A stretch of DNA of 64,000 bases, from contig CADCII010000019.1 in NCBI GenBank assembly GCA_902801515.1, positions 1-64,000 on the forward strand. Reading direction: 5' to 3'. The DNA is from an uncultured Lachnospiraceae bacterium (GTDB lineage Bacteria > Bacillota > Clostridia > Lachnospirales > Lachnospiraceae). Below, one piece after another: positions 1 through 64,000 of this stretch (position 1 is its first letter; each line of letters opens with the position of its first letter). Both the position numbers and the translations under genes were made by a program. The notes beneath the pieces were generated by a model, which saw only the letters and a program-made list of their open reading frames with translations, was not told the origin of the DNA and searched no databases.

Positions 1-435
1 CCTGTCCACAAAGCCATCGCCAACGTGCACTCCGGCTGGAGAGGGACTATCAAAGGCATCGGAGCGAAGGCAGTGCGGATGATGCATGAGGTCTATGGCT
101 CTGACCCGGCAAAGATGGTTGCCGCCATCGGACCGTCCATCTGCATTGACTGCTTTGAAGTCAGCAAAGACGTAGCTGAGAAGTTCCGTGACAAATATGA
201 CGCTTCCCTTGCGAAGAAAATGATCAAAGAGGGACGTCTGACAGAGACCGGAGAGCAGAAGTATCACGTGGACCTGCAGCTTGCGTGCATGGAGAACTTC
301 CTTGAGGCAGGCCTGAAGAAGCAGAATGTCTCACTTCCGGATCTGTGTACTTCCTGCAATAAGGATTATCTGTTCTCGCACAGGGCAAGTCACGGAAGGC
401 GCGGCAACCACGCAGCAGTGCTCATGCTGAGGTGA
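1..435 (+). CDS. pgeF: PgeF/YfiH-family purine nucleoside phosphorylase (laccase domain), 5'-truncated
   Basis: The reading frame is open from base 1, so the N-terminal part lies outside the window; an internal GTG at 25 is a codon of this gene, not its start. The visible part begins PVHKAIANVHSGWRGT. The HSGWRG motif carries one of the conserved metal-binding histidines of this family (HAGWRG in most members), and GPSICIDCFEV matches the GPCIGPCCYEV segment that supplies the metal-binding cysteine. The C-terminus (DYLFSHRASHGRRGNHAAVLML) is also typical. Family members act on purine nucleosides (adenosine, inosine) and help with peptidoglycan precursor editing or nucleoside salvage; older names are laccase or polyphenol oxidase. 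It ends 164 bases before prs, which has its own promoter. Confidence 0.9.
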   Translation, partial: PVHKAIANVHSGWRGTIKGIGAKAVRMMHEVYGSDPAKMVAAIGPSICIDCFEVSKDVAEKFRDKYDASLAKKMIKEGRLTETGEQKYHVDLQLACMENFLEAGLKKQNVSLPDLCTSCNKDYLFSHRASHGRRGNHAAVLMLR

Positions 436-504
436 GTTTACAGTGATCAGTTTTCACGTTGATTTCAGGGTGATCTGCTCTGTGAATTAAGGGGAATCTG
501 CGGC

Positions 505-533
505 TTGCGCTTGGCGGATGCCTCGTCTATAAT
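505..533 (+). promoter_or_regulatory. Sigma-A-type promoter of prs
   Basis: TTGCGC at 505-510 and a perfect TATAAT at 528-533 are separated by 17 bases. The gene's ribosome-binding site AGGAGG is at 589-594, five bases before the ATG. The leader would be about 60 bases. Confidence 0.7.
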
Positions 534-599
534 GTGTATGCCGTCAGCAGCCGTGCTTAGACGTCATCTACTATCAGCTGATCACCGCAGGAGGATTAC

Positions 600-1766
600 A
601 TGGCAATCGATATTCAGTTAGATTCACTGCCGGCAGGACCGTTGAAGATCGCAGCGCTGGAAGGCTGCAGGGAATTCGCTAAGGTTGTCGACAAGGATTT
701 GTCCGAGATGCGGAGAAAGTCTCCGCTGGCACGGATCAATTTCCCGCTGAAGGGATACTGCGAAGACAGTTATCTTGTGGATTTCCGCTGTCCGCGCTAC
801 GGTACCGGTGAAGGCAGGAGCGTTATCAATGATTCCGTCCGCGGTGCTGATCTCTATATCATGATCGATGTTCTCAATTACAGCATTACCTATAAGGTGT
901 GCGGTGAGATCAATCACATGTCTCCGGATAATCATTATGAAGATCTTAAGAGGGTGATATCTGCTGCCAACGGAAAGGCAAAGAGGATTACTGTGATCAT
1001 GCCGTTCCTGTTCGGCGGAAGACAGCACAGAAGGACCAAGAGAGAGTCTCTTGACTGTGCGATTTTCCTGGAAGAACTTGTGGATATGGGCGTTTCCAAT
1101 ATCGTTACGTTTGACGCACATGATCCCCGTGTCCAGAATGCGATCCCGCTGTCCGGGTTTGATTCATTCATGCCGACATACCAGTTCCTGAAGGCTCTGA
1201 TCCAGACCGTTCCGGACCTTCATTTATCCAAGGATACCGCCATGGTCGTCAGCCCTGATGAGGGCGCCATGGAGAGATCGGTTTATTTCGCAAATATTCT
1301 CGGACTTGAGCTGGGCATGTTCTACAAGAGACGCGATTATACGAAGATCGTAAATGGAAAGAATCCGATCGTTGCCCATGAATTCCTGGGCTCTTCCGTG
1401 GAAGGCAAGGATGTCCTGGTCATCGACGATATGATCTCTTCCGGCGGAAGCATGCTGGATGTCGCAAGACAGATCAAGGAAAAAGGCGCGAATAAAGTAT
1501 TCATCTGTACTACATTCGGCCTGTTCACAGACGGTCTGGAAGCCTTTGATGAATATTATGAGAAGGGATACATCTCAAAGGTTGTGACTACGAACCTGAA
1601 CTACAGGCCGCCCGAACTGCTCACCCGTGAGTGGTACGCCGAGGCTGACATGACAGAGTATCTCGCATCGATCATCGATCATCTCAATCATGATCTTTCC
1701 ATCAGCGAGATCCAGTCTCCGACAGCCAAGATCAATCAGCTGCTGAAACAGCTGGACCGTGACTGA
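600..1766 (+). CDS. prs: Ribose-phosphate pyrophosphokinase (PRPP synthetase)
   Basis: Transfers pyrophosphate from ATP to ribose 5-phosphate to make PRPP, the precursor of purines, pyrimidines, histidine, tryptophan and NAD. The PRPP-binding loop VLVIDDMISSGGSM is near residues 272-285, and the ATP/metal region PFLFGGRQHRRTKRE is near residues 133-147, followed by TFDAHDP. At 388 residues it is longer than the usual ~315 of bacterial Prs, with extra sequence at the N-terminus and around the C-terminal lobe; this long form is familiar from Clostridia. The start is fixed by AGGAGG five bases upstream and a strong promoter. A rho-independent terminator follows at 1802, so it appears to be a single-gene transcript. 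Confidence 0.95.
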   Translation: MAIDIQLDSLPAGPLKIAALEGCREFAKVVDKDLSEMRRKSPLARINFPLKGYCEDSYLVDFRCPRYGTGEGRSVINDSVRGADLYIMIDVLNYSITYKVCGEINHMSPDNHYEDLKRVISAANGKAKRITVIMPFLFGGRQHRRTKRESLDCAIFLEELVDMGVSNIVTFDAHDPRVQNAIPLSGFDSFMPTYQFLKALIQTVPDLHLSKDTAMVVSPDEGAMERSVYFANILGLELGMFYKRRDYTKIVNGKNPIVAHEFLGSSVEGKDVLVIDDMISSGGSMLDVARQIKEKGANKVFICTTFGLFTDGLEAFDEYYEKGYISKVVTTNLNYRPPELLTREWYAEADMTEYLASIIDHLNHDLSISEIQSPTAKINQLLKQLDRD

Positions 1767-1801
1767 ATCACCTCAGGCTGAACTGAACTGACTGCAGAAC
1801 C

Positions 1802-1827
1802 AAAAGCCCGGACCACTCCGGGCTTTT
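1802..1827 (+). terminator. Rho-independent terminator after prs
   Basis: Perfect 11-base stem (AAAAGCCCGGA / TCCGGGCTTTT) with a 4-base loop CCAC. The flanking A and T tracts make it work on either strand. Confidence 0.85.
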
Positions 1828-1869
1828 CAGAATTATTGCAGATGCGCAGAGGATAAGGATATACCGGAT

Positions 1870-3240
1870 ATGCCCAAAGGTCAGAACAATTATCATAAGA
1901 TAACATCGGTCGCGCCCGGATCGATCGCTGAAGAACTCGGCGTAGAACCGGGAGATCTTCTGATCTCCATCAATGACCAGGAGATAGAGGATGTATTCGA
2001 CTACCGGTATCTGTCCCAGGAAGAAGAACTGCTGGTCGTGGTCCGCAAGGGGGATGAAGACTGGGAACTGGAGATCGAGAAAGATCCGTCGGAGGACCTG
2101 GGGATCGGATTTGAGAGCGGGCTGATGGATGAGTACCGCTCCTGCCGCAACAACTGCATATTCTGTTTTGTCAATCAGATGCCGAAGGGGATGCGGCGTA
2201 CTCTTTATTTTCATGACGATGATGCCAGGCTGAGTTTTCTGCAGGGCAATTATATAACGCTGACTAATATGTCAGATCACGACATTGACCGGATCATCCG
2301 GTACCATCTGGAACCGATCAATATCTCATTTCACACCATGAACCCGCAGCTTCGCTGCCAGATGCTCCGCAATTCTTCCGCGGGCGATGTATTTGGAAAG
2401 ATCCGCCGCCTGAAGGAGGCAGGGATCGAACTGAACGGACAGATCGTACTGTGCAGGGGGATCAATGACGGGGATGAACTGGAGTACTCACTGCGTGAGT
2501 TTGAGCAGTATCTTCCGCAGCTGAAGAGTGTGTCGGTCGTCCCTGTCGGCCTGACCAGATACAGGGAACGGCTTCCGAAACTGGAGCCTTTTGACAAAGA
2601 GTCGGCCGGCCCTGTCATAGATATGATCGAGAGATGGCAGCAGTATTATATGGAAAGATACGGCATCCATCTGGTCCACGCCAGCGATGAATGGTACATC
2701 ATGGCCGGAAGAGAACTGCCGGGCGAAGAGCGCTATGACGGATATCTGCAGCTGGAAAACGGCGTGGGCATGGTCCGCCTTCTGACCGAAGAAGTCAGGG
2801 AGACACTGCGTATGGCCAAGCAGAGCAGCCTGGCTGAATGCAATATCCCTGCCGGGGGGAGCACCACTGCAGAAAAGAGGCATGTCACGATCGCTACCGG
2901 AAGGCTGATCGGACCGACGATCGCTTCCATTGCAGAAGAGATTATGCAGGTCTTCCCGCAGGTACAGGCCGACGTTGTTCCGATTACGAATCATTTCTTT
3001 GGGGAACTGATCACGGTATCCGGCCTGATCACCGGGCAGGATCTGGTTGCACAGCTTCAGGGCAGGGACCTGGGCGAAGCGCTGCTGCTTCCGTGCAACA
3101 TGTTGCGCAGCGGGGAAAATGTGCTTCTTGATGATATGACCGTGGAACAGATAGAGGAAACTTTACAAATAAAAATCATTATTGTAGAATCGGACGGTCG
3201 GAGCTTCACAGAGGCAGTGACCGGAATCAGAATAGGATAG
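1870..3240 (+). CDS. DUF512 protein: PDZ-like domain plus radical-SAM-type Fe-S domain
   Basis: 456 residues. Residues 1-75 form a PDZ-like domain (APGSIAEELGVEPGDLLISINDQEI). Then CRNNCIFCFVNQMPKGMR gives a C-x3-C-x2-C cluster near residues 92-99, as in radical SAM enzymes, followed by FHDDDARLSFLQGNYITLTNM, a stretch highly conserved in DUF512 proteins. The C-terminal third is the DUF512 domain (TGRLIGPTI, LPCNMLR). The biochemical function is unknown; conservation next to der in many Clostridia suggests a housekeeping role, possibly in ribosome or tRNA biology (inference). It lies six bases before der and probably forms an operon with der and plsY. A start at 1870 gives the complete PDZ-like domain. 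Confidence 0.85.
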   Translation: MPKGQNNYHKITSVAPGSIAEELGVEPGDLLISINDQEIEDVFDYRYLSQEEELLVVVRKGDEDWELEIEKDPSEDLGIGFESGLMDEYRSCRNNCIFCFVNQMPKGMRRTLYFHDDDARLSFLQGNYITLTNMSDHDIDRIIRYHLEPINISFHTMNPQLRCQMLRNSSAGDVFGKIRRLKEAGIELNGQIVLCRGINDGDELEYSLREFEQYLPQLKSVSVVPVGLTRYRERLPKLEPFDKESAGPVIDMIERWQQYYMERYGIHLVHASDEWYIMAGRELPGEERYDGYLQLENGVGMVRLLTEEVRETLRMAKQSSLAECNIPAGGSTTAEKRHVTIATGRLIGPTIASIAEEIMQVFPQVQADVVPITNHFFGELITVSGLITGQDLVAQLQGRDLGEALLLPCNMLRSGENVLLDDMTVEQIEETLQIKIIIVESDGRSFTEAVTGIRIG

Positions 3241-3246
3241 GAATAT

Positions 3247-4580
<1,334 letters not shown>

Positions 4581-4584
<4 letters not shown>

Positions 4585-5225
4585 TCAGATTAGTATGCCT
4601 GGCAATCGGATATGCCTTTGGTCTTATACAGACCAGTTATATTATAGGAAGACTTCACGGAATCGACATCCGTGAATATGGAAGCGGCAACGCGGGAACA
4701 ACCAATATGATCCGGACCCTTGGGACGAAACTGGGACTGATCACATTTATCGGAGACTTCCTCAAGAGTTTTCTGGCGGTCATCCTTGTGGGGATACTGT
4801 TCGGAAAGAACCATGCGGATATTCTCCCGATCCTGAAACTTTATGCCGGAGCCGGAGCGATCATCGCGCACGATTTCCCGTTCTACCTGAACTTCAAAGG
4901 CGGAAAAGGAGTGGCGGCTTCAGCCGGACTGGTAGCTGCCTTTGATCCTCTGATCTTTGCCGTTGCACTTTCGTCATTCATTCTGGTATCTGTCATTACA
5001 AAGTATGTCTCCGCAGGATCTCTGGTGTGCTATGCGGTATTCTTCCTCATGACGCTGTTCATGGGAATGATCGGACGATTTCATATGACTGCTCCGCACC
5101 TGATCGAACTGTATGTGATAGCATTTGCCCTGACTGTACTGTGCTGGTGGCAGCACCGGGCGAACATCTCAAGACTGATTGCCGGAACAGAGAGCAAGAC
5201 TCATTTGTTCGGGCATAAAGAGTGA
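4581..5225 (+). CDS. plsY: Glycerol-3-phosphate acyltransferase PlsY (membrane)
   Basis: 214 residues with about five membrane segments. It carries the PlsY motifs GSGNAGTTNMIRTLG (residues ~35-49), FKGGKGVAAS (~98-107) and a third conserved block near WWQHRANISRLIAGTESK. PlsY acylates glycerol 3-phosphate from acyl phosphate, the first step of phospholipid synthesis. The ATG overlaps the der stop codon. A terminator follows at 5348. Confidence 0.95.
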
Positions 5226-5347
5226 TTTCTGGAGAATTTTTGATTCATTCATTGAAGCAATTTTTTTGATTTCTGCAGACTATTGAAAACCTGACAATTC
5301 AGCATAAAATCTTTAAAAAAAACCGCCTTTATGCGGTATGTTTCGGG

Positions 5348-5377
5348 GAGATTGCGTTGACCGCGCAATCTCTTTTT
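5348..5377 (+). terminator. Rho-independent terminator after the der-plsY operon
   Basis: Nine-base stem GAGATTGCG / CGCAATCTC with a 7-base loop and TTTTT. A smaller ACCGC/GCGGT hairpin lies just upstream (5322-5337). The 5226-5582 gap holds this terminator and the hdr promoter; I see no gene in it. Confidence 0.8.
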
Positions 5378-5470
5378 GATATGTTTAAATATGAAGATTA
5401 TCATACAAAATATGCTTTTTACAGTTACAGACGGAGGAATCAGGTTCGCCTGATTGAACAGATGTCTTGA

Positions 5471-5499
5471 TTGACAAATTAATAACAATATGGCATAGT
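5471..5499 (+). promoter_or_regulatory. Likely promoter of the hdr-flx-frd-fum-mdh operon
   Basis: A perfect TTGACA at 5471-5476, a 17-base spacer and CATAGT (four of six matches) at 5494-5499, in the gap ahead of the first hdr gene. I see no clear operator sequence. Confidence 0.5.
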
Positions 5500-5582
5500 A
5501 TTGCACGATAATCATCATCCCCGAAGTGCATTTATTTCTGATAAATGCCACAAAATGTCAGGGAAAGGAGTCGACTGTACCT

Positions 5583-6389
5583 ATGGATCTGACTTACAGC
5601 TATTTCCCGGGCTGTACTCTCAAGACAAAGGCGAAGGACCTGGATATCTACACCAGAGAAACCGCCGCGGCACTGGGAGTTACGCTAGTGGAGATCGATA
5701 ACTGGCAATGCTGCGGAGGAGTATATCCTCTCGGATCAGATGAGGTTGGCAACAAACTTGCATCTGTCCGCGCGCTCAATGATGCGAAAGAACACGGAAG
5801 AGACCTGGTAACGGTATGTTCCGGGTGTTTTCATGTTCTGAAATGTGTCAACGATGATATGAAGAATGTTCCTGATATCAGGGACCGTGCCAACAGATAC
5901 TCACAGTTTGATGAACCCTATCAGGGAGAGACCAAAGTCCTGCACTATCTGGAACTGCTCAGGGACGCTGTGGGCTTTGACACGATCAGGAAGAAGGCGG
6001 AGCATCCGCTGACCGGACACCGTATCGGCGCCTACTATGGATGTCTTCTGCTTCGTCCGTCGGGCATTCTCGAATTTGATGATCCTGAGGATCCGTCTGT
6101 CATCGAGGATTTCCTGGAGGCGGTCGGAGCGACTCCGGTGAAGTACCAGATGAGAAATGAGTGCTGCGGAGGCTACCGTTCGCTGGAAGAGCCTGAATTT
6201 ACGAACCGTCTTGTCGGGAAGATATTCGCCGACGCAAAGACTTCAGGCTGCGAGGAACTGGTCACCGCATGTCCCCTGTGTTTCTACAACCTTCAGAAAT
6301 ATAATGGTCCGGATAAACTTCCGGTGCGTTACATCTCCGAAGTGCTGGCACAGGCACTGGGTATCGAAGCAGGGAAGGGGGTGCGCTGA
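5583..6389 (+). CDS. hdrB: HdrB-like heterodisulfide reductase subunit (two CCG domains)
   Basis: 268 residues from ATG 5583, preceded by AAAGGAG at 5564; a longer in-frame start at 5526 would add 19 residues with no family similarity. Two CCG (cysteine-rich) domains are complete: FPGC...WQCCGG...CSGC in the first half and YYGC...ECCGG...CPLC in the second. In HdrB these bind the two noncubane [4Fe-4S] clusters that cleave a disulfide. Here it opens an operon with HdrC, HdrA, FlxD-like, FlxA-like and fumarate reductase genes. In this setting it could pass electrons to a disulfide partner or, as in the fused CCG domains of thiol:fumarate reductase TfrB, into the fumarate reductase (inference). 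The stop overlaps the hdrC ATG. Confidence 0.85.
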   Translation: MDLTYSYFPGCTLKTKAKDLDIYTRETAAALGVTLVEIDNWQCCGGVYPLGSDEVGNKLASVRALNDAKEHGRDLVTVCSGCFHVLKCVNDDMKNVPDIRDRANRYSQFDEPYQGETKVLHYLELLRDAVGFDTIRKKAEHPLTGHRIGAYYGCLLLRPSGILEFDDPEDPSVIEDFLEAVGATPVKYQMRNECCGGYRSLEEPEFTNRLVGKIFADAKTSGCEELVTACPLCFYNLQKYNGPDKLPVRYISEVLAQALGIEAGKGVR

Positions 6390-6781
6390 TGACGATTGAA
6401 GAAGCCAATATCCGCGAGGAAGTTCTCCTGATCTGCGGCTGTGATGTCACCAGGTGCATGAAGTGCGGCAAATGTTCCGCTTCCTGTCCCGCCTATGATG
6501 AGTTTGATATCAAACCCCACCAGTTCGCCAGCTACATCGCCAGAGGCGATATGTATGAACTGATGCAGTCGAAGACCATCTGGAACTGTCTTGGATGCTT
6601 TGCCTGTGTGGAGCGCTGTCCCCGCGACGTGCGCCCGGGCAAGCTGATCGACGGTGTCCGCCAGGCAGCCGTAAGGAGAAGGGGCGGCACGCACCTTCAG
6701 CCTGAGGATATCCCGTCCAGGATCGATCCGGATACACCGCAGCAGCTGCTGATGAGCGTACTGCGCCGTGAGAGAAAGTAA
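6389..6781 (+). CDS. hdrC: HdrC-like 4Fe-4S ferredoxin subunit
   Basis: 130 residues, soluble, without the membrane segments of HdrE-linked systems. Two cluster motifs are visible: CMKCGKCSASCPA near residues 29-41 and CLGCFACVERCPR near residues 68-80. HdrC wires electrons between the HdrA flavin and HdrB. Its start overlaps the hdrB stop (TGATG), and hdrA begins 13 bases after its end, so the three subunits are translationally linked in the order B-C-A. Confidence 0.88.
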   Translation: MTIEEANIREEVLLICGCDVTRCMKCGKCSASCPAYDEFDIKPHQFASYIARGDMYELMQSKTIWNCLGCFACVERCPRDVRPGKLIDGVRQAAVRRRGGTHLQPEDIPSRIDPDTPQQLLMSVLRRERK

Positions 6782-6794
6782 GGAGGTGAGTTAA

Positions 6795-8789
6795 GTGCAG
6801 AGAATCGGCGTATTTGTCTGTCACTGCGGAAGCAATATCGCAGCGACGGTCGACGTTGCGGCAGTAGCCGAGGCGGCAAAGAGCCAGCCCGGAGTTGTGT
6901 TCGCAACGGATTACACCTATATGTGCTCTGAGAACGGGCAGAATCTGATTGCAGATTCCATCAAAGAATATGGACTCACCGCCGTTGTGGTATGTTCCTG
7001 TTCGCCGCGCATGCACGAAGCCACCTTCCGCAAGGTGGCCGATAAGGCCGGCCTCAACCCCTATATGGTTGAGATTGCAAACATCCGTGAACAGTGTTCA
7101 TGGGTCCATAAGGATACAGAGATCGGTACTCCGAAGGCGATCAGCCTGATGAAGACCGCTGTGGCGAAAGTCAACCTGAATACTCCTCTGCAGGAAGGTG
7201 AGAGCAAAGTCACCAAGAGAGCTCTTATCATCGGAGGAGGTATTGCAGGGATACAGACCGCGCTCGACATTGCGGATGCCGGCTACAAAGTTGACATTGT
7301 TGAGAAGACTCCGTCGATCGGCGGCCGCATGAGCCAGCTGGACAAGACCTTCCCGACGCTGGACTGCTCAAGCTGTATCCTGACTCCGAAGATGACTGAA
7401 GTCGCCCAGCATGAGAACATCACCCTGTACACCTATTCGGAAGTGGAGAGTGTTTCCGGCTATGTCGGAGACTTCACGGTGGAGATCCGCAGGAAAGCCC
7501 GCTATGTGCACGAGGATATCTGCACGGGCTGCGGACTGTGCATGACGAAATGTCCGTCTAAGAAGGCGAAAAATGAATTCAACCGCGGTCTCAATACCAG
7601 GACTGCGATCTACACACCGTTTGCCCAGGCGATCCCGAATGTACCGGTGATCGATACAGAGGCATGCATTCATTTCCGCACAGGAAAGTGCGGTATCTGC
7701 GCCAAGAACTGCGCGGTGCAGGCGATCGATTACGAGCAGAAGGATGAGATCATCACCGAGAAGTACGGTGCGATCGTTGTCGCTACCGGATTCGATCTGA
7801 TCGATCTGAAGCCATTCGGAGAGTATGCGTACAACCTCAGCCCGGATGTAGTATCCTCCCTGGAACTTGAGCGTATCCTGAATGCTGCAGGACCGACCAG
7901 CGGACATCTGCAGCGCATGTCTGACCACAGGCAGCCGAAGGAGATGGTATTCATCCAGTGTGTCGGCTCCAGGTGCGAGGACGACAGGAGAGGCAAACCC
8001 TACTGTTCCAAGATCTGCTGCATGTATACCGCTAAGCAGGCGATGCTGATCAAGGATCACTATCCGGATGTCAACATCCATGTATTCTATATCGACGTCC
8101 GTACGCCGGGTAAGGCGTTCGACGAGTTCTACCGCAGGGCGGTGGAAGACTACGGCGTTGATTACATCAAGGGACAGGTCGGCAAGGTCACGCCTCAGGC
8201 GGACGGCACCCTGCTGGTACACGGCGTGGATATGCTGGACCAGAAGGTAGTCGAGATCAACGCAGACATGGTCGTGCTGGCAGCGGCGGTTGAACCCAAC
8301 CCCGATATCCGCAAGCTCGCGACGATGCTGACCCTTTCCATCGACAACAATAACTTTCTGAATGAAGCCCATCCGAAGCTGCGTCCGGTCGAAGCTGCGA
8401 CTGCAGGCGTATTCATGTCGGGTGTGGTTCAGGGTCCGAGGGATATCCCGGAGACCGTTGCGCAGGCAGGAGCGGCAGCCATCAAGGTAGTCGGCCTGCT
8501 GGCGAAAGATAAACTGAAGACCAATCCGTGTGTGGCACAGTCAGACGAGCTGTACTGCAACGGCTGCTCTGTATGTCAGAATGTCTGTCCGTACGGTGCG
8601 ATCAGCTACACGGAGAAGGAGGTCCGCGATCACGGTGTGCGTGATACGAGGCGTATTGCCCAGGTCAACCCGGCGCTCTGCAAGGGCTGCGGTGCATGTT
8701 CTGTCGCCTGCCCGTCCGGCGCGATGAACCTGAAGGGATTCTCCAACAGACAGATTATGGCGGAGGTGGATACGGTATTATGTCAGTGA
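6795..8789 (+). CDS. hdrA: HdrA-like flavin-bifurcating heterodisulfide reductase subunit
   Basis: 664 residues from GTG 6795, preceded by AAGGAGG at 6780-6786. The N-terminal domain has the HdrA signature CHCGSNI near residues 10-16. A thioredoxin-reductase-like FAD domain follows with IIGGGIAG near residues 145-152. An inserted ferredoxin domain has CTGCGLCMTKCP near residue 243 and a CxxxxxCGICxxxC motif near residue 300. A C-terminal ferredoxin has CNGCSVCQNVCP (~588) and CKGCGACSVACP (~629). In methanogens HdrA holds the bifurcating FAD that splits electron pairs between a disulfide and ferredoxin. Length and motif set match the full-size bacterial form. It overlaps the next gene by ten bases. 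Confidence 0.92.
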   Translation: MQRIGVFVCHCGSNIAATVDVAAVAEAAKSQPGVVFATDYTYMCSENGQNLIADSIKEYGLTAVVVCSCSPRMHEATFRKVADKAGLNPYMVEIANIREQCSWVHKDTEIGTPKAISLMKTAVAKVNLNTPLQEGESKVTKRALIIGGGIAGIQTALDIADAGYKVDIVEKTPSIGGRMSQLDKTFPTLDCSSCILTPKMTEVAQHENITLYTYSEVESVSGYVGDFTVEIRRKARYVHEDICTGCGLCMTKCPSKKAKNEFNRGLNTRTAIYTPFAQAIPNVPVIDTEACIHFRTGKCGICAKNCAVQAIDYEQKDEIITEKYGAIVVATGFDLIDLKPFGEYAYNLSPDVVSSLELERILNAAGPTSGHLQRMSDHRQPKEMVFIQCVGSRCEDDRRGKPYCSKICCMYTAKQAMLIKDHYPDVNIHVFYIDVRTPGKAFDEFYRRAVEDYGVDYIKGQVGKVTPQADGTLLVHGVDMLDQKVVEINADMVVLAAAVEPNPDIRKLATMLTLSIDNNNFLNEAHPKLRPVEAATAGVFMSGVVQGPRDIPETVAQAGAAAIKVVGLLAKDKLKTNPCVAQSDELYCNGCSVCQNVCPYGAISYTEKEVRDHGVRDTRRIAQVNPALCKGCGACSVACPSGAMNLKGFSNRQIMAEVDTVLCQ

Positions 8790-9295
8790 CTGAGAAAATG
8801 ACCTCCCCGGAAGCTGTTCTGGAGAGAGAGAACCTTGCGTACCTCGGGGACGCAAAGGGAAAGAGCGAAGGAGAGTGGACTCCGAAGATCGTAGCATTCT
8901 GCTGCAACTGGTGCAGCTATGCGGGAGCCGATCTGGCAGGAAATAACCGTGCCAGCTATCCGGCTGAGATCAAGATCATCCGTGTTCCGTGCTCGGGACG
9001 TGTGAACCCGCTGTTCATTCTCAGGGCGTTCCAGAAGGGCGCCGACGGAGTCATCCTGTGCGGATGTCATCCGGGAGACTGTCACTATATGACAGGCAAC
9101 TATTATACAAGAAGGAGAATGGCTCTCCTGTTCTCGATGCTCGACTATCTCGGCGTTGAGAAGGGCAGGACCAGGGTCGAATGGGTCTCGGCATCAGAAG
9201 GCGCCAAGTTTGCCGCTACGATGAATGAGTTCGCCGAGAAGATCCGCTCCCTCGGCAGGAACGTGAGATTGGAGGATATCAGATGCAGGAATTGA
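8780..9295 (+). CDS. flxD: MvhD/FlxD-like [2Fe-2S] electron-transfer subunit
   Basis: 171 residues from ATG 8780, preceded by GGAGGTGG at 8762; the reading frame extends further upstream but that part lies inside hdrA. Cysteine motifs typical of the MvhD family are present: CCNWCSYAGAD near residues 40-50, PCSGRV near 73 and CGCHPGDCHY near 95-104. In hydrogenase-linked complexes MvhD delivers electrons from the donor module to HdrA. Here no hydrogenase genes are present and the donor genes look like FlxABC, so the FlxD role (NADH-derived electrons into HdrA) is the better reading. It overlaps the next gene by 13 bases. Confidence 0.85.
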   Translation: MSVTEKMTSPEAVLERENLAYLGDAKGKSEGEWTPKIVAFCCNWCSYAGADLAGNNRASYPAEIKIIRVPCSGRVNPLFILRAFQKGADGVILCGCHPGDCHYMTGNYYTRRRMALLFSMLDYLGVEKGRTRVEWVSASEGAKFAATMNEFAEKIRSLGRNVRLEDIRCRN

Positions 9296-10275
9296 TAAAC
9301 CGTGCAAAAGAACTCCTCGCTGACGGAACTGTGGCGCGTGTGCTCGGCTGGAAGAAAGGCGACTTTGTCTATAATCCGGAACCGCACATTTTCACCAGTG
9401 CTGAGGAGCTCGAAAAAGATTTTGTATATGACGGATTCTGCGGAGCCAACCTGTCCAAGTATATGATCCGTGCTTCGAAGATGGAAGGAAAGACACTGGT
9501 CTTCCTGAAACCCTGCGACACCTTCAGCTTCAACCAGCTCATCAAGGAGCACCAGGTTGTAAGGGAACAGGCTTACATCATCGGAGTCGGCTGCAAGGGC
9601 AAACTGGACCACAGAAAGTTCCAGGAGATGGGACTTGGCGATATCGAGAGCATCACCGGGATCAATCTTATGGATGAATGCGACGTTGCCAAAGTTACGA
9701 CCATCTACGGAGACAAGAAGGAAGTGCCGTTTGCGGATGTGATGCTGGAGAGATGTCATTTCTGCAAGACCAAGGATCACCAGATCTTTGATGAAAAGAT
9801 GCTGGGATCGAAGGAGACCACAGATACAGAGGGAGACCGTTTCGACGAGGTCAGACGGATCCAGGCAATGAGCCCGGAAGAAAGATTCGCCTACTTCCGC
9901 TCTGAACTGTCCAAGTGCATCCGCTGCAACGCCTGCCGCAATGTATGTCCGGCGTGCAACTGCCTGCACTGCGTCTTCGATAATACCAATTATGATACGG
10001 CTCAGAAAGCCAACGCGGATTCATTTGAGGAAAACATGTTCCACATCATCCGCGCATACCACGTGGCCGGAAGATGCACGGACTGCGGAGAGTGCTCCAG
10101 AGTATGTCCGCAGTCGATCCCGCTGCATCTTCTCAACCGGAAGTTTATCCTTGATATGGATGAACTGTACGGAGAATTCCAGGCAGGGTCCGATACTGAA
10201 ACGCCAGGACCTCTGACCGCGTTCACGATGGAAGACCCGGAGGCCGGTGCCGGTCTGGAAAGGAGCAGGGGATGA
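9283..10275 (+). CDS. 4Fe-4S protein of FrhB/FlxB-like type
   Basis: 330 residues. The N-terminal two thirds resemble the beta-subunit fold of F420 hydrogenase/formate dehydrogenase-type proteins (FLKPCDTFSFNQLI, IIGVGCKGKLD, CHFCKTKDH), with extra cysteines that could hold a cluster. The C-terminal third is a two-cluster ferredoxin domain with CIRCNACRNVCPACNC (~residue 212) and CTDCGECSRVCPQ (~264). Desulfovibrio flx operons contain two iron-sulfur proteins between the NAD(P)H flavoprotein and FlxD; this gene and the next fill those places. I cannot tell which equals FlxB and which FlxC. It overlaps its neighbours on both sides. Confidence 0.7.
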   Translation: MQELINRAKELLADGTVARVLGWKKGDFVYNPEPHIFTSAEELEKDFVYDGFCGANLSKYMIRASKMEGKTLVFLKPCDTFSFNQLIKEHQVVREQAYIIGVGCKGKLDHRKFQEMGLGDIESITGINLMDECDVAKVTTIYGDKKEVPFADVMLERCHFCKTKDHQIFDEKMLGSKETTDTEGDRFDEVRRIQAMSPEERFAYFRSELSKCIRCNACRNVCPACNCLHCVFDNTNYDTAQKANADSFEENMFHIIRAYHVAGRCTDCGECSRVCPQSIPLHLLNRKFILDMDELYGEFQAGSDTETPGPLTAFTMEDPEAGAGLERSRG

Positions 10276-11315
10276 AAAAATTATCTATGAACGACGTCCC
10301 TAAGTTCCTGAGCAGTGTGGGAGCGGCTATGGATCTGTTCGTGCCGGTCCGGATGACAGGGGCAACCAACTGGGGCGTCTGGGACAAGGAGCGCGAGGTC
10401 GACCTTCAGACTCTCAAGAGTGTAAAGAGTCCCAAGGATGTCTTCTTCCCGCAGTGCCAGACGATGTATACCGTCAGCAAAGGGGAAGACGGGTTCTCAA
10501 TCGACCCGATGAAACTTACCGATCAGCCGTTCTGCGTATTCGGGATCCGTTCCTGTGACGTCAGGGCACTGACTGTCATGGATCAGGTATTCCTGGCAGA
10601 TCCGGTTGACACCTTCTACAAGGCAAGAAGGGAGCAGGCAATCCTTGTATCCCTTGCCTGCCACCGTCCGGCGCAGACATGCTTCTGCAGCGTGTTCGGC
10701 ATTGACGCCGCACAGTGCGATGGAGCAGATGTGGCGATGTGGATGATCGGAGAAGAACTCTTCCTGGAAGGACAGACAGAAAAAGGAAATGAATTCCTGG
10801 GACAGTTCTCTGAACTGCTCAGTGATACGGATGACACTGCTTCTGTAGAGGAAGAGAAGGAGTCCATCCGCAGCATTACGAAGAAACTTCCCTATTCCTC
10901 ACTGTCACTGGAAGGATGGGGCGCAGGAAAGACGGATGAGAAGTTTGACGATCCCAACTGGCAGCAGCTGTCCGACGCCTGCCTTGCCTGCGGGACCTGC
11001 ACATTTGTCTGTCCGACCTGCCAGTGTTATGACATCAAGGATTATGACACCGGCCACGGTATCCAGAGATACCGCTGCTGGGACAGCTGCATGTACTCTG
11101 ATTTCACGCTGATGGCTGCGGCAAATAACCGTACCACGCAGATGCAGAGATACCGTCAGAGATTCATGCACAAACTTGTTTATTTCCCGACCAACAATAA
11201 CGGCATGTATATGTGCGTCGGGTGCGGACGCTGTGTGGACCGCTGCCCGCAGGCGCTGAACATCGTCAAGGTCATCAAGACCATGGATAAAGGCAGAGAG
11301 GAGGAGAAGGCATGA
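10272..11315 (+). CDS. AsrA/HydB-like 4Fe-4S protein (FlxB/FlxC-like)
   Basis: 347 residues. Similar in layout to subunit A of anaerobic sulfite reductase and the beta subunit of sulfhydrogenase: an N-terminal alpha/beta region with FFPQCQTMYTVSKG and FGIRSCDVRAL, then a ferredoxin domain with CLACGTCTFVCPTCQC (~residue 238) and CVGCGRCVDRCPQ (~316). In those enzymes the AsrB-type flavoprotein is the NAD(P)H-oxidising partner, and that is exactly the next gene. Its ATG overlaps the upstream stop and its stop overlaps the downstream ATG. It probably relays electrons from FlxA-like to FlxD-like; no catalytic site for sulfite reduction (siroheme subunit) is encoded nearby. Confidence 0.75.
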   Translation: MKKLSMNDVPKFLSSVGAAMDLFVPVRMTGATNWGVWDKEREVDLQTLKSVKSPKDVFFPQCQTMYTVSKGEDGFSIDPMKLTDQPFCVFGIRSCDVRALTVMDQVFLADPVDTFYKARREQAILVSLACHRPAQTCFCSVFGIDAAQCDGADVAMWMIGEELFLEGQTEKGNEFLGQFSELLSDTDDTASVEEEKESIRSITKKLPYSSLSLEGWGAGKTDEKFDDPNWQQLSDACLACGTCTFVCPTCQCYDIKDYDTGHGIQRYRCWDSCMYSDFTLMAAANNRTTQMQRYRQRFMHKLVYFPTNNNGMYMCVGCGRCVDRCPQALNIVKVIKTMDKGREEEKA

Positions 11316-12172
11316 GTGAAGATTGTCTGTGCAAGAATCCTTCTTACCGGCAGGATGTCCTGATCCCTCAGGTGGGAGTGATCCGGAAGATCACGCAGGA
11401 GACGCCTGATGTGAGATCCTTTATCGTAACGGCTCCCGGCGGCGGGAGACTGTTCGACCAGATGCCCGGACAGTGCGCGATGATCTGTGCGCCCGGGATC
11501 GGTGAGGCGATGTTCTCCATCACCTCATCACCGACTGAGACAGATTATCATGAATTTTCCATCAAAGAGTGCGGAGTGCTTACCAGCTATCTGCACGGCC
11601 TGAAAGAAGGAGACCAGATCCTGGTCAGGGGACCTTACGGCAATCATTTCCCCGTGGATGACATCTACAAGGGCAAGGATCTTCTCTTCATTGCAGGCGG
11701 TATCGGACTTGCCCCGCTTCGCTCCGTCATCAATTACTGTCTGGCGAAACGCGAAGACTACGGAAAGATCGATATCCTGTACGGATCCAGGTCAAAAGCT
11801 GATCTGGTAAAACTGGAAGAGATCAGGGAAGTCTGGGAGAAGGCTCCGGACACTAAAGTCTGGCTGACCATCGACCGCGAGGACCCGGAGTGGGACGGAC
11901 ATGTGGGATTTGTTCCCAGCTATCTCACCGAAGCCGGTTTCTCGACAGACAAGACCGCCATCATCTGCGGTCCGCCCATCATGATCAAGTTCTGTCTGCA
12001 GAATCTGGAACAGCTCGGATTCAGCAGAGACCAGGTATATACCACACTGGAACTGCGTATGAAATGCGGGATCGGCAAATGCGGAAGATGTAATATCGGT
12101 TCCAAATATGTCTGCAAGGACGGGCCGGTATTCCGCTGCGACGAGATCGACCAGCTGCCCGATGAATACTGA
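11312..12172 (+). CDS. flxA: FlxA/AsrB/PyrK-like FAD-NAD(P)H oxidoreductase subunit
   Basis: 286 residues with the ferredoxin-NADP reductase fold. An FAD-binding barrel comes first (MFSITSSPT near residues 67-75), then an NAD(P)-binding domain (FIAGGIGLAPLRS near residues 128-140 and CGPPIM near 220). The C-terminus has MKCGIGKCGRCNIG...C, the four-cysteine [2Fe-2S] site of the PyrK/AsrB group. This is the likely entry point for NADH in the complex. I infer NADH rather than NADPH from the FlxABCD precedent, not from the sequence. Confidence 0.82.
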   Translation: MSEDCLCKNPSYRQDVLIPQVGVIRKITQETPDVRSFIVTAPGGGRLFDQMPGQCAMICAPGIGEAMFSITSSPTETDYHEFSIKECGVLTSYLHGLKEGDQILVRGPYGNHFPVDDIYKGKDLLFIAGGIGLAPLRSVINYCLAKREDYGKIDILYGSRSKADLVKLEEIREVWEKAPDTKVWLTIDREDPEWDGHVGFVPSYLTEAGFSTDKTAIICGPPIMIKFCLQNLEQLGFSRDQVYTTLELRMKCGIGKCGRCNIGSKYVCKDGPVFRCDEIDQLPDEY

Positions 12173-12209
12173 TCAGATACAGGCACAGTTGTAAGAAGAG
12201 GGAAAAACA

Positions 12210-12884
12210 ATGGAAGAAATGGTAAATGTTTATTTCTACGGAAAGCGGTACAGCGTCCCCGGTGATCTGACCATTATCGCGGCATGGGAATATGCGGGCT
12301 ACACTCTGAAGAGAGGTGTCGGCTGCCGTCACGGATTCTGCGGCGCATGCGCGACGATCTACCGCATCAAGGGACAGAATGAACTGAAGACGTGTCTTGC
12401 CTGTGAGAAGCAGGTCGAGGACAACATGTATGTTGCCTCGATCCCGTTCTATCCGCAGGACAAGCGCAGCTATAACCTGGAGGAACTTGAGGTATCCGAC
12501 CAGATCATGATGGAACTCTATCCGGAGATCTACGCATGCATCGGCTGCAATGCCTGCACAAAGGCATGTCCGCAGGAACTGCAGGTCATGCAGTACATTG
12601 CTTATGCGCAGCGCGGAGAGATCGAGAAGTGTGCGGAGGCATCCTTCAACTGCGTAATGTGCGGATGCTGCACAACCAGATGCCCGGCAGGGATCTCCCA
12701 CCCGTATGTGGGACTTCTCTCAAGGCGTCTCACAGGCAAGTATATCGCGCCGAAGTGCGGACATCTTGCCGACAGAGTCAAAGAGGTAAATGAAGGCAAG
12801 TTTGATGAGGGCCTGAAGGAACTCATGCAGATGCCTGCAGCCAAGATCCAGGAACTGTACAACAACCGTGAGATCGAGAAATAA
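12210..12884 (+). CDS. frdB: Fumarate reductase/succinate dehydrogenase-type iron-sulfur subunit
   Basis: 224 residues. The N-terminal [2Fe-2S] ferredoxin domain has GCRHGFCGACATIY...TCLAC (residues ~35-70), and the C-terminal domain has CIGCNACTKACPQ (~110) and CVMCGCCTTRCPA (~149). Both later motifs are of the C-x2-C-x2-C-x3-CP type, so two [4Fe-4S] clusters are likely, rather than the [3Fe-4S] centre of quinone-linked enzymes. It matches the ferredoxin half of thiol:fumarate reductase TfrB but lacks the CCG domains, which here are supplied by the separate HdrB. It sits 37 bases after the flxA-like gene and 12 bases before the flavoprotein gene. No membrane-anchor genes follow. Confidence 0.82.
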   Translation: MEEMVNVYFYGKRYSVPGDLTIIAAWEYAGYTLKRGVGCRHGFCGACATIYRIKGQNELKTCLACEKQVEDNMYVASIPFYPQDKRSYNLEELEVSDQIMMELYPEIYACIGCNACTKACPQELQVMQYIAYAQRGEIEKCAEASFNCVMCGCCTTRCPAGISHPYVGLLSRRLTGKYIAPKCGHLADRVKEVNEGKFDEGLKELMQMPAAKIQELYNNREIEK

Positions 12885-12896
12885 GGGAGGGTGAAG

Positions 12897-14528
12897 ATGT
12901 ATACCGAAGAAATGCTCGAATCCATCAAAAAGGTCGAAGCGACCAGAGATGAACGTCTTCATACCGAGCCGAGAAGACTGACAGCAGAAGAGAAGGACAG
13001 TCTTCTGCGCAGATGGCATCCGGATTATCGTGAAGATGCTTTTGCCGAGATCAAAGTCGGACCGAACCGCGGTGAGAAGGCTCCGAAGCAGCTGACTCAT
13101 CTGCTTCATTCCAACAGCAGGCTGTATGGCCTGAATCTTGACCTGAGCCGGATCGACTATGATACCGATGTCCTTATCATCGGAGGAGGCGGAGCGGGGT
13201 GCTCCGCAGCGATCGAGGCTTCCAACGCAGGAGCCGACGTACTGGTCGTCACCAAACTGCGTCTGGGCGACGCCAACACCATGATGGCTGAAGGCGGCAT
13301 CCAGGCAGCGGACAAACCGAACGACAGCCCCACACAGCATTATCTGGACGCGTACGGCGGAGGTCATTTCGCAGCGAAGCCGGAACTGGTCAGAGAACTG
13401 GTCAGCAAGGCTCCCGAAGCGATCCAGTGGCTGGAGAGCCTGGGCGTCATGTTCGACAAGGAAGCAGACGGCACGATGGTGACCACCCACGGCGGCGGCA
13501 CCAGCCGCAAGAGAATGCATGCGGCAAGGGACTATTCCGGCGCAGAGATCATGAGAACGCTGCGCGACGAAGTCCAGAACCGCGGCATCCATGTGCTTGA
13601 GTTCACCTCTGCGGCTGAACTGATCAAGGATACCAAGGGACAGGTCGCTGGCGCTGTACTCATGAACATGGAGACCGATGACTATCTGGTCTGCAGGGCA
13701 AAGACGGTCATCCTGGCGACAGGCGGCTGCGGAAGACTGCACTATCAGCACTTCCCGACGTCCAACCACTACGGCGCGACAGCTGACGGCCTGATCCTTG
13801 CATACCGCGCGGGAGCTCCGCTGCTGTATCAGGATACGATCCAGTATCATCCGACCGGAGCCGCGTTCCCGGCACAGATTCAGGGTGCGCTGGTCACTGA
13901 GAAGGTCCGCTCCCTCGGAGCACAGCTGGTCAATATCGACGGCGAAGCATACATGCATCCGCTCGAGACAAGAGACGTTGCCGCAGCAGGCATTATCCGT
14001 GAGTGCAGAGGCAACAAGAAAGGCCTTACCACTCCGCTCGGCCATGCTGTATGGCTTGATACGCCGATGATCGAAGCGATCAACGGCGAGGGTACGATCG
14101 AGGCAAGCATCCCGGCCATGCTGAGACTGTTCTATCAGTACGGCATCGACATGAGAAAAGTCCCGGTCCCGGTATATCCGACCCTTCACTATCAGAACGG
14201 CGGCGTGGAGATCGACGCAAAGTGCTTCTCCAAGACCATCGACAACCTGCTCTGCGCAGGTGAGGTGACAGGCGGCGTACACGGCCGCAACAGACTGATG
14301 GGCAACTCGCTTCTGGATGTCATCGTATTCGGCCGCGACGCAGGCATGAGTGCAGCCGAGAAGGCAAAGAGCGTCAAACTCGGCAACATGACTCTGAATC
14401 ATGTGACGGAATACGCGCAGGCACTGCAGAGCGCAGGAGAGCATACCAACGATGTAAGCCCGATGCTTCTGCCGAAGTATGCAAGACATGCACGTGAGTT
14501 TGAGTGGAGAGGATTCCGTTACGCATGA
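12897..14528 (+). CDS. frdA: Fumarate reductase flavoprotein subunit (soluble type)
   Basis: 543 residues from ATG 12897 (GGGAGG at 12885; GTG 12891 also possible). The FAD-binding fold begins VLIIGGGGAGCSAAIEASNAGADVLVV (written in part) near residue 95. Dicarboxylate-site residues are conserved: His in IQYHPTG, Arg in KVRSLGAQLV, His in LHYQNGG and Arg in GRNRLMGNSL. The position that carries the FAD-linking histidine in quinone-linked FrdA/SdhA is Asn127 (DANTMMAEGG), so the flavin is probably not covalently bound, as in soluble fumarate reductases and L-aspartate oxidase. I prefer fumarate reductase over NadB because of the adjacent FrdB and fumarase genes. An N-terminal extension of ~80 residues is unusual. 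Confidence 0.85.
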   Translation: MYTEEMLESIKKVEATRDERLHTEPRRLTAEEKDSLLRRWHPDYREDAFAEIKVGPNRGEKAPKQLTHLLHSNSRLYGLNLDLSRIDYDTDVLIIGGGGAGCSAAIEASNAGADVLVVTKLRLGDANTMMAEGGIQAADKPNDSPTQHYLDAYGGGHFAAKPELVRELVSKAPEAIQWLESLGVMFDKEADGTMVTTHGGGTSRKRMHAARDYSGAEIMRTLRDEVQNRGIHVLEFTSAAELIKDTKGQVAGAVLMNMETDDYLVCRAKTVILATGGCGRLHYQHFPTSNHYGATADGLILAYRAGAPLLYQDTIQYHPTGAAFPAQIQGALVTEKVRSLGAQLVNIDGEAYMHPLETRDVAAAGIIRECRGNKKGLTTPLGHAVWLDTPMIEAINGEGTIEASIPAMLRLFYQYGIDMRKVPVPVYPTLHYQNGGVEIDAKCFSKTIDNLLCAGEVTGGVHGRNRLMGNSLLDVIVFGRDAGMSAAEKAKSVKLGNMTLNHVTEYAQALQSAGEHTNDVSPMLLPKYARHAREFEWRGFRYA

Positions 14529-14574
14529 TTTTTCCCGGTCGGACAAAACCGGCAGGGTGAGGGAGGAGCAGGAT

Positions 14575-15417
14575 ATGAGAGAGATTGACGTAAGCGTTAT
14601 TACGGATACGATCGAGAAGATGTGCATCTCTGCAAATGTGCATCTTCCGAAGGATATGCAGAAGGGGATCAAGAGCTGCAGAGCATGCGAGGACGGCCCC
14701 ATCGCGCAGACGATCCTGGACCAGATCATCCAGAACTTTGAGGTTGCCGACACGGAACAGGTTCCGATCTGCCAGGACACAGGCATGGCCTGCATCTTCC
14801 TGGAAGTAGGACAGGAAGTTCATTTCACAGGAGGCAGCCTGTACGACGCAGTCCATGAAGGCGTCCGCCGCGGATACACGAAGGGATATCTCCGCAAGTC
14901 CGTGGAAGCGGATCCGATACGCCGCGGCAACACAGGCGACAATACGCCGGCTATGATCACGACAGACATCGTCCCCGGTGATAAAGTGAAGATCACTGTG
15001 GCGCCGAAGGGCTTCGGATCCGAGAACATGAGCGCACTGCGCATGTTCAAGCCTTCAGCGGGACTTCAGGGCATCAAGGACTTCATCCTTGAGACAGTGG
15101 AAAAGGCAGGACCGAACCCCTGCCCGCCGATCGTAGTAGGAGTCGGCATCGGAGGAAACTTCGACCATGTCGCGCTTCTGGCGAAAAAGGCGCTGCTGCG
15201 CCCGGTCGATTCACACAATGAAGACCCGTTCTATGCACAGCTGGAGGACGAGATGCTGGAGAAGATCAATCAGCTCGGCATCGGCCCTCAGGGCTTCGGC
15301 GGAAGGACAACTGCGGTCGGAGTGAATATCGAGACACTGCCGACCCATATCGCGGGCATGCCCTGCGCGGTCAATATCAGCTGCCATGTGACCAGACATG
15401 AATCGGAGGTGATCTGA
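14575..15417 (+). CDS. Class I fumarate hydratase, alpha subunit
   Basis: 280 residues from ATG 14575, with GGGAGGAG at 14561; an upstream in-frame start inside frdA is not supported. It belongs to the oxygen-sensitive [4Fe-4S] hydro-lyase family, with PICQDTGMACIFLEVG near residues 63-78, RRGNTGDNTPAM near 117-128 and the Fe-S/substrate region GIGGNFDHVALLAKKAL near 187-203. It interconverts malate and fumarate together with the beta subunit, whose ATG overlaps its stop. L(+)-tartrate dehydratase is a related alternative, but the operon contains the enzymes on both sides of fumarase in the reductive pathway. Confidence 0.9.
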   Translation: MREIDVSVITDTIEKMCISANVHLPKDMQKGIKSCRACEDGPIAQTILDQIIQNFEVADTEQVPICQDTGMACIFLEVGQEVHFTGGSLYDAVHEGVRRGYTKGYLRKSVEADPIRRGNTGDNTPAMITTDIVPGDKVKITVAPKGFGSENMSALRMFKPSAGLQGIKDFILETVEKAGPNPCPPIVVGVGIGGNFDHVALLAKKALLRPVDSHNEDPFYAQLEDEMLEKINQLGIGPQGFGGRTTAVGVNIETLPTHIAGMPCAVNISCHVTRHESEVI

Positions 15418-15980
15418 TGGAAAGACATATTGATCTGCCTTTGACAGAAGAGATTGCAAAAACGCTCCATATGGGGGATAATGTCTACCTGAACGGAGTC
15501 ATCTACACCGCAAGAGACGCAGCCCATGAGCGCATGACCGATCAGCTGGCTGAAGGGATCCCGATCCCGTTTGACACTACGGATGCTACGATCTACTATG
15601 TTGGTCCGACGCCGGCAAGACCGGGGACAGTGATCGGTTCCGCAGGACCGACCACAGCAGGCCGCATGGATAAATGGGCTCCCCAGATGATCTCGCTCGG
15701 CGCGAGAGGAATGATCGGCAAAGGCGCACGCTCCAAAGAAGTGATCGAAGCCATGAAGAAATACCATGGCGTCTACTTCGGAGCTATCGGCGGCGCAGGC
15801 GCGCTGCTTGCAAAGTGCATCGTTGACTGCGAACTGATCGCCTATGAAGACCTGGGACCGGAAGCAATCAGAAAACTGACTGTGAAAGACTTCCCGGTGA
15901 CGGTGCTGATCGATTCCGAAGGAAACAACTTATACGAGCAGGGCAGAAAAGAGTATCTTGAAGCCCGGGACAAGGAGTAA
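15417..15980 (+). CDS. Class I fumarate hydratase, beta subunit
   Basis: 187 residues, the swivelling beta domain of class I fumarases: GDNVYLNGVIYTARDAAHER near the N-terminus and the conserved YYVGPTPARPGTVIGSAGPTTAGRMD (in part) near residues 61-86, followed by GKG near 101. The ATG overlaps the alpha-subunit stop, so the subunits are made in equal amounts. The gene precedes a small membrane protein by six bases. Confidence 0.9.
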   Translation: MERHIDLPLTEEIAKTLHMGDNVYLNGVIYTARDAAHERMTDQLAEGIPIPFDTTDATIYYVGPTPARPGTVIGSAGPTTAGRMDKWAPQMISLGARGMIGKGARSKEVIEAMKKYHGVYFGAIGGAGALLAKCIVDCELIAYEDLGPEAIRKLTVKDFPVTVLIDSEGNNLYEQGRKEYLEARDKE

Positions 15981-15986
15981 AGAAAT

Positions 15987-16328
15987 ATGAATGGGATTAC
16001 TGATCTTCTGGAAGCGCTGATGATCATCTGCTTCGGTCTGTCATGGCCGATCTCGATCAGAAAGTCCTGGTTTGCCAGGACAGCAAAGGGAAAGAGTGTA
16101 TTTTTTGAAGTATTCATCGTGATCGGTTATATCTTCGGTATCATCCGCAAGTTCATACTGATCAACCAGGCAGAGAGTGCCGCTTCCCTTGGCTTCCTGT
16201 TCTATTTCGCTCTGGCGTTCTATTTCATCAATGTAATAGAGATTACGATCGATATCCTGCTGTGGGTGCGTAATACAAGACTTGACAAGGCCGCAGAGAG
16301 AGCATCGAAAAAAGCAGTAAAACAGTGA
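15987..16328 (+). CDS. Small membrane protein, possibly PQ-loop/SemiSWEET-like
   Basis: 113 residues with about three hydrophobic segments (residues ~6-24, 38-58 and 66-92) and a basic C-terminal tail. The stretch ICFGLSWPISIRKSWFARTAKGKS, with Ser-Trp-Pro followed by a charged loop, recalls PQ-loop (SemiSWEET) half-transporters, but I am not certain of the family. It is embedded in the operon, six bases after fumarase beta and 71 before mdh, so a role in moving a C4 acid or another product of the pathway is possible; this is only a guess from position. Confidence 0.6.
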   Translation: MNGITDLLEALMIICFGLSWPISIRKSWFARTAKGKSVFFEVFIVIGYIFGIIRKFILINQAESAASLGFLFYFALAFYFINVIEITIDILLWVRNTRLDKAAERASKKAVKQ

Positions 16329-16399
16329 TCCGGACGGATTGAATCTGTTCGGGGAGGACTGTTCTGAAAGGACTGTCCGGAAAGGAAAGGTCTATCATT

Positions 16400-17344
16400 A
16401 TGGCTACAAAGATTACAATTATCGGTGCCGGCTCTGTAGGCGCTACAATGGCATATACGCTTTCACTGGAGACTCTGGCGACAGAGATTGTCCTGATCGA
16501 TATCAATAACAAGAAGGCAGACGGAGAGGCTCTGGATATCCTTCAGAGTACCGCATACCGCGATCCGATCGATATCAAGGCAGGAACTTATCAGGATGCG
16601 GCTGGCTCCAACATTGTCATCATCACGTCAGGCATGCCCAGAAAGCCCGGCATGACCAGACTTGATCTTGCGAAGACGAATGTAAACATCATCCGTGATA
16701 TCGCGTCCCAGATCGCCCCGGTCTGTCCGTACGCAAAGTACATCATCGTATCGAACCCTGTCGATATCCTGACTTATGTATTCATGAAAGAGTCAGGAAT
16801 TCCGGAGAGCCAGATCATCGGATCCGGAACACAGCTCGATACCGCGAGACTCAGAAGCCTTCTGGCGGAAGAACTGTCCATCTCTCAGAAGAACGTTCAC
16901 GCATACATCTTCGGCGAGCACGGCGATTCTTCCTTCGTACCGTGGTCCGTTGCACATATCGCGGGAATTCCGATTCCGGAATACTATGAAGTATACAATC
17001 CGAACCCCCAGTACAAGTATGATGAGGCTCATATCATCGACTATGTGCGCAAGTCCGGAAGTCTTGTGATTGCTGAGAAAGGTGCGACTTTCTATGCTGT
17101 AACCGTTGCAGTCATCAAGCTCTGCAGAATCCTTCTTTCCAGCGACAATGCCGTCACAACAGTTTCCACCATGCTTCACGGTGAGTACGGCATCCGCGAC
17201 GTCTGCCTGAGCATCTCCTGCATGATCGGTCCGAAAGGCGTATCCAAGAGGATTCAGCTGCATCTGACTGACGAGGAGATCGCCAAACTTCAGGCATCTG
17301 CAGCAAAACTCAGAGAGCTGCTTGATCAGATCTACGCTGACTGA
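16400..17344 (+). CDS. mdh: LDH/MDH-family dehydrogenase, probably malate dehydrogenase
   Basis: 314 residues. NAD-binding GAGSVGATMAY is at residues ~9-19, the catalytic pair is in TARLR and GEHGDSS (His174), and the cofactor-site Asp is in VLIDIN, which favours NADH. Overall it looks like an L-lactate dehydrogenase (GSGTQLDTARLR, GEHGD), and automatic annotation would call it that. However, the substrate-specificity loop reads GMPRKPGMTRLDL, with Arg81 at the position of Gln102 in lactate dehydrogenases. In this family Arg there selects oxaloacetate/malate, and Gln selects pyruvate. With fumarase and fumarate reductase just upstream, malate dehydrogenase is the better call. It is the last gene of the co-directional run before a hairpin at 17429. 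Confidence 0.8.
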   Translation: MATKITIIGAGSVGATMAYTLSLETLATEIVLIDINNKKADGEALDILQSTAYRDPIDIKAGTYQDAAGSNIVIITSGMPRKPGMTRLDLAKTNVNIIRDIASQIAPVCPYAKYIIVSNPVDILTYVFMKESGIPESQIIGSGTQLDTARLRSLLAEELSISQKNVHAYIFGEHGDSSFVPWSVAHIAGIPIPEYYEVYNPNPQYKYDEAHIIDYVRKSGSLVIAEKGATFYAVTVAVIKLCRILLSSDNAVTTVSTMLHGEYGIRDVCLSISCMIGPKGVSKRIQLHLTDEEIAKLQASAAKLRELLDQIYAD

Positions 17345-17428
17345 TCATCGGATCATGCAGAATGCACTGAAAATCATGCAGAATGATCTGACAGCAATCT
17401 GTGAGTGATATAAGAATAAGGGACACAG

Positions 17429-17463
17429 CAGGCGTTTTTCGGAGGTTGTCCGGAAGACGCCTG
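17429..17463 (+). promoter_or_regulatory. Long hairpin just upstream of fchA
   Basis: A 14-base stem with two G-T pairs (left arm 17429-17442, right arm 17450-17463) and a 7-base loop. There is no T tract after it, so it is not a standard terminator. It ends 8-29 bases before the possible fchA start codons and could influence fchA translation or stabilise the mdh mRNA end. Confidence 0.5.
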
Positions 17464-17491
17464 TATTGAGGTGACAGTGAGGTTTAATGAA

Positions 17492-18136
17492 ATGGGATAT
17501 TCTACGATACCTGTAAATGAATTTGTCAGCAAGCTGGGATCGAAGGCACCGACTCCGGGCGGAGGCGGCGCCAGCGCCCTTGTGGGAGCCCTGGGGATCG
17601 CTCTTGGCAATATGGTCGCTCACCTGACGATCGGCAAGAAGAAATACGCATCCGTTGAACTGGACATGCTGGAGCTGAAATCAAAAGCCACCAATCTTCA
17701 GGATGAACTTGTCACACTGATCGAGCGTGATGCAGAAGTCTTCGCACCTCTCGCCGCGGCATATTCCATGCCAAAGGACACGGAAGAAGAGAAGGCAGAG
17801 CGGGACAGGGTTATGGAGAATGTCCTGAATGAAGCCTGCAGGATTCCCATGGAGATCATGGAGAAAGTCTGCCAGTCTCTGGAACTGGTCAGGGAAACCG
17901 CGGAAAAAGGCAGTGTGGCAGCCATTTCCGATGCAGGAGACGCGGCAGTGTTCTGCAAGGCAGCGCTGCAGGGTGCATCCCTGAACGTGTATATCAACAC
18001 CAGATCCATGAAAGACAGAGAGCGGGCTGACGCCTACAACAGCAGGGCGGATGAGATGTTAGCGAAATACTGTCCCATGGCAGATGAGATCTTCGAGAAT
18101 GTAAAGAACAGGCTCTATCCGGCGGAAAATAACTAA
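17492..18136 (+). CDS. fchA: Methenyltetrahydrofolate cyclohydrolase / formiminotetrahydrofolate cyclodeaminase family (FchA)
   Basis: 214 residues from ATG 17492 (GTGAGG at 17477-17482); GTG 17471 or 17477 would add a few residues. The family signature APTPGGGGASALVGALGIALGNM (in part) is at residues ~21-43, followed by a helical domain with AISDAGDAAVFCKAALQGASLNV. The family includes cyclodeaminase of histidine degradation and the FchA cyclohydrolase of one-carbon metabolism. No histidine-degradation genes are nearby, and folD follows 53 bases later, so cyclohydrolase is favoured. The neighbouring FolD lacks cyclohydrolase residues, which supports this. Confidence 0.85.
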   Translation: MGYSTIPVNEFVSKLGSKAPTPGGGGASALVGALGIALGNMVAHLTIGKKKYASVELDMLELKSKATNLQDELVTLIERDAEVFAPLAAAYSMPKDTEEEKAERDRVMENVLNEACRIPMEIMEKVCQSLELVRETAEKGSVAAISDAGDAAVFCKAALQGASLNVYINTRSMKDRERADAYNSRADEMLAKYCPMADEIFENVKNRLYPAENN

Positions 18137-18189
18137 GACACGGAAAGAGGGCTTGCTGCGACAGATACCGGCAAGAAGAAGGAGGATAT

Positions 18190-19035
18190 ATGGCTCAGAG
18201 ACTGCTTGGCAAGGAAGTTACGGCATCCTACAACGAAAAACTGACAGAGCGGGTAAACCGTCTGAAGGAACAAGGGATTACCCCAGTGCTTGAGATCATA
18301 CGTGTGGGAGAGAATCCCGGGGATATGTCCTACGAACGCGGAGCCATGAAGAGATGTGAGAGCATCGGAATCTGTGTGAAGAGCGTTGTTCTTGAGAGCG
18401 ATGTAACGCAGGAGAGGATGCTGTCTGTGATCGATGAGGCAAATGAGGATGCGAATGTGCACGGTGTTCTGCTTCTTCGTCCTCTGCCGAAGCACCTGGA
18501 TTCTTCTGAGATCGAGAACCGCCTCCGCCCGGAGAAGGACGTGGACTGCATGACAGATCTGTCAATGAGCGGAGTGTTCACTGGCAAGAAATTAGGATAC
18601 GCCCCCTGCACTCCGGAAGCAGTCATGGAGATCCTGGATCACTATGGGATCGATTGCTGCGGGAAGAGGGCCGTCGTGATCGGCCGTTCCCTGGTATTCG
18701 GAAAACCCGCGGCAATGATGCTCCTGAAGAAGAACGCGACCGTCACCGTATGCCACACCAAGACAACAGACCTTCCGTCTGTGGCGCGAGAAGCAGACAT
18801 ACTGATCGCGGCCGCAGGCAGGGCAAAGACCGTGACCGCCGATTACGTGAGAGCGGGACAGGTTGTCATCGACGTAGGCATCAATATGGATGAGAACGGA
18901 AAACTGTGCGGAGACGTGGACTTTGATGCCGTTGAACCCATAGTATCGGCGATCACGCCGGTCCCGGGAGGTGTCGGAGCCGTTACAACATCCATCCTTG
19001 CAGGACATGTTGTGGACGCAGCTGAGCATCTTTAA
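18190..19035 (+). CDS. folD: Methylenetetrahydrofolate dehydrogenase FolD, probably without cyclohydrolase activity
   Basis: 281 residues. Rossmann motif AVVIGRSLVFGKPAAMMLL (~residues 158-176) and C-terminal ITPVPGGVGAVTTSILAGH are normal for FolD. The folate-site motif is changed: bifunctional FolD has Tyr-x3-Lys (YVASK in E. coli), but here it is YERGA, so the catalytic Lys is Ala52. The Gln of the LVQLPLP motif is Leu96 (LLLRPLP). The Asp of KDVD is kept. Loss of Lys and Gln removes the known cyclohydrolase machinery, so the enzyme is probably only a dehydrogenase, with FchA doing hydrolysis. A terminator follows at 19085. Confidence 0.88.
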   Translation: MAQRLLGKEVTASYNEKLTERVNRLKEQGITPVLEIIRVGENPGDMSYERGAMKRCESIGICVKSVVLESDVTQERMLSVIDEANEDANVHGVLLLRPLPKHLDSSEIENRLRPEKDVDCMTDLSMSGVFTGKKLGYAPCTPEAVMEILDHYGIDCCGKRAVVIGRSLVFGKPAAMMLLKKNATVTVCHTKTTDLPSVAREADILIAAAGRAKTVTADYVRAGQVVIDVGINMDENGKLCGDVDFDAVEPIVSAITPVPGGVGAVTTSILAGHVVDAAEHL

Positions 19036-19084
19036 AGAATCCATCATATACATTTATTGAAAATCGTATATTGAGATTTTTCAG

Positions 19085-19123
19085 ACCGCTGACTATAATC
19101 CGTAGATAGTTGGCGGTTTGTTT
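19085..19123 (+). terminator. Rho-independent terminator after fchA-folD
   Basis: Twelve-base stem with two G-T pairs (ACCGCTGACTAT / ATAGTTGGCGGT), a 9-base loop, then TTGTTT. Confidence 0.75.
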
Positions 19124-19279
19124 GTGCTAACCGAAAACTCACTATTACTGATAAACAGCTGCACAGGAAAAGTCAAACAGATAAACTGCAATTCAGCCTG
19201 ATGGCTGTACAGATAAACGGGTATACAGATTAAACGGCTCATACAGGAAACAGACACCGGAAGCAGGAAGGAAAGACAC

Positions 19280-20158
19280 ATGAAATTAGGACTGGTGATC
19301 GAAGGCGGGGGAATGAAGTGCGCTTACACCGCTGGCATACTGGACAGAATGATGGATGACGGCATACATCCGGATTATGTGATCGGAGTCTCAGCAGGGG
19401 CATCCTGCGGAGCCTCTTTTGTCGCGGGGCAGAGGGACAGAAACAGACGGTTCTTCGTGGATCATGTCAGCGAACCTGATTACATGGGATGGACGGCATT
19501 CCGCCACAGCGGCGGAAACTTCTTCAATCTGGAGTACATTTACCAGGACCTGACAGGAAAAGACGGAGACGACCCGCTGGACTATGACGCAATCATGGCT
19601 AACCCCTGTGACTTCTGGGCAGTAGCAACCGACGCAGAGACAGCGCTTCCGCATTATTTTACTAAGAAAGATATTTCCCCTACAGACTATTCAGTCTTTA
19701 TGGCAACCTGCGCGATACCGGTCGCGTGCCGTCCGGTAGAGATAGACGGTCGGCTGTACTATGACGGAGGATGCAGCAATCCGATTCCCGTCAGGAGAGC
19801 GCTTGAGGCAGGATGTGACCGTGTGATCATACTGCTGTGCCGGCCAAAAGATACGGTCAGGCCTCCTGAAAAGTATCATGGTCTGTATCATAAAGCACTG
19901 GCAAGATATCCGAAACTGATCCACAGCCTGGATATCCGCCATGAACGCTACAATGCTGTGCTTGCCGCTTCTCTGCGTCTGGAGGAGAAGGGTCACGCCA
20001 TGATAATAGCTCCTGAAAATGAGCTGGATATTACGACATATACAAAAGATCCTGCGGTATTGCAGGGCCTCTACGATACGGCAATTGAAGAATATGAGGC
20101 GATTCGAGAAAAACTCCTTAAATTTTGCGGAGAAGAACACTGCCTGAAGGCCGTATAA
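19280..20158 (+). CDS. Patatin-like phospholipase (RssA/YjjU type)
   Basis: 292 residues. The glycine-rich oxyanion element LGLVIEGGGMKCAYTAGIL (residues ~3-21), the nucleophile elbow GVSAG (~36-40) and the DGG of YYDGGCSNPIPV (~161) give the complete Ser-Asp dyad of patatins. There is no signal peptide or membrane segment, so the enzyme is cytoplasmic, probably a lysophospholipase or acyl esterase acting at the membrane. It stands alone between a terminator and the gdhA promoter. Confidence 0.88.
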   Translation: MKLGLVIEGGGMKCAYTAGILDRMMDDGIHPDYVIGVSAGASCGASFVAGQRDRNRRFFVDHVSEPDYMGWTAFRHSGGNFFNLEYIYQDLTGKDGDDPLDYDAIMANPCDFWAVATDAETALPHYFTKKDISPTDYSVFMATCAIPVACRPVEIDGRLYYDGGCSNPIPVRRALEAGCDRVIILLCRPKDTVRPPEKYHGLYHKALARYPKLIHSLDIRHERYNAVLAASLRLEEKGHAMIIAPENELDITTYTKDPAVLQGLYDTAIEEYEAIREKLLKFCGEEHCLKAV

Positions 20159-20345
20159 CGACAGCAGTCATACTGAAAACGGCTGAAAATCACACAGAAA
20201 TACCTTAAAAGAATAGCTGCAATACTCTGCGGATTATATCAGAAAATTAAAATTTAGATGGTTCGAAATAAGTTTCCTAAAAATTTAAAAACACAATAAA
20301 AAAAACCGAATAATTATATTTTTCCGATTTTTTTTCGAAAATATG

Positions 20346-20375
20346 TTGCGGTCAGTTTTTTCAGCGATGTATAAT
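20346..20375 (+). promoter_or_regulatory. Promoter of gdhA
   Basis: TTGCGG at 20346-20351, an 18-base spacer and a perfect TATAAT at 20370-20375. It lies in an AT-rich stretch (20220-20345) with long A and T runs that may act as an UP element. Confidence 0.7.
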
Positions 20376-20423
20376 AGCGGCGTCGAAAGTATAGTAACTA
20401 TACTCAGGCAGTTATCATAGTGA

Positions 20424-21770
<1,347 letters not shown>

Positions 21771-21773
21771 TCT

Positions 21774-21800
21774 TGAACAAGTGCCTGTCACTCGTTTAAC
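21774..21800 (+). repeat. Dispersed palindromic repeat, copy a
   Basis: Degenerate copy of the consensus TGAACAAGTG-N5-CACTTGTTCA; it starts four bases after the gdhA stop codon and reads TGAACAAGTG CCTGT CACTCGTTTA. Confidence 0.8.
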
Positions 21801-21842
21801 TGATCCTATACGGATCCCACATTGTCTTATATGAATTCATCC

Positions 21843-21879
21843 AGGAAGCGGCCGGAGAAAACCCGGCCGCTTCCTTTTT
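21843..21879 (+). terminator. Rho-independent terminator after gdhA
   Basis: Perfect 13-base GC-rich stem (AGGAAGCGGCCGG / CCGGCCGCTTCCT), 7-base loop, then TTTT. It lies between repeat copies a and b. Confidence 0.92.
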
Positions 21880-21887
21880 GAACATCT

Positions 21888-21912
21888 TGAACAGGTGCCT
21901 GTCACTCGTATA
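21888..21912 (+). repeat. Dispersed palindromic repeat, copy b
   Basis: Degenerate copy (TGAACAGGTG CCTGT CACTCGTATA) nine bases after the T-run of the gdhA terminator and five bases before copy c. Confidence 0.75.
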
Positions 21913-21916
21913 ATTT

Positions 21917-21941
21917 TGAACAGGTGCCTGTCACTTGTTCA
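21917..21941 (+). repeat. Dispersed palindromic repeat, copy c
   Basis: Near-consensus copy (TGAACAGGTG CCTGT CACTTGTTCA), in tandem with copy b. Confidence 0.85.
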
Positions 21942-21952
21942 ACTTTTTTGAC

Positions 21953-21981
21953 TCGACTGATTTACAAGAATCATGTACTAT
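21953..21981 (+). promoter_or_regulatory. Possible promoter of the desulfoferrodoxin gene
   Basis: TCGACT at 21953-21958, 17 bases, then TACTAT at 21976-21981; four and five of six matches. It begins just after repeat copy c. Confidence 0.35.
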
Positions 21982-22055
21982 ATGAGTGACAGTAATTGCC
22001 CTGGATGTGACAATGACAGGGACATGGATATCTGAGAAAGGAGAACTAACTGATC

Positions 22056-22442
22056 ATGAGTGAAACAAGATTTTTCAGGTGTGCCGGATGCGGCAATTTC
22101 GTGATGTTTGTGGATGAGAAGACTGCATGTACGCCTAAGTGCTGCGGAGAGCCGATGGAAGAGCTGACCGCGAACACGACAGACGCGGCGACTGAGAAGC
22201 ATGTCCCTGCTGTAGAGGTGGATGGAAATAAAGTTTGCGTCAAGGTTGGATCGGTGGCACATCCGATGCTGGAGGCGCATTACATCAAGTTTATCTATCT
22301 GGAGACAAAACTTGGCGGACAGATCCGCTATCTGAACCCCGGTCAGGATTCAGAGGCTGAATTTATCGTAGCTGAAGCCGACGAGCCGGTTGCGGTCTAT
22401 GAGTTCTGCAATCTTCACGGACTCTGGAAGGCAGAGATCTGA
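22056..22442 (+). CDS. Desulfoferrodoxin / superoxide reductase (two iron centres)
   Basis: 128 residues. The N-terminal desulforedoxin site is present as CAGCG...KCCGEP (residues ~9-32), which holds the Fe(Cys)4 centre. The catalytic Fe(His)4Cys centre is complete: His in EKHVP (~48), the two His of AHPMLEAHYI (~68-74), and Cys plus His in CNLHGLW (~118-121). It reduces superoxide to peroxide without releasing oxygen, as expected for an anaerobe rich in exposed Fe-S enzymes such as the Hdr complex and class I fumarase in this window. It converges on the VWA gene, leaving only 29 bases between. Confidence 0.93.
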   Translation: MSETRFFRCAGCGNFVMFVDEKTACTPKCCGEPMEELTANTTDAATEKHVPAVEVDGNKVCVKVGSVAHPMLEAHYIKFIYLETKLGGQIRYLNPGQDSEAEFIVAEADEPVAVYEFCNLHGLWKAEI

Positions 22443-22471
22443 CCTATATAGAATCATCAAAAAATGAATGT

Positions 22472-24214
22472 TCAGCCGGCCATTGTTCGGTCATCAGGAA
22501 TTAACATGCGGGTGCGCTCTTCGGAGGCATCCGCATATTCATATACATCAGAGTCATCCTGCAGGAGATACTGCGCCACGACAGACACATTCCCACGTTC
22601 CGTCCTGCACAGAATCTTCAGATCGGTATCCTCATCCAGGATAAGAGAACTGCAGGGACCTGTACCCGGTGCTGATAACAGGACATTTCCTGTATGACTT
22701 CGCATTCTGACTCCAGAGCGTGTTGAGGTGATTGTTACTTTATCCAGTCTTATGTCTTCAAGAAGTTCATCATCGATAAGATCAGCGAGAGTGATTTTTC
22801 TGCCAAAAGCCTCCAGGTCGGCACGGGTACGTGAAGGAACTCCGTAGATCTTTTCACCTTCGGCTTTTACATACCACTGAAGAGATCCGGTCAGACAGGA
22901 AGTAGACAATCCGAAATGCAGCACAAGAAACAGAATGAGCAGGATAGCTGCAGGGATTGAGAAGACAGCTGCGACCATCCATAGTGAGGAAAAAACAGGA
23001 CGGACTGCGACTTTAAACCGGATTGGACCACAGTCTGTATAACTTCCGCCATCTGCAGGTTTTGCCCGGAGTGTCACTTCGGCTGAACCTTTCCCTGCAC
23101 CTGCCAGATACAGAGTATTTCCATCCACAGTGCATGAAAGCGTGGAAGAGTCAGAAGAGGAGGCGGAGAACAGAAGATCAGAGTTGTAATAATCATCGCC
23201 AAAATCAGGATAAGCGTAAGGATAATCCGATAACGAGACACTATTGCCGTCTGACAGATCACCCGATGGTGAGTATTGAAAGATCTCTGACAGATTCAGT
23301 TTTGCTTTACACATACCCGGAAGAAGTCCCTTAAGGACAACAGGTCCGTCAATTGATCCTGAAGCGATAATGGCAGGAAGTGCTTCTGTTTCAGTCTCCG
23401 TTGCAGGCTCAGTAAATACTTCGGTTTCCCTGGCAGGTTCCGTTTCAGCTTCCGTTTCCTGAGAGATCAGTGCGGCAGTCTTAGCCGCCTTTGTATTGGC
23501 ATATCCCGCGATAGTCCTGAAAAGGTCCGGAAGACTGGAAGCATCCGCTGTCACAACGGAAGATCCGCCGGTCTTATCGGCAATGTAGCGGCACAGATAA
23601 GGATCCAGAGTTCCTGCAGGATCGAGCATGACCGTATGGATAACGATATCTGTCTGTGCAGAATCCTCTGCAGCCAGCAAAGCTTTCGCGAGAGAATCAT
23701 TCTCGGCAGCTTCTTCATCAGCAGCTCTGGGAAGATCGATCTCCCCATCCGTGAGAAGAAGGATGCATCTGGAGCGCTCCGGTGACGATTCACTTGAGAG
23801 CAGTTGCCTTGCAGTCTGCAGCGCAAGACCGATATCCGTGTCTCCTCTGGTGTAAGTGACTGCGTTCAGAAAGTCAGACACAGACTGGATCCCCTGTTCC
23901 CCATCAAGTCCCATAAGAGAAGAAGAGAGGACGATCTGATCTGAAAATGAGATTATCGCAGTTCTCGAGTGGCCGGCAGAAGCCAGTTCCCGGACAAATG
24001 AAAGAGCCGCTTCTCTGCAGTGGTATTCAGGGTCTGAATCCATCATGGAACCTGAGACATCGATCACCAGGACTGCGTCCGTACCCGCACCAGGGCTTGA
24101 GTCCAGACCGGTTTCGACAGATTCGTAATCTGCGGCAGCGGAGAATCCGGGAACGGTATTCAGGGTGATGAAAAGGCAAAAAAAGAGTACAGTAAACAGA
24201 CGTGTGTGACGCAT
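22472..24214 (-). CDS. Membrane-anchored VWA-domain protein
   Basis: 580 residues; start supported by AGGAGG on the minus strand just upstream. A signal peptide ends near GFSAAADYES (residue ~26). A von Willebrand A domain follows with a complete MIDAS (DVSGSM near 52, TRGDTD near 121, LLTDGEI near 154). A Glu/Thr-rich linker (TEAETEPARETEVFTEPATETETE, partly shown, ~250-275) resembles that of the giant surface proteins further along. After a beta-rich region there is one membrane segment (WMVAAVFSIPAAILLILFLV, ~410-430) and a ~150-residue cytoplasmic domain of unrecognised type. Function unknown; possibly an adhesion or signalling receptor. Confidence 0.75.
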   Translation of the reverse strand: MRHTRLFTVLFFCLFITLNTVPGFSAAADYESVETGLDSSPGAGTDAVLVIDVSGSMMDSDPEYHCREAALSFVRELASAGHSRTAIISFSDQIVLSSSLMGLDGEQGIQSVSDFLNAVTYTRGDTDIGLALQTARQLLSSESSPERSRCILLLTDGEIDLPRAADEEAAENDSLAKALLAAEDSAQTDIVIHTVMLDPAGTLDPYLCRYIADKTGGSSVVTADASSLPDLFRTIAGYANTKAAKTAALISQETEAETEPARETEVFTEPATETETEALPAIIASGSIDGPVVLKGLLPGMCKAKLNLSEIFQYSPSGDLSDGNSVSLSDYPYAYPDFGDDYYNSDLLFSASSSDSSTLSCTVDGNTLYLAGAGKGSAEVTLRAKPADGGSYTDCGPIRFKVAVRPVFSSLWMVAAVFSIPAAILLILFLVLHFGLSTSCLTGSLQWYVKAEGEKIYGVPSRTRADLEAFGRKITLADLIDDELLEDIRLDKVTITSTRSGVRMRSHTGNVLLSAPGTGPCSSLILDEDTDLKILCRTERGNVSVVAQYLLQDDSDVYEYADASEERTRMLIPDDRTMAG

Positions 24215-24407
24215 AAGAAATACCTCCTGAAATGTGATTTAGAATTGCCCGTACGAAGAGTACAGAAGTGTAGTGATACAGAATTGAAAAAATGAAATAG
24301 AAAAAAGATAGACAGATACCGGACAGACGTGTCCGACAGAATCAATGTATCGCAGATGAAATGAAAAAGCAACTTATTAATTCTACAATACAAAATCTGC
24401 AGAACGT

Positions 24408-24458
24408 AAAAACCGGACCGGTTCGTACGCAATGTACTGCGAAGCTAAACGGTCCGGT
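24408..24458 (-). terminator. Rho-independent terminator of the NYN-domain gene
   Basis: Read on the minus strand: a nine-base stem ACCGGACCG / CGGTCCGGT followed by TTTTT (the A-run at 24408-24412 on the plus strand), with a smaller nested TTCG/CGAA pairing. Confidence 0.7.
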
Positions 24459-24505
24459 ATATAGGATCCTGTTTCAGACAGAATCGTGCTCGATGATAAG
24501 AAATA

Positions 24506-25660
24506 TCAGATCAGATTGGCATTGATCAGATCAGTGTAGGAACTCTTGATAGAGTGATAGAGCTCAATGCCTTTTTTCTGTCCGAGTTTTTTGGCAAAGT
24601 AGTTATAGAACTGCTGCTTGTTGGTGGTATTTTTCAGCGCTGCACGGATCAGATCAATCTGATTGAGATCCAGTTGAACGTCATTTCTGCGTCGGATTAC
24701 AGACAGTATAGTGACAGGTTTCTGATTCTGGTTGTCTCTGTTCTGCTGGGGCTGCTTCTGATTATGGTTCTGACTGTCCTTGGCCTGCTGATTCTGTTTC
24801 TGATTCTGGTTTTTCCCTGCCTGCTGATTCTGTTTCTGATTCTGGTTTTGGTTCTCTTTGGCCTTGCTGGGTTCCTCGTGTACTTCTTCTTTTAATTCTT
24901 TGCTGACTTCCGCTGACTCTTCTGAAGAAACTGCTTCAGCCTGGGATGCTGATGAAGATTTTCTGCGGCCTCTGCGGCGGGCAGTACGTTTTCTTCCGGA
25001 ATCTCCGGAATCCTCCGATGCTGAAGATTCTGCATCAGCAACAGCTTCCTGTGCATCCGCATTATCCTGTGACTGAGCCGGAGCGTTTATCAGATCCTGA
25101 GCCGGAGCGTTTATCAGATCCTGGACCTGTGAACTGATTGATTCCTGAACCTGGACAGTGTCAGCAACAAGGTCCTGCTTGCTATCTGCATCTTGTGCTG
25201 CTTCCTGAACAGTATTCTGAGCCTGAGCTGCCTGTGAGTTGTTCTGACTGTTCTGGCGGGATCCGCGTCTTGAACGTTGCGATTTCGGTTTCTGTCCGCC
25301 GTTTATGGCGCTCTCAATATTCGGGAAACGGAAAACATTCGGCGCATCATTTTCGAGTGCAGTCTTGATACAGCAGTCATAGCCGCTGTCCTTGCTGATG
25401 ATATAATAATTGTTCCCGTCGGTATAGCGCAGGAACAGAAGAGTGATTAACTGGAAATCAAGAGCGTTCGGAGTTCCCACATGCACAGGAAGAAACCTGA
25501 TATTTGCTCTGGAAGCCATCAGCTGCGTCAGCATGTCAATCTTCATGGTCTCTGCCTTCTTGCTGTACAGCAGATTGACTTCATCAGCCTCTGTCAGAAA
25601 CTCAATTCCTTTGAGCCCCTGGCTTGTAACATTTTCATAGTCAATAAAATAGATATTCAT
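24506..25660 (-). CDS. NYN/PIN-like nuclease-domain protein with Asn/Gln-rich low-complexity region
   Basis: 384 residues from ATG 25660 (GTG 25669 would add three). Residues 1-120 form a PIN/NYN-like domain: NIYFIDYENV at the start with the first acidic residues, PNALDFQLITLLF in the middle and ISKDSGYDCCIKTAL near the end, so the acidic metal site appears intact. This suggests an RNase. Residues ~125-310 are low complexity, rich in Gln, Asn, Ala, Ser and Glu, with basic patches (RSRRGSRQ, RKRTARRRGRRK) and runs built from NQNQKQNQQ. The last ~65 residues form a helical domain. Basic low-complexity tracts next to a nuclease domain suggest RNA-granule-like assembly, but that is inference. Confidence 0.75.
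   Translation of the reverse strand: MNIYFIDYENVTSQGLKGIEFLTEADEVNLLYSKKAETMKIDMLTQLMASRANIRFLPVHVGTPNALDFQLITLLFLRYTDGNNYYIISKDSGYDCCIKTALENDAPNVFRFPNIESAINGGQKPKSQRSRRGSRQNSQNNSQAAQAQNTVQEAAQDADSKQDLVADTVQVQESISSQVQDLINAPAQDLINAPAQSQDNADAQEAVADAESSASEDSGDSGRKRTARRRGRRKSSSASQAEAVSSEESAEVSKELKEEVHEEPSKAKENQNQNQKQNQQAGKNQNQKQNQQAKDSQNHNQKQPQQNRDNQNQKPVTILSVIRRRNDVQLDLNQIDLIRAALKNTTNKQQFYNYFAKKLGQKKGIELYHSIKSSYTDLINANLI
24722..24858 (-). repeat. Short tandem repeats coding for Asn/Gln-rich sequence
   Basis: Imperfect repeats built on GATTCTGTTTCTGATTCTG (plus strand) inside the NYN-domain gene, encoding NQKQNQQ-like units. Slippage here would change protein length by multiples of the unit. Confidence 0.7.
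25075..25122 (-). repeat. Exact 24-base tandem duplication in the NYN-domain gene
   Basis: Two identical 24-base units (25075-25098 and 25099-25122) encode AQDLINAP twice; in frame, so the protein is preserved. Looks recent. Confidence 0.85.
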
Positions 25661-25954
25661 ACATTTCACTTTCTAATTATTCTTATATCCTGAGTTTCGG
25701 ATATGTTATTTCAGCACATACAGAATGCATCATATCATTAAGTGTACAGAATATGCAAATCTAATCTGTATGGACTCGAAGATTATACCCTGCGTGGACT
25801 TGACTGATTGCACTGATGTGCATCCACGACCGGTTACAAGATTTGTATTCATTTTGTAAAAGAATCTTTATTGATTTCGCTATAGAAATGACAGATAATA
25901 TTTTTTACGGTATTTGGAAAGTTAGCATTCTAGTATAGGGAAGCGATATAATTG

Positions 25955-26872
25955 ATGGTTCTTTCAGATAAGCGCGGCACCGGCGTAAGAGTGTTCAGAT
26001 TATTCGTGGTGCTGTTGACAACTTTATATCTGAGCCTGTACTTCATTGCACCGGTCCATGCTGATCCGGAGTCCGTTCTTGCAGGATGCGGAATGACGGT
26101 CGAGACAGAGACAGAGGACCCCAACAGCTGGGAGAAATCCGAACCCGCTCCATTTGCCATTAAGATCCGTTTTGATGAAGACTATGAGGTGCTGACCCGG
26201 AAGGATACGAAAAACTGGCGCAGGCTGACACCTGCCGGATATTATATCTGGGACAATGAGCCTGTCAGGGAATATCTCAATACCCTGAAGGAAAAGTATG
26301 ACAGTGAGACGGGCAAGGTGAGTTTTGATACCCACCGCGGCGTGCACATGGTCTTCAAGTCACAGCAGTGCGGCTGGCATATGAATATCGATTCTACCCT
26401 GGAACGGCTCAAGGAAGATGTTGATGACGGCAAGAAGGTAACGAATCCTGCCTGGAACTCTGGCTGCGTGTACAGCTCAAAGAACGGGGTCGGTGCCAGA
26501 TATGTCGAGATCAGCATAGAAGAGCAGAAGGTCTTCCTGGTCGAGAATTATGAAGTCGTCTTTGAGACGGACTGTGTGACAGGTACGAAGGGCTTCTCCG
26601 ACACTCATACGGGAGTGTACCAGATCCAGTCGAAAGCGTCACCTACAGTGCTGAAGGATAAGGACAAGAACGATAAGCCTTATGAACAGCCTGTTGAATA
26701 CTGGATGGGATTCAACGGATCCCAGGGAATGCACGATGCGATCTGGCGCGGAGAATTCGGCGGCGAGATCTATAAGAGCTGGGGCTCACACGGGTGTGTG
26801 AATCTCCCACTGGATGCGGCTAAAAAGATCTATGACTCGGTTTATATGTACTATCCGGTGATCGTATACTGA
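25955..26872 (+). CDS. L,D-transpeptidase (YkuD domain), secreted or anchored
   Basis: 305 residues from ATG 25955 (a TTG three bases earlier is less likely), with AGGGAAG upstream. An N-terminal hydrophobic segment (VFRLFVVLLTTLYLSLYFIAPVHA) acts as signal peptide or anchor. The middle (residues ~40-165) is family-unassigned. The C-terminal YkuD domain begins YVEISIEEQKVFLVENYEVV and ends with the active-site motif SWGSHGCVNLP (catalytic Cys near residue 286) with a preceding His. It forms 3-3 cross-links in peptidoglycan or attaches proteins to it. Divergent from the NYN gene; the terminator overlaps its stop codon. Confidence 0.9.
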   Translation: MVLSDKRGTGVRVFRLFVVLLTTLYLSLYFIAPVHADPESVLAGCGMTVETETEDPNSWEKSEPAPFAIKIRFDEDYEVLTRKDTKNWRRLTPAGYYIWDNEPVREYLNTLKEKYDSETGKVSFDTHRGVHMVFKSQQCGWHMNIDSTLERLKEDVDDGKKVTNPAWNSGCVYSSKNGVGARYVEISIEEQKVFLVENYEVVFETDCVTGTKGFSDTHTGVYQIQSKASPTVLKDKDKNDKPYEQPVEYWMGFNGSQGMHDAIWRGEFGGEIYKSWGSHGCVNLPLDAAKKIYDSVYMYYPVIVY

Positions 26873-26886
26873 TCGCCGGTTTTTTT
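26855..26886 (+). terminator. Rho-independent terminator overlapping the L,D-transpeptidase stop
   Basis: Ten-base stem with two G-T pairs (CCGGTGATCG / TGATCGCCGG), loop TATAC, then seven T. The stop codon TGA is inside the right arm. Confidence 0.8.
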
Positions 26887-26932
26887 CGGGCAGTTTATTT
26901 ACCTCAGGAAGGGCTGAATGAAAGGAGAAACT

Positions 26933-27703
26933 ATGAATAACGAGTTTAAGCAATTCTATATTGACCATGACGGCATACCGCTTCATGCGAAGCTGAGTTA
27001 TCCGACAGATGGTATGAAGGACGGAAAATGTCCGCTGGTCATACTGCTTCACGGATATACGGGCCACATGGAAGAGACACACATCCTTGGGATCGCAGAT
27101 GAGATCAACCGGCACGGATGCGCAGTCCTCAGGATAGAACTCTACGGACACGGAAAGAGCGGCGGCACATTCACAGAGCATACCGTCCTCAAATGGATGT
27201 CCGAGATGATGACGGTGATTGACTATGCCAGATCCCTGGACTTTGTCAGCAGCCTGTATCTGGCCGGCCATTCGCAGGGAGGGTTCGTCACAGCGATGGC
27301 AGGCTCAATGAAAAGAGATGTCCTTAAGGCGATCATACTGTTATCGCCGGCACTCTGTATTCCGGCTGATGCAAGAAGAGGAGAGGTCCTTGGAACCTCC
27401 TTTGATCCGGAACACATTCCGGATGTACTGGAGATGGACGGAGACAGACTCCTGAGCGGCAATTATTTCCGCGCAGCCCAGACGGTTGATGTCGAATCGG
27501 CTATGAAACGCTATAAGAAACCCGTACTGATCGTGCATGGGGATGAAGATGAATCGGTTCCGGTACAGTGTGCATATGACGCTGCAAAGATCTATGAGCA
27601 GGCAGAGCTTGCGATCATTCCAGGCGACCTTCACTGTTATGACAGGCATCTTGACCAGGTAACGAAAGTCATAGGAGAGTACCTGGACAGGATGAACAAG
27701 TGA
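26933..27703 (+). CDS. Alpha/beta hydrolase (esterase/lipase-like)
   Basis: 256 residues from ATG 26933, with AAAGGAG just upstream at 26920; the longer in-frame start at 26918 contains that site and is less likely. The oxyanion motif LHGYTGH is near residue 35, the nucleophile elbow GHSQGG near 107, Asp in VHGDEDESVP near 205 and His in DLHCYDRH near 234: a complete Ser-Asp-His triad. There is no signal peptide. The substrate cannot be told from sequence; acyl or acetyl ester cleavage is likely. Its last codons (MNK-stop) lie inside copy d of the palindromic repeat. Confidence 0.85.
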   Translation: MNNEFKQFYIDHDGIPLHAKLSYPTDGMKDGKCPLVILLHGYTGHMEETHILGIADEINRHGCAVLRIELYGHGKSGGTFTEHTVLKWMSEMMTVIDYARSLDFVSSLYLAGHSQGGFVTAMAGSMKRDVLKAIILLSPALCIPADARRGEVLGTSFDPEHIPDVLEMDGDRLLSGNYFRAAQTVDVESAMKRYKKPVLIVHGDEDESVPVQCAYDAAKIYEQAELAIIPGDLHCYDRHLDQVTKVIGEYLDRMNK

Positions 27704-27717
27704 CAGGCACTTGTTCA
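27693..27717 (+). repeat. Dispersed palindromic repeat, copy d
   Basis: Perfect form, TGAACAAGTG-ACAGG-CACTTGTTCA: a ten-base inverted repeat. It contains the stop codon of the alpha/beta hydrolase gene, so the repeat supplies coding sequence. Confidence 0.9.
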
Positions 27718-27728
27718 TATCCTTAAAA

Positions 27729-27803
27729 TTAACCTATGAGGTAAACTGAATTCTTGACGCAATGACATATCTATGCTATCTTTGATTTACCTTATAGGTA
27801 AAT
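27729..27803 (+). promoter_or_regulatory. Promoter with two operators for the higBA operon
   Basis: TTGACG (27754-27759), 17 bases, TATCTT (27777-27782). Two related palindromes flank it: TTAACC-TATGA-GGTAAA at 27729-27745 and ATTTACC-TTATA-GGTAAAT at 27785-27803, the second over the likely transcription start. Both fit binding by the HigA helix-turn-helix protein for autorepression. Confidence 0.7.
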
Positions 27804-27822
27804 TCTGAAGAGAGGCTATGGC

Positions 27823-28119
27823 TTGGAAATCACGTACAAAAACAAGAAAATCGAAAAGGTTTGTACGGATGCCAGAACTGCGGAAAGAGCCTACGGACGG
27901 GAAATGGCCTGTAAGAAACACCAGCGTATAGATGAAATCAGCGCCTCGGAAACGATTGAGATGATGATACGGTTCCATATCGGCAGATGTCATCCTTTAA
28001 CGCAAAACAGGAAAGGACAATACGCAGTTGATCTTGTTCATCCGTACAGGTTAGTTTTTGAGAAAAATGGGAACGAGATCCAAATAGCCAACATTTTGGA
28101 AATTGTTGATTATCATTAG
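27823..28119 (+). CDS. higB: HigB/RelE-family toxin
   Basis: 98 residues from TTG 27823, the only start that keeps the full family N-terminus (LEITYKNKKIEKVC), with AGAGAGG just upstream. The C-terminal core RCHPLTQNRKGQYAVDLVHPYRLVFEK (in part) followed by IANILEIVDYH matches the HigB group of ribosome-dependent mRNA interferases. The antitoxin gene follows 32 bases later. Toxin-first order is usual for higBA, with autoregulation through the two palindromes upstream. Confidence 0.9.
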   Translation: MEITYKNKKIEKVCTDARTAERAYGREMACKKHQRIDEISASETIEMMIRFHIGRCHPLTQNRKGQYAVDLVHPYRLVFEKNGNEIQIANILEIVDYH

Positions 28120-28151
28120 ACATCAGGGTCACAGGCCAGGGAGGTAGCATA

Positions 28152-29204
28152 ATGGTTAAAAGCCGCACTTTTATAGCGACGCCACCTGGGGCAACGATTA
28201 AAGAGCAGTTGAGTGACAGGGGGATGAGCCAGAAAGAGTTTGCAGCCAGGATGGATATGTCTGAAAAGCATATAAGCAAGCTCATTAATGGTGAAGTACA
28301 GCTTACATCCGAGACAGCAGTCAGATTGGAAACGGTATTAGGCATTCCGGCTAAGTTTTGGAACAATCTCGAGGCAATTTACAGGGAGAAAATAATAAAA
28401 GCGGAAGCAGAGAATTCAATGGATGCTGATGTGGAAATCGCTAAACAATTTCCCTATGTTGAAATGGCGAAGTATGGATGGGTTCCAAATGCAAGAGAAA
28501 CAAAAGAGAAGGTTGTTAATCTTAGGAAATACTTTGAGGTAGTAAAACTTTCACTTCTTGATAATGAACAGATTACAAGAATTGCCTGCAGAAGACTGGC
28601 AATTACTGAGAAGAGTGATCTGGCGTTGATGGCATGGGCGCAGGAGGCAAAAATCAAGGCGCGCGATATCCATACTGCACCAATTAACATAAAGGAGTTG
28701 AATGCTGTAATACCTGAAATAAGAACAATGACACTTCTTAAGCCAGAGGAGTTTTCTCCGAAGATTGAAAGAAGTCTTGCAGAATGCGGAATCGCTCTTG
28801 TATTTCTTCCACATCTAAAAGGTTCATTTCTCCAAGGAGCCTCATTCATAGATGGGAAGAAGATTGTTGTCGGACTTACTGCCAGAGGAAAAGATGCAGA
28901 TAAGTTTTGGTTCAGTTTATTCCACGAATTGGCGCATATTGCTCTTGGTCATGTAGGACAGCCTGATGGTACATCTGAAGATGATGAGAATGCTGCTGAC
29001 AGATGGTCAGGTGATATGCTGATAAGAACTGAAGATTTCGATGCCTTCAAAAAAGACGGAGATTATTCTGAGAAAAGTGTACTTCAGTTTGCAGCAATTC
29101 AGGGGATTGCTCCTGGTATTGTAGTCGGAAGAATGCAGTTGGAACGATTGATAAAGTACAGCATGCTGAATCATCTAAAAGATAAATATGAATTAGCAAT
29201 ATAA
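28152..29204 (+). CDS. higA: HigA-like antitoxin fused to an ImmA/IrrE zinc-peptidase domain
   Basis: 350 residues, GGGAGG ribosome-binding site. The N-terminal ~100 residues are a HigA/VapI-type XRE helix-turn-helix (GMSQKEFAARMDMSEKHISKLINGE, in part, near residues 25-50). The C-terminal half carries FSLFHELAHIALGH near residues 255-268, the HExxH zinc site of the ImmA/IrrE (DUF955) family. Ordinary HigA is ~100 residues; this long form links DNA binding and toxin neutralisation to a protease domain, perhaps for self-cleavage or for release of the toxin. Codon use is more AT-rich than in the flanking genes, suggesting horizontal transfer. Confidence 0.88.
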   Translation: MVKSRTFIATPPGATIKEQLSDRGMSQKEFAARMDMSEKHISKLINGEVQLTSETAVRLETVLGIPAKFWNNLEAIYREKIIKAEAENSMDADVEIAKQFPYVEMAKYGWVPNARETKEKVVNLRKYFEVVKLSLLDNEQITRIACRRLAITEKSDLALMAWAQEAKIKARDIHTAPINIKELNAVIPEIRTMTLLKPEEFSPKIERSLAECGIALVFLPHLKGSFLQGASFIDGKKIVVGLTARGKDADKFWFSLFHELAHIALGHVGQPDGTSEDDENAADRWSGDMLIRTEDFDAFKKDGDYSEKSVLQFAAIQGIAPGIVVGRMQLERLIKYSMLNHLKDKYELAI

Positions 29205-29212
29205 AGCCGATA

Positions 29213-29242
29213 GAGCGGGAATCAGATTACGGATTCCCGCTC
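29213..29242. terminator. Hairpin between convergent higA and LacI-type gene
   Basis: Perfect 11-base stem GAGCGGGAATC / GATTCCCGCTC with an 8-base loop, overlapping the 3' end of the LacI-type gene. No strong T tract on either side, so termination is likely but not certain. Confidence 0.55.
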
Positions 29243-30391
29243 GATCAGTTTTGCGGAGCTTGTGATTCGAAGATAGGAAGACGCATGCTCTTCTCCGAAG
29301 AGGCTTCTGGCTGCGTGCATCCGTTCCGCCAGAATGTGCATGGCAAGCCGCCCGATCAGTTCCTTCTCAACACTGATGGTGGTGAGCGGCGGTTCGAAGA
29401 GAGTGCACAGAGGCATGTTATCGAATCCGATGATCGACACATCTTCCGGAACCCGGTATCCGTATGTTTTGAGCGCGCGTACGCAGGCAGCCGCAATGAT
29501 GTCGTTGTCTGCAAAATAAGCTTTCTGTGGTTTTCCGCCTTCTTCCAGCCATCTGCACATATCCTGGTAAGCCTGCTCGGAAGAACTTGCAACTTCTGTG
29601 ACTGGAAGTTCTTTATCCTGTGAGATACCGGCTTCAAGACGCGCTTTCCTCACGCCGGCTTCCCGTTCGTCAAAACTGTCGACCCTTGTGCGGGAGCGAA
29701 GATATCCGACATCATCAAAACCCTTATCCAGAAGGTAGCGCACAGCCCGGTAAGCCCCGCGCAGATTGTCGGAGACGATGCAGTCCACATCTACCATGGA
29801 GGTTGCGTTATCTACAAGACACAGGGGGATATCACTGCGCTGACGGTTCATTTCCAGATACCTGCGGATATGCTTGTCACGGATCTCCGTCGCAAGTATG
29901 ATCATGCCGTTCACATCCTGGGACAGGGCGTCAAACTGAGCTCCCCAGTCTTTGTCCGTTTCAAAATAACTGACCAGTACGTTGAATCCCAGTTCTTTTG
30001 CATGAGCTTCGATTCCCTTCAGGACAAATGAATAGAAGGAAGTCTCATTTACGGCCATACCTGTATCGACAAAGATAACAAAGCGGATATTGCCGCGGGA
30101 GATGGGGATTGATCCGGGACCGCCTGATTCAGGGAAGTTTACAGCATCCGGTTGTCCGGCGAGTGCAGCAGCTTCAGAAAAATTTGATAGAGAAGTTTCG
30201 CCAGACATGCCTGAAGCGGAAGCAGACTTCTTGCGGTACGGCCCGCGCATTCCCTTATACCCCAATCGTTTCGCTTCATCCAGAATTCTCTGGCGTGTCT
30301 CATCACTCACGCCTTCACGCCCGTTCAGTGCGATAGAAACCGCGGAAGGAGAGACACCAAGCATCTTCGCCAGTTCTTTAGCAGTGATCAT
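29222..30391 (-). CDS. LacI-family transcriptional regulator (probable araA regulator)
   Basis: 389 residues from ATG 30391; a TTG at 30397 is closer to the AAAGGA site and possible. The helix-turn-helix is TAKELAKMLGVSPSAVSIALNGREG (in part, residues ~3-27), with the LacI hinge near KRLGYKG. An unusually long linker of about 55 residues (52-105) precedes the periplasmic-binding-protein-like domain (FVIFVDTGMAVNETSFYSFVLKGIE, in part). The effector is not known. It is transcribed away from araA and shares the 330-base intergenic region with repeated ACTAAATTC sites, so a role as arabinose or pentose regulator is likely (inference). Confidence 0.85.
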   Translation of the reverse strand: MITAKELAKMLGVSPSAVSIALNGREGVSDETRQRILDEAKRLGYKGMRGPYRKKSASASGMSGETSLSNFSEAAALAGQPDAVNFPESGGPGSIPISRGNIRFVIFVDTGMAVNETSFYSFVLKGIEAHAKELGFNVLVSYFETDKDWGAQFDALSQDVNGMIILATEIRDKHIRRYLEMNRQRSDIPLCLVDNATSMVDVDCIVSDNLRGAYRAVRYLLDKGFDDVGYLRSRTRVDSFDEREAGVRKARLEAGISQDKELPVTEVASSSEQAYQDMCRWLEEGGKPQKAYFADNDIIAAACVRALKTYGYRVPEDVSIIGFDNMPLCTLFEPPLTTISVEKELIGRLAMHILAERMHAARSLFGEEHASSYLRITSSAKLIERESVI

Positions 30392-30508
30392 AATCAATTA
30401 ATTCCTTTCATAGAGTCTTCGTAATCGAGTATTCATGACCGAGTTTTAATGATCAAGTTCCAAATAGCTGATATAAATACGAATTCGAGTTGTCCAGAAA
30501 GATCAATC

Positions 30509-30681
30509 AACTAAATTCAACTAAATTCTAAACCATTTTACGAAAAGAGTAAAGAAGAAAAATATACAGAAATCATTGACAGATAAAGGGTTTGCAAGTA
30601 TATTGAAATCATCAGAGCAACAGCGTCTGGGAAAATGAATGAGACTAAATTCGAAACCCGCAGTTATTAATTTAGTAAATT
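30509..30681 (+). promoter_or_regulatory. araA promoter with repeated operator-like sites
   Basis: A near-consensus promoter: TTGACA 30576-30581, 17 bases, TATATT 30599-30604. Around it are AACTAAATTC twice in tandem (30509-30518, 30519-30528), ACTAAATTC at 30644-30652 and the palindrome AATTTA-G-TAAATT at 30669-30681, which includes the same half-site inverted. They are candidates for LacI-type regulator binding upstream and in the leader. Confidence 0.6.
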
Positions 30682-30721
30682 CATTTTCGCGGACAGATTT
30701 AAGGAGAGCGTGAGGACTATT

Positions 30722-32073
30722 ATGGCAAAGGAAAAGATCTATTTTATCGTAGGAAGCCAGGATCTGTACGGTGAAGAGTGCCTGAAGCAGGTCGCTGCTG
30801 ATACCAAAGAGATGGTTGACTTTCTGAACAGCAAGATGGGTGAAGTTGTTGACATCGAGCTTCTTCCGACTGTCGAGACTTCTGAAGGCTGCATCAAGGA
30901 TATGCGCATCGTTGAGAATGATGACGACTGCGTCGGCGTTATCACATGGATGCATACCTTCTCACCGGCCAAGATGTGGATCAAGGGACTCCAGATCCTC
31001 AGCAAGCCGCTGCTTCACCTTCATACTCAGGCCAATGAGAAGCTTCCGTACGATACGATCGATATGGACTTCATGAACCTGAACCAGGCTGCCCATGGCG
31101 ACAGAGAGTACGGATTCATCGTATCCCGCCTGGACATTCCTCATCAGGTAGTTGCAGGCTACTACAAGCATGACGACGTAGTGGACAAGATCCGCAAGTT
31201 CGCGGAAGTTGCCAAGGCGATCGCATTTTCATCCAGTACGGCTGGGAGACAAACTACTATGCACTGGGTGATCTGGTCAAGATCATCAACGAAGTGACGG
31301 ATGCAGAAGTCGACAGCAAGATGGAAGAGTACACTTCCAAGTACACAATGAAGACTTCCAACATCGAAGCAGTCCGCGAGCAGGCGAAGTACGAAGTCGG
31401 ATTCGACAAATTCCTGGCAGAAACCGGCATCGGCGCATTTACCGATACCTTCCAGGACCTGTACGGATTGAAGCAGCTTCCGGGAATCGCAGCACAGAAC
31501 CTGATGGGAAGAGGCATCGGCTTCGGACCAGAAGGCGACTACAAGATCGCTGCATTCTCCGCAGTACTGATGAAGATGGCAGAAAACCGCGAGGGAAGCA
31601 CCGGATTCATCGAGGACTACACCTACGACCTGACCGAGGGTGAAGAGCTTGAGCTTGCATCCCATATGCTGGAGGTTCCGGTATCCTTCGCAGCAATCCC
31701 GCTTGGAATCGGCAACAAGGAAGACCCGGCCCGCCTGATTTTCGACGGTGTCACCGGAGATGCGATCCAGGTCACACTGGTAGACATGGGCGACCATTTC
31801 CGCATCATCTGCGCTGACATCGAGATGGTCAAGCAGCCCAAGCCGATGCCGAAGCTCCCGGTAGCCCGCATCATGTATCGCCATAAGCCCAACTTCGCGA
31901 TCGGAACCGCAGCATGGTGCTACGCAGGCGGCGCACACCACTCCGTCGTATCCACGGCCCTGACCAAAGAAGACATCGCGAACTTCGCACGCTTCACCGG
32001 CACCGAGCTTATCATCATCGACGAGAACACCACCGAAGCAGACCTGCTGAAGTTCTGCGGAAGAAAATTCTGA
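30722..32073 (+). pseudogene. araA: L-arabinose isomerase, disrupted
   Basis: The first ~168 codons (to ~31224) are normal AraA: YFIVGSQDLYGEE, TWMHTFSPAKMWI, IDMDFMNLNQAAHGDREYGF. The frame then breaks. AraA resumes at ~31231 in another frame with IQYGWETNYYALGDLVKI and runs to 32073. About 27 residues expected between the halves, including the FGDNMR-x-VAVTEGDK block, are absent, so a deletion rather than a single-base error explains it. In the second half the segment between HMLEV and PLGIG is shorter than in other AraA proteins and lacks the metal-binding His, and the C-terminus is ~8 residues short. Glu in FIEDYTY and HMLEV and the AGGAHH His remain. The promoter still looks intact. Confidence 0.8.
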
Positions 32074-32082
32074 AAAGCTTGT

Positions 32083-32107
32083 TGAACAAGTGCCTGACAC
32101 TTGTTTA
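32083..32107 (+). repeat. Dispersed palindromic repeat, copy e
   Basis: Variant TGAACAAGTG-CCTGA-CACTTGTTTA, nine bases after the araA stop codon. Confidence 0.8.
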
Positions 32108-32119
32108 AGATATGAATAG

Positions 32120-32157
32120 AGACCAGGGCCCCGTGCAGTTGCACGGGGCCCTGGTCT
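32120..32157. terminator. Very strong hairpin between convergent araA and ddh
   Basis: Perfect 18-base GC-rich stem (left arm 32120-32137, right arm 32140-32157) with only two unpaired bases. No T tract on either strand; probably a bidirectional transcription stop or mRNA-stabilising structure. It sits between repeat copies e and f. Confidence 0.7.
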
Positions 32158-32168
32158 GCGCAAGTGAA

Positions 32169-32193
32169 TGAACAAGTGACAGGCACTTGTTCA
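32169..32193 (+). repeat. Dispersed palindromic repeat, copy f
   Basis: Perfect form identical to copy d; it lies 25 bases beyond the 3' end of ddh. Confidence 0.9.
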
Positions 32194-32218
32194 CCACAGT
32201 CACCTGCTCAAACTCTTC

Positions 32219-33196
32219 TTACAGCCAGTGTGCCCGCAGCCAGTCTTCCTCGCAGGGACTGAGGTACTTCGGCGCGATGTCGAACATCGTCTTTGCGCCG
32301 GTCATGCCTTCCTGGTTCATGCGGTAAGCCGCCCTTGCAGCTGCTGCGATGACAGAGCCGGTGAATTCAGGGTTGGAATCCAGCTTCAGGCTGTACTCGA
32401 TCACATGCTTGTTCTCGCCGGTCTGTCCGGAGTAGATCACGGAACCGCCGTGCGGAAGAGCACTGTGGGAAGCCTTCATCTCTTCTTCAGTGATGAATGT
32501 GACCGTGGTGTCATAGTCGGCGAAGTAGTTCGGCATCTCTTTGATCTCTTTCTCGATGCGCGCCTTGTCTGCACCGTCTTCCGCGACAACATAGCACTCA
32601 CGGGTATGCTTTTGGCGGGTGGTCAGTTCAGGGTTGGAGCCGGAGCGAACCGCTTCCAGAGAAGCCTCTACCGGAACCGTATACTGACGGGCATCCTTGA
32701 CACCTTCGATTCGGCGGATCGCATCAGAATGCCCCTGGGAGACGCCTCTTCCCCAGAAGGTATAGTCTTTGCCGTCCGGAAGCACGGAGTGCGCATACAG
32801 ACGCGCGATCGAGAACATACCCGGATCCCATCCGCAGGAGATCACGCCGATCTTGCCGGCACCGGATGCGGCCGCATCGACAGCAGCAAAATGAGTCGGA
32901 ATATTAGCGTGTGTATCAAAACTGTCCACAACATTGAACATCGACGTATACTGAGGTGTCTGGACCGGGAGATCAGTAGCACTGCCGCCGCAGAGCACCA
33001 GCACATCGATCTCGTCCTTCATTGACGCGAGGTCATCAATGCTGCATACTTTAGCAGAAGGAGTAGCAATCGTCAGCGTCTTCGGATCACGTCTTGTGAA
33101 AACAGCGACCAGTTCCTGATCTGCGTTAGCGTTGACGGCCTTCTCAACACCCTTCCCCAGGTTTCCGTACCCCAGGATGCCGATTCTAATACTCAT
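32219..33196 (-). CDS. ddh: meso-Diaminopimelate D-dehydrogenase
   Basis: 325 residues. N-terminal IGILGYGNLGKGVEKAV gives the dinucleotide-binding loop, FTRRDP the NADP-selective basic pair, and CGGSATDLPVQTPQYTSMFNVVDSFDTH (in part) the conserved catalytic core; FWGRGVSQGHSDAIRRIEGV (in part) is also diagnostic. It makes meso-diaminopimelate from tetrahydrodipicolinate in one step for lysine and peptidoglycan. GGAGG precedes the start, and a TATAAT lies upstream on the minus strand (33230-33235). Monocistronic, convergent with araA. Confidence 0.95.
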   Translation of the reverse strand: MSIRIGILGYGNLGKGVEKAVNANADQELVAVFTRRDPKTLTIATPSAKVCSIDDLASMKDEIDVLVLCGGSATDLPVQTPQYTSMFNVVDSFDTHANIPTHFAAVDAAASGAGKIGVISCGWDPGMFSIARLYAHSVLPDGKDYTFWGRGVSQGHSDAIRRIEGVKDARQYTVPVEASLEAVRSGSNPELTTRQKHTRECYVVAEDGADKARIEKEIKEMPNYFADYDTTVTFITEEEMKASHSALPHGGSVIYSGQTGENKHVIEYSLKLDSNPEFTGSVIAAAARAAYRMNQEGMTGAKTMFDIAPKYLSPCEEDWLRAHWL

Positions 33197-33866
33197 AAGA
33201 TATTACCTCCAATAGAAACAACCCAAAACATTATAACTGCAAATATTTTAATGAATCCGTCCCTTCATTACAAGACAAATATGCCTGTTGCGTATATCGA
33301 TAAAGTATGGAGGCTGGTTCATTCCGGGAATAGCCGCCGTAAATGAGAGATCAGAAGGAAATGAATCTGATGGATGATAAAACACCCCTTCCGGATGAGG
33401 ATGGAAAGCCAGAAGACAGTAATATAATAAACACTATACACACAACACACACAAGTATAACATGAAGAATGCGTGCCGCACGTATAACGATAATATCGGC
33501 CTGAATGAAGGATCTGTTGCCTGGGATCATATCATCAATAATCGTCGGACGTATGCTTTGGACTACACCGTTTGATCCATCACCTGGCCAAGATGCAGGG
33601 ATACGGGTCAGACTTCTGGAGCCGCATGCATATGATGTGACTGCAATTGTGATGGCATTGAATATAAATAATAAAACGAGATTGGCCATAGGGCTGATAC
33701 CGTTCTTTTTGTGCCCGTTTTAACGGATTAAACACCATCTGTTTAAGCGAAATAGTTGGAAAAGTAATCAATTATAATGTATATTATTTATACGAAGTGC
33801 AATCTGAATAAGTATGACAAGTGGAATCAGGACAAACGGCAGTATTTATACACTGCTGGAAAGAAT
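33197..33866. other. Gene-poor intergenic region upstream of the first giant gene
   Basis: AT-rich sequence containing the ddh promoter at its left end and a TATAAT at 33773-33778 near its right end, with no good -35 box. A minus-strand frame at 33351-33689 and short plus-strand frames (for example 33462-33575, a 37-residue peptide containing SVAWDHIINNRRTYALDYTV) have no convincing ribosome-binding sites. They may be remnants of a decayed gene, but I cannot identify it. Confidence 0.5.
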
Positions 33867-36800
33867 ATGAATAAAAAAGACCATTTATTTGATAAGTACA
33901 AAAAGCTAAGTCCCGGGAAGAAAAGCCTTTGGAAAATCCTGGCAGGCATGATGGCTGTCATAGTTACTTTTGTAACGACTTACAGTCTTATTTTGCCTGC
34001 CATTACTGTATCTGTTGATCAGTTTGAAGAAGTACCTGGATTGTATCTGGACGAGGAAGACTACGGATACGAGATCGTGGAAGATAAAGAAGAGATGCCG
34101 GAATCGTCTCTCACGACTGTTGGTGAATCAGCAGTGGACACCGGGATGGAAGGTATATGGGATGAAGAATTCATAGAGGATGAAGATCCACTGACAGAAA
34201 CAGAATCGGAGTTGGAAGAGGCCGGGATTAATCCGGCACCGGAAACTGGAGTTGAGCCTGAAACTCAAGTTGAGACCAAGATCGCAGCTGAGGTCGAGAC
34301 GGAGGTCGAATCTGAATCGGAGACCAAGATCGCGGCTGACACTGAGACTGCGGATAAGTCTGAGACTGGTGCAGAATCAGAGATTGAGTTTGCGGCAGAA
34401 ACAGAGACGGAGTTTGCAACAGAGGCTGAGGTGGAAACTGAGGCGGAAACCGAAGTACAGCCGCTCAGCCCGGCTCAGGTGTTCTATGACAGAGCCGAAG
34501 GGATCCGTGTCATTGTCAATGCTCCGGAAGGTGCATTCCCGGAAGGGACAACCATGACGGTCAACCGGGTGGAAGATAAAGAGATCCTGCAGGGCATAGA
34601 GCAGGCGGCAGTTACAGAAGCAACCAGAATCAGCCGGGTGGAGGCAGTCGATATCTGTTTCCTCGGCAAAGACGGAGAAGAGATCGAACCACAGCAGCCA
34701 ATCAGCGTCCGCCTGGTGACAGAAGTCAGCAAACCGGAGGAAGAAGCGATTGTCGTTCATATGGATGACAACGGACAGACGGAGACCTTCGACGATGCTT
34801 CGGTCAAAACAAAAGGAAACAGTGAAGAAGTCGTATCTTTCGAGGCAGAACACTTCTCGGTGTACGCTGTTGTCTATACAGTGGACTTCCACTACGAAGT
34901 AAACGGGAAAATGTTTGAATTCAGCATTCCTGGGGGCGGGTTTGCGTCATTCTACAAGATAGTGGAAGTGCTGGGTATAGCAAGAATTGGTGTGAACACA
35001 GCTAATGCAGGTAAAAATGTGTCTGCTGAGGCGAAAAATGTGTCTGAAAACGATGAAAACACTGCTGATTCGGATGCCTGCAATGTAGGGAAAGAGACTG
35101 GTGTAGAAGAAAATGATGTGAACACCGGCAGCGGTTACGGAGAGGGCATCAGCCTAAATAATGTAAAGATCAACGAGGCGACGAGAGAGTTTGTAGCGGA
35201 TATCGCGAGCGTTGAATTCAGTAATCCTGAGTTTGTGTGGGTCGGGAAGGTTGATGAGGCGACCACTGTTGGCGGACTGAAGGAAGCCAATGGGTTGGAG
35301 GTTCAATACAGTGCAGAACTGACAGAAGAGCAGATTACAGAGATCAATGGAACAGTAGTCGAGTCCGGAGATTGGGTTTTGTTTAGTATGCTTCCGTTTG
35401 CCAGTGAAGAAAGACTGACGGTTACCATGAAGAATGGTGAGACATTCACAATCCGTGTTATGGATGCGCAGACAGAACCAGATGCTCTTAGGGATTCCGC
35501 ATCAGAAACTACAAGTGTAACGGTCAACAAAGAATGGTACGATGGAAACACTATCATTACAGATGCAGACCTGCTTGAAGGACTTTCTGCGAGAGTACAG
35601 CTTGTCCGCTACCGTGAAGAAAACTCCGTTACTAAGGTGCATCTTTGTTATGCAAGGGGTAAAGGTGATTGGGTCGAGAAAACAACGACTGAAGTTCCAC
35701 AGGAAAGCAATGTTTCTGTGCACATCCAGGCGAATCAATATATAGAAATAGCAGAGTTTGATGAGGTTATAACAGATAAGTATCCATATGATCTGCCGTT
35801 TAATGCTTTAGGTTCCGGAACCGATTTCAATGTTACACTGAACACAGTAGGGAAATCGGATATATATCTTGTTTTCAGATATAATGATGCAACCGTATCT
35901 GATTTTTCCTATGTTCCTGCGCAGGGTACTTCTCCTTCCGGGCCGGTGATGGACCCGACATTTTCGGAAGAAATCGTCAGAGAATTAAATGCCGATAATA
36001 ATTGGGAAGCAACGTTCGCTGATCTTCCATCTGAAGGAGATGCGGATGGCGTGCATTATAAGTACAGTTATGGCGTAAGAGAAATCAGCAATACTAAGGG
36101 TTACATGTTTTCAAACTACGGAACCGTTGGTGTCAATGAATCTGATTCTTCTTCGAACGTTCCTGCCAGTCTGCCTGCAAGTTCCATTACTATGCAAAAT
36201 ATTAAAGTACAGCCGGGAACTCTGAGGCTGCTCAAGACATCCGACTATGATGGCGCGGATGCTGCAGAAAAAACCTACAGAATTGCATTGAAGGATCAAG
36301 ACGGCATATACATGAATCAGGATGGTACAGAGGCGGAAGGCACGGATCCGGTCTGGATTGAATTTAAAAATGGAGACGAGAAAACCTGGAATAATATACC
36401 TGCCGGAAAATATACGATAGAGGAAGAGGATGCTTCTGTCGAGGGCCTTTCTTGGACAAGCCTGGTAATTGATGCGAGTGGAGACATATCAAAAGATAAT
36501 ACGGTCACTGTTCTGCCCGACCATACCCCGACTGCGGCAACAGTATCGAACACCTATTCCGAACCTGTAGATATATCCCTCGTGAAAACATGGGATTCCA
36601 ACGTCAGTGATGATATGGCGTGGGAAGCTACTTTTGTACTTGAAGAACTTGAATATCTGTATGACAGCAGCTATTCTGCCGAAAAGGCACATGATGACGC
36701 CGACCATTCCAACGCATGGGAAGAAGTTAAACCTCGGACCGTTTTTACGGTATCAAATGATTCCGAGGATATCCCGGAGCTTTCAAATCTACCGAGATTC

Positions 36801-39800
36801 CGCACAGGAGAGGATGGGAAGAAATATATCCTTATGTATTCGGTAACGGAGACAGGATATAAAGTCTGGGCAAATGCAGATAAAACCGGAGATCCTGTTT
36901 ATCAGTGGTCAGTTGGAGAAGGCTACCGGGGGGATGTACATTTTACCCCGGAATATGTAGAGGATGCGGACGAATATACGAATTATACGATCGAAATCAT
37001 AAATTCCGAGAAGAATGAGACGGAAAACATTTTCATTGATTTTGATCTGACAAAGATATGGGCACCGGAGGGGGATTCTGCTCTTACAGACAACTCTTAT
37101 GCCATATTCCAGCTGAAGCGCATGAGTCATCAGGAATTCAAAGATATGAATGATCCTGAAGTAGACTATTCCCGTTTTGTTACAGTCCGCATTGTAGATG
37201 CAGCAGGAAGGGAGATCAGTAGCTGCGAGATTGAGAAAAATGCTTATATCAAACTTCAGGCAGGCTTCAAATCCGGTATAGATGGTGTTGGTACGGTTGA
37301 ATTTGAGAATCTTGATGGATCGACCGGCCATGTTCTGATTGAAAACGGCAGTGCGCTGGCTTCACAGGCACTCGTCTCAAGTCAGCCGTTTAGAATTGAT
37401 TCGGATGCGACTTTCCAATGCATCTCGGGCGAGAATTATCTGGCAGATGGAATTCATGGTGTCGTTATATCCGATCGTTGCGACGGTGTCCCGACAGCAG
37501 ATAAGGATGATGAGACATTTAACAATGCGAATTACAGATTCCGAGTTGATAGGAATACTGGCCATATCGTGTCTTATAGCAATGGAACGATAACCGATAC
37601 AACAAGCGGGGCAACAGCTTGGAAACTGGACTTTCAGGATTTCCCGCAGACAATGGTTGACATCGGAACCGTGAGACAAACAACAACAGTATACGGTTAT
37701 TATTTCGAAGAAGTGGAATCCAGTCCGAACTGGAAAGCTTACTTCTATGAGACGGATGCCGCAGGGAATAAAACAGGAGTAGTGAACGGCGATTCGGCTA
37801 ATCGTATTTATTTCAATAGTCACGTAATCGCCGAGAACAAAAAACCTCATCTTACCATCAAGAAATACTGGGAATCTCTGCTTCAGTCAGAAATGCCAAA
37901 CGTGGTAATAGAAATCAAGCAGGTGACTTCTGATGGCAACAATATCAATGTAAATGATAGTTCGCGTGTATATAAGCGGGTTATACTCACAGCTGAAAAC
38001 AACTTTGAGTATGATATGTATAATTTTCCGGTGCGAAATGGCTCAAATAGCTATTACGCTTATGTTCCGATTGAATTAGGAACTACTGCCTGCAAACCTG
38101 GTGACGAGGGCGTGGATGCCGACGGAACGATTACAGATATCAGTGAGGTTGTATATGAGGCGCTTGATTCCGCACGATTTGGTAAACCAACATACATTCT
38201 GGCCAAAGACGGCGATGAAATCAACTACGTACGTATTAAAGCGGACAGTCTTGACAGGACGGAGGTTCAGAATTTTGATCAGGGAATAAAGCAAAGTGTT
38301 GTCTCTACCGGAACCGGAACCGTGTGCATTGTCAATAATCCGGTGAAGTTTCCGCCGCAGATGGATATCCGGAAGCGCTGGCATAAATTTACCGATGCAG
38401 GCGGCATGACAACGGAGTCTGATTATAACGGTGCTTATTTTACCGCTATGATTGTTCAAATCGTCAAAAATGCTGAGCCCGGCTCTGAACTATACGGAAA
38501 GGAAATCAAGCGGAAGGATTACGGCACAGAGTTTGAATGGCATTATAACGGGAATAATTCTTTCCATTACTATGATGCCGGTCACGAAGGGAATGTATCA
38601 ATAGATTATCATAATGGTACATGGCATGTTACCATTCATGAAGGATCTGGTCATGACGGAAGTAATCTTCCACTCTATGGTTACTATACGGATGCAAACG
38701 GTATCAAGCATCTTGCAGAATATGATTATACTTTCCGCGAAGTATCCATAACTTCAACGGATGGATACCACTGGGCACTTTCCGATCACATTCAGGAATC
38801 CAGTCAGCAGGGTTCCAGCGGTCATCAGTTCTTCCTGGATAACTACCCGGACGCGGATCTGAAGATTGTGAAGCACTGGCCGAACAAACCCGAGAGGGAA
38901 GGGACAACCGCCGTTTATTTCAAAATCACGGACGGTGACGGAAATAATGTTCTGAAAGACATTGCCGAGAAAAAGAGATACAGAGAGCATCAGCTTAATC
39001 CGGCGGATCTTGTTGAGTACAACGGAGAATGGTGTCTTGTCGTAAAGGGTTCTGCTGCATCAACAGATGATTGGATCGGCTATATTGACCATCTGGATCT
39101 TTTCGATTTCAGTGAAACTGTATTTGAAAATGGGAACCTGCCTGCCGGAGCGATGCCTGGCAAGGAAATGAGTTACAATGTCACGGAAGTTGCGGTAGTT
39201 CGAAACGGTGAGACTGTTTCCAGCAGTGATCTTTACATTCCATATTATCAGGTAACAACCCGAGGCACAAAGGGTTCAATCAGAAGTTCAGCAACTGGCA
39301 TTCATTTAGGCATGAATGTTCAGGATGAAGATGGCAACTGGTATCTGCAACCGACAATTGTCGAGGTAACAAATAATTCGACCACGGATTTGGAAGTAGA
39401 AAAGCGCTTTTACGAAAAGGAGACTGACAGGAAACCAGTACAGGTAGATCCTTCTGAAATGACGGAATGGATCAACGAAGACGGAACTTCGATATCCAGG
39501 ATCGATTATGTCGTGAAAGTTGATACCTATCTGACAGCGACAGATGAAGACTCAGAGACTTCAACTGAAGAACCTGTTGAGGAGATGTCGGGTTACCTGA
39601 CTGAAGGCTGGAAAACAGGCGGAAGTCTGGCAGAAGATATAACAGGAGCGGCGGTCTTCTCTCTGGATATTACAGCTGAAAAGAAGACAGAGTCGACCGG
39701 CGTTTACTGGAGCAGTAAACCGGATGCGCTGAAGGGGCTTCCTTCCGCAAAGATGGTAGAAGTCGAAGGCGGCGAGCCTCTGGTCTATCGATATGTTTAC

Positions 39801-40823
39801 ACGATTATTGAGAAAGGTGTATATGCTGGTGAAAATGAAGTGACTGCATTTAGCCAGGAACTGGAGCATGACAGCAACAAGGGCGTCTGGAAGCTTAACA
39901 ATATCCGCACGAAGGATGAGTACACACCATTTGAGTTTACAAAGGAGTGGCAGAATTCAGGTTCGTCTGAACCTGCCGACTGGCCAGACGGAAAAAGTAT
40001 TATCGTAACGGTTACACGCACCAAAAACAGCCAGAACGATGCCGACTTTGATCTGAAATATACCATAACCTCTCAGAATAAGGAAAATACCGAGATCAGT
40101 GCGGATTCCGGCAGTACATATCCGGATGGATCATCGATGCCAAAGCTCCAATATCAGGCAGGAACCAAATATACTTATAAGTTGGAGAATCTCCTTAAAA
40201 AGCATGGCTCAGATGAGTATGTTTATACGTTGAAGGAGACAGGCACGGTTGAAGGTTATGTCAATCAGAATCCGGATGGTGTAACTGACAAAGGTAAGAT
40301 TATCAATAAGAAGGCTGTCGTGGACATTTCGGTTCTTAAAGTTGACGACCAAGGGGATCCACTTGATTCGGCTGTATTCCGTCTTCAGAAGAAGGAGGAT
40401 GGCACTTATCAGAACATCAAGTTCATAAAAGAAGGGGATGTTAAGAAGTATCCGGAAGTAACAGGAATTGGAGAAGATAGCTCCTTCACCTCTGGAACAA
40501 CCATGGTGACGATCGGAAAGCTTCCGGATGGCGAGTATAGGCTCGTCGAGGACAGTACAAAAGCAGGGTATCTCATCATAAAGAAGGAAATCGATTTTAC
40601 TATCACTGATGGTGTAATTGAGGGAACCGATGTAGAGGGCGTTGTGGAATTTACAAAAGCTGGTGAGAAAGATAACACACTGGCGCTTATTACGATTACG
40701 AACACCCCCGGCGTGGCCCTTCCTTCTACCGGCGGCCCCGGAACACGGCTTTTCACGATTCTTGGCAGCATCCTGATCCTCTTAAGCGGCACACTGCTGT
40801 GGAGGAGAAGAAGATGGGTGTAA
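33867..40823 (+). CDS. Giant LPxTG surface protein with Cna-B/SpaA-like repeats (paralogue 1)
   Basis: 2318 residues from ATG 33867, which has GGAAAG upstream; the frame extends to 33777 but a TATAAT overlaps that ATG. Residues ~15-50 form a membrane segment ending in YSLILPAITVS, shared with the three later giants. A Glu/Thr-rich stretch follows (~110-205), then a domain with VNAPEGAFPEGTTMTVNRVE and FSVYAVVYTVDF. The bulk is a string of about eight Cna-B-like beta domains, recognisable by openings such as VTVNKEWYDG, VDISLVKTWD, LTIKKYWESL, MDIRKRWHKF, LKIVKHWPNK and FEFTKEWQNS, then a SpaA-like domain (ISVLKVDDQGDPLDSAVFRLQKK, in part). The C-terminus is LPSTGGPG, a hydrophobic segment and RRRRW: a sortase signal. 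Probably an adhesin or pilus-like stalk with isopeptide-stabilised domains. Confidence 0.9.
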   Translation: MNKKDHLFDKYKKLSPGKKSLWKILAGMMAVIVTFVTTYSLILPAITVSVDQFEEVPGLYLDEEDYGYEIVEDKEEMPESSLTTVGESAVDTGMEGIWDEEFIEDEDPLTETESELEEAGINPAPETGVEPETQVETKIAAEVETEVESESETKIAADTETADKSETGAESEIEFAAETETEFATEAEVETEAETEVQPLSPAQVFYDRAEGIRVIVNAPEGAFPEGTTMTVNRVEDKEILQGIEQAAVTEATRISRVEAVDICFLGKDGEEIEPQQPISVRLVTEVSKPEEEAIVVHMDDNGQTETFDDASVKTKGNSEEVVSFEAEHFSVYAVVYTVDFHYEVNGKMFEFSIPGGGFASFYKIVEVLGIARIGVNTANAGKNVSAEAKNVSENDENTADSDACNVGKETGVEENDVNTGSGYGEGISLNNVKINEATREFVADIASVEFSNPEFVWVGKVDEATTVGGLKEANGLEVQYSAELTEEQITEINGTVVESGDWVLFSMLPFASEERLTVTMKNGETFTIRVMDAQTEPDALRDSASETTSVTVNKEWYDGNTIITDADLLEGLSARVQLVRYREENSVTKVHLCYARGKGDWVEKTTTEVPQESNVSVHIQANQYIEIAEFDEVITDKYPYDLPFNALGSGTDFNVTLNTVGKSDIYLVFRYNDATVSDFSYVPAQGTSPSGPVMDPTFSEEIVRELNADNNWEATFADLPSEGDADGVHYKYSYGVREISNTKGYMFSNYGTVGVNESDSSSNVPASLPASSITMQNIKVQPGTLRLLKTSDYDGADAAEKTYRIALKDQDGIYMNQDGTEAEGTDPVWIEFKNGDEKTWNNIPAGKYTIEEEDASVEGLSWTSLVIDASGDISKDNTVTVLPDHTPTAATVSNTYSEPVDISLVKTWDSNVSDDMAWEATFVLEELEYLYDSSYSAEKAHDDADHSNAWEEVKPRTVFTVSNDSEDIPELSNLPRFRTGEDGKKYILMYSVTETGYKVWANADKTGDPVYQWSVGEGYRGDVHFTPEYVEDADEYTNYTIEIINSEKNETENIFIDFDLTKIWAPEGDSALTDNSYAIFQLKRMSHQEFKDMNDPEVDYSRFVTVRIVDAAGREISSCEIEKNAYIKLQAGFKSGIDGVGTVEFENLDGSTGHVLIENGSALASQALVSSQPFRIDSDATFQCISGENYLADGIHGVVISDRCDGVPTADKDDETFNNANYRFRVDRNTGHIVSYSNGTITDTTSGATAWKLDFQDFPQTMVDIGTVRQTTTVYGYYFEEVESSPNWKAYFYETDAAGNKTGVVNGDSANRIYFNSHVIAENKKPHLTIKKYWESLLQSEMPNVVIEIKQVTSDGNNINVNDSSRVYKRVILTAENNFEYDMYNFPVRNGSNSYYAYVPIELGTTACKPGDEGVDADGTITDISEVVYEALDSARFGKPTYILAKDGDEINYVRIKADSLDRTEVQNFDQGIKQSVVSTGTGTVCIVNNPVKFPPQMDIRKRWHKFTDAGGMTTESDYNGAYFTAMIVQIVKNAEPGSELYGKEIKRKDYGTEFEWHYNGNNSFHYYDAGHEGNVSIDYHNGTWHVTIHEGSGHDGSNLPLYGYYTDANGIKHLAEYDYTFREVSITSTDGYHWALSDHIQESSQQGSSGHQFFLDNYPDADLKIVKHWPNKPEREGTTAVYFKITDGDGNNVLKDIAEKKRYREHQLNPADLVEYNGEWCLVVKGSAASTDDWIGYIDHLDLFDFSETVFENGNLPAGAMPGKEMSYNVTEVAVVRNGETVSSSDLYIPYYQVTTRGTKGSIRSSATGIHLGMNVQDEDGNWYLQPTIVEVTNNSTTDLEVEKRFYEKETDRKPVQVDPSEMTEWINEDGTSISRIDYVVKVDTYLTATDEDSETSTEEPVEEMSGYLTEGWKTGGSLAEDITGAAVFSLDITAEKKTESTGVYWSSKPDALKGLPSAKMVEVEGGEPLVYRYVYTIIEKGVYAGENEVTAFSQELEHDSNKGVWKLNNIRTKDEYTPFEFTKEWQNSGSSEPADWPDGKSIIVTVTRTKNSQNDADFDLKYTITSQNKENTEISADSGSTYPDGSSMPKLQYQAGTKYTYKLENLLKKHGSDEYVYTLKETGTVEGYVNQNPDGVTDKGKIINKKAVVDISVLKVDDQGDPLDSAVFRLQKKEDGTYQNIKFIKEGDVKKYPEVTGIGEDSSFTSGTTMVTIGKLPDGEYRLVEDSTKAGYLIIKKEIDFTITDGVIEGTDVEGVVEFTKAGEKDNTLALITITNTPGVALPSTGGPGTRLFTILGSILILLSGTLLWRRRRWV

Positions 40824-40845
40824 ACGAAGCCTGTTAAGCACAGAG

Positions 40846-40878
40846 ACTGGTCTTCAGGAAACTGGAGATCAGTTTTTT
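40846..40878. terminator. Bidirectional terminator between paralogue 1 and the lipoprotein gene
   Basis: Twelve-base stem with two G-T pairs (40846-40857 with 40862-40873), a GAAA tetraloop and a T-run. The lipoprotein stop codon lies in the right arm. Confidence 0.82.
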
Positions 40879-41491
40879 ATTTGCTCCGGATACTCACTTT
40901 CAGTCTCCTTCAGGGCTTCGCTCTCAGTTTCTGCGGCTTCGCTCTCTGTCTCTGCGGCTTCGCTCTCTGTCTCTACAGTTTCGCTCTCAGTTTCTGCGGT
41001 TTCGCTCTCTGTCTCTGCGGATGCCTCACTAAGCAGATTCCAGAGACGGCCGTTTGCTTCCAGGATATAATTCTGCCCGCTGATCCGGATGTCCCGTCCT
41101 GCAGTGTGAATGTCAGATCGATGGGAGTTTTAGAGGTCTGGCTGCCTGCGATGCCGACGACGATCGCGTCTCCGAGCGCGTAATAGACGTCGGAGATAAT
41201 CTCTGCGTCATCGGTGAAGCGGAGCGGAACCTGGTGATTCTTCTTTGCCATGATATTCCGGTCATAATGCCAGGAGAGTGACTGAGGGAAGACGCCTCTC
41301 TTAACGTCTTTCACGAGTGCGGCAACTTCGTCTCTGGAGTCAAAATTGAACAGGAAACTCTCGATGCCGTCATCCACGCCAAGGTTGCGCCTTTCTTCCT
41401 GTCTGCGGCATCCGGAACATATCGGAACGATGCAGCAGATGGCAAGCAGAAAACACAGGCAGTGTCTGAAGATTCTTTCATTTCGCTTCAA
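40869..41491 (-). pseudogene. Putative lipoprotein with Glu/Thr-rich tail, frameshifted
   Basis: The intact N-terminal part (from ATG 41491) has a basic start, a hydrophobic stretch and ICSGC, a plausible lipobox, then ~120 residues of unrecognised sequence (EVAALVKDVKRGVFPQSLSWHYDRN, in part). Near 41090 the frame DLTFTLQDG runs into a stop at 40973. A shift by one base gives a far more protein-like end: DIRISGQNYILEANGRLWNLLSEAS, then AETESE-type repeats and a stop at 40869 inside the terminator. The break sits at GGG in GACGGGACATC; a fourth G would restore one frame. Either a real single-base deletion or a sequencing error. The ETESE tail resembles the Glu/Thr-rich stretches of the giant proteins. 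Confidence 0.7.
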
Positions 41492-41623
41492 TGTACGACC
41501 TCCCGTCCGATGATAACCGGAATGAACAAGCAGCTGCGGACAACATGGACTATTGCTCTAGATTTTATTATGGCTGATGAAGCAGGATAAAATCAAGGGT
41601 GAAAGCATCAATTCATAATCATT

Positions 41624-41704
41624 GTTGAGAAAGCTTGTTGAGAAGCTTTTGAGTGGTATATTCTCAAAAAATACATAATTAAATTGCAATAACAATGATA
41701 TAAT
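41624..41704 (+). promoter_or_regulatory. Control region of the two-component system
   Basis: A direct repeat (GTTGAGAAAGCTT at 41624-41636 and GTTGAGAAGCTT at 41637-41648) lies upstream of TATAAT at 41699-41704. There is no good -35 box at the right spacing, which suggests activator-dependent transcription. The kinase start is preceded by GGGAGG at 41728. Confidence 0.45.
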
Positions 41705-41742
41705 TACAGTATTGAAAGGAATGCACCGGGAGGCGGATCATA

Positions 41743-43038
41743 GTGGGAGAGGATTATTTAAATCTGTATATTGGGATAGCAGGTCTCCTGATCAGCATTC
41801 TTGGTCTGGTGCAGGCGCTGATCAGTTCCCACTTTGAGCGGTGGATGAAGAGGTTCTTCATTTATTTTTTCGGTATCATGGTTGGCATTGCTGTTTTTAA
41901 TCTGATCGGCCAGTATGTCTCCTTGCAGCCTGACTTGATACATGCAAGGATCTTCCGTTTCACCTTGTTTTGGGAATCATTCCTTCCGTCTTTGCTTATG
42001 CTGCTTCTGACCGTCTTCCTGTTACTGTCAAGCGGCGAGACGGACTGGAAGAGGAGTCGTCTTTTTCATATAGTGATGGCGCTGTGGATCATATATGTCG
42101 CATTATTGATCTATGTTCAGTTTTCTACGGTGATATACAGCATTGACGATAACAATGTGTATCGACGCGGTCCTCTGTATCCTTTGCTGCTGGCACCGCC
42201 GGCCCTGATCATGGCGATCGATGCCATTGCTCTTTGGCGAAGGCGACAGCATTTATCAGCAAAACAGCGGCTCGCGTTCGACATCTACATCATTGTTCCC
42301 TTGAGCTCCATGCTGATCCAGATGTTTTTCTATGGCATATATACGATCCTGCTGGGGTCTTCACTTGCAGCGTTGTTCATGTTCAACTACATCTGGATCG
42401 ACCAGTCTGAGCGGTATTATCAGCAGGTTCAGGAAAATAAGCAGCTCAGGATAGAGATCATGCTCAGCCAGATACAGCCGCATTTTCTGTACAATTCTCT
42501 TGGCGCGATCCAGAGCCTGTGCAAAACGGATTCAGTGGCTGCAGAAAAGGCTGTGTCAACATTTTCGAGGTATCTTCGGGGAAATATGGATTCACTTTTC
42601 AATGACAAAGCGATTCCATTCGAGCAGGAGCTGAAGCATACAAAGCTCTACCTGGAACTGGAACAGCTGCGATATGAAGACGCGCTTCAGGTGAGCTATG
42701 ATCTGCAGTGCACTGAATTCAATATTCCGACACTCACCCTACAGCCATTGGTTGAAAATGCTGTACGTCATGGCGTCAGGGGGAAACTGAGCGGGCGCGG
42801 AAGCGTTCTGATCACGACAAATGAATACCCGGACCGGTACGAGGTCTCGGTTTCAGACGATGGTCCGGGTTTTGACCCTTCGCAGAAGGTACAGGATGGA
42901 CATTCCCATATCGGTCTTGCAAATGTCAGCGAGAGACTGCAGCGTGTTGTCGGCGGCAGTCTGAGCGTTCATTCTTCGCCGGGAGCGGGAACAACAGTGG
43001 TGATCACCATTCCAAAGGAATCGGAAGGGGTTGGCTGA
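41743..43038 (+). CDS. LytS/YehU-like membrane sensor histidine kinase
   Basis: 431 residues from GTG 41743. About seven membrane segments (residues ~5-215) form the sensor, with almost no extracellular domain. The His_kinase domain has the phosphoacceptor QIQPHFLYNSL (His247), typical of the LytS/AgrC-like HPK8 group. The ATP-binding domain has PLVENAVRHGV (N box, ~330), VSDDGPGFDPS (~370) and GLANVSERL (~389). The response regulator starts two bases after the stop. The position between giant genes 1 and 2 suggests that it controls the surface island. Confidence 0.88.
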   Translation: MGEDYLNLYIGIAGLLISILGLVQALISSHFERWMKRFFIYFFGIMVGIAVFNLIGQYVSLQPDLIHARIFRFTLFWESFLPSLLMLLLTVFLLLSSGETDWKRSRLFHIVMALWIIYVALLIYVQFSTVIYSIDDNNVYRRGPLYPLLLAPPALIMAIDAIALWRRRQHLSAKQRLAFDIYIIVPLSSMLIQMFFYGIYTILLGSSLAALFMFNYIWIDQSERYYQQVQENKQLRIEIMLSQIQPHFLYNSLGAIQSLCKTDSVAAEKAVSTFSRYLRGNMDSLFNDKAIPFEQELKHTKLYLELEQLRYEDALQVSYDLQCTEFNIPTLTLQPLVENAVRHGVRGKLSGRGSVLITTNEYPDRYEVSVSDDGPGFDPSQKVQDGHSHIGLANVSERLQRVVGGSLSVHSSPGAGTTVVITIPKESEGVG

Positions 43039-43039
43039 G

Positions 43040-43843
43040 ATGCGTATATATGCAATAGATGACGAGCCGAAGATGCTGCGGATGCTGAAGGATGCGATCG
43101 GGAAGGCGGAGCCGGAGGCGGAGATCCTCGCCTTCTCCAGTGCGGCGAATGTTCTTCAATCACTTCCGGATCCGGAAAAACAGCCTGACGTCGTGTTCTG
43201 CGACATAGAGATGCCGGGCATGAACGGACTGACACTTGCAACAAAGATTAAAGATTCTGCACCGGACGCGCGGATCATATTCGTGACAGGCTATGACCAG
43301 TACGCGTTGGAGGCCTACCGGATACATGCCCATGGCTATCTCATGAAACCGGTGGATGCAGCCGCGATCCGCGAAGAACTGGATCAGATTCCGAACCTCC
43401 CGGAACAGAAACCGCAGACGCTGTATGTCCAGTGCTTTGGCCTGTTCGAAGTATTCTGGCAGGGGGAACCGCTCCAGTTTGAACGTCGCAGAACGAAGGA
43501 ACTGCTTGCTTTTCTGATAGATTGCAGGGGAACGGCCTGTACGGCGGAGGAGGTCGCGACGGCACTGTGGGAAGGCGGGATCGAATTAAAGAAAGCGAAA
43601 CACCAGATTCGCAATTATGTCAACGACCTGCGTGCGACACTGAAAAAGATCGGGATGGAGGATCTGCTGATACGCAGAAGCGGAGTGCTGGCCATCCGTG
43701 CAGAACAGATCGACTGTGATTACTATCAGATGCTGAGCGGCGATACTGATGCACTCAACGCGTATCACGGAGAATACATGTCGCAGTACAGCTGGGCAGA
43801 GATGACGCAGAGCAAATTGTGGTTTACTGTTTGCGACTCATAA
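43040..43843 (+). CDS. Response regulator with winged-helix SARP-like output domain
   Basis: 267 residues from ATG 43040 (GGAAGGGG upstream). The receiver domain has the acidic pair in AIDDEP, phosphoacceptor Asp in VFCDIEMPG (~residue 54), Thr in IFVTGYDQYALEAYR and Lys in YLMKPVD. The output part (~130-225) begins VQCFGLFEVFWQGEPLQFERRRTKELLAFLI (in part), the winged-helix pattern of OmpR/SARP proteins, then a short bacterial-transcriptional-activator-like end. LytS-type kinases usually pair with LytTR regulators; a SARP-like output is less common but known from Firmicutes. Confidence 0.85.
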   Translation: MRIYAIDDEPKMLRMLKDAIGKAEPEAEILAFSSAANVLQSLPDPEKQPDVVFCDIEMPGMNGLTLATKIKDSAPDARIIFVTGYDQYALEAYRIHAHGYLMKPVDAAAIREELDQIPNLPEQKPQTLYVQCFGLFEVFWQGEPLQFERRRTKELLAFLIDCRGTACTAEEVATALWEGGIELKKAKHQIRNYVNDLRATLKKIGMEDLLIRRSGVLAIRAEQIDCDYYQMLSGDTDALNAYHGEYMSQYSWAEMTQSKLWFTVCDS

Positions 43844-43904
43844 GCGGTTGTATTATAATGAAAAGGCAGAAAGACGCAGACTTACGTTTACGCCTTTCAA
43901 GTGG

Positions 43905-43937
43905 TGTAAAGTTTTTGAACATGTCCATATATATAAT
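43905..43937 (+). promoter_or_regulatory. Promoter-associated motif of paralogue 2
   Basis: TGTAAAGTTTTTGAACA (43905-43921), then ten bases, then TATAAT (43932-43937). The same arrangement occurs ahead of paralogue 3. The TATAAT is only three bases before the annotated ATG, so the mRNA may be leaderless or the start may lie further in. Confidence 0.45.
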
Positions 43938-43940
43938 TAA

Positions 43941-46900
43941 ATGAGAAAAGAGAATCATTCATCTCATAATTACATATTGGAAGACCACAGGAAAAGAAGT
44001 TTGTGGAGAATCCTGGCAAGCATGCTGGCTGTAATCGTCACTTTTGTGACGACGTACAGCTTGATTTTGCCTGCCATAACAGTCTCTGTTGAGCAGGTTG
44101 AGGAAGTTGATGGACTGTATCTGGGAGAAGATGACGACGGATACGAGATCGTGGAAGACAATGAAGAACAATATGAACAGATCACCCCGGAAGCAGATAC
44201 ACTGAGTGCGGACTTCGGAACGGAAGACATCTTGGACGGAGAACTCATCGAGGATGAGGATCAACCGGCAGAAACAGAATCGGAGATAGACGCAGCCGGC
44301 ATAGAGCTGTGGGTTGAAACAGAAACAGAAACTGAGACAGAAACCGAGATTGAATCAGAAACAGAGACTGTCACAGAAACCGACGGTGAGACTGAGTCGG
44401 AATTAACTACAGAAGCTGAATCAGAAACAGAGATAGAAACAGAAACTGAAGAAGAAACAGATGCTGAGACCGGGAACACAACTGCGATTAACACCAGATC
44501 AGCTATCGATAAAAACATACTGGCCAGTGACGGAAAAAACTATAAGGTAACCGTGACGTATGGAGCAGAGGCTATGATCCCGGAAGGCGCGGAACTGAAG
44601 GTAGAGGAGATCCTTCCTGGGGAAAATAGTTATCGCGAAATCAATGGAGGTTATAAAGATGCGCGCAGTGCGCATAAAGACAGCTATGAAGAATACGTGT
44701 CGCGCGCACAGGACGCGTTAAATAGTGACGAAAAAGTTACATTTGCACGATTCTTTGATATCTGCATCGTGAAAGATGGAACTGAGATCCAGCCGTCAGG
44801 AGAGGTGGATGTCAGGATCGAGCTTGCGGATGACCTGTCAGAAGACGTGAAGGCAGTCCACTTTGGCGACGAAGTGGAAGTGCTGGATGCTGCCCGTGTG
44901 CATGCAGAAAGCCTGAGTGACGCAGTAGAATTCACTGCGAGCGGATTCTCTGTATATGGCATTGTCGGAACAACGATTGAGAAAACGTTTGTGGCATCCG
45001 ACGGGCGAAGCTATAAGATTTCCGTGACTTACGGACCTGAAGCAGGAGTACCCGAAGGGGCGAAGCTGGAAGTGTCTGAAATCCTTCCGGGAGAAGAGAG
45101 TACGGACGACCGGCTTGAATATGACGAATATGTGGCAAAAGCGGAAGAGGCCCTTGGATGGAAGGAAGGGTCTGCTTCGTATGCCCGCCTGTTTGATATC
45201 AGGATAGTGGATGAAAACGGGGAGAAAGTGGAAATAAAGGCTCCGGTACAAGTAAAGGTTGAACTGGAGGATAAAAATGCCGGAGATACGACAGCGAATA
45301 TTCAGATCGTACATTTTGCCGATTCCGCAGAAGACGGCGATATTGTAGAAAATGTCGAAGTGAAGAACGACGATACGGAAGCGGCGGGTATTTCGCTGGT
45401 GTTTTTGGCGGCCGGATTTTCTGTATATGCAATCACGGATGCCCCTGAACCTTATGAATCGGATATAGCCACAGTTTCCTCCCTTGAGGAATTCTATAAT
45501 ATTGAGGACTTAGCAAACGAAGGATTTTACCTGTCTATTCCAGGTTTCAGCAGCGGTGTATATTTCGGTGGCAGTTTGAATAGTAATGGCTGTTTAGTGG
45601 AAGAGTCGGAATTAAGTAATTCAGCGGTATGGTACTTTGAACCGGTAACAGGTGCAGAGCATCAATATTATATTTTTACCTGGCTGAACGGTCAGAAAAA
45701 ATATATTAAACAGAAAAAAACAAATGATAATTCTGTTGAGCTGGCTTCTTCGGGGACTGCTTTTTCCATTTCTGATGCGGGCGGCGGGACTTTTTATATC
45801 AAGCATGCGACCCAGAACAGATGGCTGCAGCATTCTAACGGCGGCGGCGGCATCAGACTTTATACAGATAATAACAATGCGGCAAATAGTAAGATCAGAA
45901 TGACCTATGCGTCGTCTGCCGCTGTTCCGAAGGATCCCTATGACCTGGATGGTACGACCCACGGCATTGCTTATGATTCGGAAAGTATTTTCTGTACAGC
46001 CCTTATGAATGATGCTCCTTCAGCCGGAGGAAGCCTCAGGGGACAGGATATGGCCAAGCTTGACACAGAAGGATACTCGGACCAGTTGTTTGTGCCTCTT
46101 GACAGCGATATCACCGAGTGGACATTCCATTCCATCGAGGAAGATTATTATTACATTACAACGGAAGTTGACGGCGTAGAAAAATATCTTGCCATTCAGG
46201 CGGGAAATGTTTCTCTTAAAGATACGCCGGGAGAGGACTGCCAGATCCGTGTACGCCCCGGAAAGGGGGAAAACAGCGGTTTCTACTCTTTTTCCGCAGG
46301 CGGTTATTCTCTGGCGATGACCGGGGAAGAAGGAGACAGATCCTTCATCGGGGCAAGTGGAAATAATCAGAAGAAGTGGTTTAAGTTTGCTGAAAAATCT
46401 TCGCTGACAGAGGATGATTATCTGATTTACACCGCAAAAAAGATCAGCGTTTCCGATCGTAATTCAGAAGAAGTTGTTCTGTATACCCGTATATGGAACG
46501 GATCAAAATATGAGTTTTATGCGGTGGATTATGACGGCTCTCTGATCCGCTGCTATGATGACGGGGATGTAATCAAATGGGTCGGGAATCAGTATGAAAC
46601 CGCAGTGTGGGAACTGACAGACTATTATAATTACGATGAGCAGGGGAATCCGACAGGTCAGAATGGGTATTATGATCTGCGCAATACTTATTCCGGAAAT
46701 TATATTGCGCCTCAGCTGGACGGGGGGAAGATCGTCTCAGACAATGCGACAGGCGTAAATCTGGATGGCCGTTATTATCAGGAAGAATATACAAAGATAA
46801 AAACCTGGGATGAAACCTATTATTCATATGTTGGACTGAAAGTGGACCTGGAAAACAAAAGAGTGGTGCCATGCCCTTCCTCCCAGTCCGATGATTTTTA

Positions 46901-49900
46901 TTTTGCAAGGATCAAAGAACCGCTGGTGCACCTGACCGAGGTTCAGACAGTAAATAATAACGATTATGGTATCTCGATGAAGATGATCGATTTTAATAAT
47001 ACAATCGTGAATAAGAGAGATTCCCTTCAGACACAGTATTTTGGCCTGGATTCTAATAAAACGGGGCTTTTATCTTCAAACCTTGAAAATGGATATCCTG
47101 AATCGACAACTAACCACACGTCGCTGAGGCAGCTCTTTGCCGGCGATCAGGAAGTGAATCATCTGTTCATTCAAAGTGTTTATGATGAAAGCGGTTACTT
47201 TGAATATGACTCGACAAAGAATTATGCTTACCTTAATGGCTCTGATTTTGAAGTTTATGACCAGTTGGGAACGGTTGAAAGAAGCGGAAACCATAACACC
47301 ATGCGGCATGGCCAGTTCATGCCATATAATTCTCTGATCGATCCGGCAACCGGAGAACCCTGGCCGTATTCTGACACTTACAGTAATACAACTACAGTGA
47401 CCGCTTCACAACTTCCGCAAGATGATCCGCGATACGGGGAAGGTCTTCATGAGATCCCAACGTCAGAGGCGGACTACTTTTTCGGAATGGAAATGTCTGC
47501 TTCCTTCACACAGACAGCCAGCGGTCTGGATGCCTGGGGACACGACATTATCTTTGAATTCTCAGGTGATGACGATTTCTGGCTCTACGTAGATGATGAA
47601 TTGATACTGGATCTGGGCGGCGTCCACTCAGCCATGACAGGATCTGTCAATTTCAGAACCGGAATTGTTACGGGAAGAAACGGTCAGACAAAGACGCTCC
47701 GTGAAATCTTCAGGAGTAATTATCTGGCCAGAAATCCTGGGGCTTCCACCGAAGAAGTAAATACTTATCTGAGCCGCTTTTTTGAAGATGGGGAGACCGT
47801 CTTCAGAGATTACAGCACACACAAGATGAATGTGTTTTATATGGAACGCGGTGCAGGCGCTTCCAACCTGTTCATGCGTTTTAATCTGACTGCGGTCAAA
47901 CCGGGCGAGGTAACTCTTTCCAAGGAAGTGACGGGATCTGATAACATAGACTATGATCTCATGGAGTTTCCATATCAGATATTATATAAAACACAGGATG
48001 ACAGCCCATATGATGAGCATAGTTCATACCGGCTGCTTACTCAGGATGAGAATGACCCTGCGGTGACTTATCAGGGATCCAAACGTCCTGTTAAATTTGC
48101 GCAGAGCTTTACGCCGGTTAACGGGACAGAGGAATATGAAAACGTGTTCTTCCTGAAAGCAGGGGAGATCGCGTCTATCAATATGCCGGACAATGTTGTG
48201 GAATACAAGATCGTTGAGTGCGGCGTGAACATGAATATCTTCAAATCCGTCGAAGCGAACGGTACCTTATTGTCTCAGGAAGGAGATACCGGCAGACGGG
48301 ATTATGAAGTACCGCCTTCTTCCATAGAGGACCGGCCGGAAGTTGATTATGTGAACGAAGTGGATCCGGACAGTCTTCGAAATCTGACAGTGACGAAAAA
48401 ACTGTGGGATGAAGGCGGCAAAGACGGAAATCCTCTGAACGGATATGACGATGACGAGACGACCTTCCGGTTCCGTATCAGTATGTCTGCCCAGGGTTCC
48501 TCAGAACTTGTCCCGGCGGTATATAAAAAATATTACGTAAAAGATCCTGTCGGTAATTACTGCAGATGGGATGCACAGCAGAAGCGGTTTGTATCACTGG
48601 GCATTCAGGATTATCCTAAACTGGCAGAGTACATTGCCATTCATTCGGAAGAAGGAGTGGTCTTTGAGACATCTTTATATGGGACAGTATCTGATATCCC
48701 GGGCGGATTCAGCATGGAATTCCGCGGACTCCCGGTGGATTCGTCTTTTAAAGCAGAAGAAAGAGACGGAGAGATTCCCAAAGGATACACAAGGATTGAG
48801 TACGAGCGTGATCAGGGATCCTTTATTTCAGATGAGGAACCGAACCAGGGAACCATACGGCCCAGTGAAGACCCGCATGTCCTGGTTCATAACAAGCGGG
48901 GATGGGGACTGACGATAAAAAAGATATGGTCTGATGCAGACTATATGGATTCCCATGACGATATATACTTTGCAATCTATATCAACAGAGTACTTCTCGA
49001 AAATTCTGTCCGGAAGCTTTCATCACCATCCTCATCAGTGTACTATTACTTTGATGAACTGGCCCAGGGAGCAGATTTCGAGGATTATAAGATCTATGAA
49101 GTCCGGCTGACAAACCCGCAGACTGATGATGAAGGAAATATCAGTTATGATGGTATCGAAAAGATTGAAGAAGGCGGTGTTCTGAATGTTGGAGGGACAC
49201 CTAAGGGAGGAACGCATCAGGACAGCTTTTCTTATGATGTTGCCTATACCGAGGGTGAGCCTTCGGGTGGCACGGAAGATCACAGGAATGTCCGTGAAGA
49301 CACAGTGACAAACACCCGCCGTGGTATTCGCCTGATCAAGAAGGACTGGAATGGGAATGTGCTGCCCGGAGCCGTTTTCACACTAAAAGACAGTGATGGA
49401 GTTCCGGTCGGAGCGCAGACCTACACCTCGGACTTTGATGGATTGATTACGATTGCTTATGTTGATCCCGGCACATATATGTTGGAAGAGACCATACCGC
49501 CGAGCGGTTTCCAGAAACCGCCGGCCTGGACCATTGTCAAAAACGCTGATGACAGTGTCAGTGTTACCGGAGAAAACGGAACATTTGAGGTAAGTAAGGC
49601 AACAGCCACTGAAATGGCAGAGATTACCCTGAAGAATAAAGGCTTTTCATTGCAGGCCATAAAGGTGGATAAAGATATGGCAGACCAGAGCACCGGAGAC
49701 GGTGCATTGGAAGGCGCTGTATTTGCACTGTACAGACAAATCGCTACCGTAAGTGGTCTGGTGAAAGATCAGAAGCCGTATTCGGGATATGAAGAGCTCT
49801 CAACGGGGACGGACGGAATAATCCCGCGCATTACCTCTGCATTGCTTCCCGGGACTTATTATCTGTCCGAAGTGTCTCCCCCCGGCGGATATAAATCACT

Positions 49901-50609
49901 GACGGGTGATCTGGTGTTCACCATCACTGATGCGGGAACAGTGGAGATTCCAACGAACATCTCTACAGCGGATCCTTCGACTCTGATCATTATGAATAAT
50001 CTGCCTGATCTGGGCGTGGAAAGCTGGATCAGTTCTGCCGAGAGTGATGGTCATACCACTTTTACGATCAGGATTCCCAATGAGAAAGCGGGCGTGCCTG
50101 TCACGATCGTTAAAACAGATCAGAGCGGCAGCCTGCTTGAGGATGCTTCCTTCACTTTCGAGGGCGGAACCCTGCCGGATGAGATCTCCTGCATCTCACA
50201 AAAGACTGCGGTAAAATATGGTGACAAGACAATAGAAGAGGCTCTGATCTATCAGAACCCGGCTCTCGAAGTGGGAGAATATACACTGACAGAGGTTTCG
50301 GCTCCTGACGGATATTATCCTCTGGAAGGCCCGGTAACGATTTCTGTCGAAAATCAGGGCTCCGGCATTAATGTTTTGGCGAAGATCAACGGGCAGAAAA
50401 GTACAAAAGCCAGGGCAGAAAGAATTGACGTCAATCATCCTGAATATGGATGGAGAGTGACGATTATGAATTCTGCCGGTTATGCGCTTCCCTCAACCGG
50501 CGGTCCCGGAACAAGGATATTCAATATCTTAGGCATGATGCTTATGGTATTGGCGGGAACAGGGATGTTTGTGATGAAAAGAAAAAATAACCACGTTAAA
50601 CTCAGGTAA
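43941..50609 (+). CDS. Giant LPxTG surface protein with fibro-slime and SpaA-like domains (paralogue 2)
   Basis: 2222 residues. The N-terminal segment WRILASMLAVIVTFVTTYSLILPAITVS (in part) is shared with the other giants; no Shine-Dalgarno site is visible. A run of ETETETE-type sequence spans residues ~120-180. Two related domains follow (SDGKNYKVTVTYG...IPEGAELKVEEILPGE near 190 and SDGRSYKISVTYG...VPEGAKLEVSEILPGE near 350). Residues ~520-840 look like two ricin/fascin-type beta-trefoil or related modules (YFEPVTGAEHQYYIF, YLAIQAGNVSLKD). A fibro-slime domain (FEFSGDDDFWLYVDDELILDLGG, in part) lies near 1195-1320. Then come Cna-B/SpaA domains and LPSTGGPG plus membrane tail. Likely a carbohydrate-binding adhesin. 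Confidence 0.88.
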   Translation: MRKENHSSHNYILEDHRKRSLWRILASMLAVIVTFVTTYSLILPAITVSVEQVEEVDGLYLGEDDDGYEIVEDNEEQYEQITPEADTLSADFGTEDILDGELIEDEDQPAETESEIDAAGIELWVETETETETETEIESETETVTETDGETESELTTEAESETEIETETEEETDAETGNTTAINTRSAIDKNILASDGKNYKVTVTYGAEAMIPEGAELKVEEILPGENSYREINGGYKDARSAHKDSYEEYVSRAQDALNSDEKVTFARFFDICIVKDGTEIQPSGEVDVRIELADDLSEDVKAVHFGDEVEVLDAARVHAESLSDAVEFTASGFSVYGIVGTTIEKTFVASDGRSYKISVTYGPEAGVPEGAKLEVSEILPGEESTDDRLEYDEYVAKAEEALGWKEGSASYARLFDIRIVDENGEKVEIKAPVQVKVELEDKNAGDTTANIQIVHFADSAEDGDIVENVEVKNDDTEAAGISLVFLAAGFSVYAITDAPEPYESDIATVSSLEEFYNIEDLANEGFYLSIPGFSSGVYFGGSLNSNGCLVEESELSNSAVWYFEPVTGAEHQYYIFTWLNGQKKYIKQKKTNDNSVELASSGTAFSISDAGGGTFYIKHATQNRWLQHSNGGGGIRLYTDNNNAANSKIRMTYASSAAVPKDPYDLDGTTHGIAYDSESIFCTALMNDAPSAGGSLRGQDMAKLDTEGYSDQLFVPLDSDITEWTFHSIEEDYYYITTEVDGVEKYLAIQAGNVSLKDTPGEDCQIRVRPGKGENSGFYSFSAGGYSLAMTGEEGDRSFIGASGNNQKKWFKFAEKSSLTEDDYLIYTAKKISVSDRNSEEVVLYTRIWNGSKYEFYAVDYDGSLIRCYDDGDVIKWVGNQYETAVWELTDYYNYDEQGNPTGQNGYYDLRNTYSGNYIAPQLDGGKIVSDNATGVNLDGRYYQEEYTKIKTWDETYYSYVGLKVDLENKRVVPCPSSQSDDFYFARIKEPLVHLTEVQTVNNNDYGISMKMIDFNNTIVNKRDSLQTQYFGLDSNKTGLLSSNLENGYPESTTNHTSLRQLFAGDQEVNHLFIQSVYDESGYFEYDSTKNYAYLNGSDFEVYDQLGTVERSGNHNTMRHGQFMPYNSLIDPATGEPWPYSDTYSNTTTVTASQLPQDDPRYGEGLHEIPTSEADYFFGMEMSASFTQTASGLDAWGHDIIFEFSGDDDFWLYVDDELILDLGGVHSAMTGSVNFRTGIVTGRNGQTKTLREIFRSNYLARNPGASTEEVNTYLSRFFEDGETVFRDYSTHKMNVFYMERGAGASNLFMRFNLTAVKPGEVTLSKEVTGSDNIDYDLMEFPYQILYKTQDDSPYDEHSSYRLLTQDENDPAVTYQGSKRPVKFAQSFTPVNGTEEYENVFFLKAGEIASINMPDNVVEYKIVECGVNMNIFKSVEANGTLLSQEGDTGRRDYEVPPSSIEDRPEVDYVNEVDPDSLRNLTVTKKLWDEGGKDGNPLNGYDDDETTFRFRISMSAQGSSELVPAVYKKYYVKDPVGNYCRWDAQQKRFVSLGIQDYPKLAEYIAIHSEEGVVFETSLYGTVSDIPGGFSMEFRGLPVDSSFKAEERDGEIPKGYTRIEYERDQGSFISDEEPNQGTIRPSEDPHVLVHNKRGWGLTIKKIWSDADYMDSHDDIYFAIYINRVLLENSVRKLSSPSSSVYYYFDELAQGADFEDYKIYEVRLTNPQTDDEGNISYDGIEKIEEGGVLNVGGTPKGGTHQDSFSYDVAYTEGEPSGGTEDHRNVREDTVTNTRRGIRLIKKDWNGNVLPGAVFTLKDSDGVPVGAQTYTSDFDGLITIAYVDPGTYMLEETIPPSGFQKPPAWTIVKNADDSVSVTGENGTFEVSKATATEMAEITLKNKGFSLQAIKVDKDMADQSTGDGALEGAVFALYRQIATVSGLVKDQKPYSGYEELSTGTDGIIPRITSALLPGTYYLSEVSPPGGYKSLTGDLVFTITDAGTVEIPTNISTADPSTLIIMNNLPDLGVESWISSAESDGHTTFTIRIPNEKAGVPVTIVKTDQSGSLLEDASFTFEGGTLPDEISCISQKTAVKYGDKTIEEALIYQNPALEVGEYTLTEVSAPDGYYPLEGPVTISVENQGSGINVLAKINGQKSTKARAERIDVNHPEYGWRVTIMNSAGYALPSTGGPGTRIFNILGMMLMVLAGTGMFVMKRKNNHVKLR

Positions 50610-50647
50610 AGCTAAGATAAAGAAATAAAAGATTGAGTCAAATCGAC

Positions 50648-50680
50648 TGTGACGTTTTTGAGCACAGCAACGAGTATAAT
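50648..50680 (+). promoter_or_regulatory. Promoter-associated motif of paralogue 3
   Basis: TGTGACGTTTTTGAGCA (50648-50664), ten bases, TATAAT (50675-50680): same motif and spacing as ahead of paralogue 2. Confidence 0.5.
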
Positions 50681-50766
50681 AAATCATCAAAACCAAAACT
50701 ATGCATCTGTAAGTACTTTTTGTAAAACAAATAGCAGAGATATATGGGATCAGGGGGAATAACACA

Positions 50767-52090
50767 GGGATACAAAGAATGGTCTGATTGAGGCATCAGG
50801 GAATACGAATATGAGATATACAGACAGTTTTTTCCGGAAGATCCTTTCGAAAGAACATAAGATCAATAAAATATGGAAGGCCTTGGCAGGCATTATGGCT
50901 ATCATCGTCACATTTACTGTGACGTATAGTCTCATATTGCCTGCCATTACTGTATCCAGAGACCAGGCGGACGAGATAGCAGGATTGTATCTGGATGATG
51001 CTGAAGAGGCATTCGACATCGTGGAAGATGACGGTGACGAGGACGAACTATGGTCTTCAGAAGGTGATGTTATACAGCACACGGGTGTATTGGAAGACGA
51101 TTGGGACGGCATCCTGATCGAGGAAGAAACAGAAGATGAATCCGAAGAAATAGGCTCCGGAATCGAGTTGGAAGAGCCTGCCCAGAGCGAGAATATTGAT
51201 GCGCATTATGCATACGAACAAGGGCTTTCTAGTGAAACAGAGGCGGAAACAACAGCTGCGATAGAGCTGGATTCGGAAGATAAAGAGGAGACAGAAAATG
51301 AGAGCCAGACCGAGATCAGCGTTGAGACTGAATCAGAGACCGAAGTAGAGACTAAATCAGAGAACGAAGTAGAGACAGAATCAGAAACCGAAGTAGAGAC
51401 GGAATCAGAGACAGAATCAGAGACCGAAATACAGACAGAATCAGAGACCGAGATCGAAACGGAGACAGAATCGGTGACACGGTTCCCGGCGCAGCGATTC
51501 ACTGCTTCAGAAAATGGCGTACTGATCATCGTGAACGCTCCCGAGTCGGCATTCCCGGAAGGGACCACTATGACTGTGAGCCATGTGGATGATGAACAGA
51601 CCCTGAAGGGAATCGAGGAAGCAGCACAGACAGATGAAAAACTAATCAGTCGCATAGAGGCAGTTGACATCTGCTTCCGTGATGCAGATGGAAATGAGAT
51701 CGAACCGAAGGCACCGGTCAGTGTCTGCATGATCACGGAGAATAAGGCATCAAAGGAAGATCCTGTTGTGGTTCATGTGGATGACGATGGCCGTGCTGAG
51801 ACCGTACAGGATGCAGAAGTCTACACGACAGGAACTCATGACCAGATCGTACTGACTGCAAATGGGTCAGCAGCGAACCAGGCAGAGTCTGAGACTGAGA
51901 CAATAGACGAATCTTCGGCAGATGCCGCCGCTAAGACAGCCATTGAGTTTGAAACTGAACAGTTCTCTATTTATGCTGTGGTTTACACGGTGGACTTCGA
52001 GTACTCCTTGAACGGCAAAATGTACGAGTTCAGCCTTCCCGGAGGCGGATTTGTGTCATTTACAGACCTCGTAGAAGTGCTGGGTATAAT
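50767..52090 (+). repeat. Long direct repeat, left copy (start of paralogue 3)
   Basis: From about 40 bases before the start codon through the N-terminal domains, this stretch closely matches 59070-60215 (start of paralogue 4): same leader GATTGAGGCATCAGGGAAT, same first residues MRYTDSFF, and near-identical PEGTTM domain. The copies differ mainly in the Glu/Thr-rich part. Boundaries are approximate. Confidence 0.75.
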
Positions 52091-55000
52091 TGGTGATACG
52101 AACTCTGATGAAACGGATGCAGAAATTGATGCCATTGAAACACAGGATGCTGATGGCATGCCTGATGTTGAGGTGAGTGATGCGGCAAAGAAGTTTGTGG
52201 CTGATGTGACTTCGGTAGAATTCAGCAGTCCTGAGCTGGTTGATATAAGCAAGGTTGAGAATGAGACCACGGTTGGCCAGATCAAGGAAAGCCGCGGACT
52301 TGAGTGCGAGTACAGCGCCGAACTGACGGAAGAACAGATCGCAGAGATTAACGCGCAGACGGTGGAAGCCGGAGACTGGGCTCTGATCAGTGTGCATCCG
52401 TTTATGAGCGAGGAAACGCTGACGGTCACCATGAAGAATGGGGATCAGTTTGTGGTGAGGGTGACGGATGGGCAGATCAAGACGAAGTTTATTGACGCCA
52501 AGGGCGATGCCTGGGAAATCACGGTAACCTTCGACGAGAACGCGCAGATTCCAGATGGCGCACAGCTGAAAGTGCGCGAGATCACCAAAGAAGATCAGGA
52601 TTATTCCAGTTATTATCAGAAGGCTATGGCAAAGGCCGTGGGCTTTGATTTGGATGATTCCCCGGCGGAAGAAGACGATATCAACGCCATCGAGCCCATG
52701 GCGGAAGAAGCGAGCGGGGACGCCGCCAATTCCTACGAGGAGGATGGAGAGAGCGAAGCGCCCGAAGGCGCTGACGTTGAGGCGCTGGACGAGGGTCCCG
52801 GCATCTCGTATGAGGCGACGGAAGCGCATCTGTTCAGCAGCGAGGCGCAAGCCGCGTACATTCGATTCTTTGATATCGAAATCTGGGCGAACGATGAGAA
52901 AATTGAGCCGAAGGCGGAAGTGTCCGTTACCATCTCTTTGGCAGACGTTCCGCAGAATGTTCCTTCCGGCCTGCAGGTCGTCCATTTTGCCAAGGCTGGC
53001 GCGGAATTGATGGAGACAAAGGAAAACATCAGGACCAAGGACGAGGGAAATATCACCGAGCTGTCGTTCGACACGAATGAATTCTCGGTCTATTCGGTTG
53101 CGTCTACGGCCAGCGGCACGGTGGATAACAACATTCTGAATAATGATTATGTGCTGGTCTGCAATGGCGTTGCCCTTTCTCCGGAGCAGAATACTACGGG
53201 AAATACGAATAATCTGCGCGGCATTCCTGTCACCGTCAGTAACGGTGTGATCAGCACAAACAATGCGTCAGATTCTCTCCCGGTATGGACCGTGGAACGG
53301 TATTGGAACAATACTGCGAATGGATACCGCTATCGGCTTAGAACAACCGTGAATGGTGAAACACGGTATTTGAATATTGATAACTGGAATGGAGGCGGAG
53401 CTTATGCCCGCGCTCAGTCACAGGACATTAGCATTGAAACGAGATACAACAATAGTCAGTATCAGTACAGGTTTAAGCGTGCGGACGCAAATCAAGCACT
53501 GGATTTGTTTGGCGGCAGCAGCTCTCAGGGATTTGGTTCCTATGATGGAACAAGAGACTATGAATACTTCACCCTATACGAGCTTGGCGCTGAAATCCGC
53601 AATGAGGTGACCATTCATTTCGTCGACCGCGAAGGTAATCCCCTGAATGATGTGTCGTATACGGGAAACCTTGCCGACGGCACATTCTCTGTGCCCTATA
53701 ATTGGAATGGAACCACCGGAACGGTTGATGTGAGCACGGACTTTGCCAAGAGCGGCTATACCTATGCCAATACCCACCTGGCGAAGAACACCACGGATGA
53801 TAGTTGGACAGGCTCAAATTATCAGCAGAATGGCCTTATAATCGAATCCAAATTTGAGTCAAATGGGAATAGACTGACTTTCAAGACGGACAAGGGTGAC
53901 GGCCAAACATACGCGACGAATGGTCATCCCGATAACTATGATTTTAACGCGCGCTTCACGACGTTCCCTCCGGATAAAGGAGCAGAGGCAGAATACGCTG
54001 CCGCGGGGAGTAAGGATGTCTATGTTGTGCTTGACCCTGTGCGCAATTCTGGCGGCGGCAGTGGATCCGGCAGCGGTAGCGGATCCGGAAGCGGCAGCGG
54101 CGGTCAACAGCCCACGGACACCGATCCGCAGTTTAAAAAGCAGGTGACCAGCAACGGAGACGGCACCTATAACCTCGCTCTGAGCGTCACCGGGCGGGCA
54201 TTGAATTTTACAGATCAGCCCAAGGCCAATATTCTGCTGGTTGTTGATACTTCGTCGAGTATGAGGGATAATAACGACCCTGAAACCCATGACTCCAGAT
54301 TGGCTGCAACAAAAACGAGTCTTAAGCAGTTTGGCGCGAAGCTGTTCAGCAGAAATGGAACGGGCGAAGAGGGTTCTGCGCCCCCTGATACGGTCCAGGT
54401 CGCGATGATTTCCTTCGACTCGGGCACCAACACCGATCTGAACTGGACAACCGAGCAGAGCGCTTTTAACTCAGCAGTAGATGGTCTGTCACCCCATAAA
54501 GGCACAAACTGGGAAGATGCGCTGCAGTTGGCTTATGACACGGCGCTGGCGCGGTATAATGCGGATCATGACCCAACCTTCATCGTCTTCTTTACTGACG
54601 GTGAACCTTCCCAGTATACGAATTTCCATCAGACACCGCATCCTACGACTAGCTGGAAGTATTTCTTTGCTTTCTACAGCCGGGAAGCGGCGAAGGACGA
54701 GGCTCGCGAGATCGTTTCTGCAGGGCTGAGGCTCTATTCGGTGTTCGCCTATGGATCATCGAATAACCATACATTCAACGGTGAGGGCGTCAACGCCTTG
54801 CTTAATAACCTCGTGAATTACGCATATAACGATAATGGGGCAAGCGGTCAGTACTCCTTCACCGCGGAAAGAGCGTCCGAGATCAACGCGGCGTTTGACG
54901 CCATACTGCACGGCATCAACAATGCTCTGGGCGTCAGTGACGTGGAAATGAACGACAGCATCACGTCGTTGACCAGCATTGGCGCGTCTCTGGACAGCAG

Positions 55001-57293
55001 TACCAACGAGGTACAGGGATTCATGTACACCCGCTCGGGCGGGCAGTATGGATCGACACCTGTGACATGGGAGGACGCGCCGCCAGTGACCTATGACAGC
55101 GATGGCATCCATTGGGATTTGGGCGATCGGATTCTGGAGGACGGTGTAACCTATACGGTAAACGTCACGATTTGGCCAAGCCAGCAGTCGTATGACTATG
55201 TGACGAGGCTGAATAATGATGCTGATTTTACCATTGAACAGATCCCTGAGCCTGACAGGTCTTGCTTTGTGTATAACAGTGCCACCGGGAAATATGAGGT
55301 TGTTACCAATCCGGAGAGCGGCCCGCATGGCGATAAGATTAACAATGGGATCAATTATACCAAAACTCAGAGCGAGACGGTTACGGAGCTTCCGGAAGGT
55401 GCTTCCACAGACCCGGATCATCCGATTGTTGTCACTCCCGGACCTGACGATTGGCCCAGAGTTACTACTAAGACCTGGTATACACCAAACGGTGACGGAA
55501 CGTGGACGAAGCATGTTGAAACAGATGTGACGACTGCCTTCAATCCTCCGGATCAGAACATGGCGCTGGAAACGACGGATTATACGGCGCGGAAGATCTG
55601 GGAGGTTGGAAGAAAAGAGGAAATTATCAATTACCTCTATGACGTGACCACCGGTGTGCCCTATAATAACCACAAACACGTTGTCTTCGTCGTGAATCAG
55701 ATCGACGATCCGGATCATCCCGTAGAGTTTGGCCGGACTGTTCTTGGTTACAATGAAGAGACCGACAGTTTCGAATGGAAGGGCACAACTGAGACGGTGA
55801 CGGTGGAAGGCCGTGATTATACGGTCGGCCAGTACTGGGAGGCGGAGATGAACATCTCTTTCGGCCTGATTCTGAGTGAGAATAAGGCCGAAGCCCGCGG
55901 CATCTATCTGGAAGACCCCAGATACATCAGGGTGTATCGGAGCGAAGCGGACAGGGCTAGAGGCTACGTGGCTTATTATGTGCTGGAAAAAGGCCATGAT
56001 TACCAGATTGAAGAACCCGCGCTGGACTTCCGTTTTGAGTTCCAGACCGAGGTTTACCACCCCATGCTGGTGGACGGCGTGCCCAGGAGCGTCAAGATTC
56101 AGTACAAAAAGGATAACGGCGTTGAGTATGGCCTTCTGGAAGAAACGGAAAACATCACCTGGCTGCAGGGCAAGAACGTTCTTCGCGGCCAGTTGGAGAT
56201 GACCAAGACCGTCCTTGATCCGGCAGGCAATGAAGACACGAAGAATGATGAAGTGTTTGAATTCGTTGTTACGCTGGAAAACAATAGTGATCCCGGACCA
56301 TTTTATGATGAGCCTGGAAACCCGGATGAGCAGAATATTCCTTGGTACGGTGTGGAGGATGTCGATACCGGCGTGATTCTGTATTATCATCAGATCGAGC
56401 CGCTGGAAGACGGCAGCATCCTGTATGTCAATGAGCAGACGGCCTGTCGCGATGGAAACTACAACAATGGTCTGCTCGATGGATATGCCGGCAACATTAT
56501 GACTCAGGTTGGCGGTTCCAGGAACAAGGTTACCGCGGACATCAAGATGAACGCGAGAGACAAGTGGGTCATCACCAATGTCCCGGCGGGAACGACCTAC
56601 AAAATTGAGGAGAGAAACCTAAAGGAGGGCTATGCATTTGTCAAGGCCGAGCAGACGACGGGTTCAACCATCCAGGTCTCGGCGCCCGCTGATCCGATCA
56701 TAACCGGCAATATTCCCATGAACTCGACCACGAAAGTGGTGTTCACCAACCAGATGCACCTTGAGATCCATATCACCAAGGTTGATGTAAGGGATTTGAA
56801 CGCAGAGAACCCGACAAAGCTGGCCGGGGCAGAGTTTGTGCTGGAGAAGTACAGCGGCGGGAATTACATGGAACTTGATACCACATGGGGACAGAGTGGG
56901 AAGAAAACGGCGGTCGAAGCTGCAGACAATCCGGGTGAATTCAGCTTTATAGATATTCCGGAAGGATATTATAAACTCGTTGAAACGAAGTATCCGAAGG
57001 GCTATATCGGGACGAGGGGCAATCCGTTGTTCCGGGTGGTCGAGGTAAATGGTAAATTTGAATTGCAGCTACTTGAGAAAACAACTGAAGGAAACTGTGT
57101 CCCGGCAGAGCATAACCAGAACGATACGGTTATTGTGAATGATGAAAACAATGTAATCAAGCTTGTAACAATAGGCAACCAACACCCCCGGCGTTGCCCT
57201 GCCCTCCACCGGTGGCATTGGCACACACCTGTTCTACATCCTCGGATCGATCCTTATCGCGGGAGCAGGACTGCTGCTGGCAATGAAACGTAA
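50811..57293 (+). CDS. Giant VWA-domain surface protein, sorting signal out of frame (paralogue 3)
   Basis: 2160 residues as read. Membrane segment with YSLILPAITVS near residue 45; a Glu/Thr-rich stretch near 140-222; a PEGTTM domain near 245; and a second PDGAQLKV domain near 580. A glycine-serine linker (54050-54100) leads to a VWA domain: MIDAS DTSSS at ~1146, FFTDGEPS near 1262. Cna-B-like domains follow, then a SpaA-like domain near 1985 (ITKVDVRDLNAENPTKLAGAEFVLEK, in part). The reading frame ends in the aberrant QHPRRCPALHRW. A LPSTGG signal is present in the +1 frame (57199-57216). The layout resembles Gram-positive pilus-tip adhesins with VWA domains. From ~52500 codon choice becomes noticeably more GC-rich than at the start, suggesting a recombinant gene. 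Confidence 0.85.
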   Translation: MRYTDSFFRKILSKEHKINKIWKALAGIMAIIVTFTVTYSLILPAITVSRDQADEIAGLYLDDAEEAFDIVEDDGDEDELWSSEGDVIQHTGVLEDDWDGILIEEETEDESEEIGSGIELEEPAQSENIDAHYAYEQGLSSETEAETTAAIELDSEDKEETENESQTEISVETESETEVETKSENEVETESETEVETESETESETEIQTESETEIETETESVTRFPAQRFTASENGVLIIVNAPESAFPEGTTMTVSHVDDEQTLKGIEEAAQTDEKLISRIEAVDICFRDADGNEIEPKAPVSVCMITENKASKEDPVVVHVDDDGRAETVQDAEVYTTGTHDQIVLTANGSAANQAESETETIDESSADAAAKTAIEFETEQFSIYAVVYTVDFEYSLNGKMYEFSLPGGGFVSFTDLVEVLGIIGDTNSDETDAEIDAIETQDADGMPDVEVSDAAKKFVADVTSVEFSSPELVDISKVENETTVGQIKESRGLECEYSAELTEEQIAEINAQTVEAGDWALISVHPFMSEETLTVTMKNGDQFVVRVTDGQIKTKFIDAKGDAWEITVTFDENAQIPDGAQLKVREITKEDQDYSSYYQKAMAKAVGFDLDDSPAEEDDINAIEPMAEEASGDAANSYEEDGESEAPEGADVEALDEGPGISYEATEAHLFSSEAQAAYIRFFDIEIWANDEKIEPKAEVSVTISLADVPQNVPSGLQVVHFAKAGAELMETKENIRTKDEGNITELSFDTNEFSVYSVASTASGTVDNNILNNDYVLVCNGVALSPEQNTTGNTNNLRGIPVTVSNGVISTNNASDSLPVWTVERYWNNTANGYRYRLRTTVNGETRYLNIDNWNGGGAYARAQSQDISIETRYNNSQYQYRFKRADANQALDLFGGSSSQGFGSYDGTRDYEYFTLYELGAEIRNEVTIHFVDREGNPLNDVSYTGNLADGTFSVPYNWNGTTGTVDVSTDFAKSGYTYANTHLAKNTTDDSWTGSNYQQNGLIIESKFESNGNRLTFKTDKGDGQTYATNGHPDNYDFNARFTTFPPDKGAEAEYAAAGSKDVYVVLDPVRNSGGGSGSGSGSGSGSGSGGQQPTDTDPQFKKQVTSNGDGTYNLALSVTGRALNFTDQPKANILLVVDTSSSMRDNNDPETHDSRLAATKTSLKQFGAKLFSRNGTGEEGSAPPDTVQVAMISFDSGTNTDLNWTTEQSAFNSAVDGLSPHKGTNWEDALQLAYDTALARYNADHDPTFIVFFTDGEPSQYTNFHQTPHPTTSWKYFFAFYSREAAKDEAREIVSAGLRLYSVFAYGSSNNHTFNGEGVNALLNNLVNYAYNDNGASGQYSFTAERASEINAAFDAILHGINNALGVSDVEMNDSITSLTSIGASLDSSTNEVQGFMYTRSGGQYGSTPVTWEDAPPVTYDSDGIHWDLGDRILEDGVTYTVNVTIWPSQQSYDYVTRLNNDADFTIEQIPEPDRSCFVYNSATGKYEVVTNPESGPHGDKINNGINYTKTQSETVTELPEGASTDPDHPIVVTPGPDDWPRVTTKTWYTPNGDGTWTKHVETDVTTAFNPPDQNMALETTDYTARKIWEVGRKEEIINYLYDVTTGVPYNNHKHVVFVVNQIDDPDHPVEFGRTVLGYNEETDSFEWKGTTETVTVEGRDYTVGQYWEAEMNISFGLILSENKAEARGIYLEDPRYIRVYRSEADRARGYVAYYVLEKGHDYQIEEPALDFRFEFQTEVYHPMLVDGVPRSVKIQYKKDNGVEYGLLEETENITWLQGKNVLRGQLEMTKTVLDPAGNEDTKNDEVFEFVVTLENNSDPGPFYDEPGNPDEQNIPWYGVEDVDTGVILYYHQIEPLEDGSILYVNEQTACRDGNYNNGLLDGYAGNIMTQVGGSRNKVTADIKMNARDKWVITNVPAGTTYKIEERNLKEGYAFVKAEQTTGSTIQVSAPADPIITGNIPMNSTTKVVFTNQMHLEIHITKVDVRDLNAENPTKLAGAEFVLEKYSGGNYMELDTTWGQSGKKTAVEAADNPGEFSFIDIPEGYYKLVETKYPKGYIGTRGNPLFRVVEVNGKFELQLLEKTTEGNCVPAEHNQNDTVIVNDENNVIKLVTIGNQHPRRCPALHRWHWHTPVLHPRIDPYRGSRTAAGNET

Positions 57294-57309
57294 AAAGTAC
57301 ATGATGTAA
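57175..57309 (+). other. Out-of-frame LPxTG sorting signal of paralogue 3
   Basis: Reading from 57175 gives ATNTPGVALPSTGGIGTHLF, then a hydrophobic segment, KRKKYMM and a stop at 57307-57309. It is one base out of register with the main frame, which stops at 57291-57293. Paralogue 1 has the equivalent ITNTPGVALPSTGG in frame. In-frame stops (TAG at 57172) place the switch at or after 57175. Confidence 0.85.
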
Positions 57310-57314
57310 CGACG

Positions 57315-57358
57315 AAGACCAGTCCAAAGTGAAATGATCACGGCGGGCTGGTCTTTCT
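57315..57358 (+). terminator. Terminator after paralogue 3
   Basis: Eleven-base stem AAGACCAGTCC / GGGCTGGTCTT with one G-T pair, a 19-base loop and TTCTT after it. Its arms resemble those of the terminator after paralogue 1 (GACTGGTCTT). Confidence 0.7.
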
Positions 57359-57360
57359 TG

Positions 57361-57402
57361 TTGACATTGTTCGTTTAAAGGCATATTGTGTACATTGTAC
57401 AC
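57361..57402 (+). promoter_or_regulatory. Promoter and operator of the restriction-like island
   Basis: TTGACA 57361-57366, 17 bases, TATTGT 57384-57389. A perfect palindrome GTGTACA-T-TGTACAC (57388-57402) overlaps the -10 box and the likely start of transcription; it is a good candidate operator for the helix-turn-helix protein encoded next. Confidence 0.65.
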
Positions 57403-57436
57403 TTGTGATTTTTGTGCCATTGCGCGAGGTGGCAGA

Positions 57437-57652
57437 ATGGATTATATGACGATACAGCAAGCATCGGAAGCATGGGGGATCACTTCCCGCAGAATACAGG
57501 TCTTGTGTTCGGAAGGAAGGATAGCCGGTGCCGTCCGGTTTGGACGTGTATGGGCTATCCCTGCTGATGCTCAGAAACCCGCTGACGCGAGAATAAAAAG
57601 CGGTAAATATATAGGCACCAGGCCAGACAGGAAAAAACAGACGCAGGAATGA
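57437..57652 (+). CDS. Small helix-turn-helix DNA-binding protein (excisionase/controller-like)
   Basis: 71 residues from ATG 57437, with GAGGTGG upstream; the frame extends to 57386 without a good site. MTIQQASEAWGITSRRIQVLCSEGRI (in part) is a MerR/excisionase-type winged helix as used by small regulators, followed by GAVRFGRVWAIPADAQKP, the usual wing. It overlaps the next gene's longest possible start. Position before a methylase-like gene and behind a palindromic operator suggests a controller of the island. Confidence 0.8.
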   Translation: MDYMTIQQASEAWGITSRRIQVLCSEGRIAGAVRFGRVWAIPADAQKPADARIKSGKYIGTRPDRKKQTQE

Positions 57653-57669
57653 TGAAAGGAGATGTGTTC

Positions 57670-58653
57670 GTGCAGAATGATGTGATTCTGGATATCAGCG
57701 AAAATGCCATCTCCCATTTGAATGTCAGTCTGTTGGAGATCCTTCTCTTCGACCGGACCACAAGAAAAAAAATTTTGTGGGCAACAGATGATTATGCGGA
57801 ACGCGGAATTTCTTATGCCGCAGGAGATGAGATAAAGCCGGATTTGATTACAGGCGTTAATGGTAACATTATACGGTCGCGTGTTTTGAAGGCAACGGAA
57901 CAGAAAGTTGATCGTACAAGAACGCGGGCCGAGGTGTTCACTCCATCGTGGGTGTGTAACCAGCAGAATAACTTAATTGATGAGCAGTGGTTTGAAGGAA
58001 AACAGGTTTTTAATGTGACAGAAGGGACAACGTGGACGGCAATCGATGCGAAAATCCCATTCCCGGAGAAAGGCATGAAAACCTGGAAAAAATACGTAGA
58101 TGCCAGACGGATGGAAATTACCTGCGGAGAGGCTCCGTATCTTGTCAGCCGGTATGATACGGTAACAGGGATAACGATACCAATTAAAGAGCGGATTGGC
58201 CTGTTAGATAGAAAACTCCGCGTGGTAAATGAAAACACAGATACACGGGAAGATTGGATGATTTGGGCCAAGAGGGCGATAGAAAGCATATATGGCTATG
58301 AGTTTCAGGGAGATAATCTGCTGCTTGCCCGGGAAAATGTTCTCTATACTTACATCGAGTATTACAGGAAGCAGTTCGGGGATGATCCGGATATAAAGAC
58401 TCTTAAAGAAATCGCCCTTGTGATTTCCTGGAATCTTTGGCAAATGGATGGCTTTAATTGTGCGATACCTTACTGCAAAGTGAACACAGAGCCGGAGCAG
58501 TTATCGTTGTTTGATCTTTACCCGGATGACATGGGAGTGTTTGATTACAAGGCTCTGCAGGACACAAAAGGACAGTCGCTTTGCAAGATACGTGACTGGC
58601 GTTCCAAGGAGACCGTTCTGTACAAAAATATTGTGGGAGGCAAAGAAAAATGA
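57670..58653 (+). CDS. Restriction-system subunit M-like protein
   Basis: 327 residues from GTG 57670, eight bases after AAAGGAG (57655-57661); ATG 57649 is an alternative. It matches, from memory, a family annotated in Clostridia as restriction endonuclease subunit M: RTRTRAEVFTPSWVCNQQNNLID (in part, ~residue 78), YVDARRMEITCGEAPYLVSRYD (in part, ~150), GLLDRKLRVVNENT, YGYEFQGDNLLLARENVLYTY (in part) and WNLWQMDG. The EVFTP motif is shared with type I/IIG methylase regions, but I do not see a canonical DPPY-type catalytic motif, so enzymatic activity is uncertain. Its stop overlaps the next gene's start. Confidence 0.75.
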   Translation: MQNDVILDISENAISHLNVSLLEILLFDRTTRKKILWATDDYAERGISYAAGDEIKPDLITGVNGNIIRSRVLKATEQKVDRTRTRAEVFTPSWVCNQQNNLIDEQWFEGKQVFNVTEGTTWTAIDAKIPFPEKGMKTWKKYVDARRMEITCGEAPYLVSRYDTVTGITIPIKERIGLLDRKLRVVNENTDTREDWMIWAKRAIESIYGYEFQGDNLLLARENVLYTYIEYYRKQFGDDPDIKTLKEIALVISWNLWQMDGFNCAIPYCKVNTEPEQLSLFDLYPDDMGVFDYKALQDTKGQSLCKIRDWRSKETVLYKNIVGGKEK

Positions 58654-58979
58654 GTGATCAGATTTATGCAGGAACAGCGCAATACAATCTGATCTATATT
58701 TTTGCGATCCCGGATGACGCACACAAGGGGTATCTGAAGATTGGCGAACATAGCTTTTCAAGCCCGTCCAGTTATCGTCAGTTGCCGGATAATTGTGATG
58801 AACTGAACCAGAATGCCCACAGCCGAAATCGCCAGTATACCCGCACGGCGCTTGTGCAATACGAATTACTGCATACGGAGCTTGCACGCAAACAGATCAG
58901 GCTTGCCGACGGGACAGTTGAGAGTGCATGCCCAAGAATCGAACTGGATTGTGACGTTCTTGAGCAGGGCAATATGTAA
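58650..58979 (+). pseudogene. Truncated GIY-YIG/T5orf172-like N-terminus of a restriction helicase
   Basis: 109 residues. YNLIYIFAIPDDAHKGYLKIGEHSFSS (in part), then LNQNAHSRNRQYTRTALVQYELLHTELA (in part), matches my recollection of the N-terminal nuclease-like part of large DEAD/DEAH helicases encoded next to subunit-M-like proteins (IFRINDEPHRGLLKIGDATI, ...SYTNTAG...LLHTELA). The helicase part is absent: the frame stops at 58979 and the upstream region of paralogue 4 begins within about 60 bases. It is therefore probably a remnant, with the rest lost when the second giant-gene copy was inserted. A stand-alone small nuclease is the alternative. Confidence 0.6.
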
Positions 58980-59020
58980 AAGTAAAACTTAAAGTTATCA
59001 TTATTCATATAAAGTCACTC

Positions 59021-59049
59021 TTTTGCAAGATCAAGAGTAGCGATATAAT
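59021..59049 (+). promoter_or_regulatory. Probable promoter of paralogue 4
   Basis: TATAAT at 59044-59049 with a weak TTTTGC 17 bases upstream. The motif seen before paralogues 2 and 3 is not clearly present here. Confidence 0.4.
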
Positions 59050-59069
59050 GGGTTCGGGGTGAACCATCC

Positions 59070-60215
59070 GGGATACAGAGAATCGCCTGATTGAGGCATC
59101 AGGGAATATCGATATGAGATATACAGACAGTTTTTTTCAAAAACTCCTTTCGGAAGGATATAAGATCAATAAAAAGTGGAGAGCACTGGCAGGGATTATG
59201 GCTATCATCGTCACATTTTCTGTGACGTATAATCTCATATTGCCTGCCATTACTGTATCCAAAGATCAGACGGACGAGATAGCAGGTCTGTATCTGGACG
59301 ATTCTGAAGAGGCTTTCGACATCGTGGAAGATGACGATAACGAGGATGAACTGTGGACTTCAGAGGATGATGCTATACAGCAAACTGGCTCAATGGAAGA
59401 CGAGTGGGACAGTATTCTGATCGAGGAAGAAACAGAGGATGAAACCGAAGATACAGAACCGGACATCGATATCCTGACACAGCCAGAAGCGGATCCGGAA
59501 GCAGTTGAGGAAACAGAAACTGAGAACAAGACAGAGAGCGGAGCTGAGTCAGAATCAGAGACTGAGATCAAGGCAGAAACAGAATCAGAGACTGAAGCGA
59601 AGATACATTACCCGGCGCAGCGGTTTACTGCTTCAGAAGACGGCGTGCTGATCATCGTGAATGCTCCGGAATCGGCATTTACGGAAGGGACCACTATGAC
59701 TGTGAGCCATGTGGACGATGAACAGACCCTGAAGGGAATCGAGGAAGCAGCACAGACTGATGAAAACCGTATCAGTCGCATAGAGGCAGTTGACATCTGT
59801 TTCCGCGATGCAGATGGAAATGAGATCGAACCGAAGGCACCGGTCAGTGTATGCATGATCACAGAGAATAAGGCTTCAGAGGAAGATGCTGTTGTGGTCC
59901 ATGTGGATGACGATGGCCATGCTGAAACTGTGCAGGATGCGGAAGTCTATACTACAGGAAGTCATGATAGGATCGTACTTACTGCAAATGGTACGGCAGC
60001 AAACCAGGCAGAGTCTGAGAGCGAAGCTGCAGAAGAACCCTCAGATGCAGCCGCAAAGACAGCCGTTGAGTTTGAGACAGAGCAGTTCTCTATCTACGCT
60101 GTGGTCTATACGGTGGACTTCCACAACGAAGTTAACGGCAAGATGTATGATTTCAGCATTCCCGGAGGCGGCTTTGTGTCTCTGGAGCATGTGGTGGAAG
60201 TGCTGGGTATAGCGT
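59070..60215 (+). repeat. Long direct repeat, right copy (start of paralogue 4)
   Basis: Counterpart of 50767-52090. It includes the leader, the signal segment, the residues after it (AGLYLDDSEEAFDIVEDD) and the PEGTTM domain. Boundaries are approximate. Confidence 0.75.
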
Positions 60216-63200
60216 CAGGCGATGAGAATACAGAAAACGAAGCTGAAAGCGCTGAAAATGACACGGAATACAGCGATGAATATGTAGGGGACGTGCCGGG
60301 TGCAGATGTAAGTGCTGAGGGCAGCGAAGCTGCGAGGAGATTCGTGGCGGATGTGAAGAGTGTGGAATTCTCCAGCCCGGAACTGATATGGGTCGGAAAG
60401 GCTGATAATGCGACCACAGTTGGCAGATTGAAGGAAGCCAATGGACTCGAAGTTGAATATAGCTCGGAACTGACAGAAGATCAGATCGCAGAGATCAATG
60501 CGCAGACGGTGGAAGCCGGAGACTGGGCTCTTATTAGTGTACAACCGTTTGATACTGAGGAAAAACTGACTGTCACCATGAAGAATGGAGATCAGTTTGT
60601 TGTGAAGATGACGGATGCGCAGATCTTTACGAATGTCATTACAGCCAAAGGTGAAACCTTTGTTATCACTGTGACTTATACAGATGACGCGGAGATTCCG
60701 GCAACGGCCCAGCTGCATGCAAGAGAGATAACCGAAGAGGATCCTGCATTCGAGGAGTACAGGCTTACCGCAGGCGAAGTGCTTGAGGAAGAGCCTGACA
60801 GAGAGGATCTGCGCCTGTTTGATATTACTATTCTGGATATAGCATCTCAGAACACGCTTGAAACTGTAGAGAAAGCATCTGAGAGCACACCTGAAGATGC
60901 ACAGGGCAATGAGGATCCGGATGGGATTAAGATTGAACCGAAGGCACCTGTCCATGTGAGCATCCAATATGTGGGCGGTATGGATCTTGCAGAGGATCAA
61001 AGCCTGGAAGTTGTTCATTTTGCAGAAGAAGGCCCGGAGCATCTTGAGAGCATCACTTCAGTTGAAGAAGGATCCGTATCTTCTGTAGAATTCGAGACGA
61101 ATAGTTTCTCAGCGTTTGCCACGATCAGGGAGAGAATCACCGAACAGATGGCGAATGGCTGTATCGCATACTTTTCATTTGATAATACCACAGATGGCTT
61201 CTCCGGCGCAGGGGCTACAGCAGCCAGAATTGGCAACACCTCTCTGCGTGATGGACAGAGCGGAACTGCACTGTATCTGAATGGAGACGGTTGGCTGGAT
61301 GTTACCAGTGGGTCGAACGGTCACCTGCTGACAGGACTGGATGAATTCACAGTGTCCTACTGGAGCAGCACGACTGCGGCAACAAGTGACGGATCACACG
61401 GCAACTGGGCCTATTATGCAGCTCCAAATAACGGTTCTCAGACATGGCGGAGTGAAAAATATGTGGGTACCTTCCAGACTGGAAACGGAATCACGGCAGA
61501 AAGGTATAACAGCAATAATAACAATCGTCCTCAAGCCAATACCGCCGAGGTGCCCATGAATGAGTGGCACCATATCACGGTGGTATATAAAAACGGAAGC
61601 ACTCAACTGTATGTGGATGGACAGCTTGCAAGTGATGAGCAATCTTCAGTAGATCTGAGTGATATGCTGGGTAGTAATAATATTTTCCAGATCGGACGTG
61701 CAAACTGGGAAAACGGTCAAGGATTTAAAGGTTATATAGATGAGTTCTCCGTTTTCAACTATGCTCTGGATGCGGATGAGGTACGGCTTCTTCACGAAAA
61801 CGCTTATTACCAGGAAGCGAAAAAGGTCAGTGTACAGGATCTCCAGAATAACAAGAGTTATATTATCTATAATGAGGTCTGGAATCCTGATGCCGGACTG
61901 ACTGGTGCCTATGAGTATTATGCTATCGATGGGAATGGGAATCTGGTAAAGGTTTATAATAAAAGTGACCTGATCCATTACCGCTCTGATACTTCTATGG
62001 AGTGGAAACTGATCGCATATGAAGAGAACGGTCAGGAGACAGGATATTATGAATTCTATAATGAAAAAACAGGCAAATACTTGGCGCCGCAGGAAGCACA
62101 ACTTCTTTCCGATGAAGTGATCGGCCTTCATCTGAACGGAAGACAGGATGGACAATACGAATCGACGATCGAAGCATGGGATGGCGGAGCCATGTCTTTC
62201 TATGGCTATAACTATGTGAAAGAGAATGGCCAGTGGACACTGAAAACGGCATCGGAGTCTGAAACGGCCCAGAACCGTGACTGGGAGTTCTTCTTTGCAG
62301 AGCCCGAGCAGGAAAAGCCAGTGGGACAGCTGGAGACGGTTGAGACTGTACAGAATCCTTCAGGCCTTACGATCAGGATGTTCGATTATCCCTCCGGAGA
62401 AACCTATGATAGTGTTCACAGCAGTGAATCTAACTACCAGAATACGATCATGGGAAACAAATTCTGGAATAATGAGCATGTCACAACTGGTCTTGTAAGT
62501 AATACTCTGGTGAATGGGTATCCCTGGTCGGTTAATGGAAACAGGTCAATGAGTGGTCTGTTCTCAGCGAATGATGATAATTGCAGGGAGCAGACGGCAG
62601 ATCACCTGTTCATAAAGAGCACTTATGATGAATCCGGTTACTATGAGTATAGTTCATTTGAAAACTATGCTTATCTGGGAAACAACAGTAATTTTACGGT
62701 ATACAAACAACTGGGAGCACCGAATGACTGGCATAAGACTTATGATCCCTCGACCCAATATTACAATCTGCGCGGCAATTTTATGCCCTATAATACGATA
62801 TCTCCCAACACTCTGATGGAATATGATTATCAGAAGAATACGGTGACTGAATTTGGCAATCCCATGTCTGAGGATGATCCAAGATACGGGGAGACGATAT
62901 ATAGGTGTGAAGGACAGCTGAACTATCATTTCGGCATGAATATAACCGCAGATTTTCTCATGACAAATGGAGGGAATGATGCCAGAGGGAATCCGGTTAC
63001 ATTTGAGTTTAACGGCGACGATGATATGTGGGTATTTGTCGACGGCGTTCTTCTTCTGGATATGGGCGGGGAGCATAATGCGCACAGCGGCAGTATCAAC
63101 TTTGAATCTGGGGATGTCGTCGTACAGAACAGTGACGGACGGAATAGAACAAATATAAAGGAATGTTATCGTAAGGCACATGTTTATCCTGACGGAACTC

Positions 63201-64000
63201 CGTGGCCGGAAGGTGATGACAGACTTGTCGATAAGTATTTCAGAGGGAACACTTACGTAGATTACAGTGCCCATCAGCTCCAGATGTACTTCATGGAACG
63301 AGGCGGCGGATGTTCCAACCTGCATGTGAAGTTTAACCTTCCCATCCTCGAAGAGGGTACGCTTAAGATCAGCAAAGAGCTGGAGGATGCTGACCCGAGA
63401 TATGATCATGAGACTTATCAGTTTCAGATCTGCAGGCAGGATGGAACTCCAATCACCAGTATAGGCGGACAAAATGACGACATTATAAATCTTGTAAAAG
63501 AAGAAACAGGAGATTCAATTCAGATTGATGCGCAGGGGAGGTTTTCATTGAAAGCAGGTGAGACTGCGGTTGCTTCTCTGCGGAATTCAAGCCTGCAGTA
63601 TCTGATCAAAGAGATTGGAATGAACTCGACTGACTATGATGTTACAATCAATGGCCAGACATCGGCAATCAATAATAACGGTGAAGCGGATAGCTCCGTG
63701 GATACCGTTCAGAACCGCCCGGCAGTTACAGTAAAAAACAAGCCGAAGCGGTTGGGAGATCTGCGGATCACCAAACAGATAGAGGGAGGGATCCATAATC
63801 CTCTATTATCCCCCAGATTCGAGTTTTATGTATATCTCGAGAATCAGAGCGGAGAGATTGTACCTTATTCGCAGGGTATATATTATGTAATGAAGGGTGA
63901 TAACTACTGCGAATACAGGGGAGGCAACCTGGTTGAACTGCCGCAGGGACAGAAACCGGCTCCACTCAGGAGCGGGCAATATGGTTCGATCGCTAACATC
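59114..64000 (+). CDS. Giant surface protein with LamG-like and fibro-slime domains, 3'-truncated by window (paralogue 4)
   Basis: Open from ATG 59114 to the window end, at least 1629 residues. The first ~370 residues closely match paralogue 3 ([20 protein letters not shown], ESETE stretch, FTEGTTM domain, [12 protein letters not shown]). Then its content differs: a LamG/concanavalin-like domain ([19 protein letters not shown] near residue 680 to [20 protein letters not shown] near 880, both in part), a glycan-binding-like module ([19 protein letters not shown], ~940), and a fibro-slime domain ([23 protein letters not shown], in part, ~1300) similar to that of paralogue 2. A Cna-B-like region follows ([21 protein letters not shown], in part). 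The missing end probably has more Cna-B domains and a sorting signal. Confidence 0.85.
   Translation, partial: [1629 protein letters not shown]

Follow-up and report, generated by a model that had tools for sequence, protein, structure and literature searches.

The question raised by this locus is whether a gut bacterium can conserve energy from fumarate reduction with a soluble enzyme and without a quinone. At stake are the succinate route of quinone-poor gut Clostridia such as Blautia and any energy gain from it. In the window (the whole 64,000-nucleotide stretch analyzed here), which derives from a gut bacterium related to Porcincola, the list of open reading frames contains 13 tightly packed + strand genes from 5583 to 17344. 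An earlier note had described them, at these positions, as overlapping or closely spaced same-strand genes linked to fumarate metabolism, and the open reading frames and family matches agreed with its gene identities. We consider it probable that these genes specify a soluble fumarate reductase that is NADH dependent and electron bifurcating, along with the enzymes supplying it with fumarate from oxaloacetate.

Table 1. Features of the putative fumarate reductase operon and the basis of their assignment
Feature	Position	Strand	Basis
Promoter-like site before hdrB	5471..5499	+	consensus match only
HdrB, two CCG domains, ten cluster cysteines	5583..6389	+	family matches, cysteine alignment
HdrC, two [4Fe-4S] motifs	6389..6781	+	family matches (dicluster)
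HdrA, FAD subunit, proposed bifurcation site	6795..8789	+	family model and solved-structure match
MvhD/FlxD	8780..9295	+	PF02662, 187.8 bits
FlxC, FrhB/FdhB-like Fe-S relay	9283..10275	+	family match; 7bkb_E, E 1.7e-24
FlxB, AsrA/HydB-like Fe-S relay	10272..11315	+	family matches
FlxA, NAD(P)H-FAD oxidoreductase, AsrB/HydG/PyrK-like	11312..12172	+	family matches; 9nez_C, E 1.3e-57
FrdB, Fe-S protein	12210..12884	+	family matches, motifs
FrdA, fumarate reductase flavoprotein (FAD_binding_2)	12891..14528	+	family matches, structure alignment
Fumarase alpha subunit (Fumerase)	14575..15417	+	415.8 bits, cutoff 276
Fumarase beta subunit (Fumerase_C)	15417..15980	+	273.1 bits, cutoff 238
113-aa membrane protein	15987..16328	+	three likely helices by eye; no family
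LDH/MDH-family dehydrogenase, read as malate dehydrogenase	16400..17344	+	family scores; loop by eye

Operon status was deduced from strand and spacing; with the chosen starts, neighboring genes overlap by as many as 13 bases or lie up to 71 bases apart. ATG starts were chosen for HdrB (5583), MvhD/FlxD (8780), and the fumarase alpha subunit (14575); the queries used in searches for these three genes started at 5586, 8774, and 14569, one to two codons away. Another in-frame ATG of MvhD/FlxD lies further upstream, at 8696. The promoter-like site has the form TTGACA-17-CATAGT, with TG before the second hexamer and the first hexamer at 5471. Sites of this kind numbered 14 between 5150 and 18300, against a shuffled mean of 10.0. 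Terminator-like sites in the region (10) equaled their shuffled mean (10.0) and gave no indication of the transcript end.

The features of FlxABCD-HdrABC were all found: HdrA with its FAD and ferredoxin domains, HdrB, HdrC, FlxA, FlxB, FlxC, and FlxD/MvhD. Active-site and cluster-binding residues were intact. HdrB contains two C..CC..CxxC motifs and retains all ten cysteines of disulfide-reducing HdrB; its cluster cysteines were intact in 60 of 60 sequences and those of HdrC in 61 of 61. HdrA matched the solved HdrA 5odc_A over its full length (E 2.3e-202), with conserved cysteines. Its score against the HdrA2 model, 819.9 bits over residues 3 to 661, was under the cutoff of 1100, but MvhD matches the last part of that model. 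FlxC is an Fe-S protein whose FrhB/FdhB part is weak.

FrdB carries a single [2Fe-2S] motif plus two [4Fe-4S] motifs of the form CxxCxxCxxxC[PT]. Unlike in TfrB, no CCG domain was found in it by family search, and its match to the TfrB model spans residues 12 to 77 only. Comparison of the FrdB profile with solved structures gave weak matches only; the top one, 8vd6_A (CAP REPEAT), covers just 42 C-terminal residues and was taken as spurious. The structure predicted from 21 close relatives was poor (pLDDT 55). FrdA shares the FAD-binding fold and dicarboxylate residues of quinol:fumarate reductase/complex II. Residues H320, T336, E337, R340, R361, H433, and R468 align with identical residues in Escherichia coli FrdA and are invariant in 81/81 sequences, all of which also have Asn at position 129 in place of the His to which FAD is covalently bound in E. 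coli FrdA. The predicted structure (pLDDT 66.6) had 1kf6_A as its best fold match, in line with a fumarate reductase fold. An N-terminal extension of about 90 residues was observed, on which the model says nothing sure, and FrdA gave no match to Succ_DH_flav_C (PF02910). Its best NCBIfam model was TfrA, with 340.8 bits, below the cutoff of 718. L-Aspartate oxidase was rejected as an identity, given its 271.9 bits versus 340.8 for TfrA and the adjoining fumarase genes.

The one membrane protein seen in the operon, of 113 residues, matches no anchor family. For the last gene, family scores do not decide: it passed the NCBIfam cutoffs for both L-lactate dehydrogenase (322.8 versus 303.55) and a malate dehydrogenase subfamily (302.9 versus 283), and its four best solved-structure matches are all named L-lactate dehydrogenase. 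Lactate dehydrogenase was set aside on the loop PRKPGMTR, seen by eye, which is the signature of malate dehydrogenase. The putative malate-type dehydrogenase is the doubtful part of the gene assignments.

In the proposed mechanism, NADH electrons would enter at FlxA and be relayed by FlxB, FlxC, and MvhD to the flavin of HdrA, which would split each pair. One electron would go to ferredoxin and the other through HdrC, HdrB, and FrdB to the FAD of FrdA, where fumarate would be reduced to succinate. The overall reaction would be 2 NADH + fumarate + 2 Fd(ox) -> 2 NAD+ + succinate + 2 Fd(red). Because reduced ferredoxin could drive Rnf, which is present in the window's genome, fumarate reduction would conserve energy without a quinone. 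Computed with potentials given in the available text of PMC5861303, the overall reaction yields about -49 kJ/mol at a ferredoxin potential of -420 mV; it yields -33 kJ/mol at -500 mV, a value from the accessible part of PMC12773636. We infer that the proteins form one physical complex, that HdrB passes electrons to FrdB, that bifurcation occurs, and that NADH rather than NADPH is the donor. The split of NADH electrons between ferredoxin and fumarate, which the earlier note had claimed, is unproven, but it is the best-supported mechanism, given the intact HdrA, FlxA, and FrdA, the Hdr clade that accompanies FrdBA, and Rnf. Linkage and coinheritance fall short of proof for either a complex or bifurcation.

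Gene order was compared among 80 FrdA loci, of which 58 had at least 8 kb upstream (22 were too short) and 59 at least 5 kb downstream (21 were too short). In 58/58 loci, FrdA was preceded on its strand by all of HdrB, HdrC, HdrA, MvhD, FlxC, FlxB, FlxA, and FrdB, and both fumarase subunits followed in 53/59. An LDH/MDH gene was located upstream of FrdA in 43/58 loci and the small membrane protein downstream in 9/59. The hdr-flx-frd-fum cluster was also present in Blautia glucerasea (locus L022). Among 200 genomes of the family, FrdB was found in 20 and HdrB in 22, including all 20 FrdB carriers. The genes are shared by many related gut bacteria. The earlier note had called for such a search for co-occurrence and had named merely occasional adjacency of frd-fum as grounds for refutation. 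Adjacency was constant in the window's own group but not across the phylum, where neither HdrB nor HdrA stood beside frdBA in 17 of 38 other FrdB-positive genomes.

The phylum sample comprised 398 genomes, the window's own and 397 others, with FrdB in these 38 others. One HdrB clade was seen only in FrdB-carrying genomes, among them 27 of the 38. HdrB matches of at least 214 bits occurred in 26/397 genomes, all within the 38 (2.5 expected; hypergeometric P of 7e-32, ignoring kinship, with 9 families). A 100/100 branch of the HdrB tree separated 39 rows, every one from a genome with FrdB, from 35 others, of which 33 came from FrdB-negative genomes picked nonrandomly by best HdrB scores (31 phylum and 2 family loci), and it stayed at 100/100 after eight more HdrB proteins were added. 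The HdrA tree, which leaves out 13 loci with best HdrA below 45% identity and reads as X the TGA codons that cut HdrA of many FrdB-negative loci, parted 35 Frd rows from 22 others by one branch (97/93). Both trees include 12 of the 80 loci (L021 to L100). What is new here is that this HdrB clade tracks FrdB, also in seven genomes in which the Frd-type Hdr-Flx set and frdBA are on different contigs or widely separated. HdrB is probably dedicated to FrdBA, because its clade was seen only with FrdB even when unlinked and because HdrA splits alike.

FrdBA can also take electrons from elsewhere, because no Frd-type Hdr was found in 10 of the 38 genomes. Five of these had no HdrB match at 1e-20, and in the other five, all eight HdrB matches placed in the tree fell outside the Frd clade. 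At five loci (one on a 3.8-kb contig), HdrC-HdrB stood beside FrdBA with no HdrA match. By eye, FrdBA lies beside multiheme cytochromes at loci L161 and L165, and an aspartase-like gene precedes frdBA at L133. The f59 stretches gave no FlxB or FlxA match. The window's genome encodes PEP carboxykinase (PEPCK); it gave no MenB match and only a below-cutoff match for MqnC. Because it also has an SdhAB-type pair, near a multihelix membrane protein on contig C40, the window's system need not be the sole source of succinate.

Hdr-Flx might instead just pass NADH electrons to FrdBA, leaving ferredoxin unreduced. We regard such a nonbifurcating enzyme as unlikely, although the exergonic step alone was computed at -68 kJ/mol and PMC5861303, in its available text, cautions against taking homology to a bifurcating enzyme as proof. 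In Blautia luti, extracts reduce fumarate with methyl viologen as an artificial donor, and a plain NADH-dependent fumarate reductase was assumed in modeling (PMC12773636, 2026, accessible part). However, HdrA is full-length with conserved cysteines, seven extra subunits would seem wasteful for such an enzyme, and the Pseudoclostridium thermosuccinogenes group favors ferredoxin coupling in the accessible text of PMC7282089. Less probable still is that HdrB reduces a disulfide or oxidizes a thiol, with FrdBA coupled only metabolically or, as in methanogen Tfr, through a small thiol, and no complex formed. The ten retained HdrB cysteines, TfrA as the best model for FrdA, and the mention in the same text that Flx-Hdr has ferredoxin "and thiols" for acceptors would fit this. 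Against it speak the FrdB in which no CCG domain was found, the HdrB clade that follows FrdBA even when unlinked, and five residues beside the first-cluster cysteines that differ between the HdrB clades, such as Leu49 versus His in 35/35 of the other clade.

There is little probability that Hdr-Flx serve the C1 pathway as part of a bifurcating methylene-THF reductase, as in Moorella, with frd-fum as mere neighbors. Although fchA (17471) and a folD-like open reading frame seen by eye (18190) come after the operon, among the 80 mapped loci fchA and folD matches occurred only at L089. The genome's single MTHFR match is on contig C13, its two CCG matches at E<=0.001 both lie in this HdrB, with no other CCG protein found, and the Hdr clade tracks FrdBA. 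The least probable alternative is that the substrate of FrdA is not fumarate but some other alkene, such as urocanate or acrylate; relatives of FrdA among solved structures include urocanate reductase, but the fumarate-site residues are conserved, and the frequent fumarase and LDH/MDH neighbors also point to fumarate.

If the enzyme does bifurcate, as we prefer, fermentations of this sort would have different ATP yields, fumarate would be added to the few known bifurcation acceptors, and the Frd-specific HdrB would offer a testable contact point. More tentatively, the Frd-type Hdr may be a distinct lineage whose HdrB has given up disulfide reduction and become a permanent electron conduit to FrdB, with fumarate as the high-potential bifurcation acceptor. 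FrdBA might then be a portable unit run by Hdr-Flx, HdrC-HdrB alone, or cytochromes, and ATP might be gained from succinate formation via Rnf in many Lachnospiraceae and Oscillospiraceae of the gut.

FlxABCD-HdrABC of Desulfovibrio vulgaris, reportedly described by Ramos in 2015 with an NADH-oxidizing Flx set, resembles the window's operon in HdrABC, the MvhD-type FlxD, and that Flx set, but the operon also has FrdBA and fumarase. The window's HdrB and HdrA clades are separated from the rows of FrdB-negative genomes (33 for HdrB and 22 for HdrA) in trees from which D. vulgaris is absent. The thiol:fumarate reductase TfrAB of methanogens is soluble, and no family model fits the window's FrdA better than TfrA; the differences are the FrdB in which no CCG domain was found and the FrdA score far under the TfrA cutoff. 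In 8-methylmenaquinol:fumarate reductase SdhABE, an HdrB-like CCG subunit likewise serves a fumarate reductase, but the SdhE model scored only 123.6 bits here (cutoff 500), and the MenB and MqnC results differ from that system as well. MetFV-HdrABC-MvhD of Moorella thermoacetica shares the Hdr module on a substrate reductase and the NADH donor, whereas the substrate subunits here are FrdBA, not MetFV.

Among the literature matches listed, the available texts contained one claim of a bifurcating fumarate reductase (PMC7282089) and one related symbiont cluster (PMC6315080). In the latter, from tubeworm symbionts, flxABCD-hdrABC occurs with tfrAB and korABCD, and the authors suggested a complex. 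Hdr-Flx and fumarate reductase genes are interspersed there as here, but that cluster has a reductive TCA setting and a reductase named a TfrAB homolog, whereas the window has fermentation genes and an FrdB in which no CCG domain was found. The earlier note knew of no described complex with this composition. This does not hold, since the accessible part of PMC7282089, citing a 2019 preprint by Koendjbiharie and van Kranenburg, proposes that a P. thermosuccinogenes "succinate operon" of nearly this makeup couples fumarate reduction to ferredoxin reduction. Its fumarate hydratase, seven Flx-Hdr, and two fumarate reductase locus tags (FrdAB, CDQ83_RS03325-20) resemble the window's operon in gene composition. 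It includes a hypothetical protein that may be a succinate transporter, and its fumarase is given as one locus tag, whereas the window has two fumarase subunits, the small membrane protein, and the MDH-type gene. The window's operon belongs to the known, still unproven kind proposed for P. thermosuccinogenes.

The operon is real and conserved. Reading of open frames and family searches confirmed all 13 genes as the earlier note had listed them, in a genome (G000) of 3.08 Mb in 94 contigs; the window covers positions 1-64000 of contig C19. Among the matches listed, the closest relative of its FrdA was that of Porcincola intestinalis (82%). Judged from sequence, the doubtful identity among the 13 is that of the last gene. 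It scored above the family cut-offs for L-lactate dehydrogenase and for malate dehydrogenase alike; its best matches among solved structures carry lactate dehydrogenase names, and its product contains the loop PRKPGMTR, which we take to be of the malate dehydrogenase type.

Searching genome contigs with FrdA yielded at least 585 relatives, and 80 loci were kept. HdrB, HdrC, HdrA, MvhD, FlxC, FlxB, FlxA, and FrdB were all encoded upstream of FrdA on the same strand in 58/58 loci with at least 8 kb of upstream sequence, and both fumarase genes lay downstream in 53 of the 59 loci with at least 5 kb on that side. The conserved co-occurrence of hdrBCA-flx with frdAB-fum that the earlier note had suggested as a check was borne out within the window's own group. 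A lactate/malate dehydrogenase-type gene was found upstream of FrdA in 43/58 loci and the small membrane protein downstream in 9/59. In 28 loci the frdA-fumA gap exceeded 900 bases and held an open frame of 376 to 472 residues (+ strand in 25), present instead of, or besides, the membrane protein. The one example examined, from L025, belongs to the AspT/YidE/YbjL exchangers, among which a succinate exporter is known according to the available part of PMC9527358. The membrane protein or this frame is perhaps a transport part. Among 200 genomes of the family, FrdB was detected in 20 and HdrB in 22. Two genomes (G050 and G021) had HdrB without FrdB; both carry a Flx-Hdr set, in which HdrA, MvhD, and FlxA are 53 to 58% identical to those of the window and HdrB only 27 to 30%.

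Across the phylum sample, FrdB was present in 39/398 genomes, the window's and 38 others in 15 families. The stretches around frdBA of these 38 contained HdrA-family genes in 16 cases, HdrC plus HdrB but no HdrA in 5 (a 3.8-kb contig in one case), an HdrC-like match alone in 4, and no Hdr match in 13. Adjacency of hdr and frd, constant in the window's own group, is therefore not constant across the phylum. HdrB of at least 214 bits occurred in 26 other genomes from 9 families, every one FrdB positive, where an overlap of 2.5 was expected (P = 7e-32, kinship ignored). In trees for which FrdB-negative loci were picked by best HdrB scores and kinship was uncorrected, one branch (support 100/100) set off 39 HdrB rows, all from FrdB-positive genomes, from 33 rows of FrdB-negative genomes plus L181 and L149, and a single split (97/93) separated 35 Frd rows of HdrA from 22 others. 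L181 is the second HdrB of its genome (G450), and the genome of L149 also holds a 217-bit HdrB just beyond the fetched stretch. The HdrB of G290 (L180, 185.7 bits) fell inside the Frd clade, bringing its total to 27/38 genomes. In seven of the 27 (L173 to L178 and L180), an HdrB-HdrC-HdrA-MvhD-FlxC-FlxB set stands apart from frdBA, about 1.5 Mb away on the one contig of G290 and on a different contig in the other six; the stretch of L175 stops before FlxA.

By score, eleven FrdB-positive genomes lacked a Frd-type HdrB. In one of them, G452, frdBA has HdrA-family neighbors where the contig ends; setting it aside leaves ten exceptions. G266, G270, G329, G494, and G578 gave no HdrB match at 1e-20, and G232, G238, G274, G279, and G580 had HdrB of lower score only. 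Eight of the HdrB sequences of the latter five were added to the tree, and each fell outside the Frd clade, which stayed at 100/100 and 39 rows. Frd-type HdrB was not seen in any FrdB-negative genome of the sample. The ten genomes in which no Frd-type Hdr was found indicate that FrdBA is not tied to Hdr everywhere.

Five loci (L134, L140, L145, L147, and L150) carried HdrC-HdrB-FrdB(-FrdA) clusters with no HdrA or Flx match in the fetched stretch. L151 (f59) combined FrdBA with HdrC-HdrB-HdrA, a 1,092-residue HdrA-like protein, and a 472-residue protein that includes an MvhD portion, and other f59 loci had similar match maps. By eye, small multihaem cytochromes lie beside FrdBA in L161 and L165, and in L164 the neighbor is an HdrC-like protein that includes a membrane portion; HdrC matches were found in L166 and L167. 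These neighbors may represent other electron inputs.

The ten CCG cysteines of HdrB were intact in 60/60 sequences and the eight cysteines of HdrC in 61/61, and HdrA aligned over its full length with solved methanogen HdrA. FrdB had one [2Fe-2S] motif, its fourth cysteine present in 75/76, and two full CxxCxxCxxxC motifs in 76/76. The FrdA residues aligned to those of Escherichia coli FrdA that we take to be fumarate binding were present and invariant (81/81). Asn129 occupied the place of the FAD-linking His, presumably H44 in E. coli, in 81/81 sequences. An enzyme that has lost this His still reduces fumarate but is impaired in succinate oxidation, so Asn129 agrees with the reductive direction. 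At its N terminus, FrdA carries a conserved extension of some 90 residues; the family search gave no Succ_DH_flav_C match in this protein.

Thr11, Pro48, Leu49, Val84, and Arg87 of HdrB (numbering starts with the codon at 5586 and runs one lower than numbering from the ATG) were each present in 95% or more of the Frd clade and were rare in the other clade, which has His in place of Leu49 (35/35). All five positions adjoin the cysteines of the first cluster. Methanogen HdrB (8rvv_B) has Phe at the Leu49 position (alignment read by eye), so the difference is only a lead for a possibly changed acceptor site. At the position of the window's Cys194, 16/22 HdrA genes from FrdB-negative genomes have an in-frame TGA, mostly within DCSAxISTPK, that looks like a putative selenocysteine codon; none was seen in 35 Frd-type HdrA.

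G000 encodes Rnf (RnfC, 445.7 bits), ATP-dependent phosphoenolpyruvate carboxykinase, and one MTHFR on a contig other than the window's. MenB had no match in this genome, and MqnC matched below cut-off only. A second pair, in which an SdhB-type protein with Fer2_3 comes after an SdhA-type flavoprotein, may make or use succinate too. By eye, a 183-residue multi-helix membrane protein lies upstream of it with ABC-exporter genes in between, and FtsX/LolD-like ABC genes surround the pair. Elsewhere in the window, L-arabinose isomerase may be split, with a frameshift or an assembly error as candidate causes. Three very large open frames are likely surface adhesins because the first has a SpaA-type domain.

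Coordinates of features in the window, on contig C40 of the same genome, and in fetched loci
Feature	Location	Remark
Small membrane protein	15987-16328	113 residues; no family match
L-arabinose isomerase	30710-32073	AraA_N frame 30710-31297; 259-residue frame from 31294
Three large open frames	33777-57293	2,348 (SpaA-type), 2,222, and 2,160 aa
Two-component system	41743-43843	Between the large frames
Second SdhAB-type pair	G000:C40:24219-29107	L213:3220-8108
HdrA with in-frame TGA	L183, L186-L191, L193-L195, L200, L202, L203, L206, L207, L210	

The earlier note had read the operon as a bifurcating fumarate reductase, and genes, motifs, linkage, and co-occurrence support this as the most likely mechanism. 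The proteins would form a physical complex that prefers NADH, with electrons passing from FlxA to a bifurcation at HdrA. The NADH, fumarate, and ferredoxin reaction was computed to be exergonic by 33 to 49 kJ/mol from standard potentials in the available parts of PMC5861303 and PMC12773636. The view that no such complex had been described has to be given up, as one of this kind was already proposed for the succinate operon of P. thermosuccinogenes (PMC7282089). The available part of that paper reports about four-fold upregulation when CO2 was limiting, which did not reach significance for all subunits, and cites a 2019 preprint on a fumarate reductase with a potential role in bifurcation. For tubeworm symbionts, the available part of PMC6315080 suggests that Flx-Hdr forms a complex with TfrAB and KorABCD; L151, in which genes resembling 2-oxoacid:ferredoxin oxidoreductase (by eye) follow frdBA, is similar to this case. 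Blautia luti has methyl-viologen-dependent fumarate reductase activity and high frdAB transcription, according to the available part of PMC12773636, whose main text contains neither the word Hdr nor Flx. To these systems, our analysis adds breadth among gut Clostridia and an Hdr clade that accompanies FrdBA also where the genes are not linked.
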